This document shows, piece after piece, positions 1 through 50,150 of a stretch of DNA of 50,150 nucleotides. The position numbers and the translations under genes were made by a program. A model generated the notes under the pieces. That model saw nothing but the letters and a program-made list of their open reading frames with translations. It was not told where the DNA came from and searched no databases. This stretch comes from Deltaproteobacteria bacterium (lineage in GTDB: Bacteria > Myxococcota > XYA12-FULL-58-9), in NCBI GenBank assembly GCA_016218825.1, contig JACRCV010000097.1:1-50150 (forward strand). Reading direction: 5' to 3'. Within the stretch, counting starts at the first letter, position 1. Every line of letters starts with the position of its first letter.

Positions 1-95
1 CGACGGGTTCGAACCAAGACCTCCGGCACCGCGCTCCCTGGTGAACCACACCGCGGAGGGCCTTCAGGCTCCAGGCATCAGCCGGTCCCCTTCTG

Positions 96-1007
96 GTGAT
101 CGAACGCGAGTGGGGTTCTTACGGCGGAATCAACTTTGAGATCATCGACCCGCAGGAGGTGACCGACAAACTCGGGCGTGGCAAGGCCCGCCGAGAGTGC
201 ACCACCACTGAGTGTCTCGTCGAGGTTTGCCATGCGACTGGCGCCGTCTTCGCGGTCCAGGCCACCGCCGCTCGACTGGGTGACAAGGTCGTGATCGATC
301 TTGCGCTCTTCGACGCCACAGACCGCCGGGTAGTCAACCGCTCGTCATCGGAGATCGCCAATAACGAGAATCTGTTTGGCGACGCAGTACGCAAAGCGGC
401 GCAGACGCTCACCGCTGCGAGGATTCAGGCTGCGCCCGCGCGAGTGTCGGGGGGCACACCTGCTGCAAGCACCGTCGGGCCCGCCTTGCGGGAGGACCCG
501 GCTCTACCGCAGGATCAGGCGACCATCGTCGCCGACAGTGCGCCGCCGGGCGCCTACCTCATAGTCGATGGCAAGGTCGTGGGTCGTACTCCGATCGAAC
601 AGACAGTGACGCCCGGCAAGCACAAGATCGCGATCGAGCTTCCGGGACACACGCCGTACTCGGGAACCGTGACCCTTGGCGTCGGCGAGAAGGTGAAACG
701 CGTTGCAGGACTGAAGTCCGTCGGGGGCGAGCTCGCCAAACGATACGTGGGTCTTGGGTTGGGCTGGAGTTTGGTGGCGGGCGGTGTCGTCGGGTTCCTA
801 GCGACGATCGGGCTGCTCGAAAGCAGCGACATCCAAGGCGTGCTAGCTTGGGCTTGCATCGGTTCGGCCATTGCCGGCGGGATCATCGTTGCGGTCGCGC
901 CGTCCGCTCCCCCGCGCCCATTCAACCCGGCCCCGATCAACGACTACGAACGTCGTCGCAACACTACCGCAATTGGCGCAGGTCTCTCGGTCAGCGGCCA
1001 CTTCTAG
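96..1007 (+). CDS. PEGA-domain protein with CsgG-like N-terminal region and C-terminal TM helices (5' end possibly incomplete)
   Basis: The first ~105 residues resemble the C-terminal part of the CsgG/TolB-N-like domain common in myxobacterial envelope proteins (an ECTTTECLVEV stretch with a Cys pair, then an AVQATAARLGDKVVIDLALFD strand). A PEGA domain follows at about residues 145-205 (APPGAYLIVDGKVVGRTPIE), and two hydrophobic helices lie at about 215-270. PEGA domains are extracytoplasmic, so an envelope protein is expected, yet no signal peptide is encoded. The frame is open upstream only to a TGA at 42-44, and the chosen GTG at 96 has no clear ribosome-binding site. The gene at 44842-45888 has the same general plan with a signal peptide. 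A frameshift or disrupted 5' end is therefore possible. The molecular function is unknown. Confidence 0.7.
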   Translation: MIEREWGSYGGINFEIIDPQEVTDKLGRGKARRECTTTECLVEVCHATGAVFAVQATAARLGDKVVIDLALFDATDRRVVNRSSSEIANNENLFGDAVRKAAQTLTAARIQAAPARVSGGTPAASTVGPALREDPALPQDQATIVADSAPPGAYLIVDGKVVGRTPIEQTVTPGKHKIAIELPGHTPYSGTVTLGVGEKVKRVAGLKSVGGELAKRYVGLGLGWSLVAGGVVGFLATIGLLESSDIQGVLAWACIGSAIAGGIIVAVAPSAPPRPFNPAPINDYERRRNTTAIGAGLSVSGHF

Positions 1008-1094
1008 CCGCGCTGGGTAGCGGCTGACAGCCGGTTTGCCGACTCAGGCAGCGGGAACATGCGCGACAAGCCACCGAGAAGTGGGCGGCACCTT

Positions 1095-1120
1095 GTGCGG
1101 GCCCCAGAAAGGGGGCGCAC
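1095..1120. terminator. Possible hairpin between convergent genes
   Basis: An imperfect stem (GTGCG..CCCC, loop AGAAA, GGGG.CGCAC) sits between the convergent stops at 1007 and 1124. There is no T-run on either side, so factor-independent termination is uncertain. Confidence 0.25.
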
Positions 1121-1123
1121 AGT

Positions 1124-2332
1124 CTAGTTGGGCCTGGTCGCCCAAGCCAGGGCCGCGAACGGCAGCGCGAAGGCGGCGTAGCCGGTGTTGGCGAGCGCCA
1201 GCTGACCGGTGACGAGCGAGTGTTGAATGACGACCCAAACAACCGGGAAGAGCTGAACGACCGCGATCCGCGCGAAGAGAGCTTGCCCGTGGAGCTTGGA
1301 CGAAACCGACAGCGCCAACGCCAACGACGCGGCAACGATCGGCATGACCGTCTGGGCGAGCGGGAGGCCGCGGTCGACGAGGCCGGCGGTCCGCGTCTGC
1401 TGCAGGGGCGTGAACCCGTAAGGATCGGCGAGATAGAACGGCAAGGTCACGGCGACCGCGGCAGCGCCCGTGACAACCAGGAGCGGCAGCGCGCGTCTCC
1501 AGCCCTGGCGCTTCAACAACATCGACAGGACGAGCGGCAGGACGAGGCCGAAGTTGGCGCGCGACGCGACGGCGATACCGAGGAGGGCGGCGGCGCCGTA
1601 GGCCGTCCTGCCGACGGGCCGATCGGACGGCACCCGGTCGAGGACAACGATGGGGGCAAGGACGAAGATCGCGTTGGCGTAGTGGTCACCGCCGGTGACG
1701 ATCTGGTGCCAGAGGGACGGACAGCACAGCAGGACGACCCACGAAACCTTGAGGGCGGCGCGCGTTGATCCGAGCTCGACGGCGACGATGAAGAAGAACA
1801 CGGCCAGCCAGAAGAAGCTCTGATAGGCGCTGTTGCCGAGCAGCACGAACGGGGTTGCGAGGAGAAGGGATCCGGGAAACAGGTCCACGGGGCAGCGGAG
1901 ATAAGTTGCGAGCCCATAGGGGCTATTGCCGGTCAGGAGGGCTTCACCGGCGAGGTTCAGCTCGTCATCGAGGTCGCTGCCGCCACCGACCAGGCCGGCG
2001 TTGGCGTAGGGGTAGACGAACGCGAACACGGCGATCACGGCGAAGAGCGTTGCCGCGGCGAGCCACGCGGCTCTCCGGTCGCCGAGGCGGTCGAACAGAT
2101 CGTCCACTCGCGGCGACGTGCTCGCCAGGATGAGGATCGAGCCGAGAATGACGAACGCCAGCGTTCCCAGGTGACCTAGGTATTTCTCGGTTTGCTCGAG
2201 GGAGGGGACAAGCATGAAGAGCGCGAAGGCGAGATTCGAGGCGCAGAGCCGCGCCACAACGCCTTGTCTTCGCCGAGGATCTTCTCGCGGCGGGCGGTCC
2301 CCCGTGAACGGTGACGTGCGCGGTGGCATCAT
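1124..2332 (-). CDS. Polytopic membrane glycosyltransferase, GT-C superfamily (GT87/DUF2029-like)
   Basis: This is a 402-residue, very hydrophobic protein with roughly 9-11 predicted transmembrane segments. After the second or third helix it carries an acidic loop (GGSDLDDELNLAGEAL..GNSPYG) typical of GT-C polyprenol-phosphate-sugar-dependent mannosyl/arabinosyltransferases, where Asp/Glu residues of the first extracytoplasmic loop are catalytic. An R-A-N-F-G motif in the middle also fits GT87-like proteins. It would act at the inner membrane, transferring a sugar from a lipid carrier on the periplasmic face; acceptor and sugar cannot be told. Two consecutive ATG codons offer alternative starts, and no strong ribosome-binding site is visible. 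It lies 39 bp downstream of the peptidase-acetyltransferase gene on the same strand and may be cotranscribed with it. Confidence 0.65.
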   Translation of the reverse strand: MMPPRTSPFTGDRPPREDPRRRQGVVARLCASNLAFALFMLVPSLEQTEKYLGHLGTLAFVILGSILILASTSPRVDDLFDRLGDRRAAWLAAATLFAVIAVFAFVYPYANAGLVGGGSDLDDELNLAGEALLTGNSPYGLATYLRCPVDLFPGSLLLATPFVLLGNSAYQSFFWLAVFFFIVAVELGSTRAALKVSWVVLLCCPSLWHQIVTGGDHYANAIFVLAPIVVLDRVPSDRPVGRTAYGAAALLGIAVASRANFGLVLPLVLSMLLKRQGWRRALPLLVVTGAAAVAVTLPFYLADPYGFTPLQQTRTAGLVDRGLPLAQTVMPIVAASLALALSVSSKLHGQALFARIAVVQLFPVVWVVIQHSLVTGQLALANTGYAAFALPFAALAWATRPN

Positions 2333-2371
2333 GAGACGGGTGAGCGAGCGGAGCCTCGAGCCTGTTGCCCG

Positions 2372-3385
2372 TCACGCCCGACGACGTCTGCCTGACTTGG
2401 AGAGCGACTTACGCATCAGGACTTGTCGCGCCGGCGCACCGACCTTCCGGAAGTGAGCTTCGATGGCGCGGCGCCACTTCTCGTTGCGGAATGGTCGGTA
2501 GCCGAGTTTGGTGTAGAGGTTGCGGGCGGCGGTGTTGTTGGCTGCGACGTTGAGCATGAGCTCTCGGTGCCCCGCCTTGGCCGAGGCAGTTTCCACAGCG
2601 GTCGTGACCCGGGCGCCCAAGCCGCTTCCTCGGAGCCACGGGTGGACCCACACGGCTCCGAGCCACCATCCGGGCAGCCCCAAAGATCGCCACATCGTGG
2701 AGCCAAGCGCGGAAGCGACCGGGCGCCGCAGAACCGTGGCACGAACGGCGATCTGCCTTGGGCAAGAGCTAGGCTGGCTTGCCTCAATGATGCAAAGTCC
2801 TGACAAGCCGGTGTGTCGCCTGAGTCCCCTGACGAAAGCGATACCGTTCGTCGAAGCCAGCGTGCGTGCGAGAATGGGTCTCAACCACCGTCGCACGGCT
2901 GCGGTTTGCCGATCGCAGGCCGACGCGAGCTGGGCGAAGCCGGTCCGGGCAATTAGCCCTGCAAACCTGACCCGCGCATCCCCGGCGCGCACGCGCCAGG
3001 CGCTCTCTTCCATCCACCTGCCGCCCTCTGCCACCGCGACAACGCGGCCGACAATCGTGCGCCGAGATACACGCTTCGGCCTTGCGTTCTCGTTGTCGCC
3101 GCACTGCCAGACACCTCCGATCGGGTCCACCCACAGGACACGGTGGGCCACGCTGCCGAAGATCATGATCTCCCCAGCGCGAGGGCGTGTATCCCTAGGA
3201 TCGTAGACGACCAGGCCACCCGATTGGATCGTCGGCGTCATCGACGCGCCCACGCCGACGGCAACCTCGTAGCACGGCTCCCACCCGCCTTTGCCCCGAT
3301 GGACACGGCGACGCGACCTATTCGCGACGCGGCGGGTACGAGCCTTCTCAGGCAGGCCATGCAGCCGAGATGCCTGGGTGGTCAT
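2372..3385 (-). CDS. S26/S24-type serine peptidase fused to GNAT N-acetyltransferase
   Basis: A 337-residue fusion. Residues ~40-122 form a signal-peptidase-like (S26/LexA-fold) domain: the GASMTPT motif carries the likely nucleophile Ser48, AGEIMIFG is box C-like, and VAHRVLWVD provides His81 at the general-base position, as in S26B-type enzymes rather than the Lys of bacterial LepB. A CGDNEN motif follows at 95-100. Residues ~235-300 are a GNAT domain with a WVHPWLRGSGLG acetyl-CoA loop and an LYTKLGYRPF C-terminal signature. No membrane segment is evident, so a cytoplasmic peptide-processing role is more likely than leader removal at the membrane. The start is supported by a strong GGAGGAAGG (3394-3402), 8 nt upstream. 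The gene diverges from the HPr-kinase-like/radical SAM pair. Cleavage and acetylation of the peptide at 5391-5573 is inferred from context. Confidence 0.7.
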   Translation of the reverse strand: MTTQASRLHGLPEKARTRRVANRSRRRVHRGKGGWEPCYEVAVGVGASMTPTIQSGGLVVYDPRDTRPRAGEIMIFGSVAHRVLWVDPIGGVWQCGDNENARPKRVSRRTIVGRVVAVAEGGRWMEESAWRVRAGDARVRFAGLIARTGFAQLASACDRQTAAVRRWLRPILARTLASTNGIAFVRGLRRHTGLSGLCIIEASQPSSCPRQIAVRATVLRRPVASALGSTMWRSLGLPGWWLGAVWVHPWLRGSGLGARVTTAVETASAKAGHRELMLNVAANNTAARNLYTKLGYRPFRNEKWRRAIEAHFRKVGAPARQVLMRKSLSKSGRRRRA

Positions 3386-3393
3386 GTCGCAGA

Positions 3394-3402
3394 CCTTCCT
3401 CC
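3394..3402 (-). promoter_or_regulatory. Strong Shine-Dalgarno fixing the start of the peptidase-acetyltransferase
   Basis: GGAGGAAGG read on the minus strand, 8 nt before the ATG at 3385. The rest of the 93-bp divergent gap (3386-3478) must hold promoters for both directions, but I see no convincing -35/-10 pair. Confidence 0.65.
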
Positions 3403-3478
3403 ACCGACCCAGGCCAGGGGGGTCGGATGGGCGGTACAGTCTGGACCAATTCTGCAGGCTGGTCTATGGCTCACCCTA

Positions 3479-4327
3479 ATGTCCGGCCAGCGCCGCGTGA
3501 ACATCAACGTCGCCACGATAGGGGTAGGGCTGGAGCTCGATCTCGATCGAGCCACGACGCAATCCATCGTTGAACGCTACGCGGCCTTCGCGACGACGCG
3601 GCCCCACGCAATTCTCAAGGTCACGAGATTTCCCGCACCGGGGCGTGATGAGATCGGAGACAGACCCTCGGCGCGAAGAACCAACGGAGCCCTGACGATC
3701 GAGCTCGAGGGAGCGTACACGGTTGCCATTGATGCCAGTCGACGCCGGGGCTTTCTTGAGTTCGCGGATCGCACCACGAACCTCGTTACGCACCCAGTAC
3801 CACCGGGTCTGCAAGCAGCCTTGCGAGCGCTGTACTCAGTCCTAATCTGCGAGCGTGGAGGCCTGTTGATCCACGGATGTGGAATCGATCTCGGTTCCCG
3901 CGCCGCCATCTTCGTCGGGCCTAGCGGCGCCGGGAAGTCAACGTTGAGCGCGATGTTCGATAGCGGTCGTGTGCTCAGCGACGAGCTGGTTGCGCTGTCG
4001 TTCGAAGGTCGCAGCGTCGTCGCACACGGAACGCCATTCTCCTACACGGACGCAAGCCATCCCCGACATCTGAGTCTGCCGCTGGCTTATGGCGGTATCC
4101 TCTCAAAAGGGCGGAGGTCATCGATCGCCACGGTCACCGCCACCGCCGCGTTTTCGGCCGTCACCAAGTGCCTCGCCCTACCGTACGGTTGTCTTGATCT
4201 CGAAGACGCAGCATTCCAAAGGGCTGGTTGCTTGGTGGGTGGCGTACCCTGGACGAGCCTCCGCTTCTCCACCGACAGAGCTACCACGAAACGAGCAGTC
4301 AAAGCTGGGGTGAAGCTGTTTCCATGA
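3479..4327 (+). CDS. HPr-kinase/phosphorylase-like P-loop protein of RiPP type
   Basis: A 282-residue protein. A GGLLIHGCGI strand at about 127-136 precedes a Walker A loop (VGPSGAGKST, ~146-155), and LSDE at ~167-170 matches the metal-binding motif of HPr-kinase-like enzymes. A GTPFSY motif and an LSLPLAYGGIL stretch follow, as in the HprK-related proteins of lasso-peptide and other PqqD-associated clusters. True HprK phosphorylates HPr Ser46; some relatives in lasso-peptide clusters phosphorylate a C-terminal Ser of the precursor. No HPr or PTS gene is nearby, so a peptide substrate is more likely here. The ATG at 3479 is preferred because earlier in-frame ATGs would overlap the divergent gene. 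The stop overlaps the next start as ATGA (4324-4327), implying translational coupling. Confidence 0.7.
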   Translation: MSGQRRVNINVATIGVGLELDLDRATTQSIVERYAAFATTRPHAILKVTRFPAPGRDEIGDRPSARRTNGALTIELEGAYTVAIDASRRRGFLEFADRTTNLVTHPVPPGLQAALRALYSVLICERGGLLIHGCGIDLGSRAAIFVGPSGAGKSTLSAMFDSGRVLSDELVALSFEGRSVVAHGTPFSYTDASHPRHLSLPLAYGGILSKGRRSSIATVTATAAFSAVTKCLALPYGCLDLEDAAFQRAGCLVGGVPWTSLRFSTDRATTKRAVKAGVKLFP

Positions 4328-5379
4328 GCGTCATGCAGAACCTTGTTGAATTGGCGGCAACTCAGGGTGTGCCTGCCCACGCAACAATCGAGCTCACTGC
4401 GAAGTGCCACCTGGCGTGTGCACACTGTTACGTCAGCCACGACCGTCAGACCAAGCTCAGTCTCGCATGCATCGTGTCGCTTCTTGCAGATCTCAAAGCT
4501 GCTGGCGGGCTCTTCGTCACATTCACCGGCGGGGAAATCGCTCTGCGGCCGGACCTGTACGAAATCGTCGCCGAGGCTCGACGAGGTAGGTTCGCCGTTC
4601 GCCTGTTCACCACCGGGACCCTGTGGGGCACCTCAGAATGGCAACGAGTCGCTGACCTTGGCGTTGAGAGCGTGCAAGTCAGCGTCTACGCAGACGGTCC
4701 GAAGATTCACGATCAGGTGACGGGACGCCGCGGCTCCTTCTCCAAGACGCTGGCCACGATCCACGGTCTTGTGGATCGTGGGGTGACGGTGGTCATTGGA
4801 TGTCCCATTCTCTCCACAAACGCTCGCCATATTCACAAGGTCGCGGCGCTGGCGGACCGCCTTGGAGTCGGCCTCAGGATAGACCCACTGATCACCGGTT
4901 CCGACTGCGGAGGGCCGGCGCCGAATGCTGCAGCAGCCTCTCCTGAGCTCCTGGCAGTGGTATACGGCCATCCGAGATTCCGACGCGCGGGCCCCGAAAC
5001 GGAGCTGCCAACAGAATCGCGAGGGGCGGCGGCGCGACCTTGTTCTGTAGGCGATGCCAGCGTGTTCGTGCGCAGCAGTGGTGACGTGATTCCATGTAGC
5101 CAGTGGCCGACCGTCGCAGGGAATGTTCTGCTCCAGCCACTCACAGAGATCTTCCACCGAAGTCCGGTATTCCGAGCATGCAGGGCCCTGACGAAGGATA
5201 CCCTTTGCTCCGGCGCGGGATGTGTCCACGCGCAGACTTGCAGGCCCTGTGCCGGCATGAACCTCCAAGAGAGAGGATCACTTGCGCTCCCGTCACTGAC
5301 GGTGTGCCGTGCAACCTTCGCGCGTAGAGCTAGCCATTCGCGGCGCCCACGACCTGCACAGATAAGCCCGCGCACTTGA
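4324..5379 (+). CDS. Radical SAM/SPASM peptide-modifying enzyme
   Basis: A 351-residue protein. The AdoMet cluster motif is C28-x3-C32-x2-C35 (AKCHLACAHCY), followed by TGGE at 68-71 in the SAM-binding region. The C-terminal part carries a SPASM-type cysteine set: C240-x12-G-x4-C258, then C295, C300, C306 and C309, and a final C328, plus an additional C286. This matches the CX9-15GX4C...C...C signature of enzymes that bind two auxiliary 4Fe-4S clusters and modify ribosomal peptides (thioether, C-C or similar crosslinks). It overlaps the HPr-kinase-like gene by 4 bp, so the two are coexpressed. The candidate substrate peptide lies head-to-head just beyond the stop. Codon choice is less GC-biased (AGG, ATA and others occur) than in genes right of 7.1 kb, which fits horizontal acquisition. 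The product chemistry cannot be predicted. Confidence 0.85.
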   Translation: MSVMQNLVELAATQGVPAHATIELTAKCHLACAHCYVSHDRQTKLSLACIVSLLADLKAAGGLFVTFTGGEIALRPDLYEIVAEARRGRFAVRLFTTGTLWGTSEWQRVADLGVESVQVSVYADGPKIHDQVTGRRGSFSKTLATIHGLVDRGVTVVIGCPILSTNARHIHKVAALADRLGVGLRIDPLITGSDCGGPAPNAAAASPELLAVVYGHPRFRRAGPETELPTESRGAAARPCSVGDASVFVRSSGDVIPCSQWPTVAGNVLLQPLTEIFHRSPVFRACRALTKDTLCSGAGCVHAQTCRPCAGMNLQERGSLALPSLTVCRATFARRASHSRRPRPAQISPRT

Positions 5380-5390
5380 CGCGCGTCAGC

Positions 5391-5573
5391 TCACGTCTGG
5401 CCGAACCCGACGTCCGTACAGTTCGTGTTGGAGGACGCCTTGGCACACGCGAAGAGCACCTGGCGCTCGAAGATCTCTTCCTCTTGCACTCTCGGCCCGG
5501 TGTAGGTCCTCCGCGATTTCCGCTTCGCTTCGCCGTTCCCATTCCCTGCGTTCCTCAAGGCTGTCTTCCGCAT
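5391..5573 (-). CDS. Candidate RiPP precursor peptide (60 aa)
   Basis: The ORF encodes a basic N-terminal stretch, then TYTGPRVQEEEIFERQ and the tail VLFACAKASSNTNC followed by TDVGFGQT. The Y-x-x-P pattern followed by an acidic helix and a small Ala/Cys/Lys transition resembles leader regions recognised by PqqD-type RREs, as in lasso and several radical SAM RiPPs. Two cysteines spaced C-x8-C could be crosslink sites. I count G or C at the third position in 50 of 60 codons, whereas the overlapping frame from 5580 is much less biased; this supports real coding. An AGGTG ribosome-binding sequence lies 4 nt before the ATG. It starts 7 bp after the giant lipoprotein stop on the same strand, and converges with the radical SAM gene with an 11-bp gap. 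No database match could be checked. Confidence 0.6.
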   Translation of the reverse strand: MRKTALRNAGNGNGEAKRKSRRTYTGPRVQEEEIFERQVLFACAKASSNTNCTDVGFGQT

Positions 5574-5580
5574 ATTTCAC

Positions 5581-8500
5581 CTACCTGAATAGATAGATCG
5601 AACCTGCATCACGCGTGGAAAGTACCATCTGCGGTTCGGTCGCAGCAGTCCCAGGCACGAAGCCGTTGGCCGCCGCCAGTCCAGTGCCAAAACTGGGCGC
5701 CCCGCGGAGAATCGCTCGCTTCACGAAACCGCCTGCCCCAACATCAAGCGAGTACAAGTAGACACCAAAGTTTCCGACACCTGCGTTGTAGCCAGGACCC
5801 ACCAATATGTCCACGCCGGACAACCCGTCAAAGTCGCCAACGGCCGCGAGGGAGTTGCCGTACTGAGTCGGTGGCAACCCGGTCCAGTCTGTCGGGTCAA
5901 GCGCGGCCGGCGACGGCACGATGCCAGGGCTACCGCCCAAGGCAGTCCCTTTGTATACAAAGACCTGCCCATTGCCAGCCGCTTGTACAAGGAGCCAGTC
6001 GGCCAAGTCCGCCGCACCGAGTGGGTTGGTGATGCCGAGAAGAGTCTGACCGAAGTTGACGCCACCTGCAGGATAGCGCAATACCGTCATGAGCTGCGAA
6101 GGCGCTGAATCCGGTGCTGCAACATCGCCCACTAGACCCGCGCCACCACGGTAGACGTAAACCTCGCCGCAATTGTTGCAGGACCCCGACGAGTCGTGGC
6201 TTGCCGTATTGTCGCTCACCACAACGTCACCCGCCCCGTCGCCATTGACGTCGGCAACGGTAAGGAAGAACGGAAAGAGGCCGAACAACGACGCCTTGCG
6301 CTGGAGTGAGAGCTCGGGCCGATTGGCGAAGCCGGAGCTGGGCGTTGATACCAAATCGAGGTTTATCAAGCTGGTAGCCGAACCCGAGGACGGGAAACGA
6401 GAACGGGATCCTCCAAAAAAGCCGTACACGCGCGGCTTGTTCCCTGTTGGCTGTGTCGTCACTACGATGTCGGCGCCGTGGCGTCCGTCCACGTCGCCAA
6501 GGCTCAAACGATAGCAGAACCTCGCATTGGCGGGTCCGAGCAGCGCGACATCCGGCGTCACTGAGGGCAACTGAAAATCCGTTGTGTTCAAGTCTCGGCG
6601 GATGCCTTCGCCTGCCTTGCCGTAGTACAGATAGAGCGCACCAGCCGCGGCCCCAGAACTAGTTGCACCGGTTGTCGGCATGGTGGGGGCGCACACGGCG
6701 AGGTCCGAGAGTCCATCGCCATCGAAGTCGCCGCCCGCGATGTTGACGCCGAAAAGACCAGGCCCGTTGGCCGGCGACATAATGACAACGTCTGGTGAGG
6801 TTAGGCTCCCACTGCTCAAGAAGAGCGACACCGAAAACACCTCGGTCCGTCGGGTCACGCCGAAATCGCCACGGCCGTCACCATCAAGGTCACCGAGGGC
6901 GGTCACGGTGTTGCCAAACCATGTTGATGAAGCGACAGAGGCCAGGGCCGCGGCAGCGCTGTCGTCGACCGGAGAAACCGGATCAAACCCCACCACCTGA
7001 GGATAATTGACGAGCGGCATCGCCCGCTCCCGAACCGAGCTGGCCACCACCGCCTTGTTCCCAGCATCATCGACGCCGAGAACCGCGAAGCAATACGAGC
7101 GATGCGGATAGAGGTCGGTGATGCCGGCCCGCTCCTGCCCGCCCGGCGCCGCGGTCGCCGTCACGTTGACGACCTGCTCCACCTTGGCCGCGTCCGTCGC
7201 CACGAGCTCGGCGCACTGGGTGTACGTGACGCTCTGGGCGGTGGGCGGCTGCGGGTATGGAATGCCGCGCGCCGCGACCAGGATCTGATAGCTCACGACC
7301 GCCCCGCCGCTCGCCCCGTCCTCCGCCGGCGCCTGCCACACGAGCGTCGCCTTGCCCTTGCGCCGATCGCACTTGCCGGTCACCGCGCAGTGCGCCGCAC
7401 AGCTCGGGTCTTCGTAGGTCGAGGGATCGCTCGCCGGCGTCGAGACGGTGTACGGCGTCGTCGACTCGCCGATGCAACAAGTCGCCTGCGCCGCCCCAGG
7501 CACCAACACGTCGGTCTTGGCGTAAAGGGTCTCGGGATCCCGCGGCGTCGTGATCGTCGCCTGGTTCCCGGCCCGATCCATGAACGCCACCGTCAGCTGA
7601 TGCGCCTCCGCACCCGCGAGCGTCGGCACGTTCAGCTCTCTGAACGTCGCCGAACCCGCCTGACAGGTCGGACAACCGGTGGCCGCCTCGTCGTTGCCCG
7701 TGAGCCCGCCCCGGTTCGACACCAGCCGCACCCGCTCGCCCGGCTCCACGCCCAACAACCGGACCGTGAGGGGCTTGCCGGTGGCGAGGATCGTGAAACC
7801 ATTCGACGGCGTCAGGTCCTGATCCCCGGCCGCGTTCCAAACCGCCGGCGACGCCGCCCCCACCATGTTCGCCTGGTTGTCGCCGTCCCACTGCCCGGCG
7901 TCCACGCAGGTCGTCAGATCCGTCGGACAGATGCCGCCGCCGGTGAGCGGCACCCCCAGCTTGCACAACGAGCAACGGTCGAACTGGAACGTCGGCGGAT
8001 CGATGTCGGCGATGATGTTGTTGTACTGCCGCAAGCCGCAATTCGCGGCGGCCGCGCAGTTCACCGTGACGATGACGCTGTTGATCTTGTCCGCCGCTCG
8101 GTCCCCCGGATGTGGGCTGGTCCGCAGGACCACCCCGCTGAAGTCGACCTCGAAGACCGTCGACGAGATCGTCGCGAGCGTCACATCCGCCGTCGTGCTG
8201 GTGTTCACCTGGAAGTCGATGGTGGTGGGCGTCAGCGCCGCAGCCGAGGTCCTCGTGACCCGCACCCGCAGATTGGTGGCGAAGGCGCCGGGCGCGCCGA
8301 GATTCTCCGCCGGCCCCCAGTAAATGTCGTTCGCCAGGAAGTCGCCGGTCGCCCCCGGCGGCACCAACCCGTTCAGTCGCTCCACGACCACCAACACGCC
8401 GTCCAAACTGAGCTTGAGGTAGATCGGGTCTGAATGACTGACGTTGTCGTTGCTGTCGATCGCCGCCACCCGCACCGCCCGCACCACTCCAGGCGCCAAC

Positions 8501-11500
8501 CGGTAGCCCGCCGGGTAGGACCCGAGCGTCAGGTCGGTCGCCACCCCGATACGACTGGTGTCCACTTCTTCGTAGGTCGACGTCACCCCGACGATCAGCG
8601 ACTCCAACCACACCGTGGCTGCAGATGCCTCGATCGTCGCGTCGCTGTTCACGAGGCCCGATAGCGTGTAGCGCAGGTCGGTGCCACCGTTGTTCCGATA
8701 CGGATCGGTAGCATCCAAATCCAACAGCGCGAGGCCGTCGTTGTTGTCCGGGTTCTTGTAGTCCGCAACACAGCCATCCACCGCGTCGACCTCACAGGTC
8801 GACTGGTGCTGGAGCGGACTCACCGACCAGACCTGGAGCGTCAGACCCGGCCCGTAGAAGTCCGCCGGATACAGCGTCCGCGCCGTCGTCGTCTTGTTGC
8901 CCGCCGCGTCGACGAGCTCCGCCTCGAGGTAGTTCTTCCCCATGTGCAGCAGGAACGCCGGGAACGAGATACTGGTTTGGCCGGCGGTGAGCGTCACCAC
9001 CGCGCTCTCGAGCGCCGTGCCCCCGGCGGCAGCGTCGAACGACCGCAAGGTCAGCTGCCCGCCCGCGAGATCCTCGTTGTCCGCCACCGCCACCAGCACG
9101 CCGACGCCGAGCTTCTGGTTCCCGTCCGGCGTCCCGTCCGCCGAGGTGTAGGGTGCCGCGCCATGCGCCGGCCCCGGCAGGCTCACCGTCGGCGGGATCA
9201 GGTCGACGACGACGTCCTGCGACGCCACCAGGTCGGTCGTGACGTCGTTGTAGTTGCCGGCGTCGTCGCTCACCCGCACGAACACATGCTGCCGCCCACC
9301 GTACAGATCCACGTCGACGCTCGCGATCTGCGTCGTCGCGTCGCCGCCGAGCACCACGCCCGCGACGCTCACCACCGTGCTCGCCGCCGGCACGTCGCTC
9401 AGGACGTCGACGCTGCGACCCGGGGTCGAGCCGGTCACGGTGATGTCGAGCCGGGTCCGGAGCCGGTCCGCCGTTCGGGTGCGCTCGGTCTCGCCGAGCA
9501 GGAAATAGCCGCTCTGGTCGTTCGCGGTCTTGTTGTCGACGTAGTCGACCGCGCTGACCGACGGCGGCACCGAGTCGACGCTGAAGGCGAAGAACGACGA
9601 GAACGAGTCGGGGTTCTTGTCCGGCGCCACCACCTCGGCGTGGATGGTCTGCAGCCCGTCGGCGAGCGTCACCGCCGACATGAACGCCGAGCTCGCCGCC
9701 AACGACCCGACGAGCACGCCGGTGGCGATGACATAGCCCGCGGTCGGATCCGGCGTCGCGAAGTCCGTGCGGATGTTCAGCGGGTTACCGTCCGGATGCC
9801 AGCGGCAACAATCGAGCTCGCTGCCGGCGGCGCAGGTGCCCACCGCGCCCGCCGTGGGCTCGGTCGAGCACAGCTTCAGCGTCGTCCCCGGCGCGAACGC
9901 CACCACGTTGAAGGCGAAGGTCGCCTGAATGCCGGTCTGATTCGGATCGTTGTCGCGCCCGTTGTTGACGGAGCCCGGACCGCCGGGGATCGCCCAGTTG
10001 ACCCGCGCCTCCAGCCCCTTGACCTCGAAGCTGTAGGAGCTCGCCGGCGCCACGTTCCCGGCCAGGTCGGACACTGACGCGGTGGCCCGGTACAACCCGT
10101 CCGCGAACGCCAGGGTCGGGAAGCTCACCGTCGCCGTCGCGGGCAGCGTGAGCGGGAAGTCGCTCGCGGTCTTGCCTTGCGGTGGCGGGTCGATGGTCAA
10201 CGAGACGTTGCCGACGGCGTCACCGGTCACGTCGTACTTGAACGCGTAGTCGACATACGTCGAATCGACATTGGCGTCGTCCGAACGCGACAGCAACGTC
10301 TGCGACGGCGGCGGCGACTGTTGCGTCAACACCGGCGGCACCATGTCGACGGTCAACGTCGCCGCCGTGCCGGTCGCCTGGTTGCCGCCGAGATCGGTCA
10401 CCCGCGCCTGGAACGAGATCGAGCCCGACGTGGCGACGCCGAAGTCGACGTTGCCGAAGGTGACGAGCACCGGATCGCCGCCGGTCGCGAGCACCGTGCT
10501 GTAGGTGGTCGCGCTCCCGGCGCCCGGTGGCGTGACAGACAGCGACACCGTCCACCCGGCGGGATCGGCGCCACCGGTGTGCACGACCACCCCCACCGAG
10601 TGTTGCAGCCCGGCGAGCCCGGAGTCGTCGGCGACGAGGGTGTTGACGTAGCCCGGCGGGCTGAACACCAGACGCCCGGGCGTGCCGGGATCCTCGCTGC
10701 GCAGGTCCGGCGCCGGCGGCGCGGTGTCGTCGATGGTGACCCGGATCGTCTGGCTCACCCCCGAGCCGCACTCGACGCGAACGTCGTGCGTCGCTTCCGA
10801 GGCGTCCGCCGCGGTGTCGATCACGAGCGGCGCCGCGGTCGGCTCGGTCCAGGTGGCGGTGCCGTTGGCGCTGCCGTCGATGAACAAGGAGCACGCCGCG
10901 TTGGCGTAGGTGCCCGACGCCTCGGCGCCGACGTACACCGCGTGCACCTCGAAGGCGGTGTTGCCCGTCGCGCTGCCGGCGGGCGGCGCCGAGATCACGA
11001 GCTCCGGCCCCGCTGCCGGCGTCGTGATCGTCGCCATCGCGCCGCTCGCGGTGTTGCCGAGCGCGTCGGTGTAAACCGGCGTCAGCTCGATCCCCGTCCC
11101 CGACGGCAAGCTCGCGTCGGTGAAGGTCACGCTCGTCGCCCCGGCGCCGATCGGCGCGCTCAGGACATTGTAGACCGTGCCGCCTTTGCCGACCGTCACC
11201 GAGATCACGCCGCTCTGAGTGTCGGCGGCCGCGAGCTCCACAGTGAGCGTCTGGTTGAACCCCGGAAGGCCGCCGTTGCTGTCGGTCGGGCTCGCCGCCA
11301 CCGCCGGGTTGAAGGTGGGCACCGGCGCCGTGTCTTTGACCGTCACCAGCACGTTCTCGCTCAGGTTGTTGATCGCGTCGTCGACCGAGACCGCGATGCA
11401 GTTCTGCCCCGAGGCGAGCGGCACGCCGGTGAACAACACGCCGCCCGCGGTCTCGAAAACCGTCGCGATCGGCCCGGCCGCGGGAACCCCGGCGCACTGC

Positions 11501-13584
11501 CGCACCCCCGCCGTCGTCGTCGAGCCCGGAAAGACCTCCACGGTCACGGTGCGCGGGTAGCCGGCGAGCCCGAGCCCGGTCGCGACGTCTAGATCCACCT
11601 GCGTCTGCCGGATGGTCAAGCCGTCGGCGAGCGCGCGCCGACGGGTAAAGTCGGCAACACAACCGGCGGCCCCGGTCGCGTTCCACATGCAACCGGCGGC
11701 CGAGGCGCACGCCGTCTGGTCGTTCACCGCACAGCCCGAGTTGTCGGCGACGTAAGGCGTCACCACCACCGCCGCGGGCGACGACGACACCGTCACCGTG
11801 ATCGGGGCGCTGTCGACGTCGTTGTTGCAGACGTCCTTCACGCGCGCCACCAGGGTGTGGGCGCCGTCCGAGAGCGACACCGGCTGCAAGATGGTGCCGC
11901 CGACGCCGACCGGCGGCACGAAGTTGTAGGTCGCGTCGCCGGTCAACAGCCGCCCGATCGAGCCCGCCGGCACGTTGGCCAGCGTCAGCCCGACGTCGTA
12001 TTGCAGGCCGGCGATGTTCCGCTCCATGTCGTCGGCCACGCCGAGGCGCGCCTGGTCGTCCGGCGCCGAGATCGTCACCGTCGGCGGCGTCGTCGACACC
12101 GTGACCTGGGCGCGACGCGCCGCGCTCCGATTCCCAGCGACGTCGAGCGCGGTGTACTCCACGGTCACGTCACCGTCCCCCAGGTCCACCTGACGCACGA
12201 TGAAGCTGCCGGCGGTCACCGTCCCCACGCCGCGGCAGAATGCGTCGCGACACAGCTGCGGCGCGGCGCAGTCGGTATCGGCAACGCACGCGGTCGCCGT
12301 CCCGCTCGTCGGGTAGACCATCACCCAGACCTCGGCACCGTCCTCGGCGCCGGCGACGTTGCCGTTGGCGTCGGTCTGGATGCCGGGGATCGCGGTGTAG
12401 AGATCTTGCGAACCGACGTAGCACCCCCCGGGGCCCGGGGTGAGCGGCACCACGGTCGGCGGGTTCGAGTCGACCCAATAGCGCGTCGGCAGCGTCACAC
12501 CCGACTGCCCGGGGTTCTCTTCTACCACGCCGACCAGCTCGATGTCGTAGCGGCTCGGGCCGGCGCTCTCGTCGAGCTGCACGCTGGTCATCCGGAAGCG
12601 CCACCCCAACGGATCCGCGGTCGCGACCGGCGGCGTCGACAAGATCAGAGTCGTGTACGCCGGCTGCGGATCATTCGCGCTGCGCTTGCGGTAGTGCATC
12701 GTGACCGTCGACGCGCTGCCGCAATTGGTGACCAGGTCGAGGGTCGCCTGCATCCCGCCGACCGGGTTCAGATCGGCGTCGTCTTTGGCGAGCAGCTTCG
12801 CGCCGTCGATCGGCTCCAACACCGCGAGACAGCGCGCGGTGTCAACCGTCACCGTCGCCGTGGTCGGCGCCCCCGATGCGGCCGCAACCTGGGGCACCGC
12901 GGCGAGGGCGTTCGGCCCCTCGGCGAGCGGCACCCGCAAGAACGTGGCGCGCAGCCCCGGCAGGCCCGACAGGGCACCCAGCACCGCGGTACGCGGCAGA
13001 CCGCCGTTGACGCGCAGCAAGACCACCTCGCCCTCGGTGCCGCCGAAGCAATCGAGCTCGACGTCGACCTCGAACGGGTCGAAGGGATCCTGGGCGTTGA
13101 CGTACTCCGGGTTCTCCGCGGTGAGGACGCTGCCGTCCGCCGGATCGTTGAAGGCACACGCCGCGAGCTTGACGGTGACGGTGACCTGGGCGCAACGGTC
13201 CCCCTCGCACTTCATCGACTCTTCCCAGGCCGGGATCGCGACCCGCAGGATCACCGCCCCCGACGGCAAGGTGTAGCCGGGGAACACGACCCGATCGCCG
13301 CTGACGGTCCCCTCCACCCGGTGCGCGGCGCCGTCGACGCTGTTCCACAGGTAGATGCTGTCGCCGTCGTTCATGTTGGTGACGGTCGCCTGGACGTTGC
13401 TCTGGATCCCCGCCGCCGAGCTGACATCGTCGGTGGGTCCGAGGACGCTGCCGTCGAGCGGAAACTCAAAAGCCAGCCGCGGCTCGTTGTACGTCACCCG
13501 CGCCCGGCCGCAGCTCCCCGAGCAGCCGAACGGCAACAGCAGCACCGCCACCAGCCCCAAACGCAGAGTCCGCATCGATGTCAC
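5581..13584 (-). CDS. Giant secreted lipoprotein: multiple Ig-like domains, Fn3-like domain, C-terminal FG-GAP propeller
   Basis: About 2,667 residues. The N-terminus is a lipoprotein signal (LVAVLLLPFGC, lipobox Cys21; +2 Ser suggests outer-membrane sorting). Residues ~60-2080 are a long series of bacterial Ig-like units of roughly 100-130 aa with repeated DxAGN/DxxGN turns (LVDAAGN, VSDLAGN, VKDVCNN) and scattered cysteine pairs. An Fn3-like unit lies at ~2085-2175 (VWQAP...PHRSYCFAVLGVDDAGN). The last ~450 residues carry five clear FG-GAP/calcium-loop motifs (GDLDGDGRGDF ~2228, GDFDGDGLSDL ~2288, GDVDGRHGADI ~2365, ADVNGDGAGDV ~2446, GDFDGLSGVDI ~2585). A GTG at 13584 with GGAGG 5 nt upstream overlaps the pqqD-like stop (GTGA); the ATG at 13575 is the alternative. 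An adhesive or structural surface role is likely. Base composition changes near 7.05 kb, close to the start of the propeller part. Confidence 0.85.
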   Translation of the reverse strand: MTSMRTLRLGLVAVLLLPFGCSGSCGRARVTYNEPRLAFEFPLDGSVLGPTDDVSSAAGIQSNVQATVTNMNDGDSIYLWNSVDGAAHRVEGTVSGDRVVFPGYTLPSGAVILRVAIPAWEESMKCEGDRCAQVTVTVKLAACAFNDPADGSVLTAENPEYVNAQDPFDPFEVDVELDCFGGTEGEVVLLRVNGGLPRTAVLGALSGLPGLRATFLRVPLAEGPNALAAVPQVAAASGAPTTATVTVDTARCLAVLEPIDGAKLLAKDDADLNPVGGMQATLDLVTNCGSASTVTMHYRKRSANDPQPAYTTLILSTPPVATADPLGWRFRMTSVQLDESAGPSRYDIELVGVVEENPGQSGVTLPTRYWVDSNPPTVVPLTPGPGGCYVGSQDLYTAIPGIQTDANGNVAGAEDGAEVWVMVYPTSGTATACVADTDCAAPQLCRDAFCRGVGTVTAGSFIVRQVDLGDGDVTVEYTALDVAGNRSAARRAQVTVSTTPPTVTISAPDDQARLGVADDMERNIAGLQYDVGLTLANVPAGSIGRLLTGDATYNFVPPVGVGGTILQPVSLSDGAHTLVARVKDVCNNDVDSAPITVTVSSSPAAVVVTPYVADNSGCAVNDQTACASAAGCMWNATGAAGCVADFTRRRALADGLTIRQTQVDLDVATGLGLAGYPRTVTVEVFPGSTTTAGVRQCAGVPAAGPIATVFETAGGVLFTGVPLASGQNCIAVSVDDAINNLSENVLVTVKDTAPVPTFNPAVAASPTDSNGGLPGFNQTLTVELAAADTQSGVISVTVGKGGTVYNVLSAPIGAGATSVTFTDASLPSGTGIELTPVYTDALGNTASGAMATITTPAAGPELVISAPPAGSATGNTAFEVHAVYVGAEASGTYANAACSLFIDGSANGTATWTEPTAAPLVIDTAADASEATHDVRVECGSGVSQTIRVTIDDTAPPAPDLRSEDPGTPGRLVFSPPGYVNTLVADDSGLAGLQHSVGVVVHTGGADPAGWTVSLSVTPPGAGSATTYSTVLATGGDPVLVTFGNVDFGVATSGSISFQARVTDLGGNQATGTAATLTVDMVPPVLTQQSPPPSQTLLSRSDDANVDSTYVDYAFKYDVTGDAVGNVSLTIDPPPQGKTASDFPLTLPATATVSFPTLAFADGLYRATASVSDLAGNVAPASSYSFEVKGLEARVNWAIPGGPGSVNNGRDNDPNQTGIQATFAFNVVAFAPGTTLKLCSTEPTAGAVGTCAAGSELDCCRWHPDGNPLNIRTDFATPDPTAGYVIATGVLVGSLAASSAFMSAVTLADGLQTIHAEVVAPDKNPDSFSSFFAFSVDSVPPSVSAVDYVDNKTANDQSGYFLLGETERTRTADRLRTRLDITVTGSTPGRSVDVLSDVPAASTVVSVAGVVLGGDATTQIASVDVDLYGGRQHVFVRVSDDAGNYNDVTTDLVASQDVVVDLIPPTVSLPGPAHGAAPYTSADGTPDGNQKLGVGVLVAVADNEDLAGGQLTLRSFDAAAGGTALESAVVTLTAGQTSISFPAFLLHMGKNYLEAELVDAAGNKTTTARTLYPADFYGPGLTLQVWSVSPLQHQSTCEVDAVDGCVADYKNPDNNDGLALLDLDATDPYRNNGGTDLRYTLSGLVNSDATIEASAATVWLESLIVGVTSTYEEVDTSRIGVATDLTLGSYPAGYRLAPGVVRAVRVAAIDSNDNVSHSDPIYLKLSLDGVLVVVERLNGLVPPGATGDFLANDIYWGPAENLGAPGAFATNLRVRVTRTSAAALTPTTIDFQVNTSTTADVTLATISSTVFEVDFSGVVLRTSPHPGDRAADKINSVIVTVNCAAAANCGLRQYNNIIADIDPPTFQFDRCSLCKLGVPLTGGGICPTDLTTCVDAGQWDGDNQANMVGAASPAVWNAAGDQDLTPSNGFTILATGKPLTVRLLGVEPGERVRLVSNRGGLTGNDEAATGCPTCQAGSATFRELNVPTLAGAEAHQLTVAFMDRAGNQATITTPRDPETLYAKTDVLVPGAAQATCCIGESTTPYTVSTPASDPSTYEDPSCAAHCAVTGKCDRRKGKATLVWQAPAEDGASGGAVVSYQILVAARGIPYPQPPTAQSVTYTQCAELVATDAAKVEQVVNVTATAAPGGQERAGITDLYPHRSYCFAVLGVDDAGNKAVVASSVRERAMPLVNYPQVVGFDPVSPVDDSAAAALASVASSTWFGNTVTALGDLDGDGRGDFGVTRRTEVFSVSLFLSSGSLTSPDVVIMSPANGPGLFGVNIAGGDFDGDGLSDLAVCAPTMPTTGATSSGAAAGALYLYYGKAGEGIRRDLNTTDFQLPSVTPDVALLGPANARFCYRLSLGDVDGRHGADIVVTTQPTGNKPRVYGFFGGSRSRFPSSGSATSLINLDLVSTPSSGFANRPELSLQRKASLFGLFPFFLTVADVNGDGAGDVVVSDNTASHDSSGSCNNCGEVYVYRGGAGLVGDVAAPDSAPSQLMTVLRYPAGGVNFGQTLLGITNPLGAADLADWLLVQAAGNGQVFVYKGTALGGSPGIVPSPAALDPTDWTGLPPTQYGNSLAAVGDFDGLSGVDILVGPGYNAGVGNFGVYLYSLDVGAGGFVKRAILRGAPSFGTGLAAANGFVPGTAATEPQMVLSTRDAGSIYLFR

Positions 13585-13940
13585 AGCGACCTCCCCGAGC
13601 CCGTCTTGGCCCTGACCGGCACCAGCACGTCTCTTTTCGCGAGCACACCCACGAACCCCTGGGCGTCGGCGAGCGCTCGCGTCGCGGTGGTGTCGAACTC
13701 TCGCACGATCTTGGCCACCACCTGCGGGATGGTCGCGGCGTGCTCGAAGCTCTCCCAGATGAAGGTCCCGACCTCGTTCAAGCGCAGCATCCGGCTGTTC
13801 AACAGGATGAACGCGGTGCCGTCGAGCGTCCGGCACGCCACCCGCGGGTTCCACTGCCAGCGACCGGCCGCTTTGGCGCTGCGGATATTCTTCGGCCTCG
13901 CGGCCGGCTTCTTGGCCTTCGGCTTGGACTTGGTCGTCAT
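13581..13940 (-). CDS. PqqD-family peptide-chaperone (RRE) protein
   Basis: A 119-residue protein. After a Lys/Pro/Ala-rich basic N-terminus (~1-25) comes a PqqD-like winged-helix: WNPRVACRTLDGTAFILLN, then RMLRLNEVGTFIWESF, an ATIPQVVAKIVREFD helix, and DAQGFVGVLAKRDVLVP. The LNEVGTFIW motif and the alternation of beta strands and helices are diagnostic of the family, which binds leader peptides and presents them to radical SAM enzymes. It is locked between spoVR (ATGA overlap) and the giant lipoprotein (GTGA overlap), so it is cotranslated with both. The nearest radical SAM enzyme (4324-5379) has no fused RRE, and a candidate precursor follows the lipoprotein in the same orientation. This protein may serve that system in trans; that link is inference. 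The long basic N-terminus is unusual. Confidence 0.75.
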   Translation of the reverse strand: MTTKSKPKAKKPAARPKNIRSAKAAGRWQWNPRVACRTLDGTAFILLNSRMLRLNEVGTFIWESFEHAATIPQVVAKIVREFDTTATRALADAQGFVGVLAKRDVLVPVRAKTGSGRSL

Positions 13941-15430
13941 GGCTCGGTCTCGATCTCCGTCTGCTTGTAATCGCGGCCGTCGAAGCGCTCCAGCACCACC
14001 TTGTCGTCGGCCCGGGTCACGATGCCCACCGGCCGGGTCCACATCGCGTGCAGGCTCTTCAAGGTGTCCCTCATCCAGTCCTGGCGGAGCGGCGTGCCCT
14101 CGTAGACGTGCTTCAACAACAGCTCGCCGCGGTTCTCGAAGTTGCCGTCCACCACCTGGATCACCGGCTGACCGAAGTTCGTCAGTGAGAACAACAGCTT
14201 GTTCTTCACCGCCTTGAACTCGCGGTCGGTGATCTCCCAGTTGTTGGTCTTCTCGTTGAAGCCGTAGGTGAACAGTTTGTGGTCGCGCACGAAGTCGATG
14301 GTCAGGAACTCGTCGATGAAGGTGACGTCATTATAGTGACGGCGCACCTCGAAGATCTTCTTGCGCCCCTGGCCCTCGCGCGTGTCCCAGCTCTTGCGCC
14401 TCGCGAGGCTGTCGCACTCCTGCCACTCTTTTCCGAAGCGACCCTTGTTCCAGCGGTCCTCGATGTCACGAAACAACTCGAGGCCGAGCTTGTAGGGGTT
14501 GATGGTCCCGGGCTGCACCCCCATCGTCCCGGCGTGGCGATCGGCGTAGTCGATGAGCTCCGAGGGCTCGAGCGCCTTCTGGGTCATGATCGTCGTGTGC
14601 CAGAACGACGCCCAGCCCTCGTTCATGACCTTGGTCTGGCCCTGCGGCGCGAAGTAGTAGGCTTCGTCGCGCAGCATCGCCATCACGTCGCGCTCCCAGT
14701 TCTCGAGCGGCGCGTTCTCGAGCACGAACAGCATCACGTCGCGCTCCGGCCGCTCCGGGAAGCGCCGCGCCCGCTCGCGCTCCTCTTTGATGCGCTTCTT
14801 CTGCTCCTCGATAAACTCGTCGGGGTTGATGTAGCGTTGCATGTACTCGCGGTCGGTCTTCAGGCGCGGCACGTCGGTGACCTCGACGTCGCGCTCCGGC
14901 TTCTCGGCCTTCTCCGAGCGCCGCTTGATGAACGGCGCCTGGCGGTCGACGAGGTTCTCGATCGACAGCACCCGGTCGATGAACCCCTCGACCTTCTCGA
15001 CCCCGTAGCGATCGATGTAGCGGCGGATCCGGGTGCCGTGATTCGCCATCGTGTCCATCATCTTGCGGCTGGTGTGCGCGAACGAAAAGTTGTTCTTGAA
15101 GAAGTCGACGTGACCGTAGACGTGGGCCATCACCATCTTCTGATCGACGTCGGCGTTCGACACCATCAAGTAGGCGTACGAAGGGTCGTTGTTGATCACC
15201 AGCTCGTAGATCTTCGACAACCCGTACGAGTAGCTCTTCGCCAGGTGCTCGTACTCCATGCCGAACTTCCAGTGGGGGTAGCGGGTCGGAAAACCGCCGT
15301 AGGCGGCGATCATGTTCATCTCGTCGTACGACACCGACTCGAAGATGGTGTCGTAGAAATCGAGCCCAAAGTCGCGTGCATAGCGTTCGACCTGGGCGCG
15401 GATCTTCTCGAGATGTGCGGGCAGCGGCAT
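13937..15430 (-). CDS. spoVR: SpoVR family protein
   Basis: A 497-residue protein matching the SpoVR/YcgB family over its whole length. Conserved stretches include YDEMNMIAAYGGFPTRYPHW, an AYLMVSNADVDQKMVMAHVYGH motif with Asp/His residues, NFFKNN-like NNFSFAHTS, NEGWASFWH, and a C-terminal beta-rich part. In Bacillus it affects spore-cortex formation; in enterobacteria it is a sigma-S-linked gene usually beside yeaH and prkA (yeaG). Neither partner is here; instead a PqqD-like gene and a giant lipoprotein follow with 4-bp overlaps. The biochemical activity of the family is unsettled. The ATG at 15430 precedes the first conserved residues, as is usual. A 92-bp gap separates it from the divergent aconitase-family gene. 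Confidence 0.9.
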   Translation of the reverse strand: MPLPAHLEKIRAQVERYARDFGLDFYDTIFESVSYDEMNMIAAYGGFPTRYPHWKFGMEYEHLAKSYSYGLSKIYELVINNDPSYAYLMVSNADVDQKMVMAHVYGHVDFFKNNFSFAHTSRKMMDTMANHGTRIRRYIDRYGVEKVEGFIDRVLSIENLVDRQAPFIKRRSEKAEKPERDVEVTDVPRLKTDREYMQRYINPDEFIEEQKKRIKEERERARRFPERPERDVMLFVLENAPLENWERDVMAMLRDEAYYFAPQGQTKVMNEGWASFWHTTIMTQKALEPSELIDYADRHAGTMGVQPGTINPYKLGLELFRDIEDRWNKGRFGKEWQECDSLARRKSWDTREGQGRKKIFEVRRHYNDVTFIDEFLTIDFVRDHKLFTYGFNEKTNNWEITDREFKAVKNKLLFSLTNFGQPVIQVVDGNFENRGELLLKHVYEGTPLRQDWMRDTLKSLHAMWTRPVGIVTRADDKVVLERFDGRDYKQTEIETEP

Positions 15431-15522
15431 GCGCCAGGAAGAGTACCCCGTAGGTCCGTGTTGCGCAAAGGTGAGCTTGTGGCCCCGCGCCGCCGGTGCC
15501 TATCCTAGCGCCGGGTTCGTCT

Positions 15523-17460
15523 ATGCACCAAACCACCTCGAGCTTCGCGAATCGGATCCTCTACCTGTGCCAGGACGGCGCCCGCCTGCGCCGCCAGCTC
15601 GACGGCGAGCTCGAGCCCGCGCCGCCCGCCGACCTACTCGACAACGTCTCGACCGACGCTATCACCCCCGGGTGGGCGTGCTACTGGTACGACGACACCC
15701 TCGGGCGCTACTGCCTTACCGGCCTCGCGAGCCTCGCGGTCGGCAAGGATGCGATCCGAGACGGCCACTTCGACGTCGTCGTCGCCGGCCGCTCGTTCGG
15801 CTGCGGCTCGAGTCGCGAGACCGCGCCGTTCTCGTTCAAGGCCGCCGGGGTGCGACTCCTCGTCGCCGAGAGCTTCGAGAAGATCTTCGAGCAGAACTGC
15901 CAGAACATCGGTCTCTACACCTCCACCGACTTCGGGCTCCTGGCGCGCATCCGCGCCGGGGAGAAGATCCCCACCGCCGAGCTCTGTCAGAGCCAAGACC
16001 CGATCGCCGCCGCCATCATCCGCCACGGCGGCCTGTTCGCCTACAACCGCGCCCGCCTGAAGGGCGAGGTCGTCCCCGACATCCCGACGACCCCGAGGCG
16101 AGCGATGACCGCGGTGGAGAAGATCATCGCGGCGCACGCGGTGCGAGACCGCCACAGCGGGGAGGTCGGCCTCGATGCGGTCGCGCCCGGTGACGCGGTC
16201 TTCTGCCGCGCCGACCTGCGGTTCTCGCACGACTACGTCACGCCGATGGCCGCGGTGCTGTTTCGCGCCGGCTGCGGTCCGGCGCCACGGGTGGCCGACC
16301 CCGAGAGCTGCTACGCCTTCCGCGATCACCTGACCTTTCTGAAAGACGTAATGCCGGAGTCACAAAGGGGACAGGGCCTGCTCGCCCTCGCCGATGATCT
16401 CGCGACCGCCCAGGCGCGCTTCTGCCGCGAGCAGGGCATCGAGCTGTACGGCGAGGTCGACGGCGGCGGCAGCGTCAGCATCTGCCACAACGCCGTCCTC
16501 GACGAGCTGGCCTTGCCGGGGCAGCTCGTGATCGGCACCGACTCACACACCTGCACCGCCGGTGCCTTGGGCGCGTTGGCCTTCGGCGTCGGCGCCACCG
16601 ACATGGCGAACGCCTGGCTCACCGGGGACGTCCGCCTGCGCGTGCCCGAGAGCGTGCGCATCGAGCTCATCGGGCGCTTCCGCGACCACGTCGCCGCCAA
16701 AGACCTGATCCTCGCGATCCTCGCCCACCCCTACGTCAGGAGCGGCAAGGCCATCGGCCAGGTGTTGGAGCTCTGCGGCCCCGGCGTCGCCGCCTTGCCC
16801 TTGGACGAGCGCGCCACCGTCACCAACATGGCGGTCGAGGCCGGCGCCTTCACCGGCTTCGTCGCCGCCGACCCCACCGTAGTGCAAACCCTCGCGGCGC
16901 TGCGTCACCTGCCGCCGCTGGAGCTCGAGCGTCGCGTCGTCACGTCGGATCCGGACGCCGGCTACGCCCACCGCCTCGCCTTCGATCTCGCGGCGATCGA
17001 GCCGATGGTGGCGCTCCCCGGCGATCCACGCTCGGGCGTGCCGATCGCCAGCCTCGACCGCCGGGTCGAGATCGACATCGCCTACGGCGGCTCGTGCACC
17101 GGCGGCAAGCGCGCCGACCTCGACGCCTATGCGGCGGTGCTCACACCGGCCGCAAATGCCGGCCGACGGGTGAAGGACGGGGTGCGGCTCTACATCCAGT
17201 TCGGCTCGCAGGCCGTCAAGGCCTACGGCAACGCCCAGGGCTACCTCGAGACCTTTGCGAAAGTCGGCGCCACCCTCATCGACCCGTCGTGCGGCGCCTG
17301 CATCAACGCCGGCCCCGGGGTCTCCGACCGCGCCTCGCAGGTCACGGTGTCGGCGATCAACCGAAACTTCGCCGGTCGCTCCGGCCCCGGGCAGGTGTAT
17401 CTCGCTTCGCCCGCGGTGGTCGCGGCGTCGGCGCTCGCCGGGTTCATCACCGCGCCGTAG
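15523..17460 (+). CDS. Aconitase-superfamily dehydratase, swivel domain first (LeuD-LeuC order)
   Basis: About 645 residues. The N-terminal ~200 residues are the swivel (LeuD-like) domain with GRSFGCGSSRETAPF, and the C-terminal ~420 are the 4Fe-4S catalytic part. The cluster Cys motifs are GTDSHTCTAGALGALAFG and DPSCGACINAGPG, with SCTGGKRADLDAY contributing to the substrate pocket. Ordinary aconitase and homoaconitase have the swivel domain last, so this is the permuted arrangement. Substrate cannot be assigned: 3-isopropylmalate, citrate/isocitrate, homocitrate or 2-methylcitrate are all possible, and no leu or prp genes are adjacent. The ATG at 15523 is preferred because conserved sequence begins soon after it; a GTG at 15496 is in frame. 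A TATCCT at 15501 could be a -10 element but leaves a very short leader. Confidence 0.8.
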   Translation: MHQTTSSFANRILYLCQDGARLRRQLDGELEPAPPADLLDNVSTDAITPGWACYWYDDTLGRYCLTGLASLAVGKDAIRDGHFDVVVAGRSFGCGSSRETAPFSFKAAGVRLLVAESFEKIFEQNCQNIGLYTSTDFGLLARIRAGEKIPTAELCQSQDPIAAAIIRHGGLFAYNRARLKGEVVPDIPTTPRRAMTAVEKIIAAHAVRDRHSGEVGLDAVAPGDAVFCRADLRFSHDYVTPMAAVLFRAGCGPAPRVADPESCYAFRDHLTFLKDVMPESQRGQGLLALADDLATAQARFCREQGIELYGEVDGGGSVSICHNAVLDELALPGQLVIGTDSHTCTAGALGALAFGVGATDMANAWLTGDVRLRVPESVRIELIGRFRDHVAAKDLILAILAHPYVRSGKAIGQVLELCGPGVAALPLDERATVTNMAVEAGAFTGFVAADPTVVQTLAALRHLPPLELERRVVTSDPDAGYAHRLAFDLAAIEPMVALPGDPRSGVPIASLDRRVEIDIAYGGSCTGGKRADLDAYAAVLTPAANAGRRVKDGVRLYIQFGSQAVKAYGNAQGYLETFAKVGATLIDPSCGACINAGPGVSDRASQVTVSAINRNFAGRSGPGQVYLASPAVVAASALAGFITAP

Positions 17461-17491
17461 GTATTCGCGGACGGTTCTCCGTCGGCCGGGC

Positions 17492-17530
17492 AAAAAAAAC
17501 CGCAGGTGGCGCGAGCTGCACCACCTGCGG
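17492..17530 (-). terminator. Strong Rho-independent terminator
   Basis: A perfect 10-bp stem, CCGCAGGTGG/CCACCTGCGG (17500-17509 with 17521-17530), with an 11-nt loop. On the minus strand it is followed by eight T residues (17492-17499). It ends the transcript of the gene whose stop is at 17558, and also lies just past the convergent aconitase-family gene. Confidence 0.9.
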
Positions 17531-17557
17531 TGTACGAAAACACAGCTCGGCTACGGA

Positions 17558-18337
17558 CTACTTCGCGAAGCTGAAGCGCGGCTCGATCTGCCTGGCCTCG
17601 GGCGAGTTGTCATAGATCCGGTTGGAGCGCTCCTCGAGCGAGTTGCCGAGCGAGCTGATCTTGCCGGCGATCGCCTCGATGGCGGCGCCGACGTACTCCA
17701 TCGTGTAGCCAATGGCCTTGCCGATCACGTACGGCACACCCTTGCCCGCGCCCACCACGATGCCTGCGCCGCCTTCGGCCACGCCGTCAGCGGCGTTCTT
17801 GATCGCCGCGGCGCCGTCTTGCACGGTGAACATCGCGCCCTTACCGATGCGCTCGCCGCCGCGAACGAAGGTGTTCCAGTCTTCGTCAGTCCAGCCCTTC
17901 TTGATGTGCGCCTTCACGGTGGCCCAAGTGGCGTCCAGCCGAGCGCGCTCGGCGCCGCCGATGCCCCTCTTGTCCAACTCCTCGTTGTACATCTTGTCCA
18001 AGAGCGCGAGCTTCTGGGTTCCGGCGCGCAGGGTGTGGAAACCCGCCCACGCGGTGTCCGGAAGGGCCGTGACCACGCCATACAGCAGGCCGACGCCCGC
18101 CTCGGGCACGCCGACGATCAGGTTGCCGGCGGCGGTAACCGAGTTCACCGCGTCCTTGGCCGCTTGCTTGAAGTTGGCGCCCGAGGACTTGAACAGATCG
18201 ACCTCGAGGTTGCCGCTCCCGCCCTTGTAGTCTTGGTCGAGGCTCTTGCCGGTCCCGGCGCGGAACCCGACCTCGCGTTGATTGACGTTGATATTCTGGA
18301 TCTCGCGCGAACCCGCACCCTTAGCTGCTTCGACCAT
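17558..18337 (-). CDS. Unknown Gly/Ala-rich helical protein of the lipid-binding cassette
   Basis: A 259-residue protein that I do not recognise. There is no signal peptide. It has a polar N-terminus (~1-50), a hydrophobic helix-rich stretch (~60-100, LIVGVPEAGVGLLYGVVTAL), a charged helical middle with several Trp (~105-160), and a Gly/Ala-rich segment with GxxxG-like spacing (~165-225, GGAGIVVGAGKGVPYVIGKA). The end is polar. The balance of small residues and amphipathic helices resembles its neighbour at 19229-20137, suggesting peripheral membrane or lipid-surface association. A GGAGG lies 6 nt before the ATG. It has its own near-consensus promoter with an inverted repeat (18404-18432) and a strong terminator, so it is probably expressed well and separately regulated. 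Confidence 0.7.
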   Translation of the reverse strand: MVEAAKGAGSREIQNINVNQREVGFRAGTGKSLDQDYKGGSGNLEVDLFKSSGANFKQAAKDAVNSVTAAGNLIVGVPEAGVGLLYGVVTALPDTAWAGFHTLRAGTQKLALLDKMYNEELDKRGIGGAERARLDATWATVKAHIKKGWTDEDWNTFVRGGERIGKGAMFTVQDGAAAIKNAADGVAEGGAGIVVGAGKGVPYVIGKAIGYTMEYVGAAIEAIAGKISSLGNSLEERSNRIYDNSPEARQIEPRFSFAK

Positions 18338-18403
18338 GACAATCCTCCAGTTTTGGTTATTCCTTACGCCAAGTTATGGCATCCATTGCTCGAACGTGCC
18401 GGA

Positions 18404-18432
18404 AGGATACCGAACCGTTCGTTCGGAGTCAA
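18404..18432 (-). promoter_or_regulatory. Near-consensus sigma-70 promoter whose spacer is an inverted repeat
   Basis: On the minus strand: -35 TTGACT (18427-18432), 17-bp spacer, -10 TATCCT (18404-18409). The spacer (18410-18426) is an inverted repeat, CCGAAC-N5-GTTCGG, well placed for a repressor or activator. The -35 overlaps the stop codon of the upstream SCP2 gene. Confidence 0.65.
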
Positions 18433-18893
18433 CGCGCTTTTTGCGCGCTCGCCCGACGCCCGCCCCGGTCCGACTTCGCCGCGCCCCGGGTCGGTTTCCC
18501 GGCCTTCGGCGCCGCCAGCCCGGCTGCGGCCTTGGTGGCCCCGAGCTTCGCAGCCGACTTGCCGCTCAAGAACCCGGCAAACGCCTTGAACACCTTCTCG
18601 CTGCCCACGATCCCGAGCTTGTTGTCCGCGATCGCCTTCTTGGCGTCGAACTCGCCGGCGATGAACGTATCGAGGAACCCCTCGTCCAGCATGATGTGCA
18701 ACCCGGGGTCCTTGACCTTGCCGCGCAGCACGTCGTGCGCGCCCTTCTTGCGCAGATCAAACGTCCAGATGCCGCTGTTCTTGCCGGCCACGGTGAACAT
18801 CACGTAGGCGTCCACCGCCGCGGCCCCGATCTTGTTGGCCTGAACGTGCGAGCGCAAGAGAACTTCGAAAAGGAACTTCGGGTTGATGGCCAT
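18429..18893 (-). CDS. SCP2 (sterol carrier) domain protein with H1-like basic tail
   Basis: A 154-residue protein. Residues ~1-112 look like a single SCP2 domain: VDAYVMFTVAGKNSGIWTFDLRK, a DPGLHIMLDEGFLDTFIAGEFDAKKAIADNK region broken by the usual helix, and KVFKAFAGFLS at the end. This fold holds a hydrophobic tunnel that binds sterols, fatty acyl chains or other lipids. Residues ~113-154 form a Lys/Ala/Arg/Pro-rich tail (KAGKPTRGAAKSDRGGRR) like bacterial histone-H1-like segments, which could bind anionic lipid or nucleic acid. A second SCP2 gene lies at 20202-20576. No signal peptide is visible, so it is cytoplasmic. A plausible AAGGGA ribosome-binding sequence precedes the ATG. The natural ligand is unknown; sterols are one possibility because some myxobacteria make them. 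Confidence 0.75.
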   Translation of the reverse strand: MAINPKFLFEVLLRSHVQANKIGAAAVDAYVMFTVAGKNSGIWTFDLRKKGAHDVLRGKVKDPGLHIMLDEGFLDTFIAGEFDAKKAIADNKLGIVGSEKVFKAFAGFLSGKSAAKLGATKAAAGLAAPKAGKPTRGAAKSDRGGRRASAQKAR

Positions 18894-19163
18894 GAGAATT
18901 CCCTTCTTTCTGATTGGTCAACAGGAGTAGAGCTCCCGCTTCCGGTGGCGGCCATGAGAACCAGACATCAGCGCCGCAGTCAAGGCCGGGTCTCCGTGGG
19001 TCTGGCTGCGCGGTCGCAAACTCGGAGATCGGCTTTGTGCCCGGCGAAAAGACCGAGCCACTGGCTTCACCAGGGCGAGGTGCGGGGGCACGGAGGGACG
19101 CAGAGCCGGCGCCCCTGTGGCTCCGGGGAAGGCGCGGCACTTCACCCGGCGGGCGGTCCCCCG
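18894..19163. other. Non-coding upstream region of the SCP2 gene
   Basis: Together with the terminator at 19164-19200, this fills the 335-bp gap between the SCP2 gene start (18893) and the stop of the next gene upstream (19229). It lacks a convincing ORF. A TTGACT around 18993-18998 on the minus strand could be a -35 element, but the matching -10 is poor. A 17-bp string at its right end also occurs near 2288. Confidence 0.4.
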
Positions 19164-19200
19164 AAAAAAAAGGGTGGCGGACCCGTGGACCCGCCACCCT
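19164..19200 (-). terminator. Strong Rho-independent terminator
   Basis: A 10-bp perfect stem, AGGGTGGCGG/CCGCCACCCT (19171-19180 with 19191-19200), with a 10-nt loop. On the minus strand it runs into a stretch of T residues (19164-19171). It ends the two-gene transcript (20576 to 19229) and separates it from the downstream SCP2 gene. Confidence 0.88.
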
Positions 19201-19228
19201 CACTCACACGAAGAGGTGCGACCCTCGA

Positions 19229-20137
19229 TTACGCCGCGGCCTTGATGGCGTTGAAGCGCTTCTCGAAGTCAGCGATGGTCTTCTCGCTGATCTGGTACTT
19301 GGCCTGGTCCGGCTGCGCGAGCGCGTTGCCGGCCGCCGCGGTCAGCTCGGCGCTGAGCAACGCCAAGTCGCGGGCGCCCTCGACACCCTTCTCCGCGAAC
19401 TCGACGCCCACCTTGGCGACGCGCACCGCGAGCTCCGCCGCCTTCAACGGGAGCGGCGCCGCCGCCTGCAAAGCCGCGAGACCGAGGTTGCCGGCCATCG
19501 CGCCGGTGTGCATCGCGAAGTAGCCGACGTTGGTGATCGAGCCGGCCACGTGCCCGCCCGCCTTCGCGAGCTCGCGCGCCGCGTCGGCGTAGGCGTCCCA
19601 ACCGAACGACAGCGCCTCACCCGAGAGCTTGAACTGGTCGCCGGCGGCGTCGAACAGACGCTCCGACAACCGCTTGGCGTTCGGGTCGCCGAGGCTCTTG
19701 ACCACCAGCGCGTTGGTGCCGGCGTTGCCGAGCAGGCCGCGGTCGATCGCGTTCGCGAGCGCCACGAAGCCCTTGGCCATGTTCAGCAGCACGAAGCGCG
19801 CGCCGGTCGCCATCCCTTCGATGGCCCAGCCACCGGTCGCCACCGCGCCGATCGCCGCGCCGGCACCCGCCCGCATCGCCGCCTCGGCGTCATAAGCAAC
19901 GCCGTCCAACGCCGCGAGACCCGCGAGGCCGGTGTGGCCGAGCGCAAACACCGCGTTCATCGCCGCGCCGTCGAGATGACCGAGAGCCTTGGCGCCCTCC
20001 TGGCCGGCCCGCTTCACGCTCTTGCCGGCCTCTTCCAGCGAGTTCTTGCTGGCCTTGGCGAGGGCGTCAGCGGCGTTGTCGAGCACGAGCGCGGCAGCTT
20101 GAAACTCGTTCTTCGGGGCGGCAACTTTGATCGACAT
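19229..20137 (-). CDS. Unknown alanine-rich, all-helical protein (phasin/apolipoprotein-like character)
   Basis: A 302-residue protein that I do not recognise. More than a quarter of the residues are alanine, almost no proline or cysteine is present, and the whole chain appears as long amphipathic or weakly hydrophobic helices (DNAADALAKASKNSLEEAG; GAGAAIGAVATGGWAIEG; ELAVRVAKVGVEFAEKGVEG). There is no signal peptide and no single strongly hydrophobic transmembrane segment. Such composition is typical of phasins, apolipoprotein-like coat proteins and other proteins lying on lipid or polymer surfaces; this is inference from composition only. An AGGAG lies 7 nt before the ATG. It follows the SCP2 gene at 20202-20576 by 64 bp and is probably cotranscribed from the promoter at 20646-20674, ending at 19164-19200. 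Confidence 0.75.
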   Translation of the reverse strand: MSIKVAAPKNEFQAAALVLDNAADALAKASKNSLEEAGKSVKRAGQEGAKALGHLDGAAMNAVFALGHTGLAGLAALDGVAYDAEAAMRAGAGAAIGAVATGGWAIEGMATGARFVLLNMAKGFVALANAIDRGLLGNAGTNALVVKSLGDPNAKRLSERLFDAAGDQFKLSGEALSFGWDAYADAARELAKAGGHVAGSITNVGYFAMHTGAMAGNLGLAALQAAAPLPLKAAELAVRVAKVGVEFAEKGVEGARDLALLSAELTAAAGNALAQPDQAKYQISEKTIADFEKRFNAIKAAA

Positions 20138-20201
20138 GATATTTCTCCTGGTTCTTTCTTCCTGTGTTGAGAATAAGGTTGCAGATTATCGGCAAACGCA
20201 G

Positions 20202-20576
20202 CTAGTTGTTGTCTGCGGGACGCAAGAGCGCGGCCATGCCCACGAGCAACTGCGGGCGGCCGGTGAAAAACAGACGCTTCGCCTTCACCGCCTCGGCGGC
20301 ATCGAGCTTCCCGGCGAGCAGCGCGTCAAAATCGTCCGCCGACAGCTCGAGGCGCATGTCGGGATGATCGTGATCGCCGTGGTTTACCTTCTGCTTCGGG
20401 AGATCGACAGTCCAGGTACCGCCGTCCTTGCCGTCCACCTTGAAGACGCAAACTGCGTTGAGCTGCTTGGCGATATCTTTCTGGGCCTCTAGGACCTTCG
20501 GGAGGAACTCCTCGAAGATCTGGGTAGCCGTGTACTTCTCGACCTGCTTAGACATCGACGGATGATGTATGGCCAT
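20202..20576 (-). CDS. SCP2 (sterol carrier) domain protein
   Basis: A 124-residue, essentially single-domain SCP2 protein. An N-terminal helix (ATQIFEEFLPKVLEAQKDIA) is followed by a strand pair with VCVFKVDGKDGGTWTVDLPK, then HPDMRLELSADDFDALLAGKLDAAEAVKAKRLFFTG and a C-terminal helix. The ADDFDALLAGKLDA helix is the family hallmark. It should bind a lipid in a hydrophobic tunnel in the cytoplasm. GGAGGAAAG lies upstream of the ATG at 20576. It is first in a two-gene operon with the Ala-rich protein, behind a near-consensus promoter that overlaps the end of the fadL-type gene. It is divergent in sequence from the SCP2 protein at 18429-18893, so they are not a recent duplication. Confidence 0.78.
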   Translation of the reverse strand: MAIHHPSMSKQVEKYTATQIFEEFLPKVLEAQKDIAKQLNAVCVFKVDGKDGGTWTVDLPKQKVNHGDHDHPDMRLELSADDFDALLAGKLDAAEAVKAKRLFFTGRPQLLVGMAALLRPADNN

Positions 20577-20590
20577 GACTGCTTTCCTCC

Positions 20591-20607
20591 CATATCCTAG
20601 GGATATG
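20591..20607. promoter_or_regulatory. Palindrome just upstream of the SCP2 ribosome-binding site
   Basis: A perfect 7-bp inverted repeat with a 3-bp centre (CATATCC-TAG-GGATATG) in the predicted 5' untranslated leader, ending directly beside the GGAGG. It could be an operator or a hairpin modulating translation. It is AT-richer than its surroundings. Confidence 0.5.
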
Positions 20608-20645
20608 CCGCCGCGACCGGCACATCCGGGCGCAAGGGTAGCGGA

Positions 20646-20674
20646 ATCGTAAACAAGAGCCGTACGGATGTCAA
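20646..20674 (-). promoter_or_regulatory. Near-consensus sigma-70 promoter for the SCP2/Ala-rich operon
   Basis: On the minus strand: -35 TTGACA (20669-20674, perfect), 17-bp spacer, -10 TACGAT (20646-20651). The -35 overlaps the stop codon of the FadL-type gene. Predicted leader is about 60 nt. Confidence 0.65.
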
Positions 20675-22122
20675 TCGCGTTCGCGGCAACAATTTGGTCC
20701 CCCGACAGCCAACGGCGCAGCCGCCGGTGCCGCCCCGAGTGCCACGCCGACGGCCAGCATCGCCAGGACCTGGTGGTTGCTGTAGTCGCCGTTCGCGATC
20801 GGCCACTGCTCTGACGGCGGCAGGGTGAGCGGGTTGACGATCTTGATGTTGGTGTTGGTCACCGTCACCGGCAGCCAGTACAAATAGCCGGCGGCGACGT
20901 CGACGAAGATCCCGAGCGGCAGATCGAGGCGCGCCCCGAGGGTCGCACCCACCTTGTCGAGATCGAGCGAGAACGCGCTCAGGTACTCCTCGGGCACCGC
21001 GCCCTTCTCGTAAAAGCCGCCGAGACGCAGCGCCAGGAGATCGGGGAGCAGCTGGTACTGGGCGCCGCCGCGAACGCTGAAGGTGTCCTGCCAATGAGAC
21101 GTGATCTTGATCTCCTGCAACGTGGTGTCGCCGCGGCTGACGTCCGACATCACGATGTCCTTGGGCTGGAACAAGATCGTGTCGTTGCGATGCCAGCCTT
21201 CGTGGACGAACGCCAAGGACAGCGCCAGCCGCTCCTTGAGGGCGCGGTAGGTCGCCGCCACGGTGATCACCGCCGCCAGCTTCATCCGCGCGTCGATCTG
21301 GTCGCCGCGAACGCTCGCGAGGCGCGCCAGGCCGGAGGCCAGAGCGATCTGGTCGGCCTTGCCGGACGCATGGACGTCGAAGGGTAGCTGATAGGACGCC
21401 GCGATCGTCAGCGCCGGGGATAGCGCGCCCGAGATCCCGACGATGCCGCAGGGGATCCACGGATCGACGGCGCGCACGTGCACGTAGGCGTCGTACGACG
21501 GGTCCTCCGGCTGGGCGAGCGGCGGGAACACGCCGCTGATGTTCAAGCCGGCGTCCACGGTCTCGCGGATGAGCATCCCCGCGACCCCGAGCCGCAGCTG
21601 ATACCAGGGCAGCTCGTACGCCGCACCCAAGGTCATGCTCATCTGCAGCGCGTGGTACTCGACCTCGGAATAGCGCTGTGCGCCCTCTTTCGGCCAGACG
21701 TGGTCGACCCTTGGTGGGCCGTAGACGCCGCCGCCCACCGTGAGCCCGCCGAGGCCGAGCCTCTCGAGGTTGTAGGACGCGAACAGCGCCGGGCTCGGCA
21801 GCGTCGGGGTCCAGCCGTTCGCGACCGAGGTGTAGCGCGTCAGCGTGCCGCTCCCAATCGGGTCGTCACTGGCGCGCGCGAAGGTGCGGGCATCGAAGAT
21901 CCAATCGGCGTCCACGACGACGGCCAACCCCTTGACGCCGGCGAGCCCCGCGGGGTTGTGCATGATGGCCGTCGGGTCCCGCGGATCGGCCAGGCTCGCC
22001 GCCCCCTGCCCGAAGCTCGCCGTCCCCTTGTCGATGTTCCACCAGCCGGCGGCATGGGCCGCGATCGGCATACAAAGGAGGACGACGAGCGGCCACCACC
22101 CCTGTTGACAGCCGCGCCGCAA
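20671..22122 (-). CDS. FadL/OMPP1-type outer-membrane transporter for hydrophobic compounds
   Basis: About 483 residues. A signal peptide (WWPLVVLLCMPIAAHA) leads into the family's N-terminal signature: a small-residue hatch (GTASFGQGAASLADPRDPTA followed by IMHNPAGLAG). The rest is alternating beta strands with aromatic girdle residues, ending in short strands, consistent with a 14-stranded barrel. Family members pass long-chain fatty acids or aromatic hydrocarbons across the outer membrane through a lateral opening. No ATG fits ahead of the signal peptide; TTG at 22122 gives an MRRGCQQG n-region and is my choice. It diverges from the EpmA-like gene and sits directly upstream of two SCP2 genes on the same strand, which suggests that imported lipid is handed to cytoplasmic carriers. 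The C-terminus ends NCCRERD rather than in a strong aromatic. Confidence 0.75.
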   Translation of the reverse strand: MRRGCQQGWWPLVVLLCMPIAAHAAGWWNIDKGTASFGQGAASLADPRDPTAIMHNPAGLAGVKGLAVVVDADWIFDARTFARASDDPIGSGTLTRYTSVANGWTPTLPSPALFASYNLERLGLGGLTVGGGVYGPPRVDHVWPKEGAQRYSEVEYHALQMSMTLGAAYELPWYQLRLGVAGMLIRETVDAGLNISGVFPPLAQPEDPSYDAYVHVRAVDPWIPCGIVGISGALSPALTIAASYQLPFDVHASGKADQIALASGLARLASVRGDQIDARMKLAAVITVAATYRALKERLALSLAFVHEGWHRNDTILFQPKDIVMSDVSRGDTTLQEIKITSHWQDTFSVRGGAQYQLLPDLLALRLGGFYEKGAVPEEYLSAFSLDLDKVGATLGARLDLPLGIFVDVAAGYLYWLPVTVTNTNIKIVNPLTLPPSEQWPIANGDYSNHQVLAMLAVGVALGAAPAAAPLAVGGPNCCRERD

Positions 22123-22191
22123 GATCCGATAGGCCAGGGGCCCGTCGGCCCACAAGGGCGCCCGGGTGCGGTGGGACGAGGAGCGCGGCGA

Positions 22192-23181
22192 ATGAACTTG
22201 GAGGGGATGCACCGACGCGCCGCGATCATCAAGGCGGTGCGCGCCTTCTTCGACGGCCGCGGGTTTCTGGAGGTCGACACCCCGGTCGCGGTCACCGCGC
22301 CGGCGCCCGAGCCGCAGATCGAAGCACCGGCGACCGCCCTCCGCGTCGGGCACGAGGTGCAGCGCCGCTTTCTCCAGACCTCGCCCGAATTGATGATGAA
22401 GCGCCTGCTCGCCGCCGGTGTGACGCGCGCCTATCAGATCGCCCCGGTGTTCAGGGACCGCGACTTCACCAGCTGCCATCGCCCCGAGTTCCGCCTCCTC
22501 GAGTGGTACCGCCGGGACGCCGGCTGGCAAGAGCTCCTCACCGACTGCGAAGGGCTCCTCGCCGCCGCCGCCACCGCCGCCGGTCTGGGTGTCCGCATCC
22601 CCTACCAGGGCAAGAGCATCGACCTGCAGCCACCGTTTCGCCGCCTCAGCGTGGAGGCGGCTTTCGTGCAGCACGCCGGCTTCTCCATCCTCGAGGCCCA
22701 GAGCGTCGAAGGTCTCCAGGCCCGGCTGACCGCCACCGGCGTTCGGTTTGCCGCGGACGACACCTGGGACGATCTCTTCCATCGCGTCTTCCTCACCCGT
22801 GTCGAGCCCGAGATCGTCGCCGACCCCAAGCCCGTCTTCCTGACTCACTACCCGGCGCCGCTCGCCGCCCTCGCCCGCCTCGACCCGGACGACCCTCGAG
22901 CCTCGGAGCGCTTCGAGCTCTACGCCGGTGGCCTCGAGCTCGCCAACGGCTTCGGCGAGCTCACCGATCCCGGCCTGCAGCGCCGTCGCTTCGCGGACGA
23001 CCGCGCTCGCCGCCGGCGACTCCAGCTCGCCGACTATCCCTTCGACGAGCGCTTCCTCGCTGCGCTCGCCACCCTCCCGCCTTCCGCGGGCATCGCGCTC
23101 GGCGTCGACCGCCTGTTGATGCTGCTGTTCGACGCCGCCGACATCGACAGGGTGGCGTTTATCCCCTGGAGCGAGTCGTGA
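22192..23181 (+). CDS. epmA: EpmA-like EF-P (R)-beta-lysine ligase / truncated lysyl-tRNA synthetase
   Basis: A 329-residue class II aminoacyl-tRNA-synthetase catalytic domain without the N-terminal OB-fold of LysRS, which is the EpmA/GenX/PoxA architecture. Motif 1 is GFLEVDTPV, motif 2 is APVFRDRDFTSCHRPEFRLLEWY, and motif 3 is GIALGVDRLLMLLF. EpmA attaches (R)-beta-lysine to elongation factor P, aiding translation of polyproline stretches. The partner genes epmB (lysine 2,3-aminomutase) and efp are not in the window, so function by homology only. A GAGGAG 8 nt before the ATG supports the start. trmB follows 64 bp later on the same strand. Confidence 0.82.
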   Translation: MNLEGMHRRAAIIKAVRAFFDGRGFLEVDTPVAVTAPAPEPQIEAPATALRVGHEVQRRFLQTSPELMMKRLLAAGVTRAYQIAPVFRDRDFTSCHRPEFRLLEWYRRDAGWQELLTDCEGLLAAAATAAGLGVRIPYQGKSIDLQPPFRRLSVEAAFVQHAGFSILEAQSVEGLQARLTATGVRFAADDTWDDLFHRVFLTRVEPEIVADPKPVFLTHYPAPLAALARLDPDDPRASERFELYAGGLELANGFGELTDPGLQRRRFADDRARRRRLQLADYPFDERFLAALATLPPSAGIALGVDRLLMLLFDAADIDRVAFIPWSES

Positions 23182-23246
23182 GGGCAAGCGTCGATTCTCT
23201 TTGGGACGTGATCGCGACCCGTGACGCGGCGGCAAGGGGGCGCTGA
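23178..23246 (+). CDS. Possible 22-residue linker ORF between epmA and trmB
   Basis: A GTG overlapping the epmA stop (GTGA) opens a 22-codon frame (MRASVDSLWDVIATRDAAAR...) whose TGA overlaps the trmB ATG (TGATG). Overlaps at both ends are what a coupling cistron would show, but the frame is short and may be chance. Confidence 0.2.
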   Translation: MRASVDSLWDVIATRDAAARGR

Positions 23247-23941
23247 TGTCACGCCGGCCGCGCCACCGCCTGCACGCCAACCCCTTCAATGTCCGCGGCG
23301 CCGTCAGCGTGCCCGACTGGCGAGCGACCTACGGCCGCACCGCGCCCTTCGCCCTCGACGTCGGCTTCGGCGACGGCCGCTTCACGCTGGCGCTGGCGCG
23401 CAGCCACCCGGAGTGGAACGTCCTCGGCCTCGAGATCCGCCAACACCTGGTCGACGACCTGCTGCAACGAGCCCGCACCGCGGCAGTGGCAAACGTGTGG
23501 GCGATGCTCGCCAACGCCAACACCCACCTCGGGGAGCTCGTCGGCGCACGAAGCGTCGTGTTCGTCGCCGTCAACTTCCCCGACCCCTGGTTCAAGAAGC
23601 GCCACCAGAAGCGGCGGGTGGTGTCGGCCGCTTGGCTCGCGGCGCTGGCCCCGAAGCTCGCCGACGGCGCCGAGGTGCACGTGATGACCGACTTCGCGCC
23701 GGTGGGTCACGAGGCGCTGCGGGTCCTGGGCGCGGCGCCGGGCTTCGAGAACCGGAGCGACACCGGCGGCTTCAGCGCCGAGAGCACCACCGGCCTGCAG
23801 AGCGAGCGGGAGCTGACGCACATGAAGCGCGGCGAGCCGATCTATCGCCTGCACTTCCGCTACTCGGCGCCGAGGCCCGATCCGCAACCGGCCGCGGCTG
23901 TTGTGCCCGACACCGGTCGTCGCTACGATGAAAACGGATGA
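23246..23941 (+). CDS. trmB: tRNA (guanine-N7-)-methyltransferase
   Basis: A 231-residue TrmB-family protein. The SAM-binding loop is DVGFGDGRFT at ~40-49. The family signature NFPDPWFKKRHQKRRVV lies at ~111-127, with a following DFAPVGHEAL region and a C-terminal TGLQSERELTHMKRGEPIYRLHF. It methylates G46 in the variable loop of tRNAs in the cytoplasm. The first ~20 residues are a short extension typical of the family. The gene follows epmA, and its TGA overlaps the start of the next gene as ATGA. Confidence 0.93.
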   Translation: MSRRPRHRLHANPFNVRGAVSVPDWRATYGRTAPFALDVGFGDGRFTLALARSHPEWNVLGLEIRQHLVDDLLQRARTAAVANVWAMLANANTHLGELVGARSVVFVAVNFPDPWFKKRHQKRRVVSAAWLAALAPKLADGAEVHVMTDFAPVGHEALRVLGAAPGFENRSDTGGFSAESTTGLQSERELTHMKRGEPIYRLHFRYSAPRPDPQPAAAVVPDTGRRYDENG

Positions 23942-24438
23942 AGCGTCCCTCCCGCAAACCCGCGCGCAGCAACCGCACCCCGAGCGCCAAGCGGCGCCCG
24001 CGCCACAAGACCAAGACCAAGGCCAAGACCAAGGCCGGCAAACGGCGGGCGACGGCCGCGGGCTCCAAGCCGGAGGCACGTCGCATCCTCGCCGGTAAGC
24101 GCGCCCACGAGGTCGGCGGCGCCGCCCGCCTGCCACGGGTGCGCCGCAGTCAGAAGCACCGGCACCCCGCACCGCGACGCCCGGCGCCGAACGCTCGGCC
24201 GCGCGGACGCCGCAAGCCCCGGTTGCAGCGACTGTCGCCGGAGCAGCGCACCGCCGTCGACCGCCTGTTGCTGCGCGTCTACCAGCACGCCGCCAAGGAG
24301 CTCGCCGAGCTCGAGAAGCATCGGGTGCAGGAGCTCAAGAAGACCGACGACGAGCGCGCCAAGAGGTTCGCGGCGGCGCGCGACGAGATCATGGCAGCCT
24401 TGCGGCTCTGGGAGGCGCGGCAGAGACCCGAGCGCTGA
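23938..24438 (+). CDS. Unknown protein with H1-like basic N-terminus and C-terminal helix
   Basis: A 166-residue protein. The first ~100 residues are extremely rich in Lys, Arg, Pro and Ala (KTKTKAKTKAGKRR), resembling eukaryote-H1-like tails found in several myxobacterial proteins. Residues ~105-160 form an amphipathic, probably coiled-coil helix (QHAAKELAELEKHRVQELKK). Binding of nucleic acid or ribosomal RNA is a reasonable guess but not shown. The start codon overlaps the trmB stop (ATGA), so it is translationally coupled to a tRNA-modification gene. Low-complexity AAG/ACC repeats at 24006-24040 encode the KTKTKAKTK tract and could vary in length. Confidence 0.7.
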   Translation: MKRPSRKPARSNRTPSAKRRPRHKTKTKAKTKAGKRRATAAGSKPEARRILAGKRAHEVGGAARLPRVRRSQKHRHPAPRRPAPNARPRGRRKPRLQRLSPEQRTAVDRLLLRVYQHAAKELAELEKHRVQELKKTDDERAKRFAAARDEIMAALRLWEARQRPER

Positions 24439-24527
24439 AAAGTGGCCGCCAAGCCTTGTGGATGGCGCTCGGGGGTGGTACGCTCCTTTCATCTCGTAGA
24501 TCGCCTGATGCCGAAACATATTTCACG

Positions 24528-25094
24528 ATGGGAGGCCTTGTGACTCGGGGCCCCAACCGCAACAGTGATGCCCCTTCGTCGGCAGCCTGGGGTGCTAGAA
24601 ACAAGTCCGCTGCCACCGCGACGACGGCTGACTCGAGCGCGGAGCATCGCCGCAAGCTGGAGGCGTTGTTCGGCGGCGGCGCGAGCGCGCCTGCCGGTAA
24701 CGCCCTCGCGCCGGCTCGGGCGCCGGAGCGGGAGAAGGTGTTCTCCAGTCCCCGCAAGTCGACCGGCCGGGCGCCGTCGGAGTACCGCCTGCGCCTGGAG
24801 CGCCTGCGTGCCGCCCGCGAGGTCGAGGAGATCCGCGAGGCCGCGGACGCCTTCCTCGGCCACCATCAGCTCCCGGACGACCCCGACATCCTCTACAAGC
24901 TCCTGCAGCACCCCACCGAGAAGGTCGTGCGCGAGGCGCTCGGACAGATCTCGTCGTTGCTCATCCAAGGGCGGGTGTCGAACACCGTGCTGCTCGAGAA
25001 CTACCTCGGCGCCCTCACCGAGCGGGTCGTGGAAGCCTCGACACGGTCCTACGTCGACGGCATCCGCGCCCAGGTCGCGCAGCTCAAGAAGTAG
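24528..25094 (+). CDS. Unknown protein with C-terminal helical-repeat-like domain
   Basis: A 188-residue protein (184 from the alternative start). The N-terminal ~85 residues look disordered (Ser/Ala/Gly/Pro-rich). From ~95 a compact helical region follows (RLRLERLRAAREVEEIREAA; LPDDPDILYKLLQHPTEKVV; REALGQISSLLIQGR) that resembles one or two HEAT/armadillo-like repeats. No catalytic motif and no signal peptide or membrane segment is visible. The ATG at 24528 lacks a ribosome-binding site, whereas GTG at 24540 has GGAGG 4 nt before it; either may be used. It converges with the zinc-ribbon gene, with a 47-bp gap. I do not recognise it. Confidence 0.65.
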   Translation: MGGLVTRGPNRNSDAPSSAAWGARNKSAATATTADSSAEHRRKLEALFGGGASAPAGNALAPARAPEREKVFSSPRKSTGRAPSEYRLRLERLRAAREVEEIREAADAFLGHHQLPDDPDILYKLLQHPTEKVVREALGQISSLLIQGRVSNTVLLENYLGALTERVVEASTRSYVDGIRAQVAQLKK

Positions 25095-25141
25095 ATCGCG
25101 CGCCGCGCCGTCCGCACCCTCCGGACGCCCGCCGGCGGCCG

Positions 25142-26572
25142 TCACTTCTTCTTGGGCCTCTTCGGCTTCTTCACCGGCTTCTTGGGCTTGGCGGCGCCGC
25201 GGCTGTCGTCGGCGCGGGCCGCGTCGTCAGCGCTCGCGTCGCTGGACGCGTCGAGCACCACCGGCGCGTTGCCGGGGGTCGCCACGGCCCCGAGGTTCCC
25301 CTCGCACCCGAGCACGCAGCCGTTCAACTGCCGCTGGCACTGGTCCAGACACTTGCTCTCGTCGGGCTCGGTGCCGCAGACCTCCCGACACGAATCGAAC
25401 TGCGATTGCGCCCGGCCGTTGCAGGCGTCGGCGTCGGGCTCGAGCGGCGACTGCCGGCAGCCGACGAACGCCACCCCGGCCCGGGCGATCGGGCGATGCA
25501 CCGAGAGCGCCTCCCCCGACACGTAGCCGACGCGCCCGGTGATGTCGGCGACCAACACGTAGTGTCCAGGCTCGCCGCCCGCGAGCAAGCGCACCTCTTC
25601 GCCGCGCTGCAGCTCACCGACCTTCGGGTACGCCTCCTCGGAGCCGGGGCCGGCCAACATCGGCGCGCGCTCCTCGAGAAACATGATCGGCGGCGCCCCG
25701 GGCAGAAGGACCGCGACCAGGACGCCGAGCGCGACGAGCGCCACCAGAGCGAGGCCGGCGAAGATCGCGACGCGGTGCTTGGGCTTCTGGCCGAGCACGA
25801 AGGCCCACAGGCTCACGAGCCAGGCGACGAGCGCCTGAACCGGGAACGGCGGCAACGCGGCAACCCCAGGCGGCGCACCGCGGCGCGGCGTGGTCGTCTC
25901 GCCGCCGGTGTTGCGCGCCCGCGGCGGCTCCTCGTCGAAGAACAGGCCGGTGCCCGGCACCGAGATCTCGCTCTCCAGCACGCCGATGCTGGCGCTCTGC
26001 CGGCGGCTGTTCGCAGGCGTCGCGATCGGCGGCTCGGTGGGCTCGTTCCCGGTGAGGACCTCCGCCGGCCGCGCCGAGGCCACGGAGAGCAACGCCGGCG
26101 CGATGACCGTCCGCACGTCTTCTTGCGGCCGCTCGGGCGACAGCGGCGTCGGCGTGCCGCCGTCGGCCTGCATGAGGTCGAGCTGGGCGCGCAGCTGCGA
26201 CGCGGTGGCGCGGATCGTCCGATCGCTGCCCTGGGCGGCCGATCCGGCGACGATGGTGGCGGCGGTGTTGAACGCGCCCTTGTGGGCGGCGGTGACCTCG
26301 AGCGGGATCGTGCGGATCTCGGTCGACGCGAGGTGGAAATCGGTGACCGGCACTCGCGGCGCGGGCTTCAGGGGCGCCGGCGCCAGCGCCGCCGCGCTCG
26401 CCGTCACCTCGGCCGGTGGCGGGGTATTCGGGGTGGTGTCACCGCCCCCGGCGCTCGGCGCCAAGTAGACGAAATCCTTGCCGCAGCGACGGCAGACCAG
26501 AGCCGCACCACCACTCACGTCGCGCTCCGGCTTGGAGTGGGCGGTCTTGCAGTGCGGGCATTCGACGATCAC
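25142..26572 (-). CDS. Zinc-ribbon membrane protein with periplasmic SH3-like and Cys-rich region
   Basis: A 476-residue protein. The N-terminus is an MJ0042-type zinc ribbon (CPHC...CRRC, residues 5-33). A ~200-residue Pro/Ala/Thr-rich linker follows, then one transmembrane helix (~250-275, VAIFAGLALVALVALGVLVA). Beyond it lie a bacterial SH3-like domain (~290-345, GELQRGEEVRLL...GRVGYVSGEAL) and a segment with eight or more cysteines (~350-415, CNGRAQSQFDSCREVC...CLDQCQRQLNGC). The end is basic and Lys/Pro-rich. The layout implies a cytoplasmic sensor or scaffold linked through the membrane to a disulfide-rich periplasmic module. GltJ of gliding bacteria also begins with a zinc ribbon, but this protein lacks the TonB-like C-terminus. 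Function unknown. Confidence 0.7.
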   Translation of the reverse strand: MIVECPHCKTAHSKPERDVSGGAALVCRRCGKDFVYLAPSAGGGDTTPNTPPPAEVTASAAALAPAPLKPAPRVPVTDFHLASTEIRTIPLEVTAAHKGAFNTAATIVAGSAAQGSDRTIRATASQLRAQLDLMQADGGTPTPLSPERPQEDVRTVIAPALLSVASARPAEVLTGNEPTEPPIATPANSRRQSASIGVLESEISVPGTGLFFDEEPPRARNTGGETTTPRRGAPPGVAALPPFPVQALVAWLVSLWAFVLGQKPKHRVAIFAGLALVALVALGVLVAVLLPGAPPIMFLEERAPMLAGPGSEEAYPKVGELQRGEEVRLLAGGEPGHYVLVADITGRVGYVSGEALSVHRPIARAGVAFVGCRQSPLEPDADACNGRAQSQFDSCREVCGTEPDESKCLDQCQRQLNGCVLGCEGNLGAVATPGNAPVVLDASSDASADDAARADDSRGAAKPKKPVKKPKRPKKK

Positions 26573-26621
26573 GGTCGAAACATGGTAATCGAACGCCGGC
26601 CGGAATCAAGTCGGCGCGGGC

Positions 26622-27482
26622 CTACGCGAGGCGCCAGGCCACGAAGATCAGGCCGCCGCTCACGAGCGCCGCGACGAGCTGCAGCGCCGGCTTGAGCGGC
26701 GCCGCCGGCAACAGCGCCCCCAAGGCCAGGCCGGCGACGAAGCCGCCGACGTGCGCGTGGATGTTCGCCCGCGGGCTGAAGGCGGTGAACGCCAACAACA
26801 GCACACCGCCGGCAAACGCCCGCAGGCGCTCGCGGCCGACGAGCCCCGCGGTGTCGCGGTAGCGGACCGCATGCCCGGCGGCGGCGCCCAAGAGGCCGAA
26901 CAGGCCCCCAGAGGCGCCGACGGTGACCCAGGCGTCCGAGAGCGCGACGCCGACCACGAAGCCCACGACCGCGGTCAAGAGCCACACGCCAAGGGTGACG
27001 CCGGTCCCGAAGCGCTCCGCCGCGCCCCAGGCGAGCACCAGGAAGAAGCTGGCGTTGCTCGCGGCGTGCATCAGATCGGCGTGCAGCGTCGCCGCGGTGA
27101 TCAGGCGCCACCAGTCCCCGGCCACCAGGCGCTCGATGTCCAGCGCCCCGCGCCCGGCCCAGTCGCGCGCCGCGCCGCTTCCCGAGGTGATGGCGAAGAA
27201 CACCAGGGTCAACATCGTGAGCCCGACGGCCAAGGCCAAAGGCGGCTGCAACAAGAGCGCCACGTGCGCCCCGACCGGCGACCGGGCCTCGCGGCGGCGC
27301 AGCTCTTCGCCCAAGACCTCCGAGAGGGCGCGCGCGGCGCGCTCGAGGTCCGACGTCGGTACGTCCAAGTGCGCCGCGCTCGTGCCCGGGATCGGGGTCC
27401 AGCGCGACGGGATACCCTCGGCGAGCAGGACGGCCTCGCACTGAGTCATCCACCAGGTGTCCGATGTGGCGAGTAGATCCAT
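26622..27482 (-). CDS. Rhomboid intramembrane serine protease with N-terminal DUF2007-like domain
   Basis: A 286-residue protein. Residues ~1-65 resemble the small DUF2007 'signal-transducing' domain (CEAVLLAEGIP...DVPTSDLERAARAL). A six-helix rhomboid core follows from ~78. Landmarks are the catalytic Ser in VGASGGLFG (~197) and the catalytic His in NIHAHVGGFVAG (~246), plus ATLHADLMHAASNASFF, which matches the conserved His/Asn region of helix 2 that forms the oxyanion hole. It would cleave membrane-spanning substrates within the inner membrane. The ATG at 27482 has no evident ribosome-binding site. The gene diverges from queF with a 47-bp gap. Regulation by ligand binding to the N-terminal domain is speculation. 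Confidence 0.82.
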   Translation of the reverse strand: MDLLATSDTWWMTQCEAVLLAEGIPSRWTPIPGTSAAHLDVPTSDLERAARALSEVLGEELRRREARSPVGAHVALLLQPPLALAVGLTMLTLVFFAITSGSGAARDWAGRGALDIERLVAGDWWRLITAATLHADLMHAASNASFFLVLAWGAAERFGTGVTLGVWLLTAVVGFVVGVALSDAWVTVGASGGLFGLLGAAAGHAVRYRDTAGLVGRERLRAFAGGVLLLAFTAFSPRANIHAHVGGFVAGLALGALLPAAPLKPALQLVAALVSGGLIFVAWRLA

Positions 27483-27529
27483 GATGCGGGCGCTGGTCTT
27501 CGCCGCGCATCGTGTCTATACCATAGCGC

Positions 27530-27907
27530 GTGACGACGAAACCTTCTCGCCTCCTTGCGACCTTCCCGAACCCGAAGCGCGACCGGCGCTACGAGATCCG
27601 CTTCGAGACCCCGGAGTTCACCTGTCGCTGCCCGATGACCGGGCAGCCGGACTTCGCGACGCTCTGCATCCGCTACCTCCCGGACCGCCTGTGCGTCGAG
27701 CTCAAGAGCCTCAAGCTCTACCTGTGGTCGTTTCGTGACGAGGGACACTTTCACGAGGCGGTGACCAATCAGATCCTCGACGACCTCGTGGCGCTCTTGC
27801 GACCGCGCTTCATGACCATCGAGGGCTGCTTCAACGTCCGCGGCGGTATCAGCACCACGGTCATCGCCACCCACGAAGGCAATTCAAAAACCCGGGCCCG
27901 CGGCTAG
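27530..27907 (+). CDS. queF: NADPH-dependent 7-cyano-7-deazaguanine (preQ0) reductase
   Basis: A 125-residue type I QueF (unimodular, T-fold). The nucleophile is Cys34 in [11 protein letters not shown], with Asp41 in the same motif. The NADPH-binding signature is [16 protein letters not shown] at ~57-72, and [11 protein letters not shown] is the next conserved helix. It reduces the nitrile preQ0 to the amine preQ1 on the queuosine route of tRNA modification. A GTG start fits the family's N-terminus; no clear ribosome-binding site is seen. No other queuosine genes are here. hemL follows 23 bp downstream in the same direction. Confidence 0.93.
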
Positions 27908-27930
27908 GGCCCAACCATCCCGAGGCTGTC

Positions 27931-29232
27931 ATGCGACGCGAGCGTTCCACCAAGCTCTTCGAGCGTGCCGTCAAGCTCATCCCCGGCGGCGTCAACTCGC
28001 CGGTGCGCGCCTTCAAGGCGGTCGGCGGCAACCCGATCTTCATCAGCCGCGGCGAAGGACCGTTCATCCACGACGCCGACGGCAACCGCTACATCGACTA
28101 CGTCTGCTCCTGGGGCCCGTTGATCCTGGGGCACGCGCCGGCGGCAGTGCTCGACGCCATCGGCCGCGCCGCCAAAGACGGTACCAGCTTCGGCTGGGCG
28201 ACGGCGCGCGAGGTCGAGCTCGCCGAGAGGGTCGCGAACGCCGTGCCCTCCGTGGAGCGGGTGCGCTTCGTCAACTCCGGCACCGAGGCGACGATGAGCG
28301 CCTTGCGCCTGGCGCGCGGCTTCACCGGCCGCGACCGGGTGCTGAAGTTCTCCGGCTGCTACCACGGCCACGCCGACGCCTTCCTCTCGGAAGCCGGCAG
28401 CGGCGTCGCCACCCTCGGCATTCCCGGCTCTGCCGGCGTCCCGGTGGGCGCCGCCAAAGACACCCTCACGGCGCCCTACAACGATCTGGAGCAGACCCGC
28501 GAGCTGTTCGCGACCGTCGGCGGCGAGATCGCCGCGGTCATCGTCGAGCCGGTCGCCTGCAACATGGGCCTGGTGCCGCCCCAGGACGGCTTCCTCCCCG
28601 GGCTGCGCGAGCTGTGCGACGCGCACGGCGCGCTCTTGATCTTCGACGAGGTCATCACCGGCTTTCGCCTCGGGCTCGCCGGCGCGCAGGGCTACTACAA
28701 AGTTCGCCCCGACCTGTCGACCTTCGGCAAGGTGATCGGCGGCGGCTTGCCGGTCGGCGCCTATGGCGGCCGCGCCGACATCATGGAGAAGGTGGCGCCG
28801 CTCGGGCCGGTCTACCAGGCGGGGACCCTCTCCGGAAACCCGCTGGCGATGGCCGCCGGCCTCGCGACCCTCGAGGCGTTGTCCCGCCCCAGCTTCTACG
28901 ACGATCTCGAGCGCGTAAGCGCGGCGCTCGCGACCGGCCTCAGCGAGGTCCTCGGCAAGCACGACCACATCGCCCGCTTCGATCGCGTCGCCTCGATCTT
29001 CTACCTGTGGTTCAAGGCCAACGCCGACCACCCGGCGCGTGACTACGCCGAGATCAAGACCGCGGACGCCGGCCTCTACGGCAAGTTCTTCAACGCCCTG
29101 CTGCAACAGGGCGTCGCACTGGCGCCGTCGGCCTTCGAGGTCGGCTTCGTCTCCAGCAGCCACCAGCAGACGCACGTCGACGCGACCCTGACCGCGGTCG
29201 ATCGGGCCTTAGAGCAGATCCGCGGCCGCTAG
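27931..29232 (+). CDS. hemL: Glutamate-1-semialdehyde 2,1-aminomutase
   Basis: A 433-residue PLP enzyme of the class III aminotransferase fold. PLP-site motifs include FVNSGTEATMSALRLARG, SGCYHGHADAF and FDEVITGFR. The Schiff-base lysine is Lys267 (FGKVIGGGLPVGAYGG). The sequence is typical of HemL throughout, including GAYGGRADIMEKVAPLGPVY and AGTLSGNPLAMAAG. It converts glutamate-1-semialdehyde to 5-aminolevulinate in the C5 tetrapyrrole pathway. GAGG lies 5 nt before the ATG. It converges with the FG-GAP gene with an 11-bp gap. Confidence 0.96.
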   Translation: MRRERSTKLFERAVKLIPGGVNSPVRAFKAVGGNPIFISRGEGPFIHDADGNRYIDYVCSWGPLILGHAPAAVLDAIGRAAKDGTSFGWATAREVELAERVANAVPSVERVRFVNSGTEATMSALRLARGFTGRDRVLKFSGCYHGHADAFLSEAGSGVATLGIPGSAGVPVGAAKDTLTAPYNDLEQTRELFATVGGEIAAVIVEPVACNMGLVPPQDGFLPGLRELCDAHGALLIFDEVITGFRLGLAGAQGYYKVRPDLSTFGKVIGGGLPVGAYGGRADIMEKVAPLGPVYQAGTLSGNPLAMAAGLATLEALSRPSFYDDLERVSAALATGLSEVLGKHDHIARFDRVASIFYLWFKANADHPARDYAEIKTADAGLYGKFFNALLQQGVALAPSAFEVGFVSSSHQQTHVDATLTAVDRALEQIRGR

Positions 29233-29243
29233 AGTCGCTGGAC

Positions 29244-32200
29244 TCAGGGGGAGCCCCGCACCACGACGTCGGCCGAGACCGCGGCCGCGCCGTTCGCGGC
29301 GTTGTCGGCGGGGGTCACCTCGCAGCGCCAGAGGTCGTTCAGCTTCACGAGCCGGCCGGGGACGTTGGTCGACGACGGCGAGAACGGCTGCGCCACACCG
29401 TCCTTCGACCAGACGTAGCGGTAGTGCACCGGATCGCCGTCGATGTCTTTGGACTCGGCGTCGATCACGCAGGCGAGCTCCTGCCCGGGCCTCGGACCCT
29501 CCGGGGTCACCTTCACCCGCGGCGGCGTCGGCGCCGAGTTCCGGACCACGGTCTTCGCGAGCACCGGACCGGAGGTCGCGCTGCCGTCGCTCACCGTGAC
29601 CTCACACTGCCAGGTCTCGCCCCGCTTGGTCGCCGCGGCCGACACCACGCTCGACGGCGCAGCGCCCTTGGCGCCCGGCGCCGCGGTCGCCGCGTAGCGC
29701 TTGCCGTCCACCGTCCACGCGAAGGCGTAGGTCAGCGGATCGAGATCGGCGTCGACCGCCGGGCGGCTGAGAGCGCAGACCAGATCGGCCTCGGTTCCCG
29801 GGGACGCCGGCGTGATCGTCGCCACCGGCCGCTCCGGCGGCGTGTTAGCCACCGTGACCGGCGCCGACCTGGCGACCGCCGCCACCAGCTCGCCGTCGAA
29901 GGCGGCCATCTCGCATTGCCAGCTCTGACCCTTCTTGGTACGCGCCGCCGGCACCGAGTCTTGGCCGGGGGCGAGCGGCGCCGGCTGGCCATCGACCAAC
30001 CAACGGCTGCGGTAGCTCAACAGATCGCCGTCCGGGTCGGTGCCGTCGACGGTGCGCTTGCACGTCAGATTGTCGGTGGCCCGCGGCGCCGCGGGCTCGA
30101 TCGCGAGGCGCGGCGGCGCCGGCACGTGGTTCTGCACCCAGAGCTCGGCGACCGCGGCCTCGCCTTCTTCGTCGCCGTCGAACGCTTTGACCTCGACCCG
30201 CCAGTGTTGGCCTTTGCGGGCGTCGCCCGCGGCGAGCGCGCTCTTGCTCTGCGCCCAGGCGCTCATCGCGACGTCGTCCCTGTACCACCGATAGCGGTAG
30301 GTGAGGGTGTCGCCGTCCTTGTCGCTCGCCTCGCGGACGATCTTCACCTCGCTCTGCTCGGTGACCGTCGGCCGCTCGAGGGAGAGCGCGATCTCCGGGG
30401 CCGCCGGCGGCGTGTTGCGGATCCCGAAGCGCAACGTCGCCAGCGGCCCGTCGACCTCGCCGTCGGTCGCCAGGATCGCTACCTCCCACTGCTCGCCCTT
30501 CTTGGTGTCGGCCGCGGCGAGCCCGGCCTTGTTGTCGCGAAATCCGGCCGGCTTGCCGTCGCGGCGCCACAGATAGCGCAGCGTCAGGGCGTCGCCGTCG
30601 TCGTCCTTGGCGGCGACCCGAATCCGCGGCGTGATCGGCTCGTCGGTCGCGAACTGGTAGCGCGGCAGATCGACGTCGGGTCGGGTCGGCGGCGAGTTCT
30701 CGATCCGCGTCTCCACCGTCACCGCGGCGCCGTCCGCCTCGCCGTCGAACGGGGTGACCGTCAGAGACCAACGCTGGCCCTTCTTGGTCTCCTGGCTCGC
30801 GACCGTGGTCGGCAGCTCGACCTTGAGGCCGTCTTTCGCCCATTGGTGCTTCAGGCGCACCGCGTCCCGATCCGCGTCCGCCACCTCTTTCGCCAGCCCG
30901 AGCACCAGATCGTCGGCGGTCTTCGGATGCGGCGGCCAGATCACGACGGTCGGCGCCGGGGGCGCGGTGTTGACCGCGGTCGCGACCACGCTCGCCTTGG
31001 CGCCCGGCTCTTGATCGTCGTGCGCGGTCACCTCGACCTCGAGGCGCTGGTGCTTGCGCAAGGCGCGCGGCGGCACGCTCGCCAGCGTGTCTGCCAAGGC
31101 GAAGGGCGCACCGTCGATCGAGTAGCGGTAGGTGTAGGTGACGACGTCGCCGTCGGCGTCGGGCGCGGCGCGGGCAATCTTCACGGTGGCGACGTCGTCG
31201 ATGCGCGGCGCCGCCGGCTCCAGCGCGACCTTGAAGTCGGCGGGCGGAGTGTTGCGGATCTGGACCGACGCCGTCGCCGGCGCGCCCTCGATCTCGCCGT
31301 CGAAGGGCACGACGATCACCTGCCAGACCTCGTTCTTCACCGTCAGGCTCGGCTCGACCCGGGTGGCGGTGACCGGGAGCCGCTGCGGGCGATCGTTCTT
31401 CAGCCACGCCTGCCGATACTCGATGCGGTCGCCGTCGGCGTCACTGCTCGCGCGGCTCACCGCGACCTCGAGGGTGTCGGTGGTGCGCGGCGTCTCCGGG
31501 CTGAGCTTGATCTCGGGACGCTGCGGCGCGGTGTTCAGGACCTCGACGCCGGTGCTCTTGAAGACGCGGCTCAGCACCCCGCTGTCGCCGTAGGCCTTGA
31601 AGTTCGCCCCCTCTTGGACGCTGTAGCTCCAGCGCTGGTGCTTCTCGGTCTCGCTGGCCGGGATCTCGCGCTTGTTGTCGAACGCCGCCTGACGGGCGCC
31701 GTCCTTGAACCACCGGATCTGGGTGTCGCGCTCCGGCTCCCGGTCGAGATCGAAGTAGGTGTACTTGACCACCAGCGCCTCGGTGGTGAGCGGCTTGATG
31801 TTGGCGAGCTGCAGATCTTTGAAGCGCGCCGGGTTCGGCGCGTGCCGGCCCGAGCGCTGCGGATCGTGGCCGACCATCGGCCAGTCGGCGATCGCCGCCT
31901 CCGCTTTGCCGGTCGCTTGCACCAACGCCACGTGGATCGCGGGCTCGGGCCCGGCGACCACCACCTCGAGGACACCGTCGCCGTTCAGGTCACCGACCGC
32001 CGGCGCTCCCTGGGCGCGACCCTCGATCTCGAGGGCGCGCTCGGCGCCCGCCGCGGTGAGCAAACGCAACACCCCGTCGTCGCCGGCGATCAAGATCTCG
32101 GGCCGGCCGTCGCGGTCCATGTCGGCGATCGCGGCGTCGGCGTCGAAGCGCGCCGGGGTGACGAGCGGAAAGCCCTCGAGCGCCTTGCCGGCCCCGGTCC

Positions 32201-33116
32201 CGGCGTAGACGCTCTTGTCGCCGGAGCCCACGACCCAATCGAGCACCCGGTCGTCGTTAAGGTCCGCGAGCGCGACGCCGGCGTAGATCCGATAGCCGCT
32301 GTCGACCGGAAAACCGGCGAGGCCGTTGCCGGCCGCGTCGACCGCGTGGATCTTGAAGTCCTGCGAGCCGAAGACGATCTCCGCCTTGCCGTCGTCGTTG
32401 ATGTCGCCGACCGCCGGCACGCCGCTCAAACGAAACGACATCTTGTACGGGAAGCCGCGCCGCGGTTGGCCCTTGAGGTCGAAGACGTACAGGCGCGAGT
32501 CGCCGCCGCCGGTGATGAGCTCGAGGCTGCCGTCCAGATCGAGATCCGCCACCGCGACGCCGCCCTCCGCCCCCCGGCCAATCTTCGCCAGAGCCTTGGG
32601 CGCGCCGCCGGCGCCAGCGACGAGCAGCAGGCTGCCGGCGTCGGTCGTCAGCACGACGTCGAAGCGCCGGGTGCCGGGCACCGGGACACAGGCGGGCGAG
32701 CTGCGCGGCATACCGTCCAGCGTCACCGGAAAGCCGGCGACCGGGGCGCCGCCCGCCGACAGCGCGTAGAGCTTGCGCGACGAGCCGCTGACCAGGATCT
32801 CGTTCTTGTTGTCGCCGTTCAGGTCACAGACCGCGGGGTTGGGCGCCAACGTCACCGGCACCGGCTGCGTCGCGTCGTGCAGGCTCATCGGAAAACCGGG
32901 TCGCATCTTGCCGTCGTTGGTCAGCGCGACCACGGTCTCGCCGGCGGCGGCGACGATCGACAACCGCCCGTCGCCGTCCAGGTCGGCGATCGTGACCCCC
33001 TTGACGGTGTTGCCGCGACCGAGAAGCACCGGAAACCCGGGCGCCTCCGCGGCCTGGAGCGGCACCGCGACGACAACGCCGGCGACGAACGGCAGACAGA
33101 GGTGGGCGTGGCTCAT
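29244..33116 (-). CDS. Secreted FG-GAP propeller protein with nine Ig-like repeats, last gene of the glt train
   Basis: A 1,290-residue protein with a signal peptide (LPFVAGVVVAVPLQAAEA). Residues ~25-410 hold at least seven FG-GAP/VCBS-type blades (IADLDGDGRLSIV, VCDLNGDNKNEIL, VADLDLDGSLELI, VGDINDDGKAEIV, ALADLNDDRVLDW, IADMDRDGRPEIL, VGDLNGDGVLEVV). Residues ~415-1290 are nine tandem Ig/Fn3-like units of ~90-100 aa. Each has a D-x-DGD turn, a Y-x-W-x-(D/K)DG strand, a TKKGQ.W motif and NTPP-type linkers. There is no lipobox and no obvious C-terminal sorting signal. The fold is that of an adhesin; its position behind gltDEFG suggests a surface or periplasmic part of the gliding machine, which is inference. 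It starts 54 bp after the cNMP-domain gene on the same strand. Confidence 0.85.
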   Translation of the reverse strand: MSHAHLCLPFVAGVVVAVPLQAAEAPGFPVLLGRGNTVKGVTIADLDGDGRLSIVAAAGETVVALTNDGKMRPGFPMSLHDATQPVPVTLAPNPAVCDLNGDNKNEILVSGSSRKLYALSAGGAPVAGFPVTLDGMPRSSPACVPVPGTRRFDVVLTTDAGSLLLVAGAGGAPKALAKIGRGAEGGVAVADLDLDGSLELITGGGDSRLYVFDLKGQPRRGFPYKMSFRLSGVPAVGDINDDGKAEIVFGSQDFKIHAVDAAGNGLAGFPVDSGYRIYAGVALADLNDDRVLDWVVGSGDKSVYAGTGAGKALEGFPLVTPARFDADAAIADMDRDGRPEILIAGDDGVLRLLTAAGAERALEIEGRAQGAPAVGDLNGDGVLEVVVAGPEPAIHVALVQATGKAEAAIADWPMVGHDPQRSGRHAPNPARFKDLQLANIKPLTTEALVVKYTYFDLDREPERDTQIRWFKDGARQAAFDNKREIPASETEKHQRWSYSVQEGANFKAYGDSGVLSRVFKSTGVEVLNTAPQRPEIKLSPETPRTTDTLEVAVSRASSDADGDRIEYRQAWLKNDRPQRLPVTATRVEPSLTVKNEVWQVIVVPFDGEIEGAPATASVQIRNTPPADFKVALEPAAPRIDDVATVKIARAAPDADGDVVTYTYRYSIDGAPFALADTLASVPPRALRKHQRLEVEVTAHDDQEPGAKASVVATAVNTAPPAPTVVIWPPHPKTADDLVLGLAKEVADADRDAVRLKHQWAKDGLKVELPTTVASQETKKGQRWSLTVTPFDGEADGAAVTVETRIENSPPTRPDVDLPRYQFATDEPITPRIRVAAKDDDGDALTLRYLWRRDGKPAGFRDNKAGLAAADTKKGEQWEVAILATDGEVDGPLATLRFGIRNTPPAAPEIALSLERPTVTEQSEVKIVREASDKDGDTLTYRYRWYRDDVAMSAWAQSKSALAAGDARKGQHWRVEVKAFDGDEEGEAAVAELWVQNHVPAPPRLAIEPAAPRATDNLTCKRTVDGTDPDGDLLSYRSRWLVDGQPAPLAPGQDSVPAARTKKGQSWQCEMAAFDGELVAAVARSAPVTVANTPPERPVATITPASPGTEADLVCALSRPAVDADLDPLTYAFAWTVDGKRYAATAAPGAKGAAPSSVVSAAATKRGETWQCEVTVSDGSATSGPVLAKTVVRNSAPTPPRVKVTPEGPRPGQELACVIDAESKDIDGDPVHYRYVWSKDGVAQPFSPSSTNVPGRLVKLNDLWRCEVTPADNAANGAAAVSADVVVRGSP

Positions 33117-33170
33117 TCTACTGCACCGGTCAACGTTCGTTGTGCCGAGGTCCCATGAGTGATCGACGAC

Positions 33171-33623
33171 TCAGAGCTTCTCCGCCAGGCGCTTGTTGAC
33201 CTCGCGCAGGCGTGAGCTCAGCACCCGCGCGATGTTGACCACCACCCAGGTGAAGCCGTTACGGAAGTTCTTCGCGAAGATGTGCAGGTTTTCGTTGGTG
33301 AGCTGCAACAGCACCGCCTTGGTCTTGGCGCGCACCGTGGCGCTGCGGTACTCCTTGTCGATGAGCGACATCTCGCCGAAGAACTGCGGCGCCTCGAGGG
33401 TCGCGATGGTCGCGAAGCCGGTGCCGGTGCGCCGGACGATCTCCACCGCACCCTTGGCGATCACGTAGAGGGCGTCACCGACCTCGCCCTCGTTGAAGAC
33501 CACGGCCGCGCCGTCGAACTCGCGCACCGCGAACAGCTCGGCGAGCATCGACAGCTCGTTCGGCAACAGGTTGTCGAACAGCGGCGACTCCGCCAACAGC
33601 TCTCTCTTCGTCTGAACGTCCAT
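33171..33623 (-). CDS. Stand-alone cyclic-nucleotide-binding domain protein
   Basis: A 150-residue protein consisting almost entirely of a CRP/PKA-type cNMP-binding domain: LFDNLLPNELSMLAELF helices, then the jelly-roll with GEVGDALYVIAKGAVEIVRR and the phosphate-binding cassette APQFFGEMSLIDKEYRSATVRA. The cassette keeps FGEM and RSATV, though the canonical Arg-Ala pair is Arg-Ser here. A C-terminal helix follows (VVNIARVLSSRLREVNKRLAEKL). No DNA-binding domain is present, so it is a regulatory subunit or protein-interaction module rather than a transcription factor. It sits within the glt gene train, between a coiled-coil protein and the secreted FG-GAP protein, 37 bp from its upstream neighbour. 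Control of gliding by a cyclic nucleotide is inferred from position only. Confidence 0.82.
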   Translation of the reverse strand: MDVQTKRELLAESPLFDNLLPNELSMLAELFAVREFDGAAVVFNEGEVGDALYVIAKGAVEIVRRTGTGFATIATLEAPQFFGEMSLIDKEYRSATVRAKTKAVLLQLTNENLHIFAKNFRNGFTWVVVNIARVLSSRLREVNKRLAEKL

Positions 33624-33660
33624 AGACCCCTCGTTCCCGTAGCGGCTCGCGAGTCTGAGC

Positions 33661-34713
33661 CTACTGCGAAACCGTGCCTGCCTTCCCCGGGCCGGCGGCG
33701 AAGAACGCCTCGAGGCGCGGGTCGTTGTCGGCGGTCTCGCTCGCCTGCTCGCTGACGTCCCGAGCCGGCTCGATGAACTCCAGACCCCGGGCGCGCTCCA
33801 GGCGATACACCTGCAACGCGCTCACTTGAATGTTGAATTGGCGGCTCTCGTCCACGAGCGGCACGCACAAGGCCGCCTTGACGTCCTCCGAGTGCGGCCA
33901 ATACAGGAACTCGTTGACCAGGGTGCACTCGAAGGTCTTGCGCCCTTCCTCCAAGATCGCCTCGTAGTCGCGGTCGAGCTCGGCCATCTGCTCCAGCGCC
34001 CGCTGCGCCTCGCCCTCGAGCTGCTCGACGCGGCGGCGATCGGCCACCGACCGGGCAAACAACAGCTCGGACTCGGCACGGACGCAGCGGCTCGAGTACG
34101 AGAACTCGGTGCGGGCCATGTTGGCGCGAAACGAGTTCGACCACGCGGCCTCGACCGCGAGCCACAGCTCCTCCTTGCGCCTCGCCTCTCGGACCTCGGC
34201 AGCCGCCGCCTGCTCCACGGCCTTGGCGTGCGCCTGGACCTGCAGCTCGACCTCCGCGAGCCGCACCGCCAACCGATCGGCCTCGGCGACACCCTCCGGG
34301 GTCTGATGCTTACGGGCCGCGTCGAGCCGCGCCCGCAGGTCCGAGGCGACCTGGCGGCCGTCCTCCAACAGCTTCTCGAGGCGATCCCGGTCGACGAGCG
34401 CGTCGATCGCCTTCTGCCGCTGCAGCTCGAACTCGCTCAGGACCTCGAACGAGTCGTTCTCGATCTCGGCGTACTCGGCGTGCGAGCGCGCCGCGAGGTC
34501 CTCGAACTCGCCGGCGGCGAAAAGCTTGTCGTCGGCGGTCTGCTGGGTCAGGTCGGCCTTGTAGCGCACCATGTGCGCCTGCCCGAGCAGGTCGGTGCGC
34601 CGCGCCTGCGCGCCCTCGATCGCCTGCCGGACCTCGCAGTAGCGCTTGTACCAGGTGGCGAACACCTGGGTCTGGAGCACGTTGCGGACCTCTTGCACCG
34701 TGCGCGTCCTCAT
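33661..34713 (-). CDS. Cytoplasmic coiled-coil protein of the glt gene train
   Basis: A 350-residue protein with no signal peptide. Long charged helices with heptad-like spacing occupy ~25-260 (ALVDRDRLEKLLEDGRQVAS; LAEVELQVQAHAKAVEQAAA; RRRVEQLEGEAQRALEQMAE). The C-terminal part is more mixed (ECTLVNEFLYWPHSEDVKAA, then LCVPLVDESRQFNIQ). I do not recognise a family. It lies 28 bp downstream of gltG and 37 bp upstream of the cNMP-domain gene, so all three are probably cotranscribed. A cytoplasmic scaffold for the FHA-bearing GltG is plausible but unproven. Confidence 0.7.
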   Translation of the reverse strand: MRTRTVQEVRNVLQTQVFATWYKRYCEVRQAIEGAQARRTDLLGQAHMVRYKADLTQQTADDKLFAAGEFEDLAARSHAEYAEIENDSFEVLSEFELQRQKAIDALVDRDRLEKLLEDGRQVASDLRARLDAARKHQTPEGVAEADRLAVRLAEVELQVQAHAKAVEQAAAAEVREARRKEELWLAVEAAWSNSFRANMARTEFSYSSRCVRAESELLFARSVADRRRVEQLEGEAQRALEQMAELDRDYEAILEEGRKTFECTLVNEFLYWPHSEDVKAALCVPLVDESRQFNIQVSALQVYRLERARGLEFIEPARDVSEQASETADNDPRLEAFFAAGPGKAGTVSQ

Positions 34714-34741
34714 CGAAAGCCTCGAAAGACAGCCACCGCGC

Positions 34742-36124
34742 TCAACTGGAGGGCGTGAAAATGAACGGGAAGTTGACCGTGACGCTGCCGCCGTTCGGCT
34801 TCGGGAAGCGCCAGGAGCGCAAGCGCGAGATGATGCAGTCGCCGACTGCGTTCGAGCCCATCCGGTTGGCGGCGACCTTGGCGTCGACCACCCGCCCGTC
34901 CTCGCCGATCGTGAACTCGATCTCGATCTTGCCCTGCAACGTCGGATCGCGCTTCAGCTCGCGTTCGTAGCAGTCCTGCACCATGCGCTGACGCGCGCGC
35001 ACGACCTTGGCCACCGCCTCCGAGTCGAGCGCCCCGTCCACCTCGGGCGCCTCGGTCGAGACGCTGCCCGCGACCCGCGCTTCGGCCTTGCCGCCGAGAC
35101 CGACCTTGCCGCCGCCCGCGGTCGCGAGGCCGCCGATGGTCGCCGCCTCGCCGGTGCCGCCGCCACGGGTGGAGCGATCGCCCGACCCCGCGGCCAAGCC
35201 GACGCCGGCGATGCCGTCGAACGCGCCGTCGAGGTCGCCGCCGATGCCACCCTCACCGAAGACGTTCGCCACCGCGCCGGCGCTGGTGCCGGCGCCCATC
35301 GTGCCCAACACCCCGAGGATGCCCTTGCCGGCGATCGACTCGCGGATCTTCGCGGTGCGCGCTGCCTTGGCCTTGGCCTTGCCGGCCTCGTCACCGGCCT
35401 CCTCCGCCTTGGCCTTGGACTTGGCGGCCTTCTTGCCGTCGTCGGCGCCGGTCTTGCCCTTCGTCTGGTCGACCTTCTTCGGCTCCTCTTTGCGCTCCGG
35501 GACGATGAGCTTCGCCCAACGCGAGTCGAGGTTCTCGAGGCTGACCTCCGGCGGCTTCGGGGCGACCTGGACGTAACCGATGAGCGGCGCCTCGAGCACG
35601 AACATCGCCGCGAGCGCGCCGGCGTACGGCCAGTCGATGCTCTTCAACAGGCTGCCGCGCGCCGCCATCGGCAGCTGCGGCTTCGCCGGCATCGGCGGCG
35701 GGATCACGAACTGGAAGATGACCGCCACGTCCCCCATCAGCACCTTGCCGCGGTGCTGGTCGTTCAACGGCATCACGTAGTAGTCGCCCTGCTTCTTCAA
35801 CAGCCCCTGGGCCTTCAGGGTCGCGAAGTCCACCGGCTTGTCGGCCGCCGAGACCACGCCGCGCATGCTCTCGGTGAGGATGAGCTCGTACTGGCCGCCC
35901 TTGACGCCGAACAGCTGGTGCGTCTTCGGCAGCGTCGGATCGGAGATCACGAAGGTATTGCGGCTACCGCTGCCGATCGAGAGCGGCTCGCGGCGGCGCA
36001 AGCGCTGCTCTTCGATGACCTTGCCGCCCTGGACCACACAGGCACGCAACATCCGCGGCTGCGGCGGCCCCTTCTGCGGGGCGACCGGCAGGCGCAGCGA
36101 CGGGTTTGTCGGATTTCGTTCCAT
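34742..36124 (-). CDS. gltG: Gliding motility protein GltG-like: FHA domain, TM helix, TonB-like C-terminus
   Basis: A 460-residue protein. Residues ~25-140 look like an FHA domain (LSIGSGSRNTFVISDPTLP; KTHQLFG). One transmembrane helix is at ~168-190. The periplasmic part begins with a Lys/Glu-rich stretch (~205-260), continues through a Gly-rich segment (~275-345), and ends in an AgmX/PglI-type TonB-like domain (~365-460: VRARQRMVQDCYERELKRDP; GKIEIEFTIGEDGRVVDAKV; WRFPKPNGGSVTVNFPF). This is the architecture of M. xanthus GltG (PglI), which links the inner-membrane motor to the periplasm in the Agl-Glt machine. The gene order with GltD-, GltE- and GltF-like proteins upstream supports the call. 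No motor genes (aglRQS) are in the window. Confidence 0.8.
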   Translation of the reverse strand: MERNPTNPSLRLPVAPQKGPPQPRMLRACVVQGGKVIEEQRLRRREPLSIGSGSRNTFVISDPTLPKTHQLFGVKGGQYELILTESMRGVVSAADKPVDFATLKAQGLLKKQGDYYVMPLNDQHRGKVLMGDVAVIFQFVIPPPMPAKPQLPMAARGSLLKSIDWPYAGALAAMFVLEAPLIGYVQVAPKPPEVSLENLDSRWAKLIVPERKEEPKKVDQTKGKTGADDGKKAAKSKAKAEEAGDEAGKAKAKAARTAKIRESIAGKGILGVLGTMGAGTSAGAVANVFGEGGIGGDLDGAFDGIAGVGLAAGSGDRSTRGGGTGEAATIGGLATAGGGKVGLGGKAEARVAGSVSTEAPEVDGALDSEAVAKVVRARQRMVQDCYERELKRDPTLQGKIEIEFTIGEDGRVVDAKVAANRMGSNAVGDCIISRLRSWRFPKPNGGSVTVNFPFIFTPSS

Positions 36125-36174
36125 CGTGCTCCACGCTGCGGCGGGCGCGCCGCGTTTGCGGTTCCCTCGCGGCC

Positions 36175-36444
36175 CTAGAACGGGTCGTTGTCGATGGTCT
36201 CGACGATCTTCGGGATGAAGCTCTGCTTGAGCTCCAGCCCCTCGAAGTTCAAGTTGCTGCGCTGCAGGATGTAGAACGCCTGCGGCTTCTGGATCCGACC
36301 CTCCACCTTAATAGCCTCCAACCGGATGATCTTCCGCTTCGCCTGGGCCAGCACCACCTCGGCCCACGTCAGCCCACACGCCAAGATGGCGATACTAACC
36401 GCATATCTGCTGATCGTTGCAAGCCACTTTCGTCGGACACTCAT
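36175..36444 (-). CDS. gltF: Small gliding motility protein GltF-like
   Basis: An 89-residue protein with a basic n-region and one hydrophobic segment (YAVSIAILACGLTWAEVVLA), either a signal peptide ending near AQA or a membrane anchor. A conserved-looking beta/helix module follows (IIRLEAIKVEGRIQKPQAFY; ILQRSNLNFEGLELKQSF; IPKIVETI). The IKVEGRIQKPQA pattern also occurs in TonB-linked periplasmic proteins. It overlaps the end of gltE by 4 bp (ATGA), and gltG follows 50 bp later, matching the gltE-gltF-gltG order. Assignment rests on synteny, size and topology. Confidence 0.65.
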   Translation of the reverse strand: MSVRRKWLATISRYAVSIAILACGLTWAEVVLAQAKRKIIRLEAIKVEGRIQKPQAFYILQRSNLNFEGLELKQSFIPKIVETIDNDPF

Positions 36445-37817
36445 GGTTTGCCTCCGGCGTCGGTGGGCGCTGGCGCCGGCACTGCCTCCGGCGCCGCCCC
36501 GGCCTCGGCCGCCTGCTTCGCGGCCTTCGCGGCGTCGTCCTTGGCCCTCTCCTCGGCGCGGCGCTTCTCGCGCTCGAGGCGCTTCTCTTCGGTCTCCACC
36601 GCCTTCTGCGCCGTGGCGATGTACTCGTCGACCTTCTCGGCGTCGCCGGGCGCGAGCTTCCCCTTCGCCTGGTACGAGCGCAGGTAGTCGATGCTGGTCT
36701 TGTAGCGCGTCACCGAGTCTTTCCCCGGGAGCTCGTTGTCGAGATACAACACCCCGAGATTGAACAGCGCCCCGGGCACCCCCGACCCGACCGAGAGCGC
36801 CTTCTGGTAGGCCGCCTCGGCGTCGGCGAGCCGCTGATCGCCACGCAAGGCGTTCCCCAAGTTCAGGTAGTAGTCCGGCCGCTGCGGATCGAGCTTGATC
36901 GCCCTCTCCAACACCTCGACCGCACCCTTGTAGGCCCCGACCTCGTTGCGCAACGCACCGAGATTGTTGAGGATCGCCGGCACGCCCGGACGAGTCGTGG
37001 CGGCGCGCTCGAACGCCGCCACCGCCTTCGGCATTTCGCCCTGGGCCACGAGCACCAGCCCGAGCTCGGCGTACGCCTCGCCCAGGTTGGTGTCGATCTC
37101 CAGGGCCTGATTCAACGCCATCGTCGCGAGCTCGAACTTCTGCTGGCGGCGATAGACCATCCCGAGCGCCATGATCGCCACCGCGTTGCGCTCGTCGGCG
37201 CGCAACACCGCGATCGCCGCCTCCCGCGCCCGATCCAGCTCGCCCCGCCGCGCGACGAAGCACGCCAACGCCGCCCGCACCGGCACCGCCTCCGGCACCT
37301 TGGCCAGGTGCGCGGTGAGCAGCGCCCGCGCGCCCTCGACGTCGCCGCCGGCCTCCGCCAAGGTCGCGAGGCCGACCACCGCCGGTCCGAAATCGGGCTT
37401 GTGCCTCAGCGCATCCTGGTAGGCCCGCTTGGCCTCGGGGTACCGGCCTTCGTTTGCAAGCAGGATCCCGCCGTTGTACGACGCGGTGTAGAACTCGGGG
37501 CTCTCCTTGGTCGCCTGGAGAAAAGCCGCCAGCGCCTTTGCCGGCTCCGAGCTCGCGAGCAAGAGCCCCTTCTCGAACTCCGCCTTCGCCGACGCGCTCA
37601 CCGACTCGAGGGGATCCTTCGCTGCTGCGGCTGCCTCCGGGGCCGGCGCCGCGGCCTCCGGTTTCTTGGCGTCCGGCGCCGCCGGTCCCTCCCCGCGGGC
37701 GGCCGTCGGGACCGGCGCCGGGGCGGCCTCGGGCTTCACCGCGGTCTCACCGCCGCACGCGGCGACGAGCGTGACAGCGAGCGCGACCGTGAGCCTCAAG
37801 CAGGTGGTGCAGAGCAT
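36441..37817 (-). CDS. gltE: TPR lipoprotein GltE-like
   Basis: A 458-residue protein with a lipoprotein signal (LAVTLVAACGG, lipobox Cys ~21), a Pro/Ala-rich linker to ~80, and then at least eight tetratricopeptide repeats (~85-400), for example AKRAYQDALRHKPDFGPAVV, ATMALNQALEIDTNLGEAYA and DAEAAYQKALSVGSGVPGAL. A Lys/Glu/Ala-rich helix ends the protein (EEKRLEREKRRAEERAKD). It matches GltE (AglT), a TPR lipoprotein of the Agl-Glt gliding machine thought to act in the periplasm. It starts 6 bp after the GltD-like stop and overlaps gltF by 4 bp, so translational coupling is likely. Confidence 0.78.
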   Translation of the reverse strand: MLCTTCLRLTVALAVTLVAACGGETAVKPEAAPAPVPTAARGEGPAAPDAKKPEAAAPAPEAAAAAKDPLESVSASAKAEFEKGLLLASSEPAKALAAFLQATKESPEFYTASYNGGILLANEGRYPEAKRAYQDALRHKPDFGPAVVGLATLAEAGGDVEGARALLTAHLAKVPEAVPVRAALACFVARRGELDRAREAAIAVLRADERNAVAIMALGMVYRRQQKFELATMALNQALEIDTNLGEAYAELGLVLVAQGEMPKAVAAFERAATTRPGVPAILNNLGALRNEVGAYKGAVEVLERAIKLDPQRPDYYLNLGNALRGDQRLADAEAAYQKALSVGSGVPGALFNLGVLYLDNELPGKDSVTRYKTSIDYLRSYQAKGKLAPGDAEKVDEYIATAQKAVETEEKRLEREKRRAEERAKDDAAKAAKQAAEAGAAPEAVPAPAPTDAGGKP

Positions 37818-37823
37818 CGCGAG

Positions 37824-40800
37824 TTACCTCTTAGGCGGCGGCGGCAACGGCGGCGGTGGGGGTGGCTCGGTGGTCGTGGGATCGCGGGGCGGCGGCGGGG
37901 TCTCGAGCGCCGCCGGCATCGTCACCGGCGGGGTCGCCGGGTCGCTCGGGGCGGGCGCCGGGCTCGACGCCTTGTTCTCGTCACCGGCAAGAGCGGCCGC
38001 GGCCTTCGCCGGCGCCTTGGTCTCCGGGGCGGGCGCCGCCTCCAACGTGGCGTCAGCGTCGCTCTCCTTTGGCGCCGGGGCCGCGCGTACCGGTGCGACG
38101 ACCGCGCCTTGGAGATCGACCGTAGGCGGCGGACCGACGACGACCTCTTCGACGTAGCTCTTGGCGTCCTTCTGCAGCGGCCAGGCCTTGCGCCGCAGCT
38201 TGTTCAACGCCACCAGGGTCTGCTTGGTCCAGGTGTTGGCCACCTGGAACTCGCGGGCGCGGTTGATCGTGGTCTCGTAGGCCTGCACCGCCTTGTCCTC
38301 GACCGTGCCGGCCTTCTCTTCGATCGCCACCCGGTACTCGGTGCAGATCTCGTCCACCGGGACGCCGAGCTTCCTGGCCTGCGCCTTGACGTCGGGCGGA
38401 CACGGCGACTTCATGATGGTGTCGGCCATGTTCTGGTACAGCTGACCGATGCGGAACAACGCCGCGAGCGTCCAGTCGATCTGCTTGAACTTCAGGACGC
38501 CCATGTACGCGGCTTCGACCTTCTTCAGCTGCTCCGCCTTCTTCGACAGCGCCGCCATCTGCTGCTTGCCGTTACCGGCGATCTCGAGCTTGCGGAACGC
38601 CGCCGCCTTCTGCTCCACCATCTGGAACTCGGCCTCGGCGGCATAGACGCCGGCGCTGCTCTTGGCCCCGGCGCGCGCGTACGTCTTGACCGTGAGGTCG
38701 TAGTATTTCTGCGCCTGGGCGTTCTGCTCCTGCTTGTCGTAGGTCTGGGCGATCTTCAGGTAGGCGTGGATCACCTTGTCGGCGTAGGTCGCGTTGCCCT
38801 TGAACTTGCGGATGTAGTCCTCGTAGGTGCTGACCAGGCGCTTGCGATCGCCCATCTTCTCGTAGACCAGCCCGGCCTTGAAGCAGACCTCGGGCGCGTC
38901 TTTGCGCTTCGAGAACAAGGTGCAATAGCGCAGGTACTCCTTCGCGGCGCGCTCGTAGTCCTTGGTGTTCTCGAGCGACAGCGCCTCGTTGTAGAGCGCG
39001 TCGGCGCGGCGCTCCGACTTCGGGTAGCCGTCGACGAGCTTGGTGTACGCGGTGATGGCGCGCTCGAAGTCGAAGAAGCGCTCGGCGTTCAGCCCGACCC
39101 GGAACAGGGCGTTGTCGGCGAGCGGCGACTTGGGGTGCTGGGCCACCAACCGCTCGTAGAGCTTGCTCGCCGACTCGTAGCGCCGCACCTTCTCGTAGTT
39201 CACCGCGGCGTTGTTGATCGCCGAGTCCGCGAACTGCGTCGTCGGGTTCTCGTCCAAGAGCTGCAGGTAGAGCTCGGCGGCCTTCTCGAACTCGCCCTTC
39301 TGGTCCATGTCCTCGGCGATCTTGAACATCGCGCCGGTCTTGAACTTGACCAGGTCGGACTTGAACTGCTTCTTGCCGGGCACCGCCGGCCGCGACAACA
39401 GGCCGCGGGAGAACTCCTCGACCAGCCTGAAGTTCTTCTCGGCGAGGTAGGACTCGACGACCCAGTTGGCGGCGAACTCGGCGACCTCGTTCGACGGGTA
39501 ACCCTCGAGGATCCCCTGGAAGCGCCGCCGCGCCTCCTCGAGGTGGTCGTAGGCGTAGTAGATCTCGGCCGCCTTGTAGAGCACCTTCGGCACCTGCTCG
39601 GAGTTCGGCGCCGCGGCGGCGTACTTGTCCGAGGCGTCGATCAGCCCGGCGCGCATCGGCGGCAGCTCTTGCGGGGTGATGGCGACGGCGCTGTCACGCT
39701 CGGTGCTCTTCATGAGCTTCAGCGGCGGCAGCTCGCCGCTCTTCTCCGCGGCCTCGAGCATCCGCTGGTACGACAGGACGACGGAGAACGCCGCCGGCTC
39801 GAGGTACTTGTCGTCCTCGTTGGAGTCGCGGACCTTGGCGTACTCGCGCGCGGCGTCGGTGAACTGCAGCGAGTAGTACAGCGCCTCGGCGTAGAAGTAG
39901 GTCAGCTCGTAGAGCTGCCGATCGTGCGGGAAGCGCCGCAGATAGCCGCCGTACGCCTCCGCCGCCTTGCGGTACTCGTTGGTGGCGAGCTCGGTCTTGT
40001 TGTCCTGCTTGTAGGTCTGGGCTTGCTTGTGGTGAAACAGCGCCGCGGTGTACAGCGACTTCTGCACCAACTCGGTCGCGTCCTTGACCGCGCGGTCGTC
40101 GTCTTTGTACTTCGCGAACCAGCTGCCGCCCTCGACGTAGCTGTCGGCGAGCACCGTCCTCGCGTGCGCCGCGCCTTCGAAGTCGCGGTTGCGCTCGTGG
40201 GCGTTGACGATCTTCTGCTGCACCTGCGGCGCCTCCAGGTCGTCGGGGAAGCGCTGCTGCACCTCGCTGTAGGTGCGGATGGCGTCGTCGAAGCGGGTCT
40301 GGTCGAAGTAGACGTCGCCGAGCGCGGTCAAGATCTCGCGCTCGTAGGGCGGGTGGTTCTTGGCCTCGAAGTAGTCGAGCGCCTTCTTCAGGCTGCCCCA
40401 GTTCTCGTCGGCGTAGGAGATCGCGATGTACTGCGCCGACTCCTTGCGCAGCTCGCCGCCGCGCTCCTTGCCTTCGCTCTTGCTGCGCTCGTTGAAGTCG
40501 AGCAGCTCGACGAAGGTGTCGATCGACTTCTGGAACTCCTGCGGCGCCCGCTCCGGATCCGCGAGGCGGTAGTGGGTCCAGGCGAGCTTGTACATCGCCT
40601 TGTCGTAGAACGGGCTGTCGGGATGACCGAGCACCTGGGTGTAGGCCTCGAGCGCCAGCTGCAGCTCGTTGGCGCCGAAGTAGTACTCGCCGATGCGGGT
40701 CCAGACCTCGGGCGCGAACTTGCTCTTCGGGTAGCGGCCGACGAGCTCGAGGTAGACGTCGGCGGCGCGCTCCTCTTCGCCCTGCTCGCCCAAACAGAAG

Positions 40801-41423
40801 CCCAAGAGGTAGTACGCCCCGTCGATCAGGCGATACTCCGGGAACTCGGTGATCAGCCGCTGCATCATCCCGATCGTCGGCTCGTAGTGATAGACCGGCT
40901 CCACCGGCTCCGCGCCGAGGGCGGCGTCGGGCTTCACGCTCTCGATCGCCTTGTCGTACGCCTGCCGCGCCTGGAAGTAGACGTCGTAGGAGCGCTCGAA
41001 GTAGAGCTCGGAGAGCCGGAACATCGCATCGGAGCTGTAGCGCGGGTCCCCGGGGTGCTTGCGCAAGAACTCCTCGAACTTGGCGATCGCGGCGTCGCGC
41101 CGCCGGCGCTGCTCGCCTTCGAGCTTGACGATCGCCGCCTCGTAGGAGCTGAAGAGCTTGTCGCGCTTCTCTTTGTACTTGGCCTCGATCAGCCCGCGGG
41201 TCGCCTGGCGGTACTCGGTGGCGTACTTCTCGAACTTCAGCACCGTGTCCTGCAGCGCCTGCAGCTCCTCCTGCTCCTCGGCGGTGTAGGCGGTGCGCTC
41301 GCGGACGACACCGCGGCCCGAGTACGGCGAGCGCGGCGGCGCCGGCGCCTCCTCGGCGGCCGGCAGGGCGCCGGACGCGAGCAGGGCCACGACGCCCGCC
41401 ACACACCCTCGTAGGACCGCCAT
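37824..41423 (-). CDS. gltD: Large periplasmic TPR protein, GltD (AgnA)-like
   Basis: About 1,199 residues after a signal peptide (MAVLRGCVAGVVALLASGALPAAEEA). From ~60 to ~1,050 nearly the whole chain is TPR-like helical hairpins (FRLSELYFERSYDVYFQARQ; AAELYLQLLDENPTTQFADS; AITAYTKLVDGYPKSERRAD; LYNEALSLENTKDYERAAKE). The last ~100 residues are Pro/Ala-rich and probably disordered. Size, topology and position immediately ahead of gltE fit GltD (AgnA) of M. xanthus, a periplasmic TPR scaffold. I chose the ATG at 41423 because the signal peptide follows directly; an in-frame GTG at 41465 would overlap the upstream stop. Without alignment, confusion with another TPR component is possible. Confidence 0.7.
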   Translation of the reverse strand: MAVLRGCVAGVVALLASGALPAAEEAPAPPRSPYSGRGVVRERTAYTAEEQEELQALQDTVLKFEKYATEYRQATRGLIEAKYKEKRDKLFSSYEAAIVKLEGEQRRRRDAAIAKFEEFLRKHPGDPRYSSDAMFRLSELYFERSYDVYFQARQAYDKAIESVKPDAALGAEPVEPVYHYEPTIGMMQRLITEFPEYRLIDGAYYLLGFCLGEQGEEERAADVYLELVGRYPKSKFAPEVWTRIGEYYFGANELQLALEAYTQVLGHPDSPFYDKAMYKLAWTHYRLADPERAPQEFQKSIDTFVELLDFNERSKSEGKERGGELRKESAQYIAISYADENWGSLKKALDYFEAKNHPPYEREILTALGDVYFDQTRFDDAIRTYSEVQQRFPDDLEAPQVQQKIVNAHERNRDFEGAAHARTVLADSYVEGGSWFAKYKDDDRAVKDATELVQKSLYTAALFHHKQAQTYKQDNKTELATNEYRKAAEAYGGYLRRFPHDRQLYELTYFYAEALYYSLQFTDAAREYAKVRDSNEDDKYLEPAAFSVVLSYQRMLEAAEKSGELPPLKLMKSTERDSAVAITPQELPPMRAGLIDASDKYAAAAPNSEQVPKVLYKAAEIYYAYDHLEEARRRFQGILEGYPSNEVAEFAANWVVESYLAEKNFRLVEEFSRGLLSRPAVPGKKQFKSDLVKFKTGAMFKIAEDMDQKGEFEKAAELYLQLLDENPTTQFADSAINNAAVNYEKVRRYESASKLYERLVAQHPKSPLADNALFRVGLNAERFFDFERAITAYTKLVDGYPKSERRADALYNEALSLENTKDYERAAKEYLRYCTLFSKRKDAPEVCFKAGLVYEKMGDRKRLVSTYEDYIRKFKGNATYADKVIHAYLKIAQTYDKQEQNAQAQKYYDLTVKTYARAGAKSSAGVYAAEAEFQMVEQKAAAFRKLEIAGNGKQQMAALSKKAEQLKKVEAAYMGVLKFKQIDWTLAALFRIGQLYQNMADTIMKSPCPPDVKAQARKLGVPVDEICTEYRVAIEEKAGTVEDKAVQAYETTINRAREFQVANTWTKQTLVALNKLRRKAWPLQKDAKSYVEEVVVGPPPTVDLQGAVVAPVRAAPAPKESDADATLEAAPAPETKAPAKAAAALAGDENKASSPAPAPSDPATPPVTMPAALETPPPPRDPTTTEPPPPPPLPPPPKR

Positions 41424-41461
41424 CAGCTCATCGCCCTCTTTCGCACCAAGCGCTGCAGCGC

Positions 41462-43792
41462 TCACTCTTCGCGGAGGATCTCCGCGAACTCCGAGTCGAG
41501 GATCTGCAGCTCCCGCCGCTGCTCGTTGACCTTCTTGCTGATCTCGTGGGTCTCGACCTCTTTCAAGGCCCAGGCGACGTCGACGACGCCGACGTCACCC
41601 CGCAGCACGATGCTGGCAAACGTCGCCTCGACCTCGGACAGCGAGGTCGCCGCCACCTCGCCGACGACGCCGCGGGCCGCGACCCGGACCCCGTCCATCG
41701 CCTGGCGGTACGACTCGAGCACGCCGCGCTCCGCGAGCAAGGTCGCCTTGATCTGATCGGCCTTGCCGGCCACCGCGCGGTCGAGCTGGGCCTGGACCCG
41801 GTCCACGGTCTCGCCGCCGGCGTCGATCACGCCGCGCAGGCGCTCGATCTCCGCCATCGTCGCCGCGCCCTTGGCGTCGTCGATCTTCGCGGTCATCAGG
41901 ATCTCGCGCTCGCGGGCCAGGTTGGCGGCGTATTGAGCGCGGACGCTGTCCTCCTCGACGCCGGTCGCGGTGGTGATCGAGACCATCCCCTTCTCGTGGT
42001 TGATCTCGGCCTCGAGCGCCCGGTGCAGCCCCTCGAGCTCGACGACCTCGCGATCTTGCTGCTCCAGGCGATCGTCGTACTCGCGCTTCGCCGCGTCCGG
42101 GAGCTGCTCGCGGCTGGTGGTGATCCACACCCGGAGCGCTGCGAGCTGCGCCCGCAGGCTGTCGATGTCGTAGCGCAACCGATAGGCCTTCTGCTGCAGT
42201 TCCAGGATCCGCCGCTGCATCGCGCCGAGCCGGCCCTCGTAGTCCTCTTTGACCTGCGGCAGCTTGAGATACGCCGGCTCGAGCGCGGCGCGCGCCGTCA
42301 GCACCGCCTGCAGCTCCTGCTTCGCCGCCTCGTCCAGCCCGCTCTCGGCCACGTTGCGCTCGGCGACCAACAGCCGCTTCGACAGCGTCAACAGCGAGTT
42401 GCGGTAGGCGAAGATGCGCGACTGCGCGTCCTGCAGCGTCGGGAAGAACGCGGTGCGCTTGTCGGAGTCGAGGATCACCAGCAGCTTGTCGATTAAGCCG
42501 TCGGTCTCCTTGAGCGAGGCGTCGCCCTCGGTGAGCGACACCGCCAGGTTTTGCGCGCCCTTCAGATCCCGCTGCTGCCGGGCCCACTTGACCGCGAGCG
42601 ACGGCAACTGCCGCACCCCGGCGCGCTGGTCGGAGCCGACGACCTCGTCGAAGTACTGCCCCGGATCGATGCCCTGTCGCCGCAGGGCGCTCATGGCGTC
42701 ACGCACCGGCCGGTAGCGGTCGACGACCTCGCCGAAGACCTTGGTCGCCTCGCCGAACTGGCCGAGGCGCAACAGGATGTTGCCGAGCAACAGCCGCGCC
42801 TCCGGACCGATCGCGTTGTCGCTCTCGGAGAGCAACAGGATCTCGAGCGCGTTCTCGGCCTTCTTGTACTCGGCGGCGCGCACCGCCTCGTCGGTCGCGG
42901 CGTCGGCGGAGCGCACGTAAGTCCAGGTGACCTCGTAGAGCGCCTCCTCGAAGAGCGGGCTCTTGCGCTCCACCGCCTGATAGGCGTCCACCGACTCGCT
43001 GAGCTTGCCCTCTTCGAAGAAGATCCGGCCGCGGTTCATCGCCGCCAGCTCTCGGATCTGGCGCGCCACCGGGGTGCTGTCGCCCGAGCGCAACAGCTCG
43101 TCGAAGATCGCCCGGCCTTGATCGAGCTCGCCGGCCTTGATGTGCCCCACCGCCTCCAGGTAGGCCGCCTTGGCGCCGAGCTCGGCGTCGCCGCGCAGCG
43201 CTTTGGCGGCGGTGATCGCCTCTTGCAGCTTGCCCTGCCGGAGCAGGCTCTTGGCGTGAACGTAGGCCACGTCTTTGGGCAGCGCCTCGTCGCCGAGGGC
43301 GCGGATCTGCTCCTCGAGCCCCTCCCAGTGCCGGGTGCGGTCGCAGATCTGAATCAGGCGCCGCACCGCGCTCTTCAGGTGCTGCTGATCGCGGCGCGCG
43401 ATCACCCGCTCGAAGAAGCGCCGCGCCGACAGGTCGTGGCCGATCTGATAGAGCGACTCGGCGAGGAAGTAGAGCGCCCGGGGGTAGAGGGGCTCGGCCT
43501 CGTGCTCGCGCCGCTCGACGAGGTCGTAGAGCACCAGCGAGGCGCGTTGATAATCGGCGAGGAGATAGAGGATCTCGCCGTTCGTCAGGCGCTCGCTGAA
43601 GGTCTTCTCCGGCCCGAGGACGGTGGCGTTGTCGTACTCCGCCGCCAGGTTCTGCACCTTGATGCCGAGCGCCGCGAGCTCGCCGGCCAGGATCTCGAGC
43701 GCACGCTCCGCGGCGGTCGCCGGCCGCGGCCCGAGCACCACGGCGCCGGCCATCGCCACCCCGGAGAACAACGCCACCCAAGAACGCGTCAT
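41462..43792 (-). CDS. Exported TPR/coiled-coil protein upstream of gltD
   Basis: About 776 residues with a signal peptide (WVALFSGVAMAGAVVLGPRPATAA). Residues ~50-390 are TPR-like (ALYFLAESLYQIGHDLSARR; YVHAKSLLRQGKLQEAITAA; ARLLLGNILLRLGQFGEATK). Residues ~440-776 are long charged helices with coiled-coil character (AKREYDDRLEQQDREVVELE; EKGMVSITTATG). The ATG at 43792 is preferred since earlier starts would put extra residues ahead of the signal peptide. It is followed 38 bp later by the gltD-like start. A structural periplasmic role in the gliding machine is inferred from position and architecture; I cannot match it to a named Glt protein. Confidence 0.7.
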   Translation of the reverse strand: MTRSWVALFSGVAMAGAVVLGPRPATAAERALEILAGELAALGIKVQNLAAEYDNATVLGPEKTFSERLTNGEILYLLADYQRASLVLYDLVERREHEAEPLYPRALYFLAESLYQIGHDLSARRFFERVIARRDQQHLKSAVRRLIQICDRTRHWEGLEEQIRALGDEALPKDVAYVHAKSLLRQGKLQEAITAAKALRGDAELGAKAAYLEAVGHIKAGELDQGRAIFDELLRSGDSTPVARQIRELAAMNRGRIFFEEGKLSESVDAYQAVERKSPLFEEALYEVTWTYVRSADAATDEAVRAAEYKKAENALEILLLSESDNAIGPEARLLLGNILLRLGQFGEATKVFGEVVDRYRPVRDAMSALRRQGIDPGQYFDEVVGSDQRAGVRQLPSLAVKWARQQRDLKGAQNLAVSLTEGDASLKETDGLIDKLLVILDSDKRTAFFPTLQDAQSRIFAYRNSLLTLSKRLLVAERNVAESGLDEAAKQELQAVLTARAALEPAYLKLPQVKEDYEGRLGAMQRRILELQQKAYRLRYDIDSLRAQLAALRVWITTSREQLPDAAKREYDDRLEQQDREVVELEGLHRALEAEINHEKGMVSITTATGVEEDSVRAQYAANLAREREILMTAKIDDAKGAATMAEIERLRGVIDAGGETVDRVQAQLDRAVAGKADQIKATLLAERGVLESYRQAMDGVRVAARGVVGEVAATSLSEVEATFASIVLRGDVGVVDVAWALKEVETHEISKKVNEQRRELQILDSEFAEILREE

Positions 43793-43846
43793 CGCTGCCG
43801 ACCCTACCCCGCTCGCGGTTGCTGCCAATCCTCGGCGCCGACCGCC

Positions 43847-44662
43847 CTAGCGATTCGCCGGGCCCGCGGTCGCGGCGTCCGTGTTGTCGCCGGTCGCCGG
43901 CCGCGCCGCATGGGCGCTCTCGATGTCGTAGCGCACCGCGGGGCGATCCTTGAGCTCGGCGGTCATCCCGCCCTTCTCGTAGCCGACGATCTTGACGCTG
44001 GTCAGCTTGCCCTCTTCGGCGTTGAACGTGTAGCTCGACTTGATCTTGAAACGGTAGCCCTTCAGGTAGCTGAACACCCCGAAGCCGTAGCCCTGGTACT
44101 CCAGATACACCGAAATCTGGTGATTGCCGGGCGCGATGCTGCCATTGAAGACCTCGATCTCCTCTTGGTCGTTGAGCTCGTTGCCGGTCTCGTCGGTGCG
44201 ATTCACGATCGGCGCGCCGTCGAGCGCGTACTGCGCCCGGCGAAGGATGAACGAGCTGCCCATCTCGTTGCGATGCGTCAACACCGCCTTGGCGCCGGAG
44301 ATCGCGCCGTGCAGCACCACCTCTTGCAGCTGGATCAACCGCGCCTTCGACTGAAAGATCTTTTCCTTGAGCTCGTTGACCCGCTCCTCGATGTCCCGGA
44401 GCTTGATGTTCAGCGCCGCCTCGTTGGGCGGCGCGGCCTGCGCCGCCGGCGTCGTGGCCCCTGCGGCCGGCTTCTCCTCCGGGGTCGTGACCCCTGCGGC
44501 CGGCTTCGCCTCCGGGGTCGTGGGCTCCGCCGGGGCGGCGCCGGTCTCGACCACCGTCTCGGTCTGGCCCTCAGCCGTGCCGGCCGCGGCAAACGACGGC
44601 ACCGCCAACACGGCGGCCGCGAACAGGATCGGGCTCGTGAGCACGCTGCAGCTGTTGTTCAT
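43847..44662 (-). CDS. Exported coiled-coil plus beta-domain protein, first gene of the glt train
   Basis: A 271-residue protein with a signal peptide (LTSPILFAAAVLAVPSFAAA). A Pro/Ala/Thr/Glu linker with an 11-residue tandem repeat (~40-85) is followed by a coiled-coil helix (~88-125, IKLRDIEERVNELKEKIFQS) and a beta-rich domain (~130-245, IAPGNHQISVYLEYQGYGFG; FKIKSSYTFNAEEGKLTSVK). The phrase PGNHQISVYLEYQG recalls PEGA-like or transthyretin-like modules. It begins the minus-strand train that leads through gltDEFG; the next gene starts 54 bp later. No strong ribosome-binding site precedes the ATG. Function unknown. Confidence 0.7.
   Translation of the reverse strand: MNNSCSVLTSPILFAAAVLAVPSFAAAGTAEGQTETVVETGAAPAEPTTPEAKPAAGVTTPEEKPAAGATTPAAQAAPPNEAALNIKLRDIEERVNELKEKIFQSKARLIQLQEVVLHGAISGAKAVLTHRNEMGSSFILRRAQYALDGAPIVNRTDETGNELNDQEEIEVFNGSIAPGNHQISVYLEYQGYGFGVFSYLKGYRFKIKSSYTFNAEEGKLTSVKIVGYEKGGMTAELKDRPAVRYDIESAHAARPATGDNTDAATAGPANR
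44451..44516. repeat. Two direct 33-bp repeats in coding sequence
   Basis: Units 44451-44483 and 44484-44516 differ at two positions and encode a PAAG-(V/A)TTPE-type linker in the exported coiled-coil protein. Copy number could vary by slippage. Confidence 0.8.
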
Positions 44663-44841
44663 GGTAGTTCCACGCGCGAACCTACTGGCGCAAGTTGCAC
44701 GCCGCGAGTCAAGGCCTTGAACGACTCCGGTGAATGCCCTGTAATCGCGGCATGTTAGCGTTGGCGGTCGGACAGGTCAACGACTCTCTGGGGTGAACAC
44801 CGGGGTTGCCGCCGGTCGCGTCCGGCGGCTACAATCTCCCG

Positions 44842-45888
44842 ATGCAGCCTGGCCGAGCGTTTGGACCTGGGTTCTGCGCGGTGCTGATGGCGGCCGCGCT
44901 CTTCACGGTCGCCACCGAGGCCGACGCCAAGAAGCGACGGCCGCAGCCGGCCGAGCTGGCGCTGTTGCCGACGACGGTGACCGACGACGTCAACCTCGAG
45001 CTCCTCGGCGCCCTCGAGGCCGAGCTGGATCGCGGCGCCCGCGGCCTGTACGCCGCGGTCTACAGCGGCGATGCGCTGCAGGGTCGGCTGAAGGGGTCGC
45101 CGCAGGAAGCCGGGAGCAAGTGTCGCGCCGACCTCGCCTGCCTGGTGCGGCTCGGCAAGCGCGCCAAGGTCGACGACGTCCTGTACGGCGTGGCGACGCT
45201 CTCGAACAACGGCGTGTCGTTGACCGCGAGCCTGGTCAACGTCGCGAAGGGACGGCTCGAAGGCACCGCGACCTTCGTGCTCGCGGAGGCCAGCGAGGCC
45301 GCGGCGAGCGTCAAGGCCGGCTTCAGCGATCTGTTTCGCGCCCCCTACCCCGACGCCGGCACCGCCGACCTCGCGCTCCCTGACCTCGTGGCGCTCTCCG
45401 CCCCCGATCTCGCGCCGCTGCCGCCCCCGAACCGCGCCCCGGCCCCGGACGCGGACCACGGCGAGCCGGCGCCACCGACCCCGCAAAGCGAGCGCCCGAC
45501 CGCCGCACGCCCGCCGGCCGACACCGGGGCGGCGGTGAGCCGCACGTCGCCGCCGCACGAGGCGCGCGGCGCCTGGCTCGCCTACACCGGGTTCGCGGTC
45601 GTCGGCGTCGGCGCCCTCCTCGCGGTCGCCGGGATCGTCCCGGGGCTGAAGTCGAAGGACGACTACAACCAGATCAAGCCGGACACCGACATGATCACCG
45701 CCGGCGATCTCAAGCAGAGCTCGTACGACAACGCCGACCGCGCCAACCTCCTGTGGATGCTGGGCGGCACCCTCGCCGCGGTGGGCGGGGCCCTGGTCGC
45801 CGTCGATCGCTTCATCCTCGCCGACGTCACCCCGAGCGCCACGGCCTCGCCGACCGGGGTCAGGGCGACGCTGCGCTGGCGGTTCTAG
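44842..45888 (+). CDS. CsgG-like exported protein with C-terminal TM helices
   Basis: A 348-residue protein. A signal peptide (FCAVLMAAALFTVATEADA) leads to a ~150-residue alpha/beta domain like the CsgG/TolB-N region (ELALLPTTVTDDVNLELLGA; CRADLACLVRLGKRAKVDDV; LVNVAKGRLEGTATFVL). A long Pro/Ala-rich linker (~170-245) follows, then two hydrophobic helices (~250-275 and ~310-335). The Cys pair in the CRADLAC stretch matches the family habit. The gene at 96-1007 has the same plan with an added PEGA domain. The ATG at 44842 is chosen because the signal peptide follows. It stands alone on the plus strand between the glt train and mglA. Function unknown. Confidence 0.68.
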   Translation: MQPGRAFGPGFCAVLMAAALFTVATEADAKKRRPQPAELALLPTTVTDDVNLELLGALEAELDRGARGLYAAVYSGDALQGRLKGSPQEAGSKCRADLACLVRLGKRAKVDDVLYGVATLSNNGVSLTASLVNVAKGRLEGTATFVLAEASEAAASVKAGFSDLFRAPYPDAGTADLALPDLVALSAPDLAPLPPPNRAPAPDADHGEPAPPTPQSERPTAARPPADTGAAVSRTSPPHEARGAWLAYTGFAVVGVGALLAVAGIVPGLKSKDDYNQIKPDTDMITAGDLKQSSYDNADRANLLWMLGGTLAAVGGALVAVDRFILADVTPSATASPTGVRATLRWRF

Positions 45889-46039
45889 ACCGCTTTCGCA
45901 GTGAGTTGATCGTTCCGCGCCCAGGGGCCAGGGGAGTGGGGGGTGGGGAGCGCCGCGGCAGCCGTGGCGCGGGAACCAAATCACGACGAAGATGGCGTGG
46001 CGTGCTGGCGTCGACGATGCGCAGAGAAACGGACGGCGA

Positions 46040-46627
46040 TCAGCCGCCCTTCTTGAGCTCGGTCAAGACCAGCTTGGCGATGGCCTTCAGGGTGTCGAAG
46101 ACGCCGTTGCCCAGCGTCGCCGAGGCTTCGAAGTCCGGCACCTGGCGCGGGTTCAACAGCCGCTTCAGCTCGTCGGGGCTGGCGGAGTTCGGCAGGTCGC
46201 GCTTGTTGTATTGGATCACGAACGGGATCTTGTCGAGGTCGTAGCCCTGCTCCGCGAGGTTGGTGCGCAGGTTCTCCATCGACTCGAGGTTCGCCTCCAT
46301 GCGCTCGATCTGCGAGTCGGCCACGAACACCACGCCGTCGACACCTTTGAGGATCAGCTTGCGCGAGGCGTCGTAGAACACCTGGCCGGGAACGGTATAG
46401 AGGTGGAACCGGGTCTTGAAGCCGCGGATCTCACCGAGCGACAACGGCAAGAAGTCGAAGAAGAGCGTGCGCTCGGTCTCCGTCGCCAAGGAGATCATCT
46501 TGCCTTTGGCCTCGGGATTGGTCTTGTTGTAGATGTACTGCAGGTTCGTCGTCTTCCCGCACAACCCTGGGCCGTAGTAGACGATCTTGCAGTTGATCTC
46601 GCGCGAGCTGTAATTGATGAAGGACAT
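46040..46627 (-). CDS. mglA: MglA, Ras-like GTPase of the gliding polarity switch
   Basis: A 195-residue small GTPase. The P-loop is [17 protein letters not shown] (~18-34), PM3 is the MglA-type TVPGQVFYD (~78-86), and the NKRD guanine-specificity motif is at ~141-144. Long stretches ([40 protein letters not shown]) read the same as I recall for M. xanthus MglA. GTP-bound MglA marks the leading pole and recruits the Agl-Glt and type IV pilus machinery; it couples the machine to MreB. It lies 18 bp downstream of mglB on the same strand, the standard mglBA order. Confidence 0.96.
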
Positions 46628-46645
46628 GGTGCCGTGTGAGCCCTG

Positions 46646-47128
46646 CTACTCGCTGAACAGGTTATCGATGTCGTCGTCGGTGATCTCAGCGAAGGGCGTG
46701 CCCTGCGCGTGAGACTGCGCCTTCGCGATCATCGCGGTGAAGATGTGCGCGAGCTCGTCGCTCGCCTTCTTCACCCGAAGCCGCACCAGCCCCAAACTCG
46801 AGCGCTGGTCGAACATCACTACCAGAATCGCGCGCTGCGCGACGATCGAGAGGTGAAGGTTGTCCTTCTCGCCCTCGTGAAAGACGTTCGGGAATTCCTT
46901 CTCGCCGATCAACTTCGCGAGACCGCTCGTCGCCGCGATGTTGCCGGCGGTGAGCGACGCCAGCGACGTGGTGTCGAGGTTGTCGATCTCGCCGTGACTG
47001 GTGATGTACTGGCCGTTCTTGTCGACCAGAAGAACCGCCTTGGCGTTGGCTTCGCGCGTGAGGCGTTCGCAGATCGTGGAGATCTGCTTGAACTCCTCCT
47101 CATACATCACCATCTGCTGGTCGACCAT
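46646..47128 (-). CDS. mglB: MglB, roadblock-family GTPase-activating protein for MglA
   Basis: A 160-residue roadblock/LC7 protein. Motifs include MVMYEEEFKQISTICERLTR, ANAKAVLLVDKNGQYITSHG, DTTSLASLTAGNIAA, LAKLIGEKEFPNVFHEGEKD and the acidic C-terminus FAEITDDDIDNLFSE, which MglA uses as a binding site in related systems. The homodimer stimulates GTP hydrolysis by MglA at the lagging pole. The start at 47128 adds six residues before an alternative Met. The next gene is mglA after 18 bp. A candidate promoter lies at 47188-47216. Confidence 0.95.
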   Translation of the reverse strand: MVDQQMVMYEEEFKQISTICERLTREANAKAVLLVDKNGQYITSHGEIDNLDTTSLASLTAGNIAATSGLAKLIGEKEFPNVFHEGEKDNLHLSIVAQRAILVVMFDQRSSLGLVRLRVKKASDELAHIFTAMIAKAQSHAQGTPFAEITDDDIDNLFSE

Positions 47129-47187
47129 GCCGAGGATGCTCCTGAACCGCCGTGGCCTAGTACAAAGACGTTACACGGGCAAGCGGG

Positions 47188-47216
47188 TGAATACCAGACA
47201 CCGAATAGCCGTGCAA
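47188..47216 (-). promoter_or_regulatory. Candidate sigma-70 promoter for mglBA
   Basis: On the minus strand: -35 TTGCAC (47211-47216), 17-bp spacer, -10 TATTCA (47188-47193), about 60 bp before the mglB start. It separates mglBA from the recR gene upstream. Confidence 0.5.
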
Positions 47217-47265
47217 GGCGCTGTTGGAAAATCGACGCTCAATCTCGGTCCTTCGCGACCCGAGG

Positions 47266-47874
47266 TCAATACTCACGACGCTCGGTGAGCGCCCGCCCCA
47301 GGGTCGCGTGATCGAGGTACTCGAGCTCGCCACCCGACGGGATCCCGGAGGCGAGGCGCGTCACCTGCACCCCGAGCGGCTTGATCAGGCGCGCGAGGTA
47401 GAGCGCGGTCGCGTCGCCCTCGACGTCGGCGTTGGTCGCGAGGATCACCTCGCGATAGCCGCGCTCGGTGACTCTGGTGACGAGCGCGTCGATCTTCAGC
47501 TCGTCCGGGCCGATGCCGTCGAGCGGCGCCAAGGCGCCGTGCAGCACGTGGTACAGGCCGCGATAGGTCTTGGTGGCCTCGATCGCCTTCAGATCGACGA
47601 CGCTCTCGACCACGCAGAGCAGGCCCTGGTCGCGGCTCGCATCGGCGCATACCTTGCAGCGCTCGCCGCGGCAGAGGTTGCGACACTGGCTGCAGAACCC
47701 GACCTCGTCGGCCACCGCCAACAACGCCGCCGCCAGATCGCGCGCCAGCGAGCCGGAGTCGCGACCCTGCGACTGGCGGATGATGTGGAACGCCATGCGC
47801 GTGGCGCTGCGCTCGCCGATCCCCGGCAACCTACCGAGCTCGAGGACCAGGCGCTCGATCGGATCGAGGCTCAT
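47266..47874 (-). CDS. recR: Recombination mediator RecR
   Basis: A 202-residue RecR. The helix-hairpin-helix is LPGIGERSATRMAFH (~15-29), the zinc finger is CSQCRNLCRGERCKVC (~57-72), and the Toprim domain runs from ~80 (ATNADVEGDATALYLARLIK, then LASGIPSGGELEYLD). It works with RecO/RecF to load RecA at gaps. The ATG overlaps the ybaB stop (ATGA), giving the classic dnaX-ybaB-recR operon. Confidence 0.96.
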   Translation of the reverse strand: MSLDPIERLVLELGRLPGIGERSATRMAFHIIRQSQGRDSGSLARDLAAALLAVADEVGFCSQCRNLCRGERCKVCADASRDQGLLCVVESVVDLKAIEATKTYRGLYHVLHGALAPLDGIGPDELKIDALVTRVTERGYREVILATNADVEGDATALYLARLIKPLGVQVTRLASGIPSGGELEYLDHATLGRALTERREY

Positions 47875-48215
47875 GCCTTGGGCAGCAGGGCACCGAGCGC
47901 GGCCATGTCGACGCCCATCGACTCGGCGAACGAGCTGACCTTGCGCTGCATCTCGGCGAGCACCCGCGAGCTCGCCTGGTTGAACGCGGCGCGCAGCAGG
48001 TCTTCGAGGAACTGACGATCTCCGGCGGCGAGCGCCTTCGGATCGATGTTGACCGCGATCGCCTCGTAGCGGCCGTTCAACACCACCCGCACCATGCCGC
48101 CACCGGCCTCGCCGGTGATGCGCGCCGCCGCGGCCTCTTGGTCGCTGGCGCCGAGCTTCGCCTTCATCTGCTCGGCCATCTCCAACATCGCCTTCAGGTC
48201 CATGGAAAACCTCAC
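47871..48215 (-). CDS. ybaB: YbaB/EbfC nucleoid-associated protein
   Basis: A 114-residue YbaB-family protein. MDLKAMLEMAEQMKAKLGAS is the N-terminal helix and GGGMVRVVLNGRYEAIAVNI the central strand pair, with LEDLLRAAFNQASSRVLAEM as the C-terminal helix. The dimer binds DNA with little sequence specificity. A GTG at 48215 overlaps the dnaX stop (GTGA); the ATG at 48203 is an alternative that fits the usual family start better. Confidence 0.92.
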   Translation of the reverse strand: MRFSMDLKAMLEMAEQMKAKLGASDQEAAAARITGEAGGGMVRVVLNGRYEAIAVNIDPKALAAGDRQFLEDLLRAAFNQASSRVLAEMQRKVSSFAESMGVDMAALGALLPKA

Positions 48216-49834
48216 GCCGACTCGTCACCCGAGGACAGCGGGATCACCTCTTTGACCTCACCGCCGAGTATGGAGATCGCGCCCTGCACCGCCGGGTGCT
48301 TCAACGCCCCGGCGCGGACCGCCGACTCTTTCTCAGAGCGCCTGCGCTCGTCGACCTCGGCCAACGTCGCCACCGGCGCCTCGCGGGTATCGAGGGCGCA
48401 GAGCTCCAGCGTCACGGCCTTGCCGAAGTGCTCCGCCAACACCCGCTCCATCAACGCCCGGTTCTCGCGCTCGTGCGCCGCGTCCCAGTAGAAGGTGCCC
48501 TTGGTGTAGCCGACCGCGACCTTGTCTTGGCCGAACTCCAGCGGCCGACCGTGCTCCAAAAGCGACGCCAAAGCCGGCCGCAGCTGCCGCATCCGCGCCA
48601 CCAGCGCGTCCCAACCGGAGGCCGGCGGTCTCGACACCGGAGGCGGCGGCGCGACGACCGGGGCGCGCGCCGACACCGCCGGGGCGGCGTCGCCGTGCAC
48701 CGCGTGGTCGAGCTTCTGCAAGAGGTCGGCGAGGCTCGTCACCGACTCGATCTCGAAGATCCGCAACAACCCCATCTCCAGGCTGACCCGCGGGAAGGGC
48801 GAGCGGCTGACGTCGTCGGCGACCGCGACCAGCGCCTGAAAACAGCGGTGCAGATCGGGCTTGCCGAGCGCCCGCGCCTGGGCGGCAAGCGCCTGAATCT
48901 CACCCGGGGAGCGGTCCAGCAGGCTCTCTTTGGGCTCCGGCACCGCCTTGACCACCATCAGGTCACGGAAGTGCTCGACCAACAGGCCCACGAGGTCGGT
49001 GAGATCGTGGCCGCGCAGATCGATCTCGGCCACCTGTGACAGCAACCGCTCGGCGTTCTTCGCGATCAGGCTGTCGGCCAGATCGAAGACCAGCTGCCGA
49101 TCGACGATGCCGAGCGCGGCGATGACCTGGGCGTCGTCGGGCTTGCCGCCGGCGTACGACAACACCTGATCGAGCAACGACAACGCGTCGCGCACCGAGC
49201 CCTGCGCCTCGCGGACGATCGCGGCAAGCGCCGCCGCCGACAGCCCGAGCTGCTCCTTGGCGAGGATGCCCTTCAAGTGCAGCAAGAGCTGCGTCACCGA
49301 CACCCGCCGGAAGTCGAAGCGCTGGCAGCGGGAGAGGATCGTCGCCGGGATCTTCTGCGGCTCGGTGGTCGCGAAGATGAACTTCACGTGCGGCGGCGGC
49401 TCCTCGAGGGTCTTCAACAGGGCGTTGAACGCCTCGGGGGTCAGCTGGTGGACCTCGTCGATGATGTAGAGCTTGTGCTTCCCCTTCGCCGGCAGGTAGC
49501 GCACCGTCTCGCGAAGCTCGCGGACGCTCTCGACGCCGCGGTTCGAGGCGCCGTCGATCTCGAGGACGTCAGGGCTGCGGCCCTCGGCGATCTCGACGCA
49601 GGCGGCGCAAGTGCCGCACGGCGTCGGCGTCGGCCCGGTAGCGCAGTTCAACGCCCGCGCCAACACCCGCGCCGTGGTCGTCTTGCCGACGCCCCGGGCG
49701 CCGGTGAACAAGAAGGCGTGATGCACCCGGTTCAGGGTGATGGCGTTTTGCAGCGTCCGGACCACGTGGTCCTGACCGACGATGTCGCCGAACGTTCCGG
49801 GGCGGTACTTGCGCGCCAAGACCAGGTAGGACAC
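48212..49834 (-). CDS. dnaX: DNA polymerase III subunit gamma/tau
   Basis: A 540-residue DnaX. Walker A is GARGVGKTT (~45-53), the zinc module is CATGPTPTPCGTCAAC (~64-79), Walker B is LYIIDEVHQL, and the sensor region is ATTEPQKIPATILSRCQRFD. The clamp-loader lid domain follows, and the C-terminal ~170 residues are the less conserved tau region. It loads the beta clamp and couples polymerases to the helicase. A GTG start with AAAGGA upstream fits. I saw no clear A-rich slippery site that would give a separate gamma form, but did not search exhaustively. It is first in the dnaX-ybaB-recR operon. Confidence 0.96.
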   Translation of the reverse strand: MSYLVLARKYRPGTFGDIVGQDHVVRTLQNAITLNRVHHAFLFTGARGVGKTTTARVLARALNCATGPTPTPCGTCAACVEIAEGRSPDVLEIDGASNRGVESVRELRETVRYLPAKGKHKLYIIDEVHQLTPEAFNALLKTLEEPPPHVKFIFATTEPQKIPATILSRCQRFDFRRVSVTQLLLHLKGILAKEQLGLSAAALAAIVREAQGSVRDALSLLDQVLSYAGGKPDDAQVIAALGIVDRQLVFDLADSLIAKNAERLLSQVAEIDLRGHDLTDLVGLLVEHFRDLMVVKAVPEPKESLLDRSPGEIQALAAQARALGKPDLHRCFQALVAVADDVSRSPFPRVSLEMGLLRIFEIESVTSLADLLQKLDHAVHGDAAPAVSARAPVVAPPPPVSRPPASGWDALVARMRQLRPALASLLEHGRPLEFGQDKVAVGYTKGTFYWDAAHERENRALMERVLAEHFGKAVTLELCALDTREAPVATLAEVDERRRSEKESAVRAGALKHPAVQGAISILGGEVKEVIPLSSGDESA

Positions 49835-49960
49835 GGGCAGATCCTTTGGTTGACCGCGTTGCCGAGCGCTTCACTTGTAGCCATTCGCATGCGGTCCGTC
49901 CAGTGCGATCCACAGACCGCCCAGTCGGGCAATCGACTTCTCGCGTTTATTGATTCCCGG

Positions 49961-49977
49961 CGGGCGCTTCGCGCCCG
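49961..49977. terminator. Perfect GC-rich hairpin upstream of dnaX
   Basis: A 7-bp stem, CGGGCGC/GCGCCCG, with a TTC loop, between the end of the partial gene (50051) and dnaX. It lacks a T-run, so termination is uncertain. The rest of 49835-50050 shows no gene and no clear promoter. Confidence 0.3.
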
Positions 49978-50050
49978 TCCTCCCCACCCCCACCCCGGAG
50001 CGTCGCCTTCGGCGCCGCTCTCGGCCCGCCCCCGGGTGGCTGACTCGGGA

Positions 50051-50150
50051 TCACATCTTCGCATCGTCGGTCATGGCGGCGTGCTGCTTGGCGGCGGCCC
50101 AGCCAACCATCCGCTGCTGGAGGGTGTCCCATCCGCGCCAAACGGTCTGC
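50051..50150 (-). CDS. C-terminal end of an unidentified protein (partial)
   Basis: An open frame enters from the right edge and ends at TGA (50051-50053). The visible ~32 residues (TVWRGWDTLQQRMVGWAAAK, QHAAMTDDAKM) are well formed and GC3-rich, as expected for a real gene here. Too short to identify. Confidence 0.5.
   Translation of the reverse strand, partial: QTVWRGWDTLQQRMVGWAAAKQHAAMTDDAKM

Follow-up and report, generated by a model that had tools for sequence, protein, structure and literature searches.

A Predicted Radical SAM-Bearing Peptide-Maturation Cassette Encoded Next to a Giant Putative Lipoprotein in Myxococcota

Gene Content of the Locus

The window analyzed here is a stretch of 50,150 nucleotides (positions 1 to 50,150 of contig JACRCV010000097.1, assembly GCA_016218825.1) from a Deltaproteobacteria bacterium of the phylum Myxococcota, and it carries a compact gene cluster whose left edge lies 2.4 kb from the start of the contig. 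A preliminary description had assigned four of its genes to one ribosomal peptide pathway; all four are where it placed them, and synteny and peptide conservation across genera indicate that they belong together, but it had overlooked two further genes on the minus strand, for a discrete PqqD-type RRE and a giant putative lipoprotein. On the left, an S26-GNAT gene (2372-3385, minus strand, 337 residues) is identified from its open reading frame, its Pfam GNAT domain, and alignment of the S26 family. The ORF starts define a 93-bp intergenic region (3386-3478), probably containing promoters, that separates it from two divergently transcribed genes: an HprK-like P-loop kinase (3479-4327 with 3479 as the best start, plus strand, 282 residues; alignment, TIGR04352, and AlphaFold/Foldseek) and a predicted radical SAM/SPASM peptide maturase (4324-5379, plus strand, 351 residues; Pfam, alignment, tree, and NCBIfam matches below cut-offs). 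The ATGA overlap described for these two genes is present, the kinase ending at 4327 and the radical SAM gene starting at 4324.

The remaining genes are on the minus strand. The predicted precursor peptide (5391-5573, 60 residues, ATG start) begins 7 bp after the gene for a giant, secreted putative lipoprotein (5581-13575, 2,664 residues), and in 14 further loci a counterpart of the peptide directly follows the gene for the giant protein. The PqqD-type RRE (13581-13937, 118 residues; PF05402, 3e-11) lies hidden where the giant ORF is falsely extended upstream and is recognized from its domain match, a genome search, its translation, and its conservation in other genomes. Its start overlaps the stop of a SpoVR-family gene (13937-15430; Pfam and synteny), a neighbor conserved in the family and the order whose membership of the pathway is doubtful. 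Pfam scans of ORFs in the window, on a contig that begins so close to the cluster, recognized no dedicated exporter and no MsbA-like one.

Predicted Enzymes and the Giant Protein

The radical SAM protein matches the Radical_SAM (5.3e-17) and SPASM (1.7e-7) families of Pfam. It has both the CxxxCxxC motif and the SPASM cysteines, except that the C-x2-C of its relatives is C-x4-C here. The sactipeptide maturase StsB is among its better NCBIfam matches (5.5e-27, below cut-off). The HprK-like protein matches TIGR04352 at 1.7e-6, scoring only 27 bits where the cut-off is 200; its AlphaFold model retrieves the PEPCK/HprK fold in Foldseek, and His132, Ser149, Gly152, Lys153, and Asp168 are invariant in the kinase alignment. 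As the kinase, the PqqD protein, and the radical SAM protein all fall far under every curated NCBIfam cut-off, no sub-function can be deduced from family membership.

The two halves of the S26-GNAT protein differ in how readily they are recognized. The acetyltransferase half matches FR47 (2.3e-11) and Acetyltransf_1 (2.7e-11); the S26 half is weak in Pfam (S24, 0.016) and matches TIGR02228 under its cut-off (5.5e-4), but it is clear in the family alignment, which places the catalytic residues of an archaeal/ER-type enzyme at Ser48, His81, and Asp97. Across the 18 aligned S26 proteins the histidine is universal and the serine is present in 17, being replaced by cysteine in genome G001. Hydropathy agrees with the earlier impression of a soluble protein, with no strongly hydrophobic stretch. 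The partner of the peptidase changes between close relatives: in a congener S26 is fused to a glycosyltransferase in place of GNAT, and in the next genus a lone S26 peptidase lies beside a methyltransferase-like gene. Genome G002 (locus L030) has a divergent S26 gene at the equivalent place. The S26 proteins of G001 and G002 have no GNAT domain, and we therefore reject acetylation, a step of the pathway as first proposed, as part of the conserved pathway. We predict that the S26 domain is a leader peptidase fused here to a lineage-specific tailoring enzyme.

The giant protein is predicted from Pfam and AlphaFold to consist of Ig-like domains and a C-terminal FG-GAP, integrin-alpha-type propeller. 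Its AlphaFold model, of moderate confidence, retrieves integrin alpha headpieces in Foldseek; the protein is conserved beside the peptide and is probably a lipoprotein.

A Conserved Family of Precursor Peptides

The precursor peptide matches no Pfam or NCBIfam model, and both its sequence and its position are conserved across genera beyond chance. Members of the family share the motif Y-x-x-P-x-[ILV]-x5-F-[ED]-x3-L-x(1,2)-C, which here comprises Y24-x-x-P27-x-V29 and F35-E36 in the leader, followed by Cys43 and Cys52. Its strict form occurs in 12 of the 5,415 short ORFs of the examined loci, 9 of these 12 lying inside cassettes. We built profiles from 11 and then 19 peptides, and these retrieved further members beside radical SAM, HprK, S26, or giant genes, as in 9 of the 12 genomes outside the input of the second profile. 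If cleavage follows F-E-R, in the manner of F(-3) E(-2) T(-1) in LppA, the predicted core is Q38-T60 (QVLFACAKASSNTNCTDVGFGQT; 5394-5462, minus strand), as suggested by the published LppA site (PMC13381572) and our alignments. Cores vary strongly in length and sequence, and two giant-linked peptides (loci L043 and L063) have a single cysteine, which makes one common cross-link uncertain.

Synteny across Genera

A scan of the genome contigs with the single radical SAM protein found no relative, and we turned to searches of whole genomes to find them. Another genus of the family has the order SpoVR-PqqD-giant-peptide facing rSAM-HprK, with S26 divergent, as here, and the congener has the same arrangement so far as its contigs extend. 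At greater distance the PqqD, giant, peptide, HprK, rSAM, and S26 genes recur, fully collinear in genome G028 (L043), and an independent scan with the giant-protein alignment, which retrieved six loci only, two of them new, found giant-peptide-HprK-rSAM-S26 collinear in L063 and L064. In 15 of 16 loci the peptide gene immediately follows the giant gene. Where relatives lack the giant gene, the order is PqqD-rSAM-peptide-HprK-S26, and this genome holds a second copy of the cassette, also without it, on contig C78. Possession of the giant gene requires 2 changes on the radical SAM tree, compared with 8.7 when labels are shuffled. In one genus (G042, G081, and G082), YxxP peptides occur with no cassette nearby. 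Neighborhood comparison thus finds the genes together with a short YxxP peptide in many genomes, rather than scattered independently or without a conserved peptide near the radical SAM gene. The proposal of a RiPP-type pathway is well supported by this conservation, although its gene list was incomplete, its acetylation is not class-wide, and it has a precedent in Bacillota.

Comparison with Known Systems

That precedent is the linear polyphosphorylated peptides (LPPs), RiPPs of Bacillota encoded by lppA/K/B/S/D/N and described in 2026 (PMC13381572). A kinase acts on their YxxP-leader precursor, and an archaeal-type signal peptidase (S29/H68/D93) cleaves, with RRE assistance, after F-E-T; the authors call LPPs restricted to Bacillota and state their biological role as unknown (PMC13381572). 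The locus resembles them in its discrete RRE, its HprK-like kinase, its putative leader peptidase, soluble, archaeal signal-peptidase-like, and with Ser-His-Asp residues, and a YxxPx[VIL] leader with F-E ahead of the cleavage site predicted here. The LPP leader YxxPxVLxHQxIxFETxxS is not itself matched: both leaders contain YxxPx[ILV] with F-[ED] further on, but they differ in spacing and in the HQ. The locus also differs in its radical SAM/SPASM enzyme, absent from the LPP core gene set, in having no NTP transferase (the sole PF14907 match of the genome is on contig C119), in its giant integrin-like lipoprotein and Cys-containing cores, and in a host range of Myxococcota and relatives. The view that no described class combines these functions must accordingly be narrowed, LPPs sharing the RRE, kinase, peptidase, and leader type; it stands for the radical SAM component, which has no occurrence in the text of the LPP paper (PMC13381572). 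The gene set is a radical-SAM-bearing variant of the LPP kind and is itself undescribed.

Other systems are more distant. SynChlorMet cassettes likewise combine PqqD-like (ScmD), HprK-like P-loop (ScmC), and radical SAM/SPASM (ScmE/ScmF) proteins in NCBIfam, but the peptides here match no NCBIfam model and the scores are far below cut-offs (ScmD 23.5/100 bits, ScmE 68/400, ScmF 63/400, and ScmC 11/125), and we reject membership. GeoRSP systems (TIGR04302/TIGR04303) share a PqqD-family chaperone and a radical SAM/SPASM enzyme; both models match below cut-off (99/400 and 20/100 bits), the kinase, S26, and giant lipoprotein lie outside them, and membership is again rejected. Paeninodin-type lasso peptides share the PqqD-type RRE, the [Y/W]xxP leader, and the HprK-like kinase but have an Asn-synthase-type cyclase in place of the radical SAM and S26 enzymes, and lasso membership is rejected since the contig of the locus, C77, has no PF00733 match and so no macrolactam cyclase. 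Sactipeptide maturases (StsB, AlbA, and SkfB) are among the better matches of the SPASM enzyme, and the cores contain cysteine; these matches are below cut-offs, a kinase and S26 peptidase are present here, and a thioether is only putative. A literature search on SynChlorMet, GeoRSP, and FG-GAP proteins with PqqD found nothing relevant.

Proposed Pathway and Alternatives

The product of the cassette is very probably a small peptide that carries chemical modifications. We consider it likely that the locus is a radical-SAM-bearing RiPP pathway whose logic is related to that of the LPPs. From gene content, synteny, the conserved motif and catalytic residues, and co-inheritance, we infer the reactions, their order, the cleavage site, and a partnership with the giant protein as follows. 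The PqqD-type RRE would hold the 60-residue precursor through its YxxP leader motif. The target of the radical SAM/SPASM enzyme would be the C-terminal, Cys-containing core, in which it most likely introduces a thioether, another cross-link, or an oxidation. The HprK-like kinase would phosphorylate a core Ser/Thr, the soluble, archaeal-type signal-peptidase-like S26 domain would cut off the leader after F-[ED]-x, and the lineage-specific tailoring enzyme on or beside S26 (GNAT, glycosyltransferase, or methyltransferase-like) would complete a product that is destined for the integrin-propeller lipoprotein, whose gene lies just upstream of the precursor, or is made alongside it. On this reading, signal-peptidase/HprK/RRE peptide logic reaches beyond Bacillota, with radical SAM chemistry added, in a recurrent peptide-maturation cassette of Myxococcota and relatives whose precursor family is new to Pfam and NCBIfam. 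More speculatively, the cross-linked, phosphorylated, and variably capped peptide could be a ligand or prosthetic partner of the co-inherited propeller lipoprotein, forming with it a bacterial surface system, part peptide and part integrin-type protein, for adhesion or the recognition of kin. The precursor gene keeps its place after that of a giant integrin-like surface protein, which gives a testable clue to the function of such peptides.

It is unlikely, by comparison, that the enzymes modify or process the giant lipoprotein itself, with the short peptide serving as a chaperone or leader in trans. PqqD adjoins the giant gene in all closest genomes, even in G004 (L057), where no peptide, kinase, or radical SAM gene adjoins them, and the giant gene tracks the radical SAM tree, as such a role would suggest; many genomes nevertheless have the peptide-enzyme cassette with no giant gene nearby, as does the second copy here. 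The giant protein contains one YxxP-like match, close to its N-terminus, a number near chance expectation; we reject it as a real signal, and the N-terminus of the congener's protein lacks it. Still less probable is that the peptide, instead of being secreted, is the ribosomal precursor of a redox cofactor similar to PQQ or mycofactocin: a SPASM enzyme with a discrete PqqD, and the weak similarity of one relative's S26-fused glycosyltransferase to mycofactocin MftF, would fit such a pathway, but the matches to the PqqE and mycofactocin models are weak, the cores are more variable than a cofactor would be, the Pfam scan of window ORFs finds no dedicated dehydrogenase, and the neighbor is an extracellular propeller protein. 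That the four genes are unrelated neighbors and the peptide ORF spurious is barely credible, the weak S26 and HprK family scores, the divergent S26 gene, and the opposite strands of peptide and radical SAM gene being outweighed by synteny and peptide conservation across genera and families, the additional peptides that the profiles retrieved next to these enzymes, and the concentration of the strict motif in cassettes.

For the LPP-related peptide pathway that we favor, the variable domain on the peptidase, GNAT or glycosyltransferase, provides a natural series for studies of late-stage tailoring.

A Conserved Locus Encoding a Candidate RiPP Precursor

All four genes that the preliminary description had proposed as a RiPP-type locus are found in the window: an S26 peptidase–GNAT fusion (2372-3385, minus strand), an HprK-like kinase (3479-4327, plus), a radical SAM/SPASM enzyme (4324-5379, plus; Pfam Radical_SAM 5.3e-17, SPASM 1.7e-7), and a 60-aa candidate precursor peptide (5391-5573, minus), the last recognized by its conservation across loci. 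The kinase stop and radical SAM start overlap as ATGA, as described. Two genes absent from that description belong beside them. A PqqD search of the window's genome matched a discrete 118-aa gene within the window (13581-13937, minus; PF05402, 3e-11), masked where the neighboring ORF had been wrongly extended upstream. A gene for a 2664-aa giant protein (5581-13575, minus) separates it from the peptide. Spacing on the minus strand is tight: the stop of a SpoVR-family gene (13937-15430, minus) overlaps the PqqD start, and 5 bp separate PqqD from the giant gene and 7 bp the giant gene from the peptide. SpoVR also lies upstream of PqqD and the giant gene in genomes G001, G002, and G003; in G004 the arrangement is looser.

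The giant protein has a hydrophobic N terminus ending in Gly-Cys, a putative lipoprotein signal; Pfam identifies Ig-like domains (PF19077, 1.6e-15) and, toward the C terminus, FG-GAP repeats. A moderate-confidence model (pLDDT 60) of its final 659 residues matches headpieces of integrin alpha (E 5e-10), and the protein is probably secreted and displayed. Another large FG-GAP protein (29244-33116, minus; 1290 aa, FG-GAP_3 4.4e-20) has no linked peptide enzymes in the window.

The Peptide and Its Cassettes in Relatives

An alignment of 11 peptides reveals a fixed pattern: basic residues are followed by Y-x-x-P-x-[ILV], in most cases by F-[ED] eleven residues past the Tyr, and then by L-x(1,2)-C, usually with a second Cys. 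Among the 5415 short ORFs of the loci, 12 carry a strict form of the motif, and 9 of these 12 lie in cassettes; none of the 11 peptides matched Pfam or NCBIfam. Searching 58 genomes with the 11-peptide profile yielded new peptides just behind radical SAM relatives (G044, G022, G039, G041, G036, G030, and contig C78 of the window's genome) and behind the giant gene (G005); several matches had E-values up to 0.5, and these peptides are convincing because of their position, not their E-value. A 19-peptide profile matched 12 further genomes among 195. In nine, the peptide adjoins at least one of radical SAM, HprK, S26, and the giant gene (G018, G181, G065, G024, G136, G092, and G129; G104 and G105 with S26 only), and in three of one genus (G042, G081, and G082) it is not beside cassette genes. 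These three carry a separate YxxP family (L086, L087, L117, L119, and L120; PPR[IL]-x-K-K-R-A-V-S-R-A-T-L-F-x-G) with HprK, radical SAM, and S26 absent nearby, which may be another RiPP type.

The gene set, peptide included, recurs in relatives, many of them fragmented metagenome assemblies. G002 (Deltaproteobacteria bacterium RIFOXYA12_FULL_58_15; different genus, same family) has SpoVR-PqqD-giant-peptide opposing radical SAM-HprK, then a divergent S26. G001 (Myxococcota RA.bin128, same genus) keeps this order as far as its contig end; its S26 lies at a different contig end, in an orientation that fits adjoining of both. The G001 radical SAM gene (L031:18009-19393) is split into two frames near codon 151, by assembly error or decay.

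Phylum-level relatives were mapped with profiles built from proteins of the window and near relatives. A peptide of the same type lies directly behind the giant gene in 15 of 16 loci: the window, G001, G002, and those with a visible 3' end (L032, L033, L035, L036, L038, L040, L043, L063, L064, G005/L085, G065/L115, and G129/L122), with YVKA replacing YxxP in L063 and WxxP in L038. The exception, G004/L057 (contig C1:78000-97900), has PqqD and the giant gene without adjoining peptide, kinase, or radical SAM; a compact cassette lies apart on contig C7 (L044). From gene order and co-inheritance only, we infer that the peptide acts with the giant protein.

Loci without the giant gene have the order PqqD-radical SAM-peptide-HprK-S26 (most of L089-L094; L114, L116; L109 over the sequence covered). 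The window's own genome holds such a second cassette (contig C78, L058:5460-8441), with peptide EREPYEAPRLEQVEIVAGEAMLSMCKTGGEQGAFSICGGGCGAAGS. On a tree of 25 radical SAM sequences, presence of the giant gene requires 2 changes versus 8.7 with shuffled labels, and eight compact cassettes fall on one side of a branch with support 100/99; several long terminal branches make the internal branching order uncertain. In G027, whose giant-linked cassette has two radical SAM genes, two closely similar tandem YxxP peptides (contig C18 near 731.5 kb, L088:9469-10051), possible extra precursors, lie ~305 kb from that cassette.

Kinase and Peptidase Assignments

Single-sequence searches were weak for both HprK and S26, and alignments settled the assignments. 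The kinase keeps His132, a P-loop with Lys153, and Asp168, and its AlphaFold model (pLDDT 75, pTM 0.77) matches PDB structures with the PEPCK/HprK fold (best E 6e-8, PEPCK; 3e-5 to 1e-4 for HprK/P entries 1ko7, 1knx, and 1kkl). The proposed peptidase–acetyltransferase fusion holds directly for GNAT (Pfam 2.7e-11) and through the family alignment for S26. Among 18 S26 sequences, His is present in all, the nucleophile Ser in 17, and a Gly-Asp box in most (S48, H81, and D97 in the window protein); judged from sequence, this pattern is that of signal peptidases of the archaeal/ER type. The partner varies: the window protein carries GNAT, and the G001 protein has a family-2 glycosyltransferase weakly similar to MftF. 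In G002 the S26 domain has no partner, and a methyltransferase-like gene (match weak, below cut-off) precedes it. The G001 domain (L045:3535-4821, minus) has GSCM where others have GxSM, Cys replacing the nucleophile.

A Probable Variant of Linear Polyphosphorylated Peptide Logic

The nearest characterized pathway is that of the linear polyphosphorylated peptides (LPPs) of Bacillota, in which a YxxP leader is bound by the leader-recognition element (RRE) LppB, Ser3 of the core is phosphorylated by LppK, and LppS, an archaeal-type signal-peptidase-like enzyme (S29/H68/D93), requires presentation of the precursor by LppB to cut after F-E-T (PMC13381572). PqqD, the HprK-like kinase, the S26 domain, and the YxxP...F-E peptide would be the window's counterparts; by analogy, the leader is predicted to end at R37, leaving the core QVLFACAKASSNTNCTDVGFGQT. 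Most simply, the radical SAM/SPASM enzyme would target this Cys-containing core and might form a thioether; sactipeptide maturases are among its better matches, all sub-cut-off.

The working logic is probably common to both, but the window peptide departs from the exact LPP leader consensus, the locus lacks an NTP transferase, and a radical SAM enzyme is added, and we reject LPP membership on these differences. The locus has two or three components in common with the SynChlorMet, GeoRSP, and lasso pathways but does not show the features that define them. On the open-licence literature searched, we therefore place the locus as a variant of LPP-type logic; the suggestion that the combination is an undescribed class is tempered by the close counterparts in LPP.

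Follow-up and report, generated by a model that had tools for sequence, protein, structure and literature searches.

The window, by which we mean the entire 50,150-nt stretch of DNA analysed here, contains on its minus strand a 60-codon open reading frame at 5391..5573. An earlier note, which gave no strand, had singled this frame out as a candidate precursor peptide gene, and its extent and ATG start are confirmed. The encoded peptide, MRKTALRNAGNGNGEAKRKSRRTYTGPRVQEEEIFERQVLFACAKASSNTNCTDVGFGQT (MRKTALRN...GFGQT), finds no match in NCBIfam or Pfam. It contains the two features that had drawn attention to it, Y24-x-x-P27 (codons at 5493..5504, minus strand) and C43-x8-C52, as well as the stretch EEEIFER, where the note had proposed an acidic helix. 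The YxxP element is the predicted RRE-binding motif, a role taken from PMC13381572. A leader cut before Cys43 would give the predicted core CAKASSNTNCTDVGFGQT (5394..5447, minus strand); alternatively, the cut may fall after R37. An AGGTG resembling a ribosome-binding site (5578..5582, minus strand) lies 4 nt upstream of the ATG, as had been described, and overlaps the stop codon of a giant gene. The peptide gene follows that gene closely, its ATG being 7 nt past the giant stop, and it converges with a radical SAM gene that ends at 5379; both arrangements had been read correctly from the letters.

The codon use of the frame is strongly biased. G or C occupies 50 of the 60 third positions, a recount that agrees with the count made by eye, and 30/60 and 31/60 of the first and second positions. 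The resulting GC3 of 0.83 resembles that of the neighbours on the same strand (giant gene, 0.87; PqqD-like gene, 0.93; SpoVR gene, 0.93) and differs from that of the genes on the opposite strand (radical SAM, 0.65; HprK-like, 0.68). Overlapping frames have GC3 values of 0.51-0.61. The one from 5580, which had been called less biased, is a minus-strand frame with a GC3 of 0.53 and its excess in position 1 (0.80). We consider it very probable that the 60-residue frame is a genuine gene whose product is chemically modified and trimmed by the neighbouring enzymes.

The giant gene (5581..13575, minus strand; a GTG at 13584 is an alternative start) encodes an FG-GAP/Ig-domain protein of about 2664 aa, with Big_13 and FG-GAP repeats detected by Pfam and a lipobox-like N-terminus read by eye. 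Upstream of it, abutting or overlapping, is the gene for a discrete PqqD-like RRE protein of 119 aa (13581..13940, minus strand), which gives weak NCBIfam matches to lasso PqqD chaperones. Among solved structures it is closest to two lasso-peptide RREs, TbiB1 and TfuB1, each determined in complex with a leader peptide. TbiB1 ranks first by sequence (profile match, 1.5e-16) and, with its leader bound, also by fold against the predicted model (pLDDT 84). Asp92 is invariant in 17/17 aligned RREs; by analogy, we infer that it corresponds to the conserved RRE aspartate that, according to PMC13381572, bonds the leader tyrosine. A SpoVR-family gene (13937..15430, minus strand) overlaps the start of the PqqD-like gene by 4 nt, the same overlap as that between the HprK-like and radical SAM genes. 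It also lies directly upstream of the PqqD-like gene in loci L010, L024 and L160, and, although a neighbour conserved in the nearest relatives, probably stands outside the system.

The radical SAM/SPASM maturase (351 aa; 4324..5379, plus strand) carries PF04055 and a SPASM domain. Its best solved relative is SkfB (8e-40), followed by PqqE (1.6e-26); a search of viral contigs with this protein returned three pattern matches and no relative. In genome G001, of the same genus, the corresponding gene (L024:9009-10393) seems split over two frames, through either pseudogenization or an assembly error. The start of the radical SAM gene overlaps the stop of a gene for an HprK-like kinase with an HprK/PEPCK-type fold (282 aa; 3479..4327, plus strand), in which the Ser, Gly and Lys of the P-loop are invariant in 17 aligned proteins. 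By sequence, HprK structures appear at ~1e-5 among ABC P-loop matches. The predicted model (pLDDT 91.6) adopts a PEPCK/HprK-type fold, and Foldseek places PEPCK first, not HprK, the 50 matches listed all being PEPCK. HprK and PEPCK form one superfamily, and the structural matches of the model support the fold rather than a particular substrate. Divergent from the HprK-like gene is a gene (2372..3385, minus strand) for a 337-aa fusion of an S26-type peptidase, of the archaeal/SipW-like Ser-His-Asp type, with a GNAT acetyltransferase. The Ser-Met-Thr-Pro, Ala-His-Arg-Val and Gly-Asp motifs and the GNAT domain are present, and the S26 domain matches curated models weakly (TIGR02228, E 5.5e-4, below the cut-off).

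A single-sequence search with the last 39 residues of the peptide, run against 58 genomes including the window's own, gave weak matches adjoining FG-GAP genes (E 0.0037-0.07), three of which are real (G002, G003 and G005). All three are small ORFs directly behind an FG-GAP gene; radical SAM and HprK-like genes lie near the peptide in G002 and G003, and the G005 contig ends soon after. A second G005 match, the fifth listed, falls within a longer frame and is unrelated. Profile A1, built from four peptides, added G001, G011, G051 and G065 along with some chance matches, and profile A2, built from eight, matched 27/195 genomes at E <= 0.05, some of them by chance. Homologous peptides occupy the corresponding place in 7 other genomes of the phylum, all with a Y-x-x-P leader and a Cys-containing tail. 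Besides Met1, the eight peptides share only Y24, P27 and L40 as invariant residues, and the homologues are only 21-37% identical to the window peptide, which counts against the precursor reading.

Where these homologues stand beside radical SAM and PqqD-like genes, the comparison proposed in the earlier note, Y-x-x-P and a cysteine are kept next to both gene types. The invariance it had expected of the cysteines holds, roughly, for the first; the second cysteine and the C-x8-C spacing vary across the family. In the nearest relatives the frame is undisrupted, and the other frame is not the one conserved: in tblastn with four query frames, the claimed frame matches best at the corresponding place in L010, L011, L012 and L025, and the other three give antisense-shadow or unrelated matches only. 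Used alone in tblastn, the window peptide misses the homologue in L024, L026 and L027, where the profile detects it.

To describe the anatomy of the family we tabulated 30 peptides, 28 with a radical SAM gene in the region plus those of G005 and G065, whose contigs end. L059, the same locus as G051, was counted once. Left out were L056 (its peptide ends in Gly, and 4.5 kb contain no PqqD or HprK), L074 (one of its two peptides is truncated at the contig end, the other ends in Thr), L057, L061 and L108 (no YxxP peptide found), and the peptides with no radical SAM gene nearby or outside the regions examined (G027, G042, G081, G082, G093, G095, G096, G128, G129, G173, G177 and G178). Core lengths and sequences vary, and a core cysteine is retained in nearly all peptides with a radical SAM gene present. 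The leader tyrosine and the first core cysteine are 18-20 residues apart in 26/30 peptides, and the residue preceding that cysteine is Ala, Gly, Ser or Thr in 23/30. The pattern YxxP, 18-20 residues, a small residue and Cys can be used to search for genes overlooked by gene callers. Of the 30 peptides, 21 end in Ser or Thr, against a background in the same loci of 12.5% (673 long ORFs) and 15.3% (12,516 small frames); the corresponding statistics, 2.2e-13 (at 12%) and 2.6e-11 (at 15.3%), ignore relatedness and are not to be read as probabilities. A strict coupling of the C-terminal Ser/Thr to HprK is weakened by counterexamples both ways. No HprK was found in 20 kb around G011, though its peptide ends in Ser, and HprK-bearing loci with a peptide not ending in Ser or Thr occur in G003, G091, G095, G128, G129, G028, L058, L060, L062, L065 and L066.

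The placement of the peptide gene directly behind a giant FG-GAP gene recurs in other genomes and is new here. Among the 21 genomes examined of the 27 matching A2 (all but G059, G081, G093, G096, G104 and G194), the YxxP peptide starts -4 to +34 nt from the giant stop in 16, which carry nine family labels (f1, f2, f4, f10, f13, f14, f23, f24 and f26). Pfam detects FG-GAP in 14 of these 16 giants; the other two, those of L010 and L024, share 43% and 50% identity with the window's giant, and only the C-terminal 465 aa of the L146 giant fall within the region examined. The pairing holds even where no radical SAM gene is nearby: none was found in the regions examined of L140, L142, L143, L145 and L146, nor in L026, where the contig stops shortly behind the peptide. 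ORF lists, without a Pfam scan, reveal no giant FG-GAP gene beside the A2 match in G027, G042, G082, G158 or G173, and G158 has no YxxP at its match. G004 has a close homologue of the giant, yet PqqD and peptide were not found there. Strong BLAST matches to the C-terminal 572 aa of the giant are confined to the order, so this search missed the giants of other families, which were found via the peptide. A carrier, an anchor and a receptor of the mature peptide are all compatible roles for the giant lipoprotein. Searches of the open-access literature found no paper linking FG-GAP proteins and RiPPs.

To place the cassette in a broader context, we scanned one genome per species with the radical SAM alignment and obtained at least 80 loci. 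Among the 80 listed, the 25 closest to the window's enzyme (E <= 1e-80) differ sharply from the other 55. In the regions examined, HprK-like genes occur in 22/25 of them versus 1/55, PqqD-like genes likewise in 22/25 versus 1/55, and S26-like genes in 16/25 versus 0/55. Part of the HMM seeds behind these local profiles came from the same loci. When only proteins of the window's phylum serve as BLAST queries (E < 0.05), HprK is again recovered in the same 22 loci, of which L059 matches itself, and PqqD in 20. As for the three loci of the 25 that lack HprK, L071 and L076 end shortly after the radical SAM gene and the L056 contig measures 4.5 kb. The 25 loci span Patescibacteria, Omnitrophota, Aminicenantes, Planctomycetota, Acidobacteria, Lentisphaerae, Chloroflexota, Bdellovibrionales, Desulfobacterales, Nitrospiraceae, Cloacimonadales, Myxococcota and others, and at least 22 of them have small YxxP ORFs near the radical SAM gene, many ending in Gly-Ser. 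The S26 domain is fused to GNAT in the cassettes of L085 and L100 and to NTP_transf_5 in L079, L064 and L062. Directly behind an HprK-like gene, L069:3889-5973 encodes a 694-aa triple fusion of S26 peptidase, GNAT and NTP_transf_5, which suggests that the three domains act on one substrate.

We conclude, with a probability of roughly 0.82, that the ORF encodes a RiPP precursor that would be bound by the RRE, crosslinked by the radical SAM enzyme, phosphorylated by the kinase, cut by the S26 peptidase, acetylated by the GNAT domain and partnered by the giant lipoprotein. This reading follows from the Y-x-x-P leader and short Cys tail, conserved in frame beside the same genes; at the sequence level the gene, leader motif, adjacency and domain identities are established. 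It supports the earlier proposal of a precursor for a radical SAM/PqqD system and extends it by two partners, the HprK-like kinase and the S26-GNAT protein. Binding of YxxP by RREs is established for the lasso and LPP types (PMC13381572), and by analogy the PqqD-like RRE would bind Y24-x-x-P27 through its invariant aspartate and present the peptide. The SkfB-like radical SAM/SPASM enzyme may then form a thioether-type crosslink from Cys43 and/or Cys52, as its relationship to SkfB suggests. By analogy with LppK and the paeninodin kinases, the HprK-like kinase would phosphorylate a core Ser/Thr, possibly the C-terminal Thr60. The S26 domain would cut the leader near the first core cysteine, at FA|C or, as in LPP, at FER|; its presumed counterpart LppS requires Ser, His and Asp (PMC13381572). 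The GNAT domain, judging from the fusion, could acetylate the N-terminus so exposed. The giant FG-GAP/Ig surface lipoprotein, encoded just upstream and probably on the same transcript, would be the partner of the mature peptide.

The closest known system is that of the linear polyphosphorylated peptides (LPP; LppA/B/K/S; PMC13381572) of Bacillota, to which its authors consider LPP restricted. The window shares with it the YxxP leader and discrete lasso-type RRE, the HprK-like kinase and, weakly against curated models, the S26/SipW-like peptidase with Ser/His/Asp. The NTP transferase of that family may correspond to the NTP_transf_5 domain fused to S26 in L079, L064, L062 and L069. The LPP precursor motif YxxPxVLxHQxIxFETxxS is not found in the window peptide, which has Y24..P27 and FER at 35-37 but no HQ or FET..S. 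Neither the NTP transferase nor the MsbA-like transporter of LPP was found among 7 proteins scanned with Pfam (window 1-15.4 kb) and 10 further window proteins. The term 'radical SAM' is absent from the text of PMC13381572, and the sections of it consulted report no giant FG-GAP partner. We place the window's system outside LPP because the precursor motif and the NTP transferase/transporter set fail in the window and a radical SAM enzyme is added.

The shared core set also raises an alternative: a linear phosphopeptide like LPP, modified chiefly through phosphorylation by the HprK-like kinase, with an accessory part for the radical SAM enzyme. Three loci of the window's phylum, L140, L143 and L145 (13.0-13.5 kb regions of G095, G128 and G129), speak for it: they are LPP-like sets outside Bacillota, with PqqD-like protein, YxxP peptide, HprK-like protein, a weak S26-like match (in L143 and L145, of the local profile to a GNAT protein) and giant FG-GAP lipoprotein, and no radical SAM gene within about 13 kb. 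In the window, however, the radical SAM gene adjoins the HprK-like gene with overlapping start and stop, and the two are linked in loci of several phyla. The core cysteines are kept in nearly all peptides where the radical SAM gene is present, and the FETxxS site of LPP is absent. We regard this alternative as unlikely.

Still less probable is a role of the small protein, unmodified, as chaperone or subunit of the giant lipoprotein, with the radical SAM enzyme and kinase acting elsewhere. Such a role would fit the tight adjacency in 16/21 genomes, but other phyla carry the same peptide type beside radical SAM and PqqD genes with no giant FG-GAP gene seen in the ORF list, and YxxP is the known ligand of this RRE type (PMC13381572). 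A function as scaffold from which a small redox cofactor is made, in the manner of PqqA and PQQ, draws on PqqE being the second-best solved relative of the radical SAM enzyme; it is very improbable, given that the core has no conserved Glu-Tyr or Val-Tyr pair, the motifs of PqqA and mycofactocin, that cores vary in length and sequence, and that scores stay far from the PqqE (75.9 vs 381 bits in NCBIfam), mycofactocin and other equivalog cut-offs. A chance frame, conceivable for a short ORF in a GC-rich genome with no database match, is already contradicted by the conservation of frame, motif and place in other genomes.

The precursor reading also separates the cassette from other characterized systems. 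Like sactipeptides of the SkfB type, it combines a radical SAM/SPASM maturase closest to SkfB with a Cys-containing core; it differs in its discrete lasso-type YxxP RRE, kinase and S26-GNAT protein, and its thioether is a prediction. With lasso peptides of the paeninodin type it shares a YxxP/WxxP leader, a B1-type RRE and an HprK-like kinase (PMC13381572). PMC12710340 lists YxxP as the lasso motif, and a passage of PMC4289311 treats lasso clusters. No lasso macrolactam synthetase (C) or B2 leader peptidase was found among the window proteins scanned, a subset of its ORFs. The HprK/ScmC-like, PqqD-like and radical SAM proteins match the SynChlorMet cassette (ScmA-F) weakly, at 10.8 vs 125, 23.5 vs 100 and 67.9 vs 400 bits for the ScmC/D/E equivalogs, and the window has one radical SAM protein where NCBIfam names two (ScmE and ScmF). 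NCBIfam scores also fall below the equivalog cut-offs for GeoRSP (radical SAM, 99 vs 400; PqqD, 19.9 vs 100 bits) and HprK-related kinase A (TIGR04352, 26.8 vs 200 bits).

Tentatively, the cassette may define a distinct RiPP class: YxxP-guided, thioether-crosslinked by radical SAM chemistry, phosphorylated by an HprK-like kinase at the C-terminus or close to it, and both cleaved and acetylated N-terminally by S26-GNAT. In Myxococcota-like bacteria the peptide might be co-translated with, and displayed or sensed by, the giant lipoprotein, possibly in cell-cell recognition or adhesion. Such a pathway would join YxxP recognition of the lasso/LPP type, with kinase and signal-peptidase-like processing, to radical SAM crosslinking, which the literature consulted keeps apart; in searches of the open-access literature, no paper was found that placed a precursor peptide in one pathway with both radical SAM and HprK. 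From the fusions S26-GNAT and S26-GNAT-NTP_transf_5, further modifications can be predicted and tested, and the coupling of peptide and giant suggests that some RiPPs are parts or ligands of cell-surface machines, not free antibiotics.

Other YxxP peptides came to light in the same genomes. L136 (G027) has two tandem Cys-rich ones with -GS at the C-terminus; no gene for PqqD, HprK or radical SAM was found in 12.8 kb. Another type, RRNYQPPRIVKKRAVSRATLFTGSGP..., occurs in L137 and L138 (G042 and G082) and in G081, and the genomes G042 and G082 each carry several copies; no PqqD or HprK was found in the regions examined of L137 and L138, and in L138 each of two such peptides precedes a lipoprotein-like protein of about 510-520 aa. 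The window itself encodes, all on the minus strand, a second FG-GAP protein of 1290 aa (29247-33116) and, at 20674-23289 and 37827-43828, a FadL/TodX-type outer-membrane protein and two large TPR proteins.

Follow-up and report, generated by a model that had tools for sequence, protein, structure and literature searches.

SCP2 domains are common in bacteria, and the known proteins with this fold hold a single hydrophobic molecule in a tunnel. The combination of an SCP2 protein with a dedicated partner, as found here for the gene pair SCPb and B302, already has precedents and is not wholly unprecedented. In the ubiquinone metabolon of E. coli, the SCP2-domain protein UbiJ acts with UbiK, a helical, membrane-touching amphipathic partner (PMC9499169), while in M. 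xanthus the SCP2 gene stkB is followed by the close partner gene stkC, the product of which shows limited similarity to PhaE (PMC4319316). SCPb-B302 shares with UbiJ-UbiK the SCP2 protein and an amphipathic helical partner (predicted for B302). However, UbiK is a 96-residue BMFP coiled coil, whereas B302 is a duplicated Ala/Gly-rich protein of 302 residues that matches no BMFP model; UbiJ also has extra C-terminal sequence, unlike SCPb, and no ubiquinone genes were seen beside SCPb-B302. The SCP2 part of the UbiJ-UbiK arrangement is present here; no match to the BMFP partner was found in B302. SCPb-B302 can be likened to StkB-StkC by gene order, but the M. xanthus pair differs in its upstream DnaK homologue, its 89-residue partner and its exopolysaccharide phenotype; neither a DnaK homologue upstream nor a small partner downstream is found at the locus described here.

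Gene layout and transcription signals

The window (the whole 50,150-nucleotide stretch of DNA analysed) had been proposed in an initial annotation to hold a five-gene cassette on one strand, encoding a FadL-type channel, two SCP2 proteins and two Ala/Gly-rich proteins that together could import, carry and coat a lipid. All five genes were found on the minus strand where the annotation had placed them. In the order of transcription, the features of the region are:

20671..22122, minus strand: FadL, with a PF03349 match and a TTG start; a neighbour, probably outside the module
20646..20674, minus strand: promoter-like site TTGACA-17-TACGAT, over the FadL stop codon, directed towards SCPb-B302
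20202..20576, minus strand: SCPb, 124 aa, stand-alone SCP2 lipid-carrier protein, partner of B302
19229..20137, minus strand: B302, 302 aa, Ala/Gly-rich helical protein of a family without a name
19694..20074, minus strand: B302 repeat unit 1, residues 22-148
19274..19669, minus strand: B302 repeat unit 2, residues 157-288
19170..19201, minus strand: terminator-like hairpin, 14 pairs and a T-run, 3′ of B302
18429..18893, minus strand: SCPa, 154 aa, divergent SCP2 protein with a basic C-terminal tail
18404..18432, minus strand: promoter-like site TTGACT-17-TATCCT, over the SCPa stop codon, directed towards A259
17558..18337, minus strand: A259, 259 aa, Gly/Ala-containing, presumed partner of SCPa
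17499..17531, minus strand: terminator-like hairpin, 14 pairs and a T-run, 3′ of A259

Only two σ70-like sites were found in the region (0.4 expected), and both overlap stop codons, those of FadL and SCPa; a same-order relative (L017) has TTGACA-18-TATAGT directly 5′ of its SCP2 gene, in the position seen for SCPb. The SCPb-B302 pair is thus bracketed by a predicted promoter-like site and a predicted terminator. Judged by these signals, the five genes do not form one transcription unit, because a strong promoter-like site lies at the FadL stop codon, strong terminator-like hairpins follow B302 and A259, and FadL is not linked to SCP2 or B302 in any relative checked. A single operon of all five genes for lipid import, carriage and coating would fit their common strand and the 94 bases between FadL and SCPb, which contain no strong terminator; nevertheless, we consider it very improbable, as the terminator-like hairpin at 19201-19170 and two promoter-like sites (20674 and 18432) intervene, and a same-genus genome (G001) carries FadL, SCPb-B302 and the SCPa-type pair on three separate contigs (C368, C645 and C211). 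In addition, no SCP2 or B302 gene was found at the FadL loci of G001, G003, G005 and G006 within the stretch examined. The FadL gene does encode a true member of the FadL/OmpP1/TodX family (PF03349, 50.1 bits; cut-off 29.7), with an N-terminus that appears signal-like by eye. As a component of the system, however, FadL finds no support, since it lies elsewhere in every relative's genome checked and the promoter-like site separates it from SCPb; it is probably a mere neighbour of the SCPb-B302 module.

Both proteins annotated as SCP2 could be retained, although on different grounds. SCPb matches PF02036 at 42.8 bits (cut-off 21.3) over profile positions 4-100 of 101, and the profile of its family matches the solved human SCP2 and MFE-2 SCP2 domains (E about 1e-12). 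SCPa falls below the same cut-off (17.8 bits); it is still counted as an SCP2 protein, by homology, because it is 43% identical to an SCP2 protein of another locus (L107:2220-2708) that scores above it (34.5 bits). In the tree, clade support for SCPa is 99/96, and the nearest relatives of SCPb are SCP2 proteins paired with B302. The B302-paired SCP2 proteins are nearest each other and fall outside a well-supported SCP2 clade (99/96), the members of which mostly adjoin a CaiB-type CoA-transferase gene or other metabolic genes. The SCP2 proteins encoded beside CaiB-type genes (L055, L104, L112 and L090; widespread in the phylum) belong to the same superfamily as SCPb, but differ from it in their separate clade, their length of 108-110 residues, their enzyme neighbour and the absence of an Ala/Gly-rich partner.

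The SCP2-B302 pair and the B302 family

Homologues of B302 were identified in 11 of the 195 genomes of the phylum, across eight families. An SCP2 gene immediately precedes B302, on the same strand and with a gap of 2-138 bases, in 11 of the 13 B302 clusters; the two others (L043 and L044) have no adjoining SCP2 gene. Given about 10 SCP2 genes in each genome, chance adjacency would be about 0.002 per B302 cluster, and the linkage is therefore far beyond chance. The other neighbours differ, and a Pfam test of the relatives' flanking genes revealed no shared third gene; the recurring element is, by homology and gene order, a two-gene module, SCP2 then B302. For B302, then, the recurrent linkage of an Ala-rich protein to SCP2 genes that the cassette proposal called for was found. 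Homologues with an unrelated established role, which would have spoken against that proposal, were not matched, and no Pfam family was found for B302 in 16 relatives at E 0.01, phasin and BMFP models included. As only 11 of 195 genomes carry the module, it does not serve a core function.

The description of two Ala/Gly-rich proteins holds for B302 (26% Ala, 12% Gly) and not for A259, which has only 14% Ala and 14% Gly. Repeat units 1 and 2 of B302 align with each other by hhalign (probability 95.8, E 6.6e-9, score 56), while column shuffles of a smaller repeat alignment scored 17.5 at most; by this alignment, B302 is an internal duplication with a unit of about 125 residues. An AF2 model built from 16 sequences is all-helical at low confidence (mean pLDDT 61; 49 in an earlier model), and a fold search with it gave no significant match. 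Amphipathic segments with a moment of 0.38-0.47 are predicted near residues 19-40 and 157-190. The family as a whole shows a helical periodicity of 98-100 degrees, no transmembrane-grade segment was found in B302, and most relatives begin M-[ST]-x-(K)-I, in many cases continued by N-x-[FY]. Scanning the genome contigs with B302 alone gave no match, a five-member alignment recovered only MAGs already found by the genome search, and no plasmid searched contained a match. PDB sequence matches of the B302 profile were designed helical repeats and reflect composition; weak profile matches to a DnaK gene (L046) and within G078 were likewise discounted as effects of composition.

A259 had no Pfam or NCBIfam match, no significant PHROG match and no homologue among 96 relatives. 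Homology between A259 and B302 is not claimed, because the profile score is marginal at best (reached by 12 of 2000 shuffles) and global alignment is no better than shuffles; homology of A259 to the partner of the L107 SCP2 protein found no support either. SCPa and A259 may nonetheless form a second pair of the SCP2-partner kind.

A possible lipid-handling module and its alternatives

Our preferred, still tentative reading (probability roughly 0.42) is that SCPb-B302 is a two-gene lipid-handling module with a logic like that of UbiJ-UbiK, that is, a carrier and a partner that binds a membrane or lipid surface. SCPb would be the soluble carrier, of SCP2 fold, for one hydrophobic molecule. B302 would be a cytosolic helical protein with two copies of the ~125-residue unit, in each of which a long, charged amphipathic helix is predicted to precede Ala/Gly-rich helices of mild hydrophobicity. 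B302 may sit at a membrane or another lipid surface and dock SCPb there in a complex, letting SCPb load or unload its lipid. SCP2 genes of the same genome also tightly adjoin genes for unrelated proteins, however, and SCP2 adjacency therefore need not mean lipid transfer.

The same observation speaks for the view that the SCP2 proteins are dedicated chaperones and the hydrophobic helices of B302 their cargo for export or membrane insertion: stand-alone SCP2 genes of this and related genomes tightly adjoin genes for quite different uncharacterised proteins (L057, L058, L059, L060, L061, L105, L111 and L114), and the N-terminal motif shared by most B302 relatives fits as well. Eag proteins, which provide a precedent, are DUF1795 proteins and hence of a different family from SCP2. 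These chaperones of T6SS effectors act on hydrophobic segments (PMC7773334); like SCPb, they are small, and their genes adjoin that of a partner containing hydrophobic helices. The T6SS sheath protein TssB (PF05591), however, was absent from all 11 carrier genomes, with a positive E. coli control; in the other pairs, SCP2 and partner keep no fixed order, and most other SCP2 partners have, by eye, no hydrophobic segment. We therefore regard a chaperone role as unlikely. A broader version, to which we give no greater credence, holds that the stand-alone SCP2 proteins of this lineage are general adaptors, each copy the carrier or chaperone of its own unrelated partner, with B302 a new duplicated family of amphipathic surface proteins; the mutually unrelated partners would include B302, A259, a PPDK_N protein, a DUF7790 protein, a NuiA-domain protein and others.

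Equally doubtful is that B302 (and A259) form a coat on a lipid or polymer inclusion inside the cell, in the manner of phasins or apolipoprotein-like proteins, with SCP2 shuttling lipid and FadL excluded. The Ala/Gly-rich amphipathic helices of B302, its lack of transmembrane segments and its SCP2 partner would suit a coat, as would the lipid bodies of M. xanthus (PMC4048283) and the limited PhaE similarity of StkC, which adjoins the SCP2 protein StkB (PMC4319316); phasins and bacterial lipid-droplet proteins such as MLDS (PMC5504291) are amphipathic, as B302 is predicted to be, and cover hydrophobic surfaces. Yet none of the 16 B302 relatives matches a phasin model in Pfam, PHA synthase (PhaC_N) is absent here and from 6 of the 11 carriers (present in 5), and no SCP2 partner of phasins or lipid-droplet proteins is described in the literature found. 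Codon usage (77th percentile for B302, 4th for SCPb) gives no clear expression signal and does not suggest the high abundance that a coat protein should have. WS/DGAT was not found in the 11 carriers either; this absence is weak evidence, because no control genome gave a match. A regulatory or envelope role, in which SCP2 and a small partner tune exopolysaccharide as in M. xanthus, where mutants deleted for stkB or stkC have less exopolysaccharide (PMC4319316), seems less probable still, even though the organism probably belongs to the same phylum and the gene order is alike: DnaK-type stkA lies directly 5′ of stkB, whereas FadL is 5′ of SCPb, and B302, at 302 residues, is far from the 89 of StkC.

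Meaning for SCP2 biology

In some uncultured relatives of myxobacteria, the near-constant pairing of SCP2 with B302 suggests that the two proteins cooperate at a lipid surface. Should B302 coat inclusions, bacteria would have a coat protein of a new class; should the pair instead hand over lipid at a surface, as in the lipid-handling reading, UbiJ-UbiK would have a second SCP2-plus-helix system alongside it. An SCP2 subgroup that nearly always occurs with the same unnamed helical protein offers a direct handle on the cargo and recipients of SCP2 proteins.

Conservation of the SCP2–B302 gene pair

The five open reading frames of the initial annotation were confirmed in position, all on the minus strand and transcribed in the order FadL, SCPb, B302, SCPa, A259; gene starts, here and in the relatives, are inferred.

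22122-20671, minus strand: FadL, FadL/OmpP1/TodX-family outer-membrane channel (Pfam, 50.1 bits)
20576-20202, minus strand: SCPb, SCP2 lipid-carrier protein (Pfam SCP2, 42.8 bits)
20137-19229, minus strand: B302, Ala/Gly-rich protein of 302 aa (no Pfam or NCBIfam match)
18893-18429, minus strand: SCPa, SCP2 lipid-carrier protein (Pfam SCP2, 17.8 bits, below the cut-off of 21.3)
18337-17558, minus strand: A259, Ala/Gly-rich protein of 259 aa (no Pfam or NCBIfam match)

Neither B302 nor A259 had a significant match in PHROGs. The five genes are flanked upstream, on the opposite strand, by genes for a lysyl-tRNA-synthetase-like protein (PF00152) and a methyltransferase (PF02390), and downstream by genes for an aconitase-family protein and SpoVR. 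The end of the SpoVR gene is overlapped by a gene for a 119-aa PqqD-domain protein (13581-13940), next to which a giant protein carrying bacterial Ig-like domains is encoded (5581-13698). Near TPR-rich proteins (37824-43777), the window also encodes a small Arf-like GTPase (PF00025; 46040-46627).

Searching with a profile built from B302 homologues (alignment A1) gave strong matches in 11 of the phylum's 195 genomes, all draft MAGs, representing 8 families; beyond the phylum, the scan covered one motif-based search and plasmids, the latter with no match. An SCP2 gene was located immediately 5′ of B302, on the same strand and with a gap of 2-138 bases, in 11 of 13 B302 clusters, and four genomes contained two B302-type genes next to a single SCP2 gene. 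Because the window's genome has 10 SCP2 loci, chance adjacency would be about 10 in 5,500 per cluster (gene number assumed), which places the observed frequency beyond the reach of chance; B302-SCP2 linkage, which the initial annotation had suggested testing, is recurrent in other genomes. Other neighbors of the pair vary (zinc protease, PPK2, BacA, ribonucleotide reductase, guanylate cyclase). Two B302 relatives lack an adjoining SCP2 gene (L043 on G178:C555 and L044 on G016:C25); both genomes also hold a paired copy.

FadL, which the initial annotation had included in the cassette, does not share this linkage in the relatives checked. B302 neighborhoods contained no FadL homologue except one weak match (E 0.03) some kilobases away; FadL orthologues are present in relatives on other contigs (53% identity in same-genus G001), and neither SCP2 nor B302 was found within the stretch examined (≤1.5 kb per side) of the FadL genes of G001, G003, G005, and G006. 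G001 carries its SCPb-B302 pair on contig C645 and an SCPa-type pair on C211, suggesting that the tandem of pairs is likewise not conserved, as far as separate contigs of a fragmented assembly allow.

SCP2 relationships and a possible second pair

In a tree of 41 SCP2 domains, with many long branches, SCPb grouped with the SCP2 of locus L014 (96/94), close to other B302-paired SCP2s, and SCPa grouped with the G001 SCP2 at L107 (99/96); SCP2s of 108-110 residues, mostly beside CaiB-type CoA-transferase or other metabolic genes, formed a separate clade (99/96), and B302-paired SCP2s did not form a strictly single clade. A profile of the latter matched human SCP2 and the SCP2 domain of MFE-2 (E about 1e-12). 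Stand-alone SCP2 genes also occur near mutually unrelated partners in the window's genome (L057, L058, L059, L060, L061) and in relatives (L105, L111, L114), either overlapping or a few to about 90 bases apart; in several cases the gap is ≤22 bases or the genes overlap by 4 bases, an overlap commonly seen in translational coupling. Partners include PPDK_N (1109 aa), DUF7790 (710 aa), and NuiA-domain (286 aa) proteins, a 1057-aa protein without family, and proteins of 137 aa and 155 plus 92 aa.

The only close relative of SCPa is L107 (43% identity), and 37 bases after it lies the gene for an unknown 346-residue protein that is rich in Ala and Gly; by this position, rather than by sequence, SCPa-A259 is plausible as a second pair. 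In both SCPa and L107:2220-2708, the SCP2 domain is followed by a basic tail (PKAGK...RG.R) that SCPb lacks. No A259 homologue was found in 96 relatives, and global alignments of A259 with B302 and with the L107 partner did not score above shuffles. Homology of A259 and B302 was set aside, the marginal score of A259 against the B302 profile (matched by 12 of 2000 shuffles) being insufficient.

A consensus scan of 17400-22400 predicted two promoter-like sites (0.4 expected), both on the minus strand:

20674-20646, minus strand: TTGACA-17-TACGAT, overlapping the FadL stop codon
18432-18404, minus strand: TTGACT-17-TATCCT, overlapping the SCPa stop codon

The two strongest terminator-like hairpins, each with 14 pairs and a T-run, follow B302 and A259. 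Read plainly, these predicted signals would give FadL, SCPb-B302, and SCPa units, with A259 also transcribed from its own putative site; a single operon is disfavored. Under the same rule, same-order relative L017 has TTGACA-18-TATAGT directly ahead of its SCP2 gene, and no such site was found before the SCP2 gene in the remaining relatives. By eye, both spacers contain palindromes (CCGAAC-N5-GTTCGG and CCGTACGG), which could be operators.

Architecture of B302

Within the B302 family, the N- and C-terminal halves can be aligned to one another (hhalign probability 95.8, E 6.6e-9, score 56; ≤26 for shuffled 11-column blocks, 20.5 reversed), as in an earlier, smaller alignment (53.6 versus ≤17.5 in 100 column shuffles). 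An internal duplication is thus well supported at the sequence level; its exact phase is less sure, since high scores (35-52) are obtained with rotated versions as well, in line with a helical repetitive protein. Family-averaged hydrophobicity shows a strong helical period of 98-100 degrees at residues 11-52, 83-134, and 157-193, and no 19-residue window reaches transmembrane level (maximum 1.39). The AF2 model (16 sequences) is helical throughout, with a mean pLDDT of 61 and values >85 only at about residues 231-302; Foldseek returned no significant match to it. In most relatives (alignment A5), the first long helix is preceded by a short conserved N-terminal head, M-[ST]-x-(K)-I, often with N-x-[FY] a few residues later; this head may act as a peptide for docking or targeting.

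Possible roles of the SCPb-B302 pair

SCP2 domains are carriers of single hydrophobic molecules. B302 might coat a lipid or polymer inclusion, with SCP2 carrying the lipid, much as the initial annotation had proposed with FadL included; this appears unlikely, as PHA synthase is missing from the window's genome, 16 B302 relatives presented no phasin match in Pfam, and codon usage is ordinary. WS/DGAT was also not found in the 11 carriers of B302, a weak argument as no control gave a signal. SCP2 could instead be a chaperone with B302 as its cargo, an explanation retained because SCP2s of this lineage adjoin several unrelated proteins; we consider it improbable, and TssB, as a marker of T6SS, was found in 0 of the 11 carriers.

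Known systems also combine an SCP2 protein with a partner, as proposed for SCPb-B302. In UbiJ-UbiK, a dedicated amphipathic partner meets the membrane (PMC9499169). In M. xanthus, the gene for the SCP2 protein StkB lies 12 bases ahead of that for StkC, which is small and resembles PhaE to a limited extent; exopolysaccharide is affected by both proteins (PMC4319316). By analogy, the simplest reading, to which we assign a probability of roughly 0.4, is that SCPb-B302 may represent another carrier-plus-surface pair.
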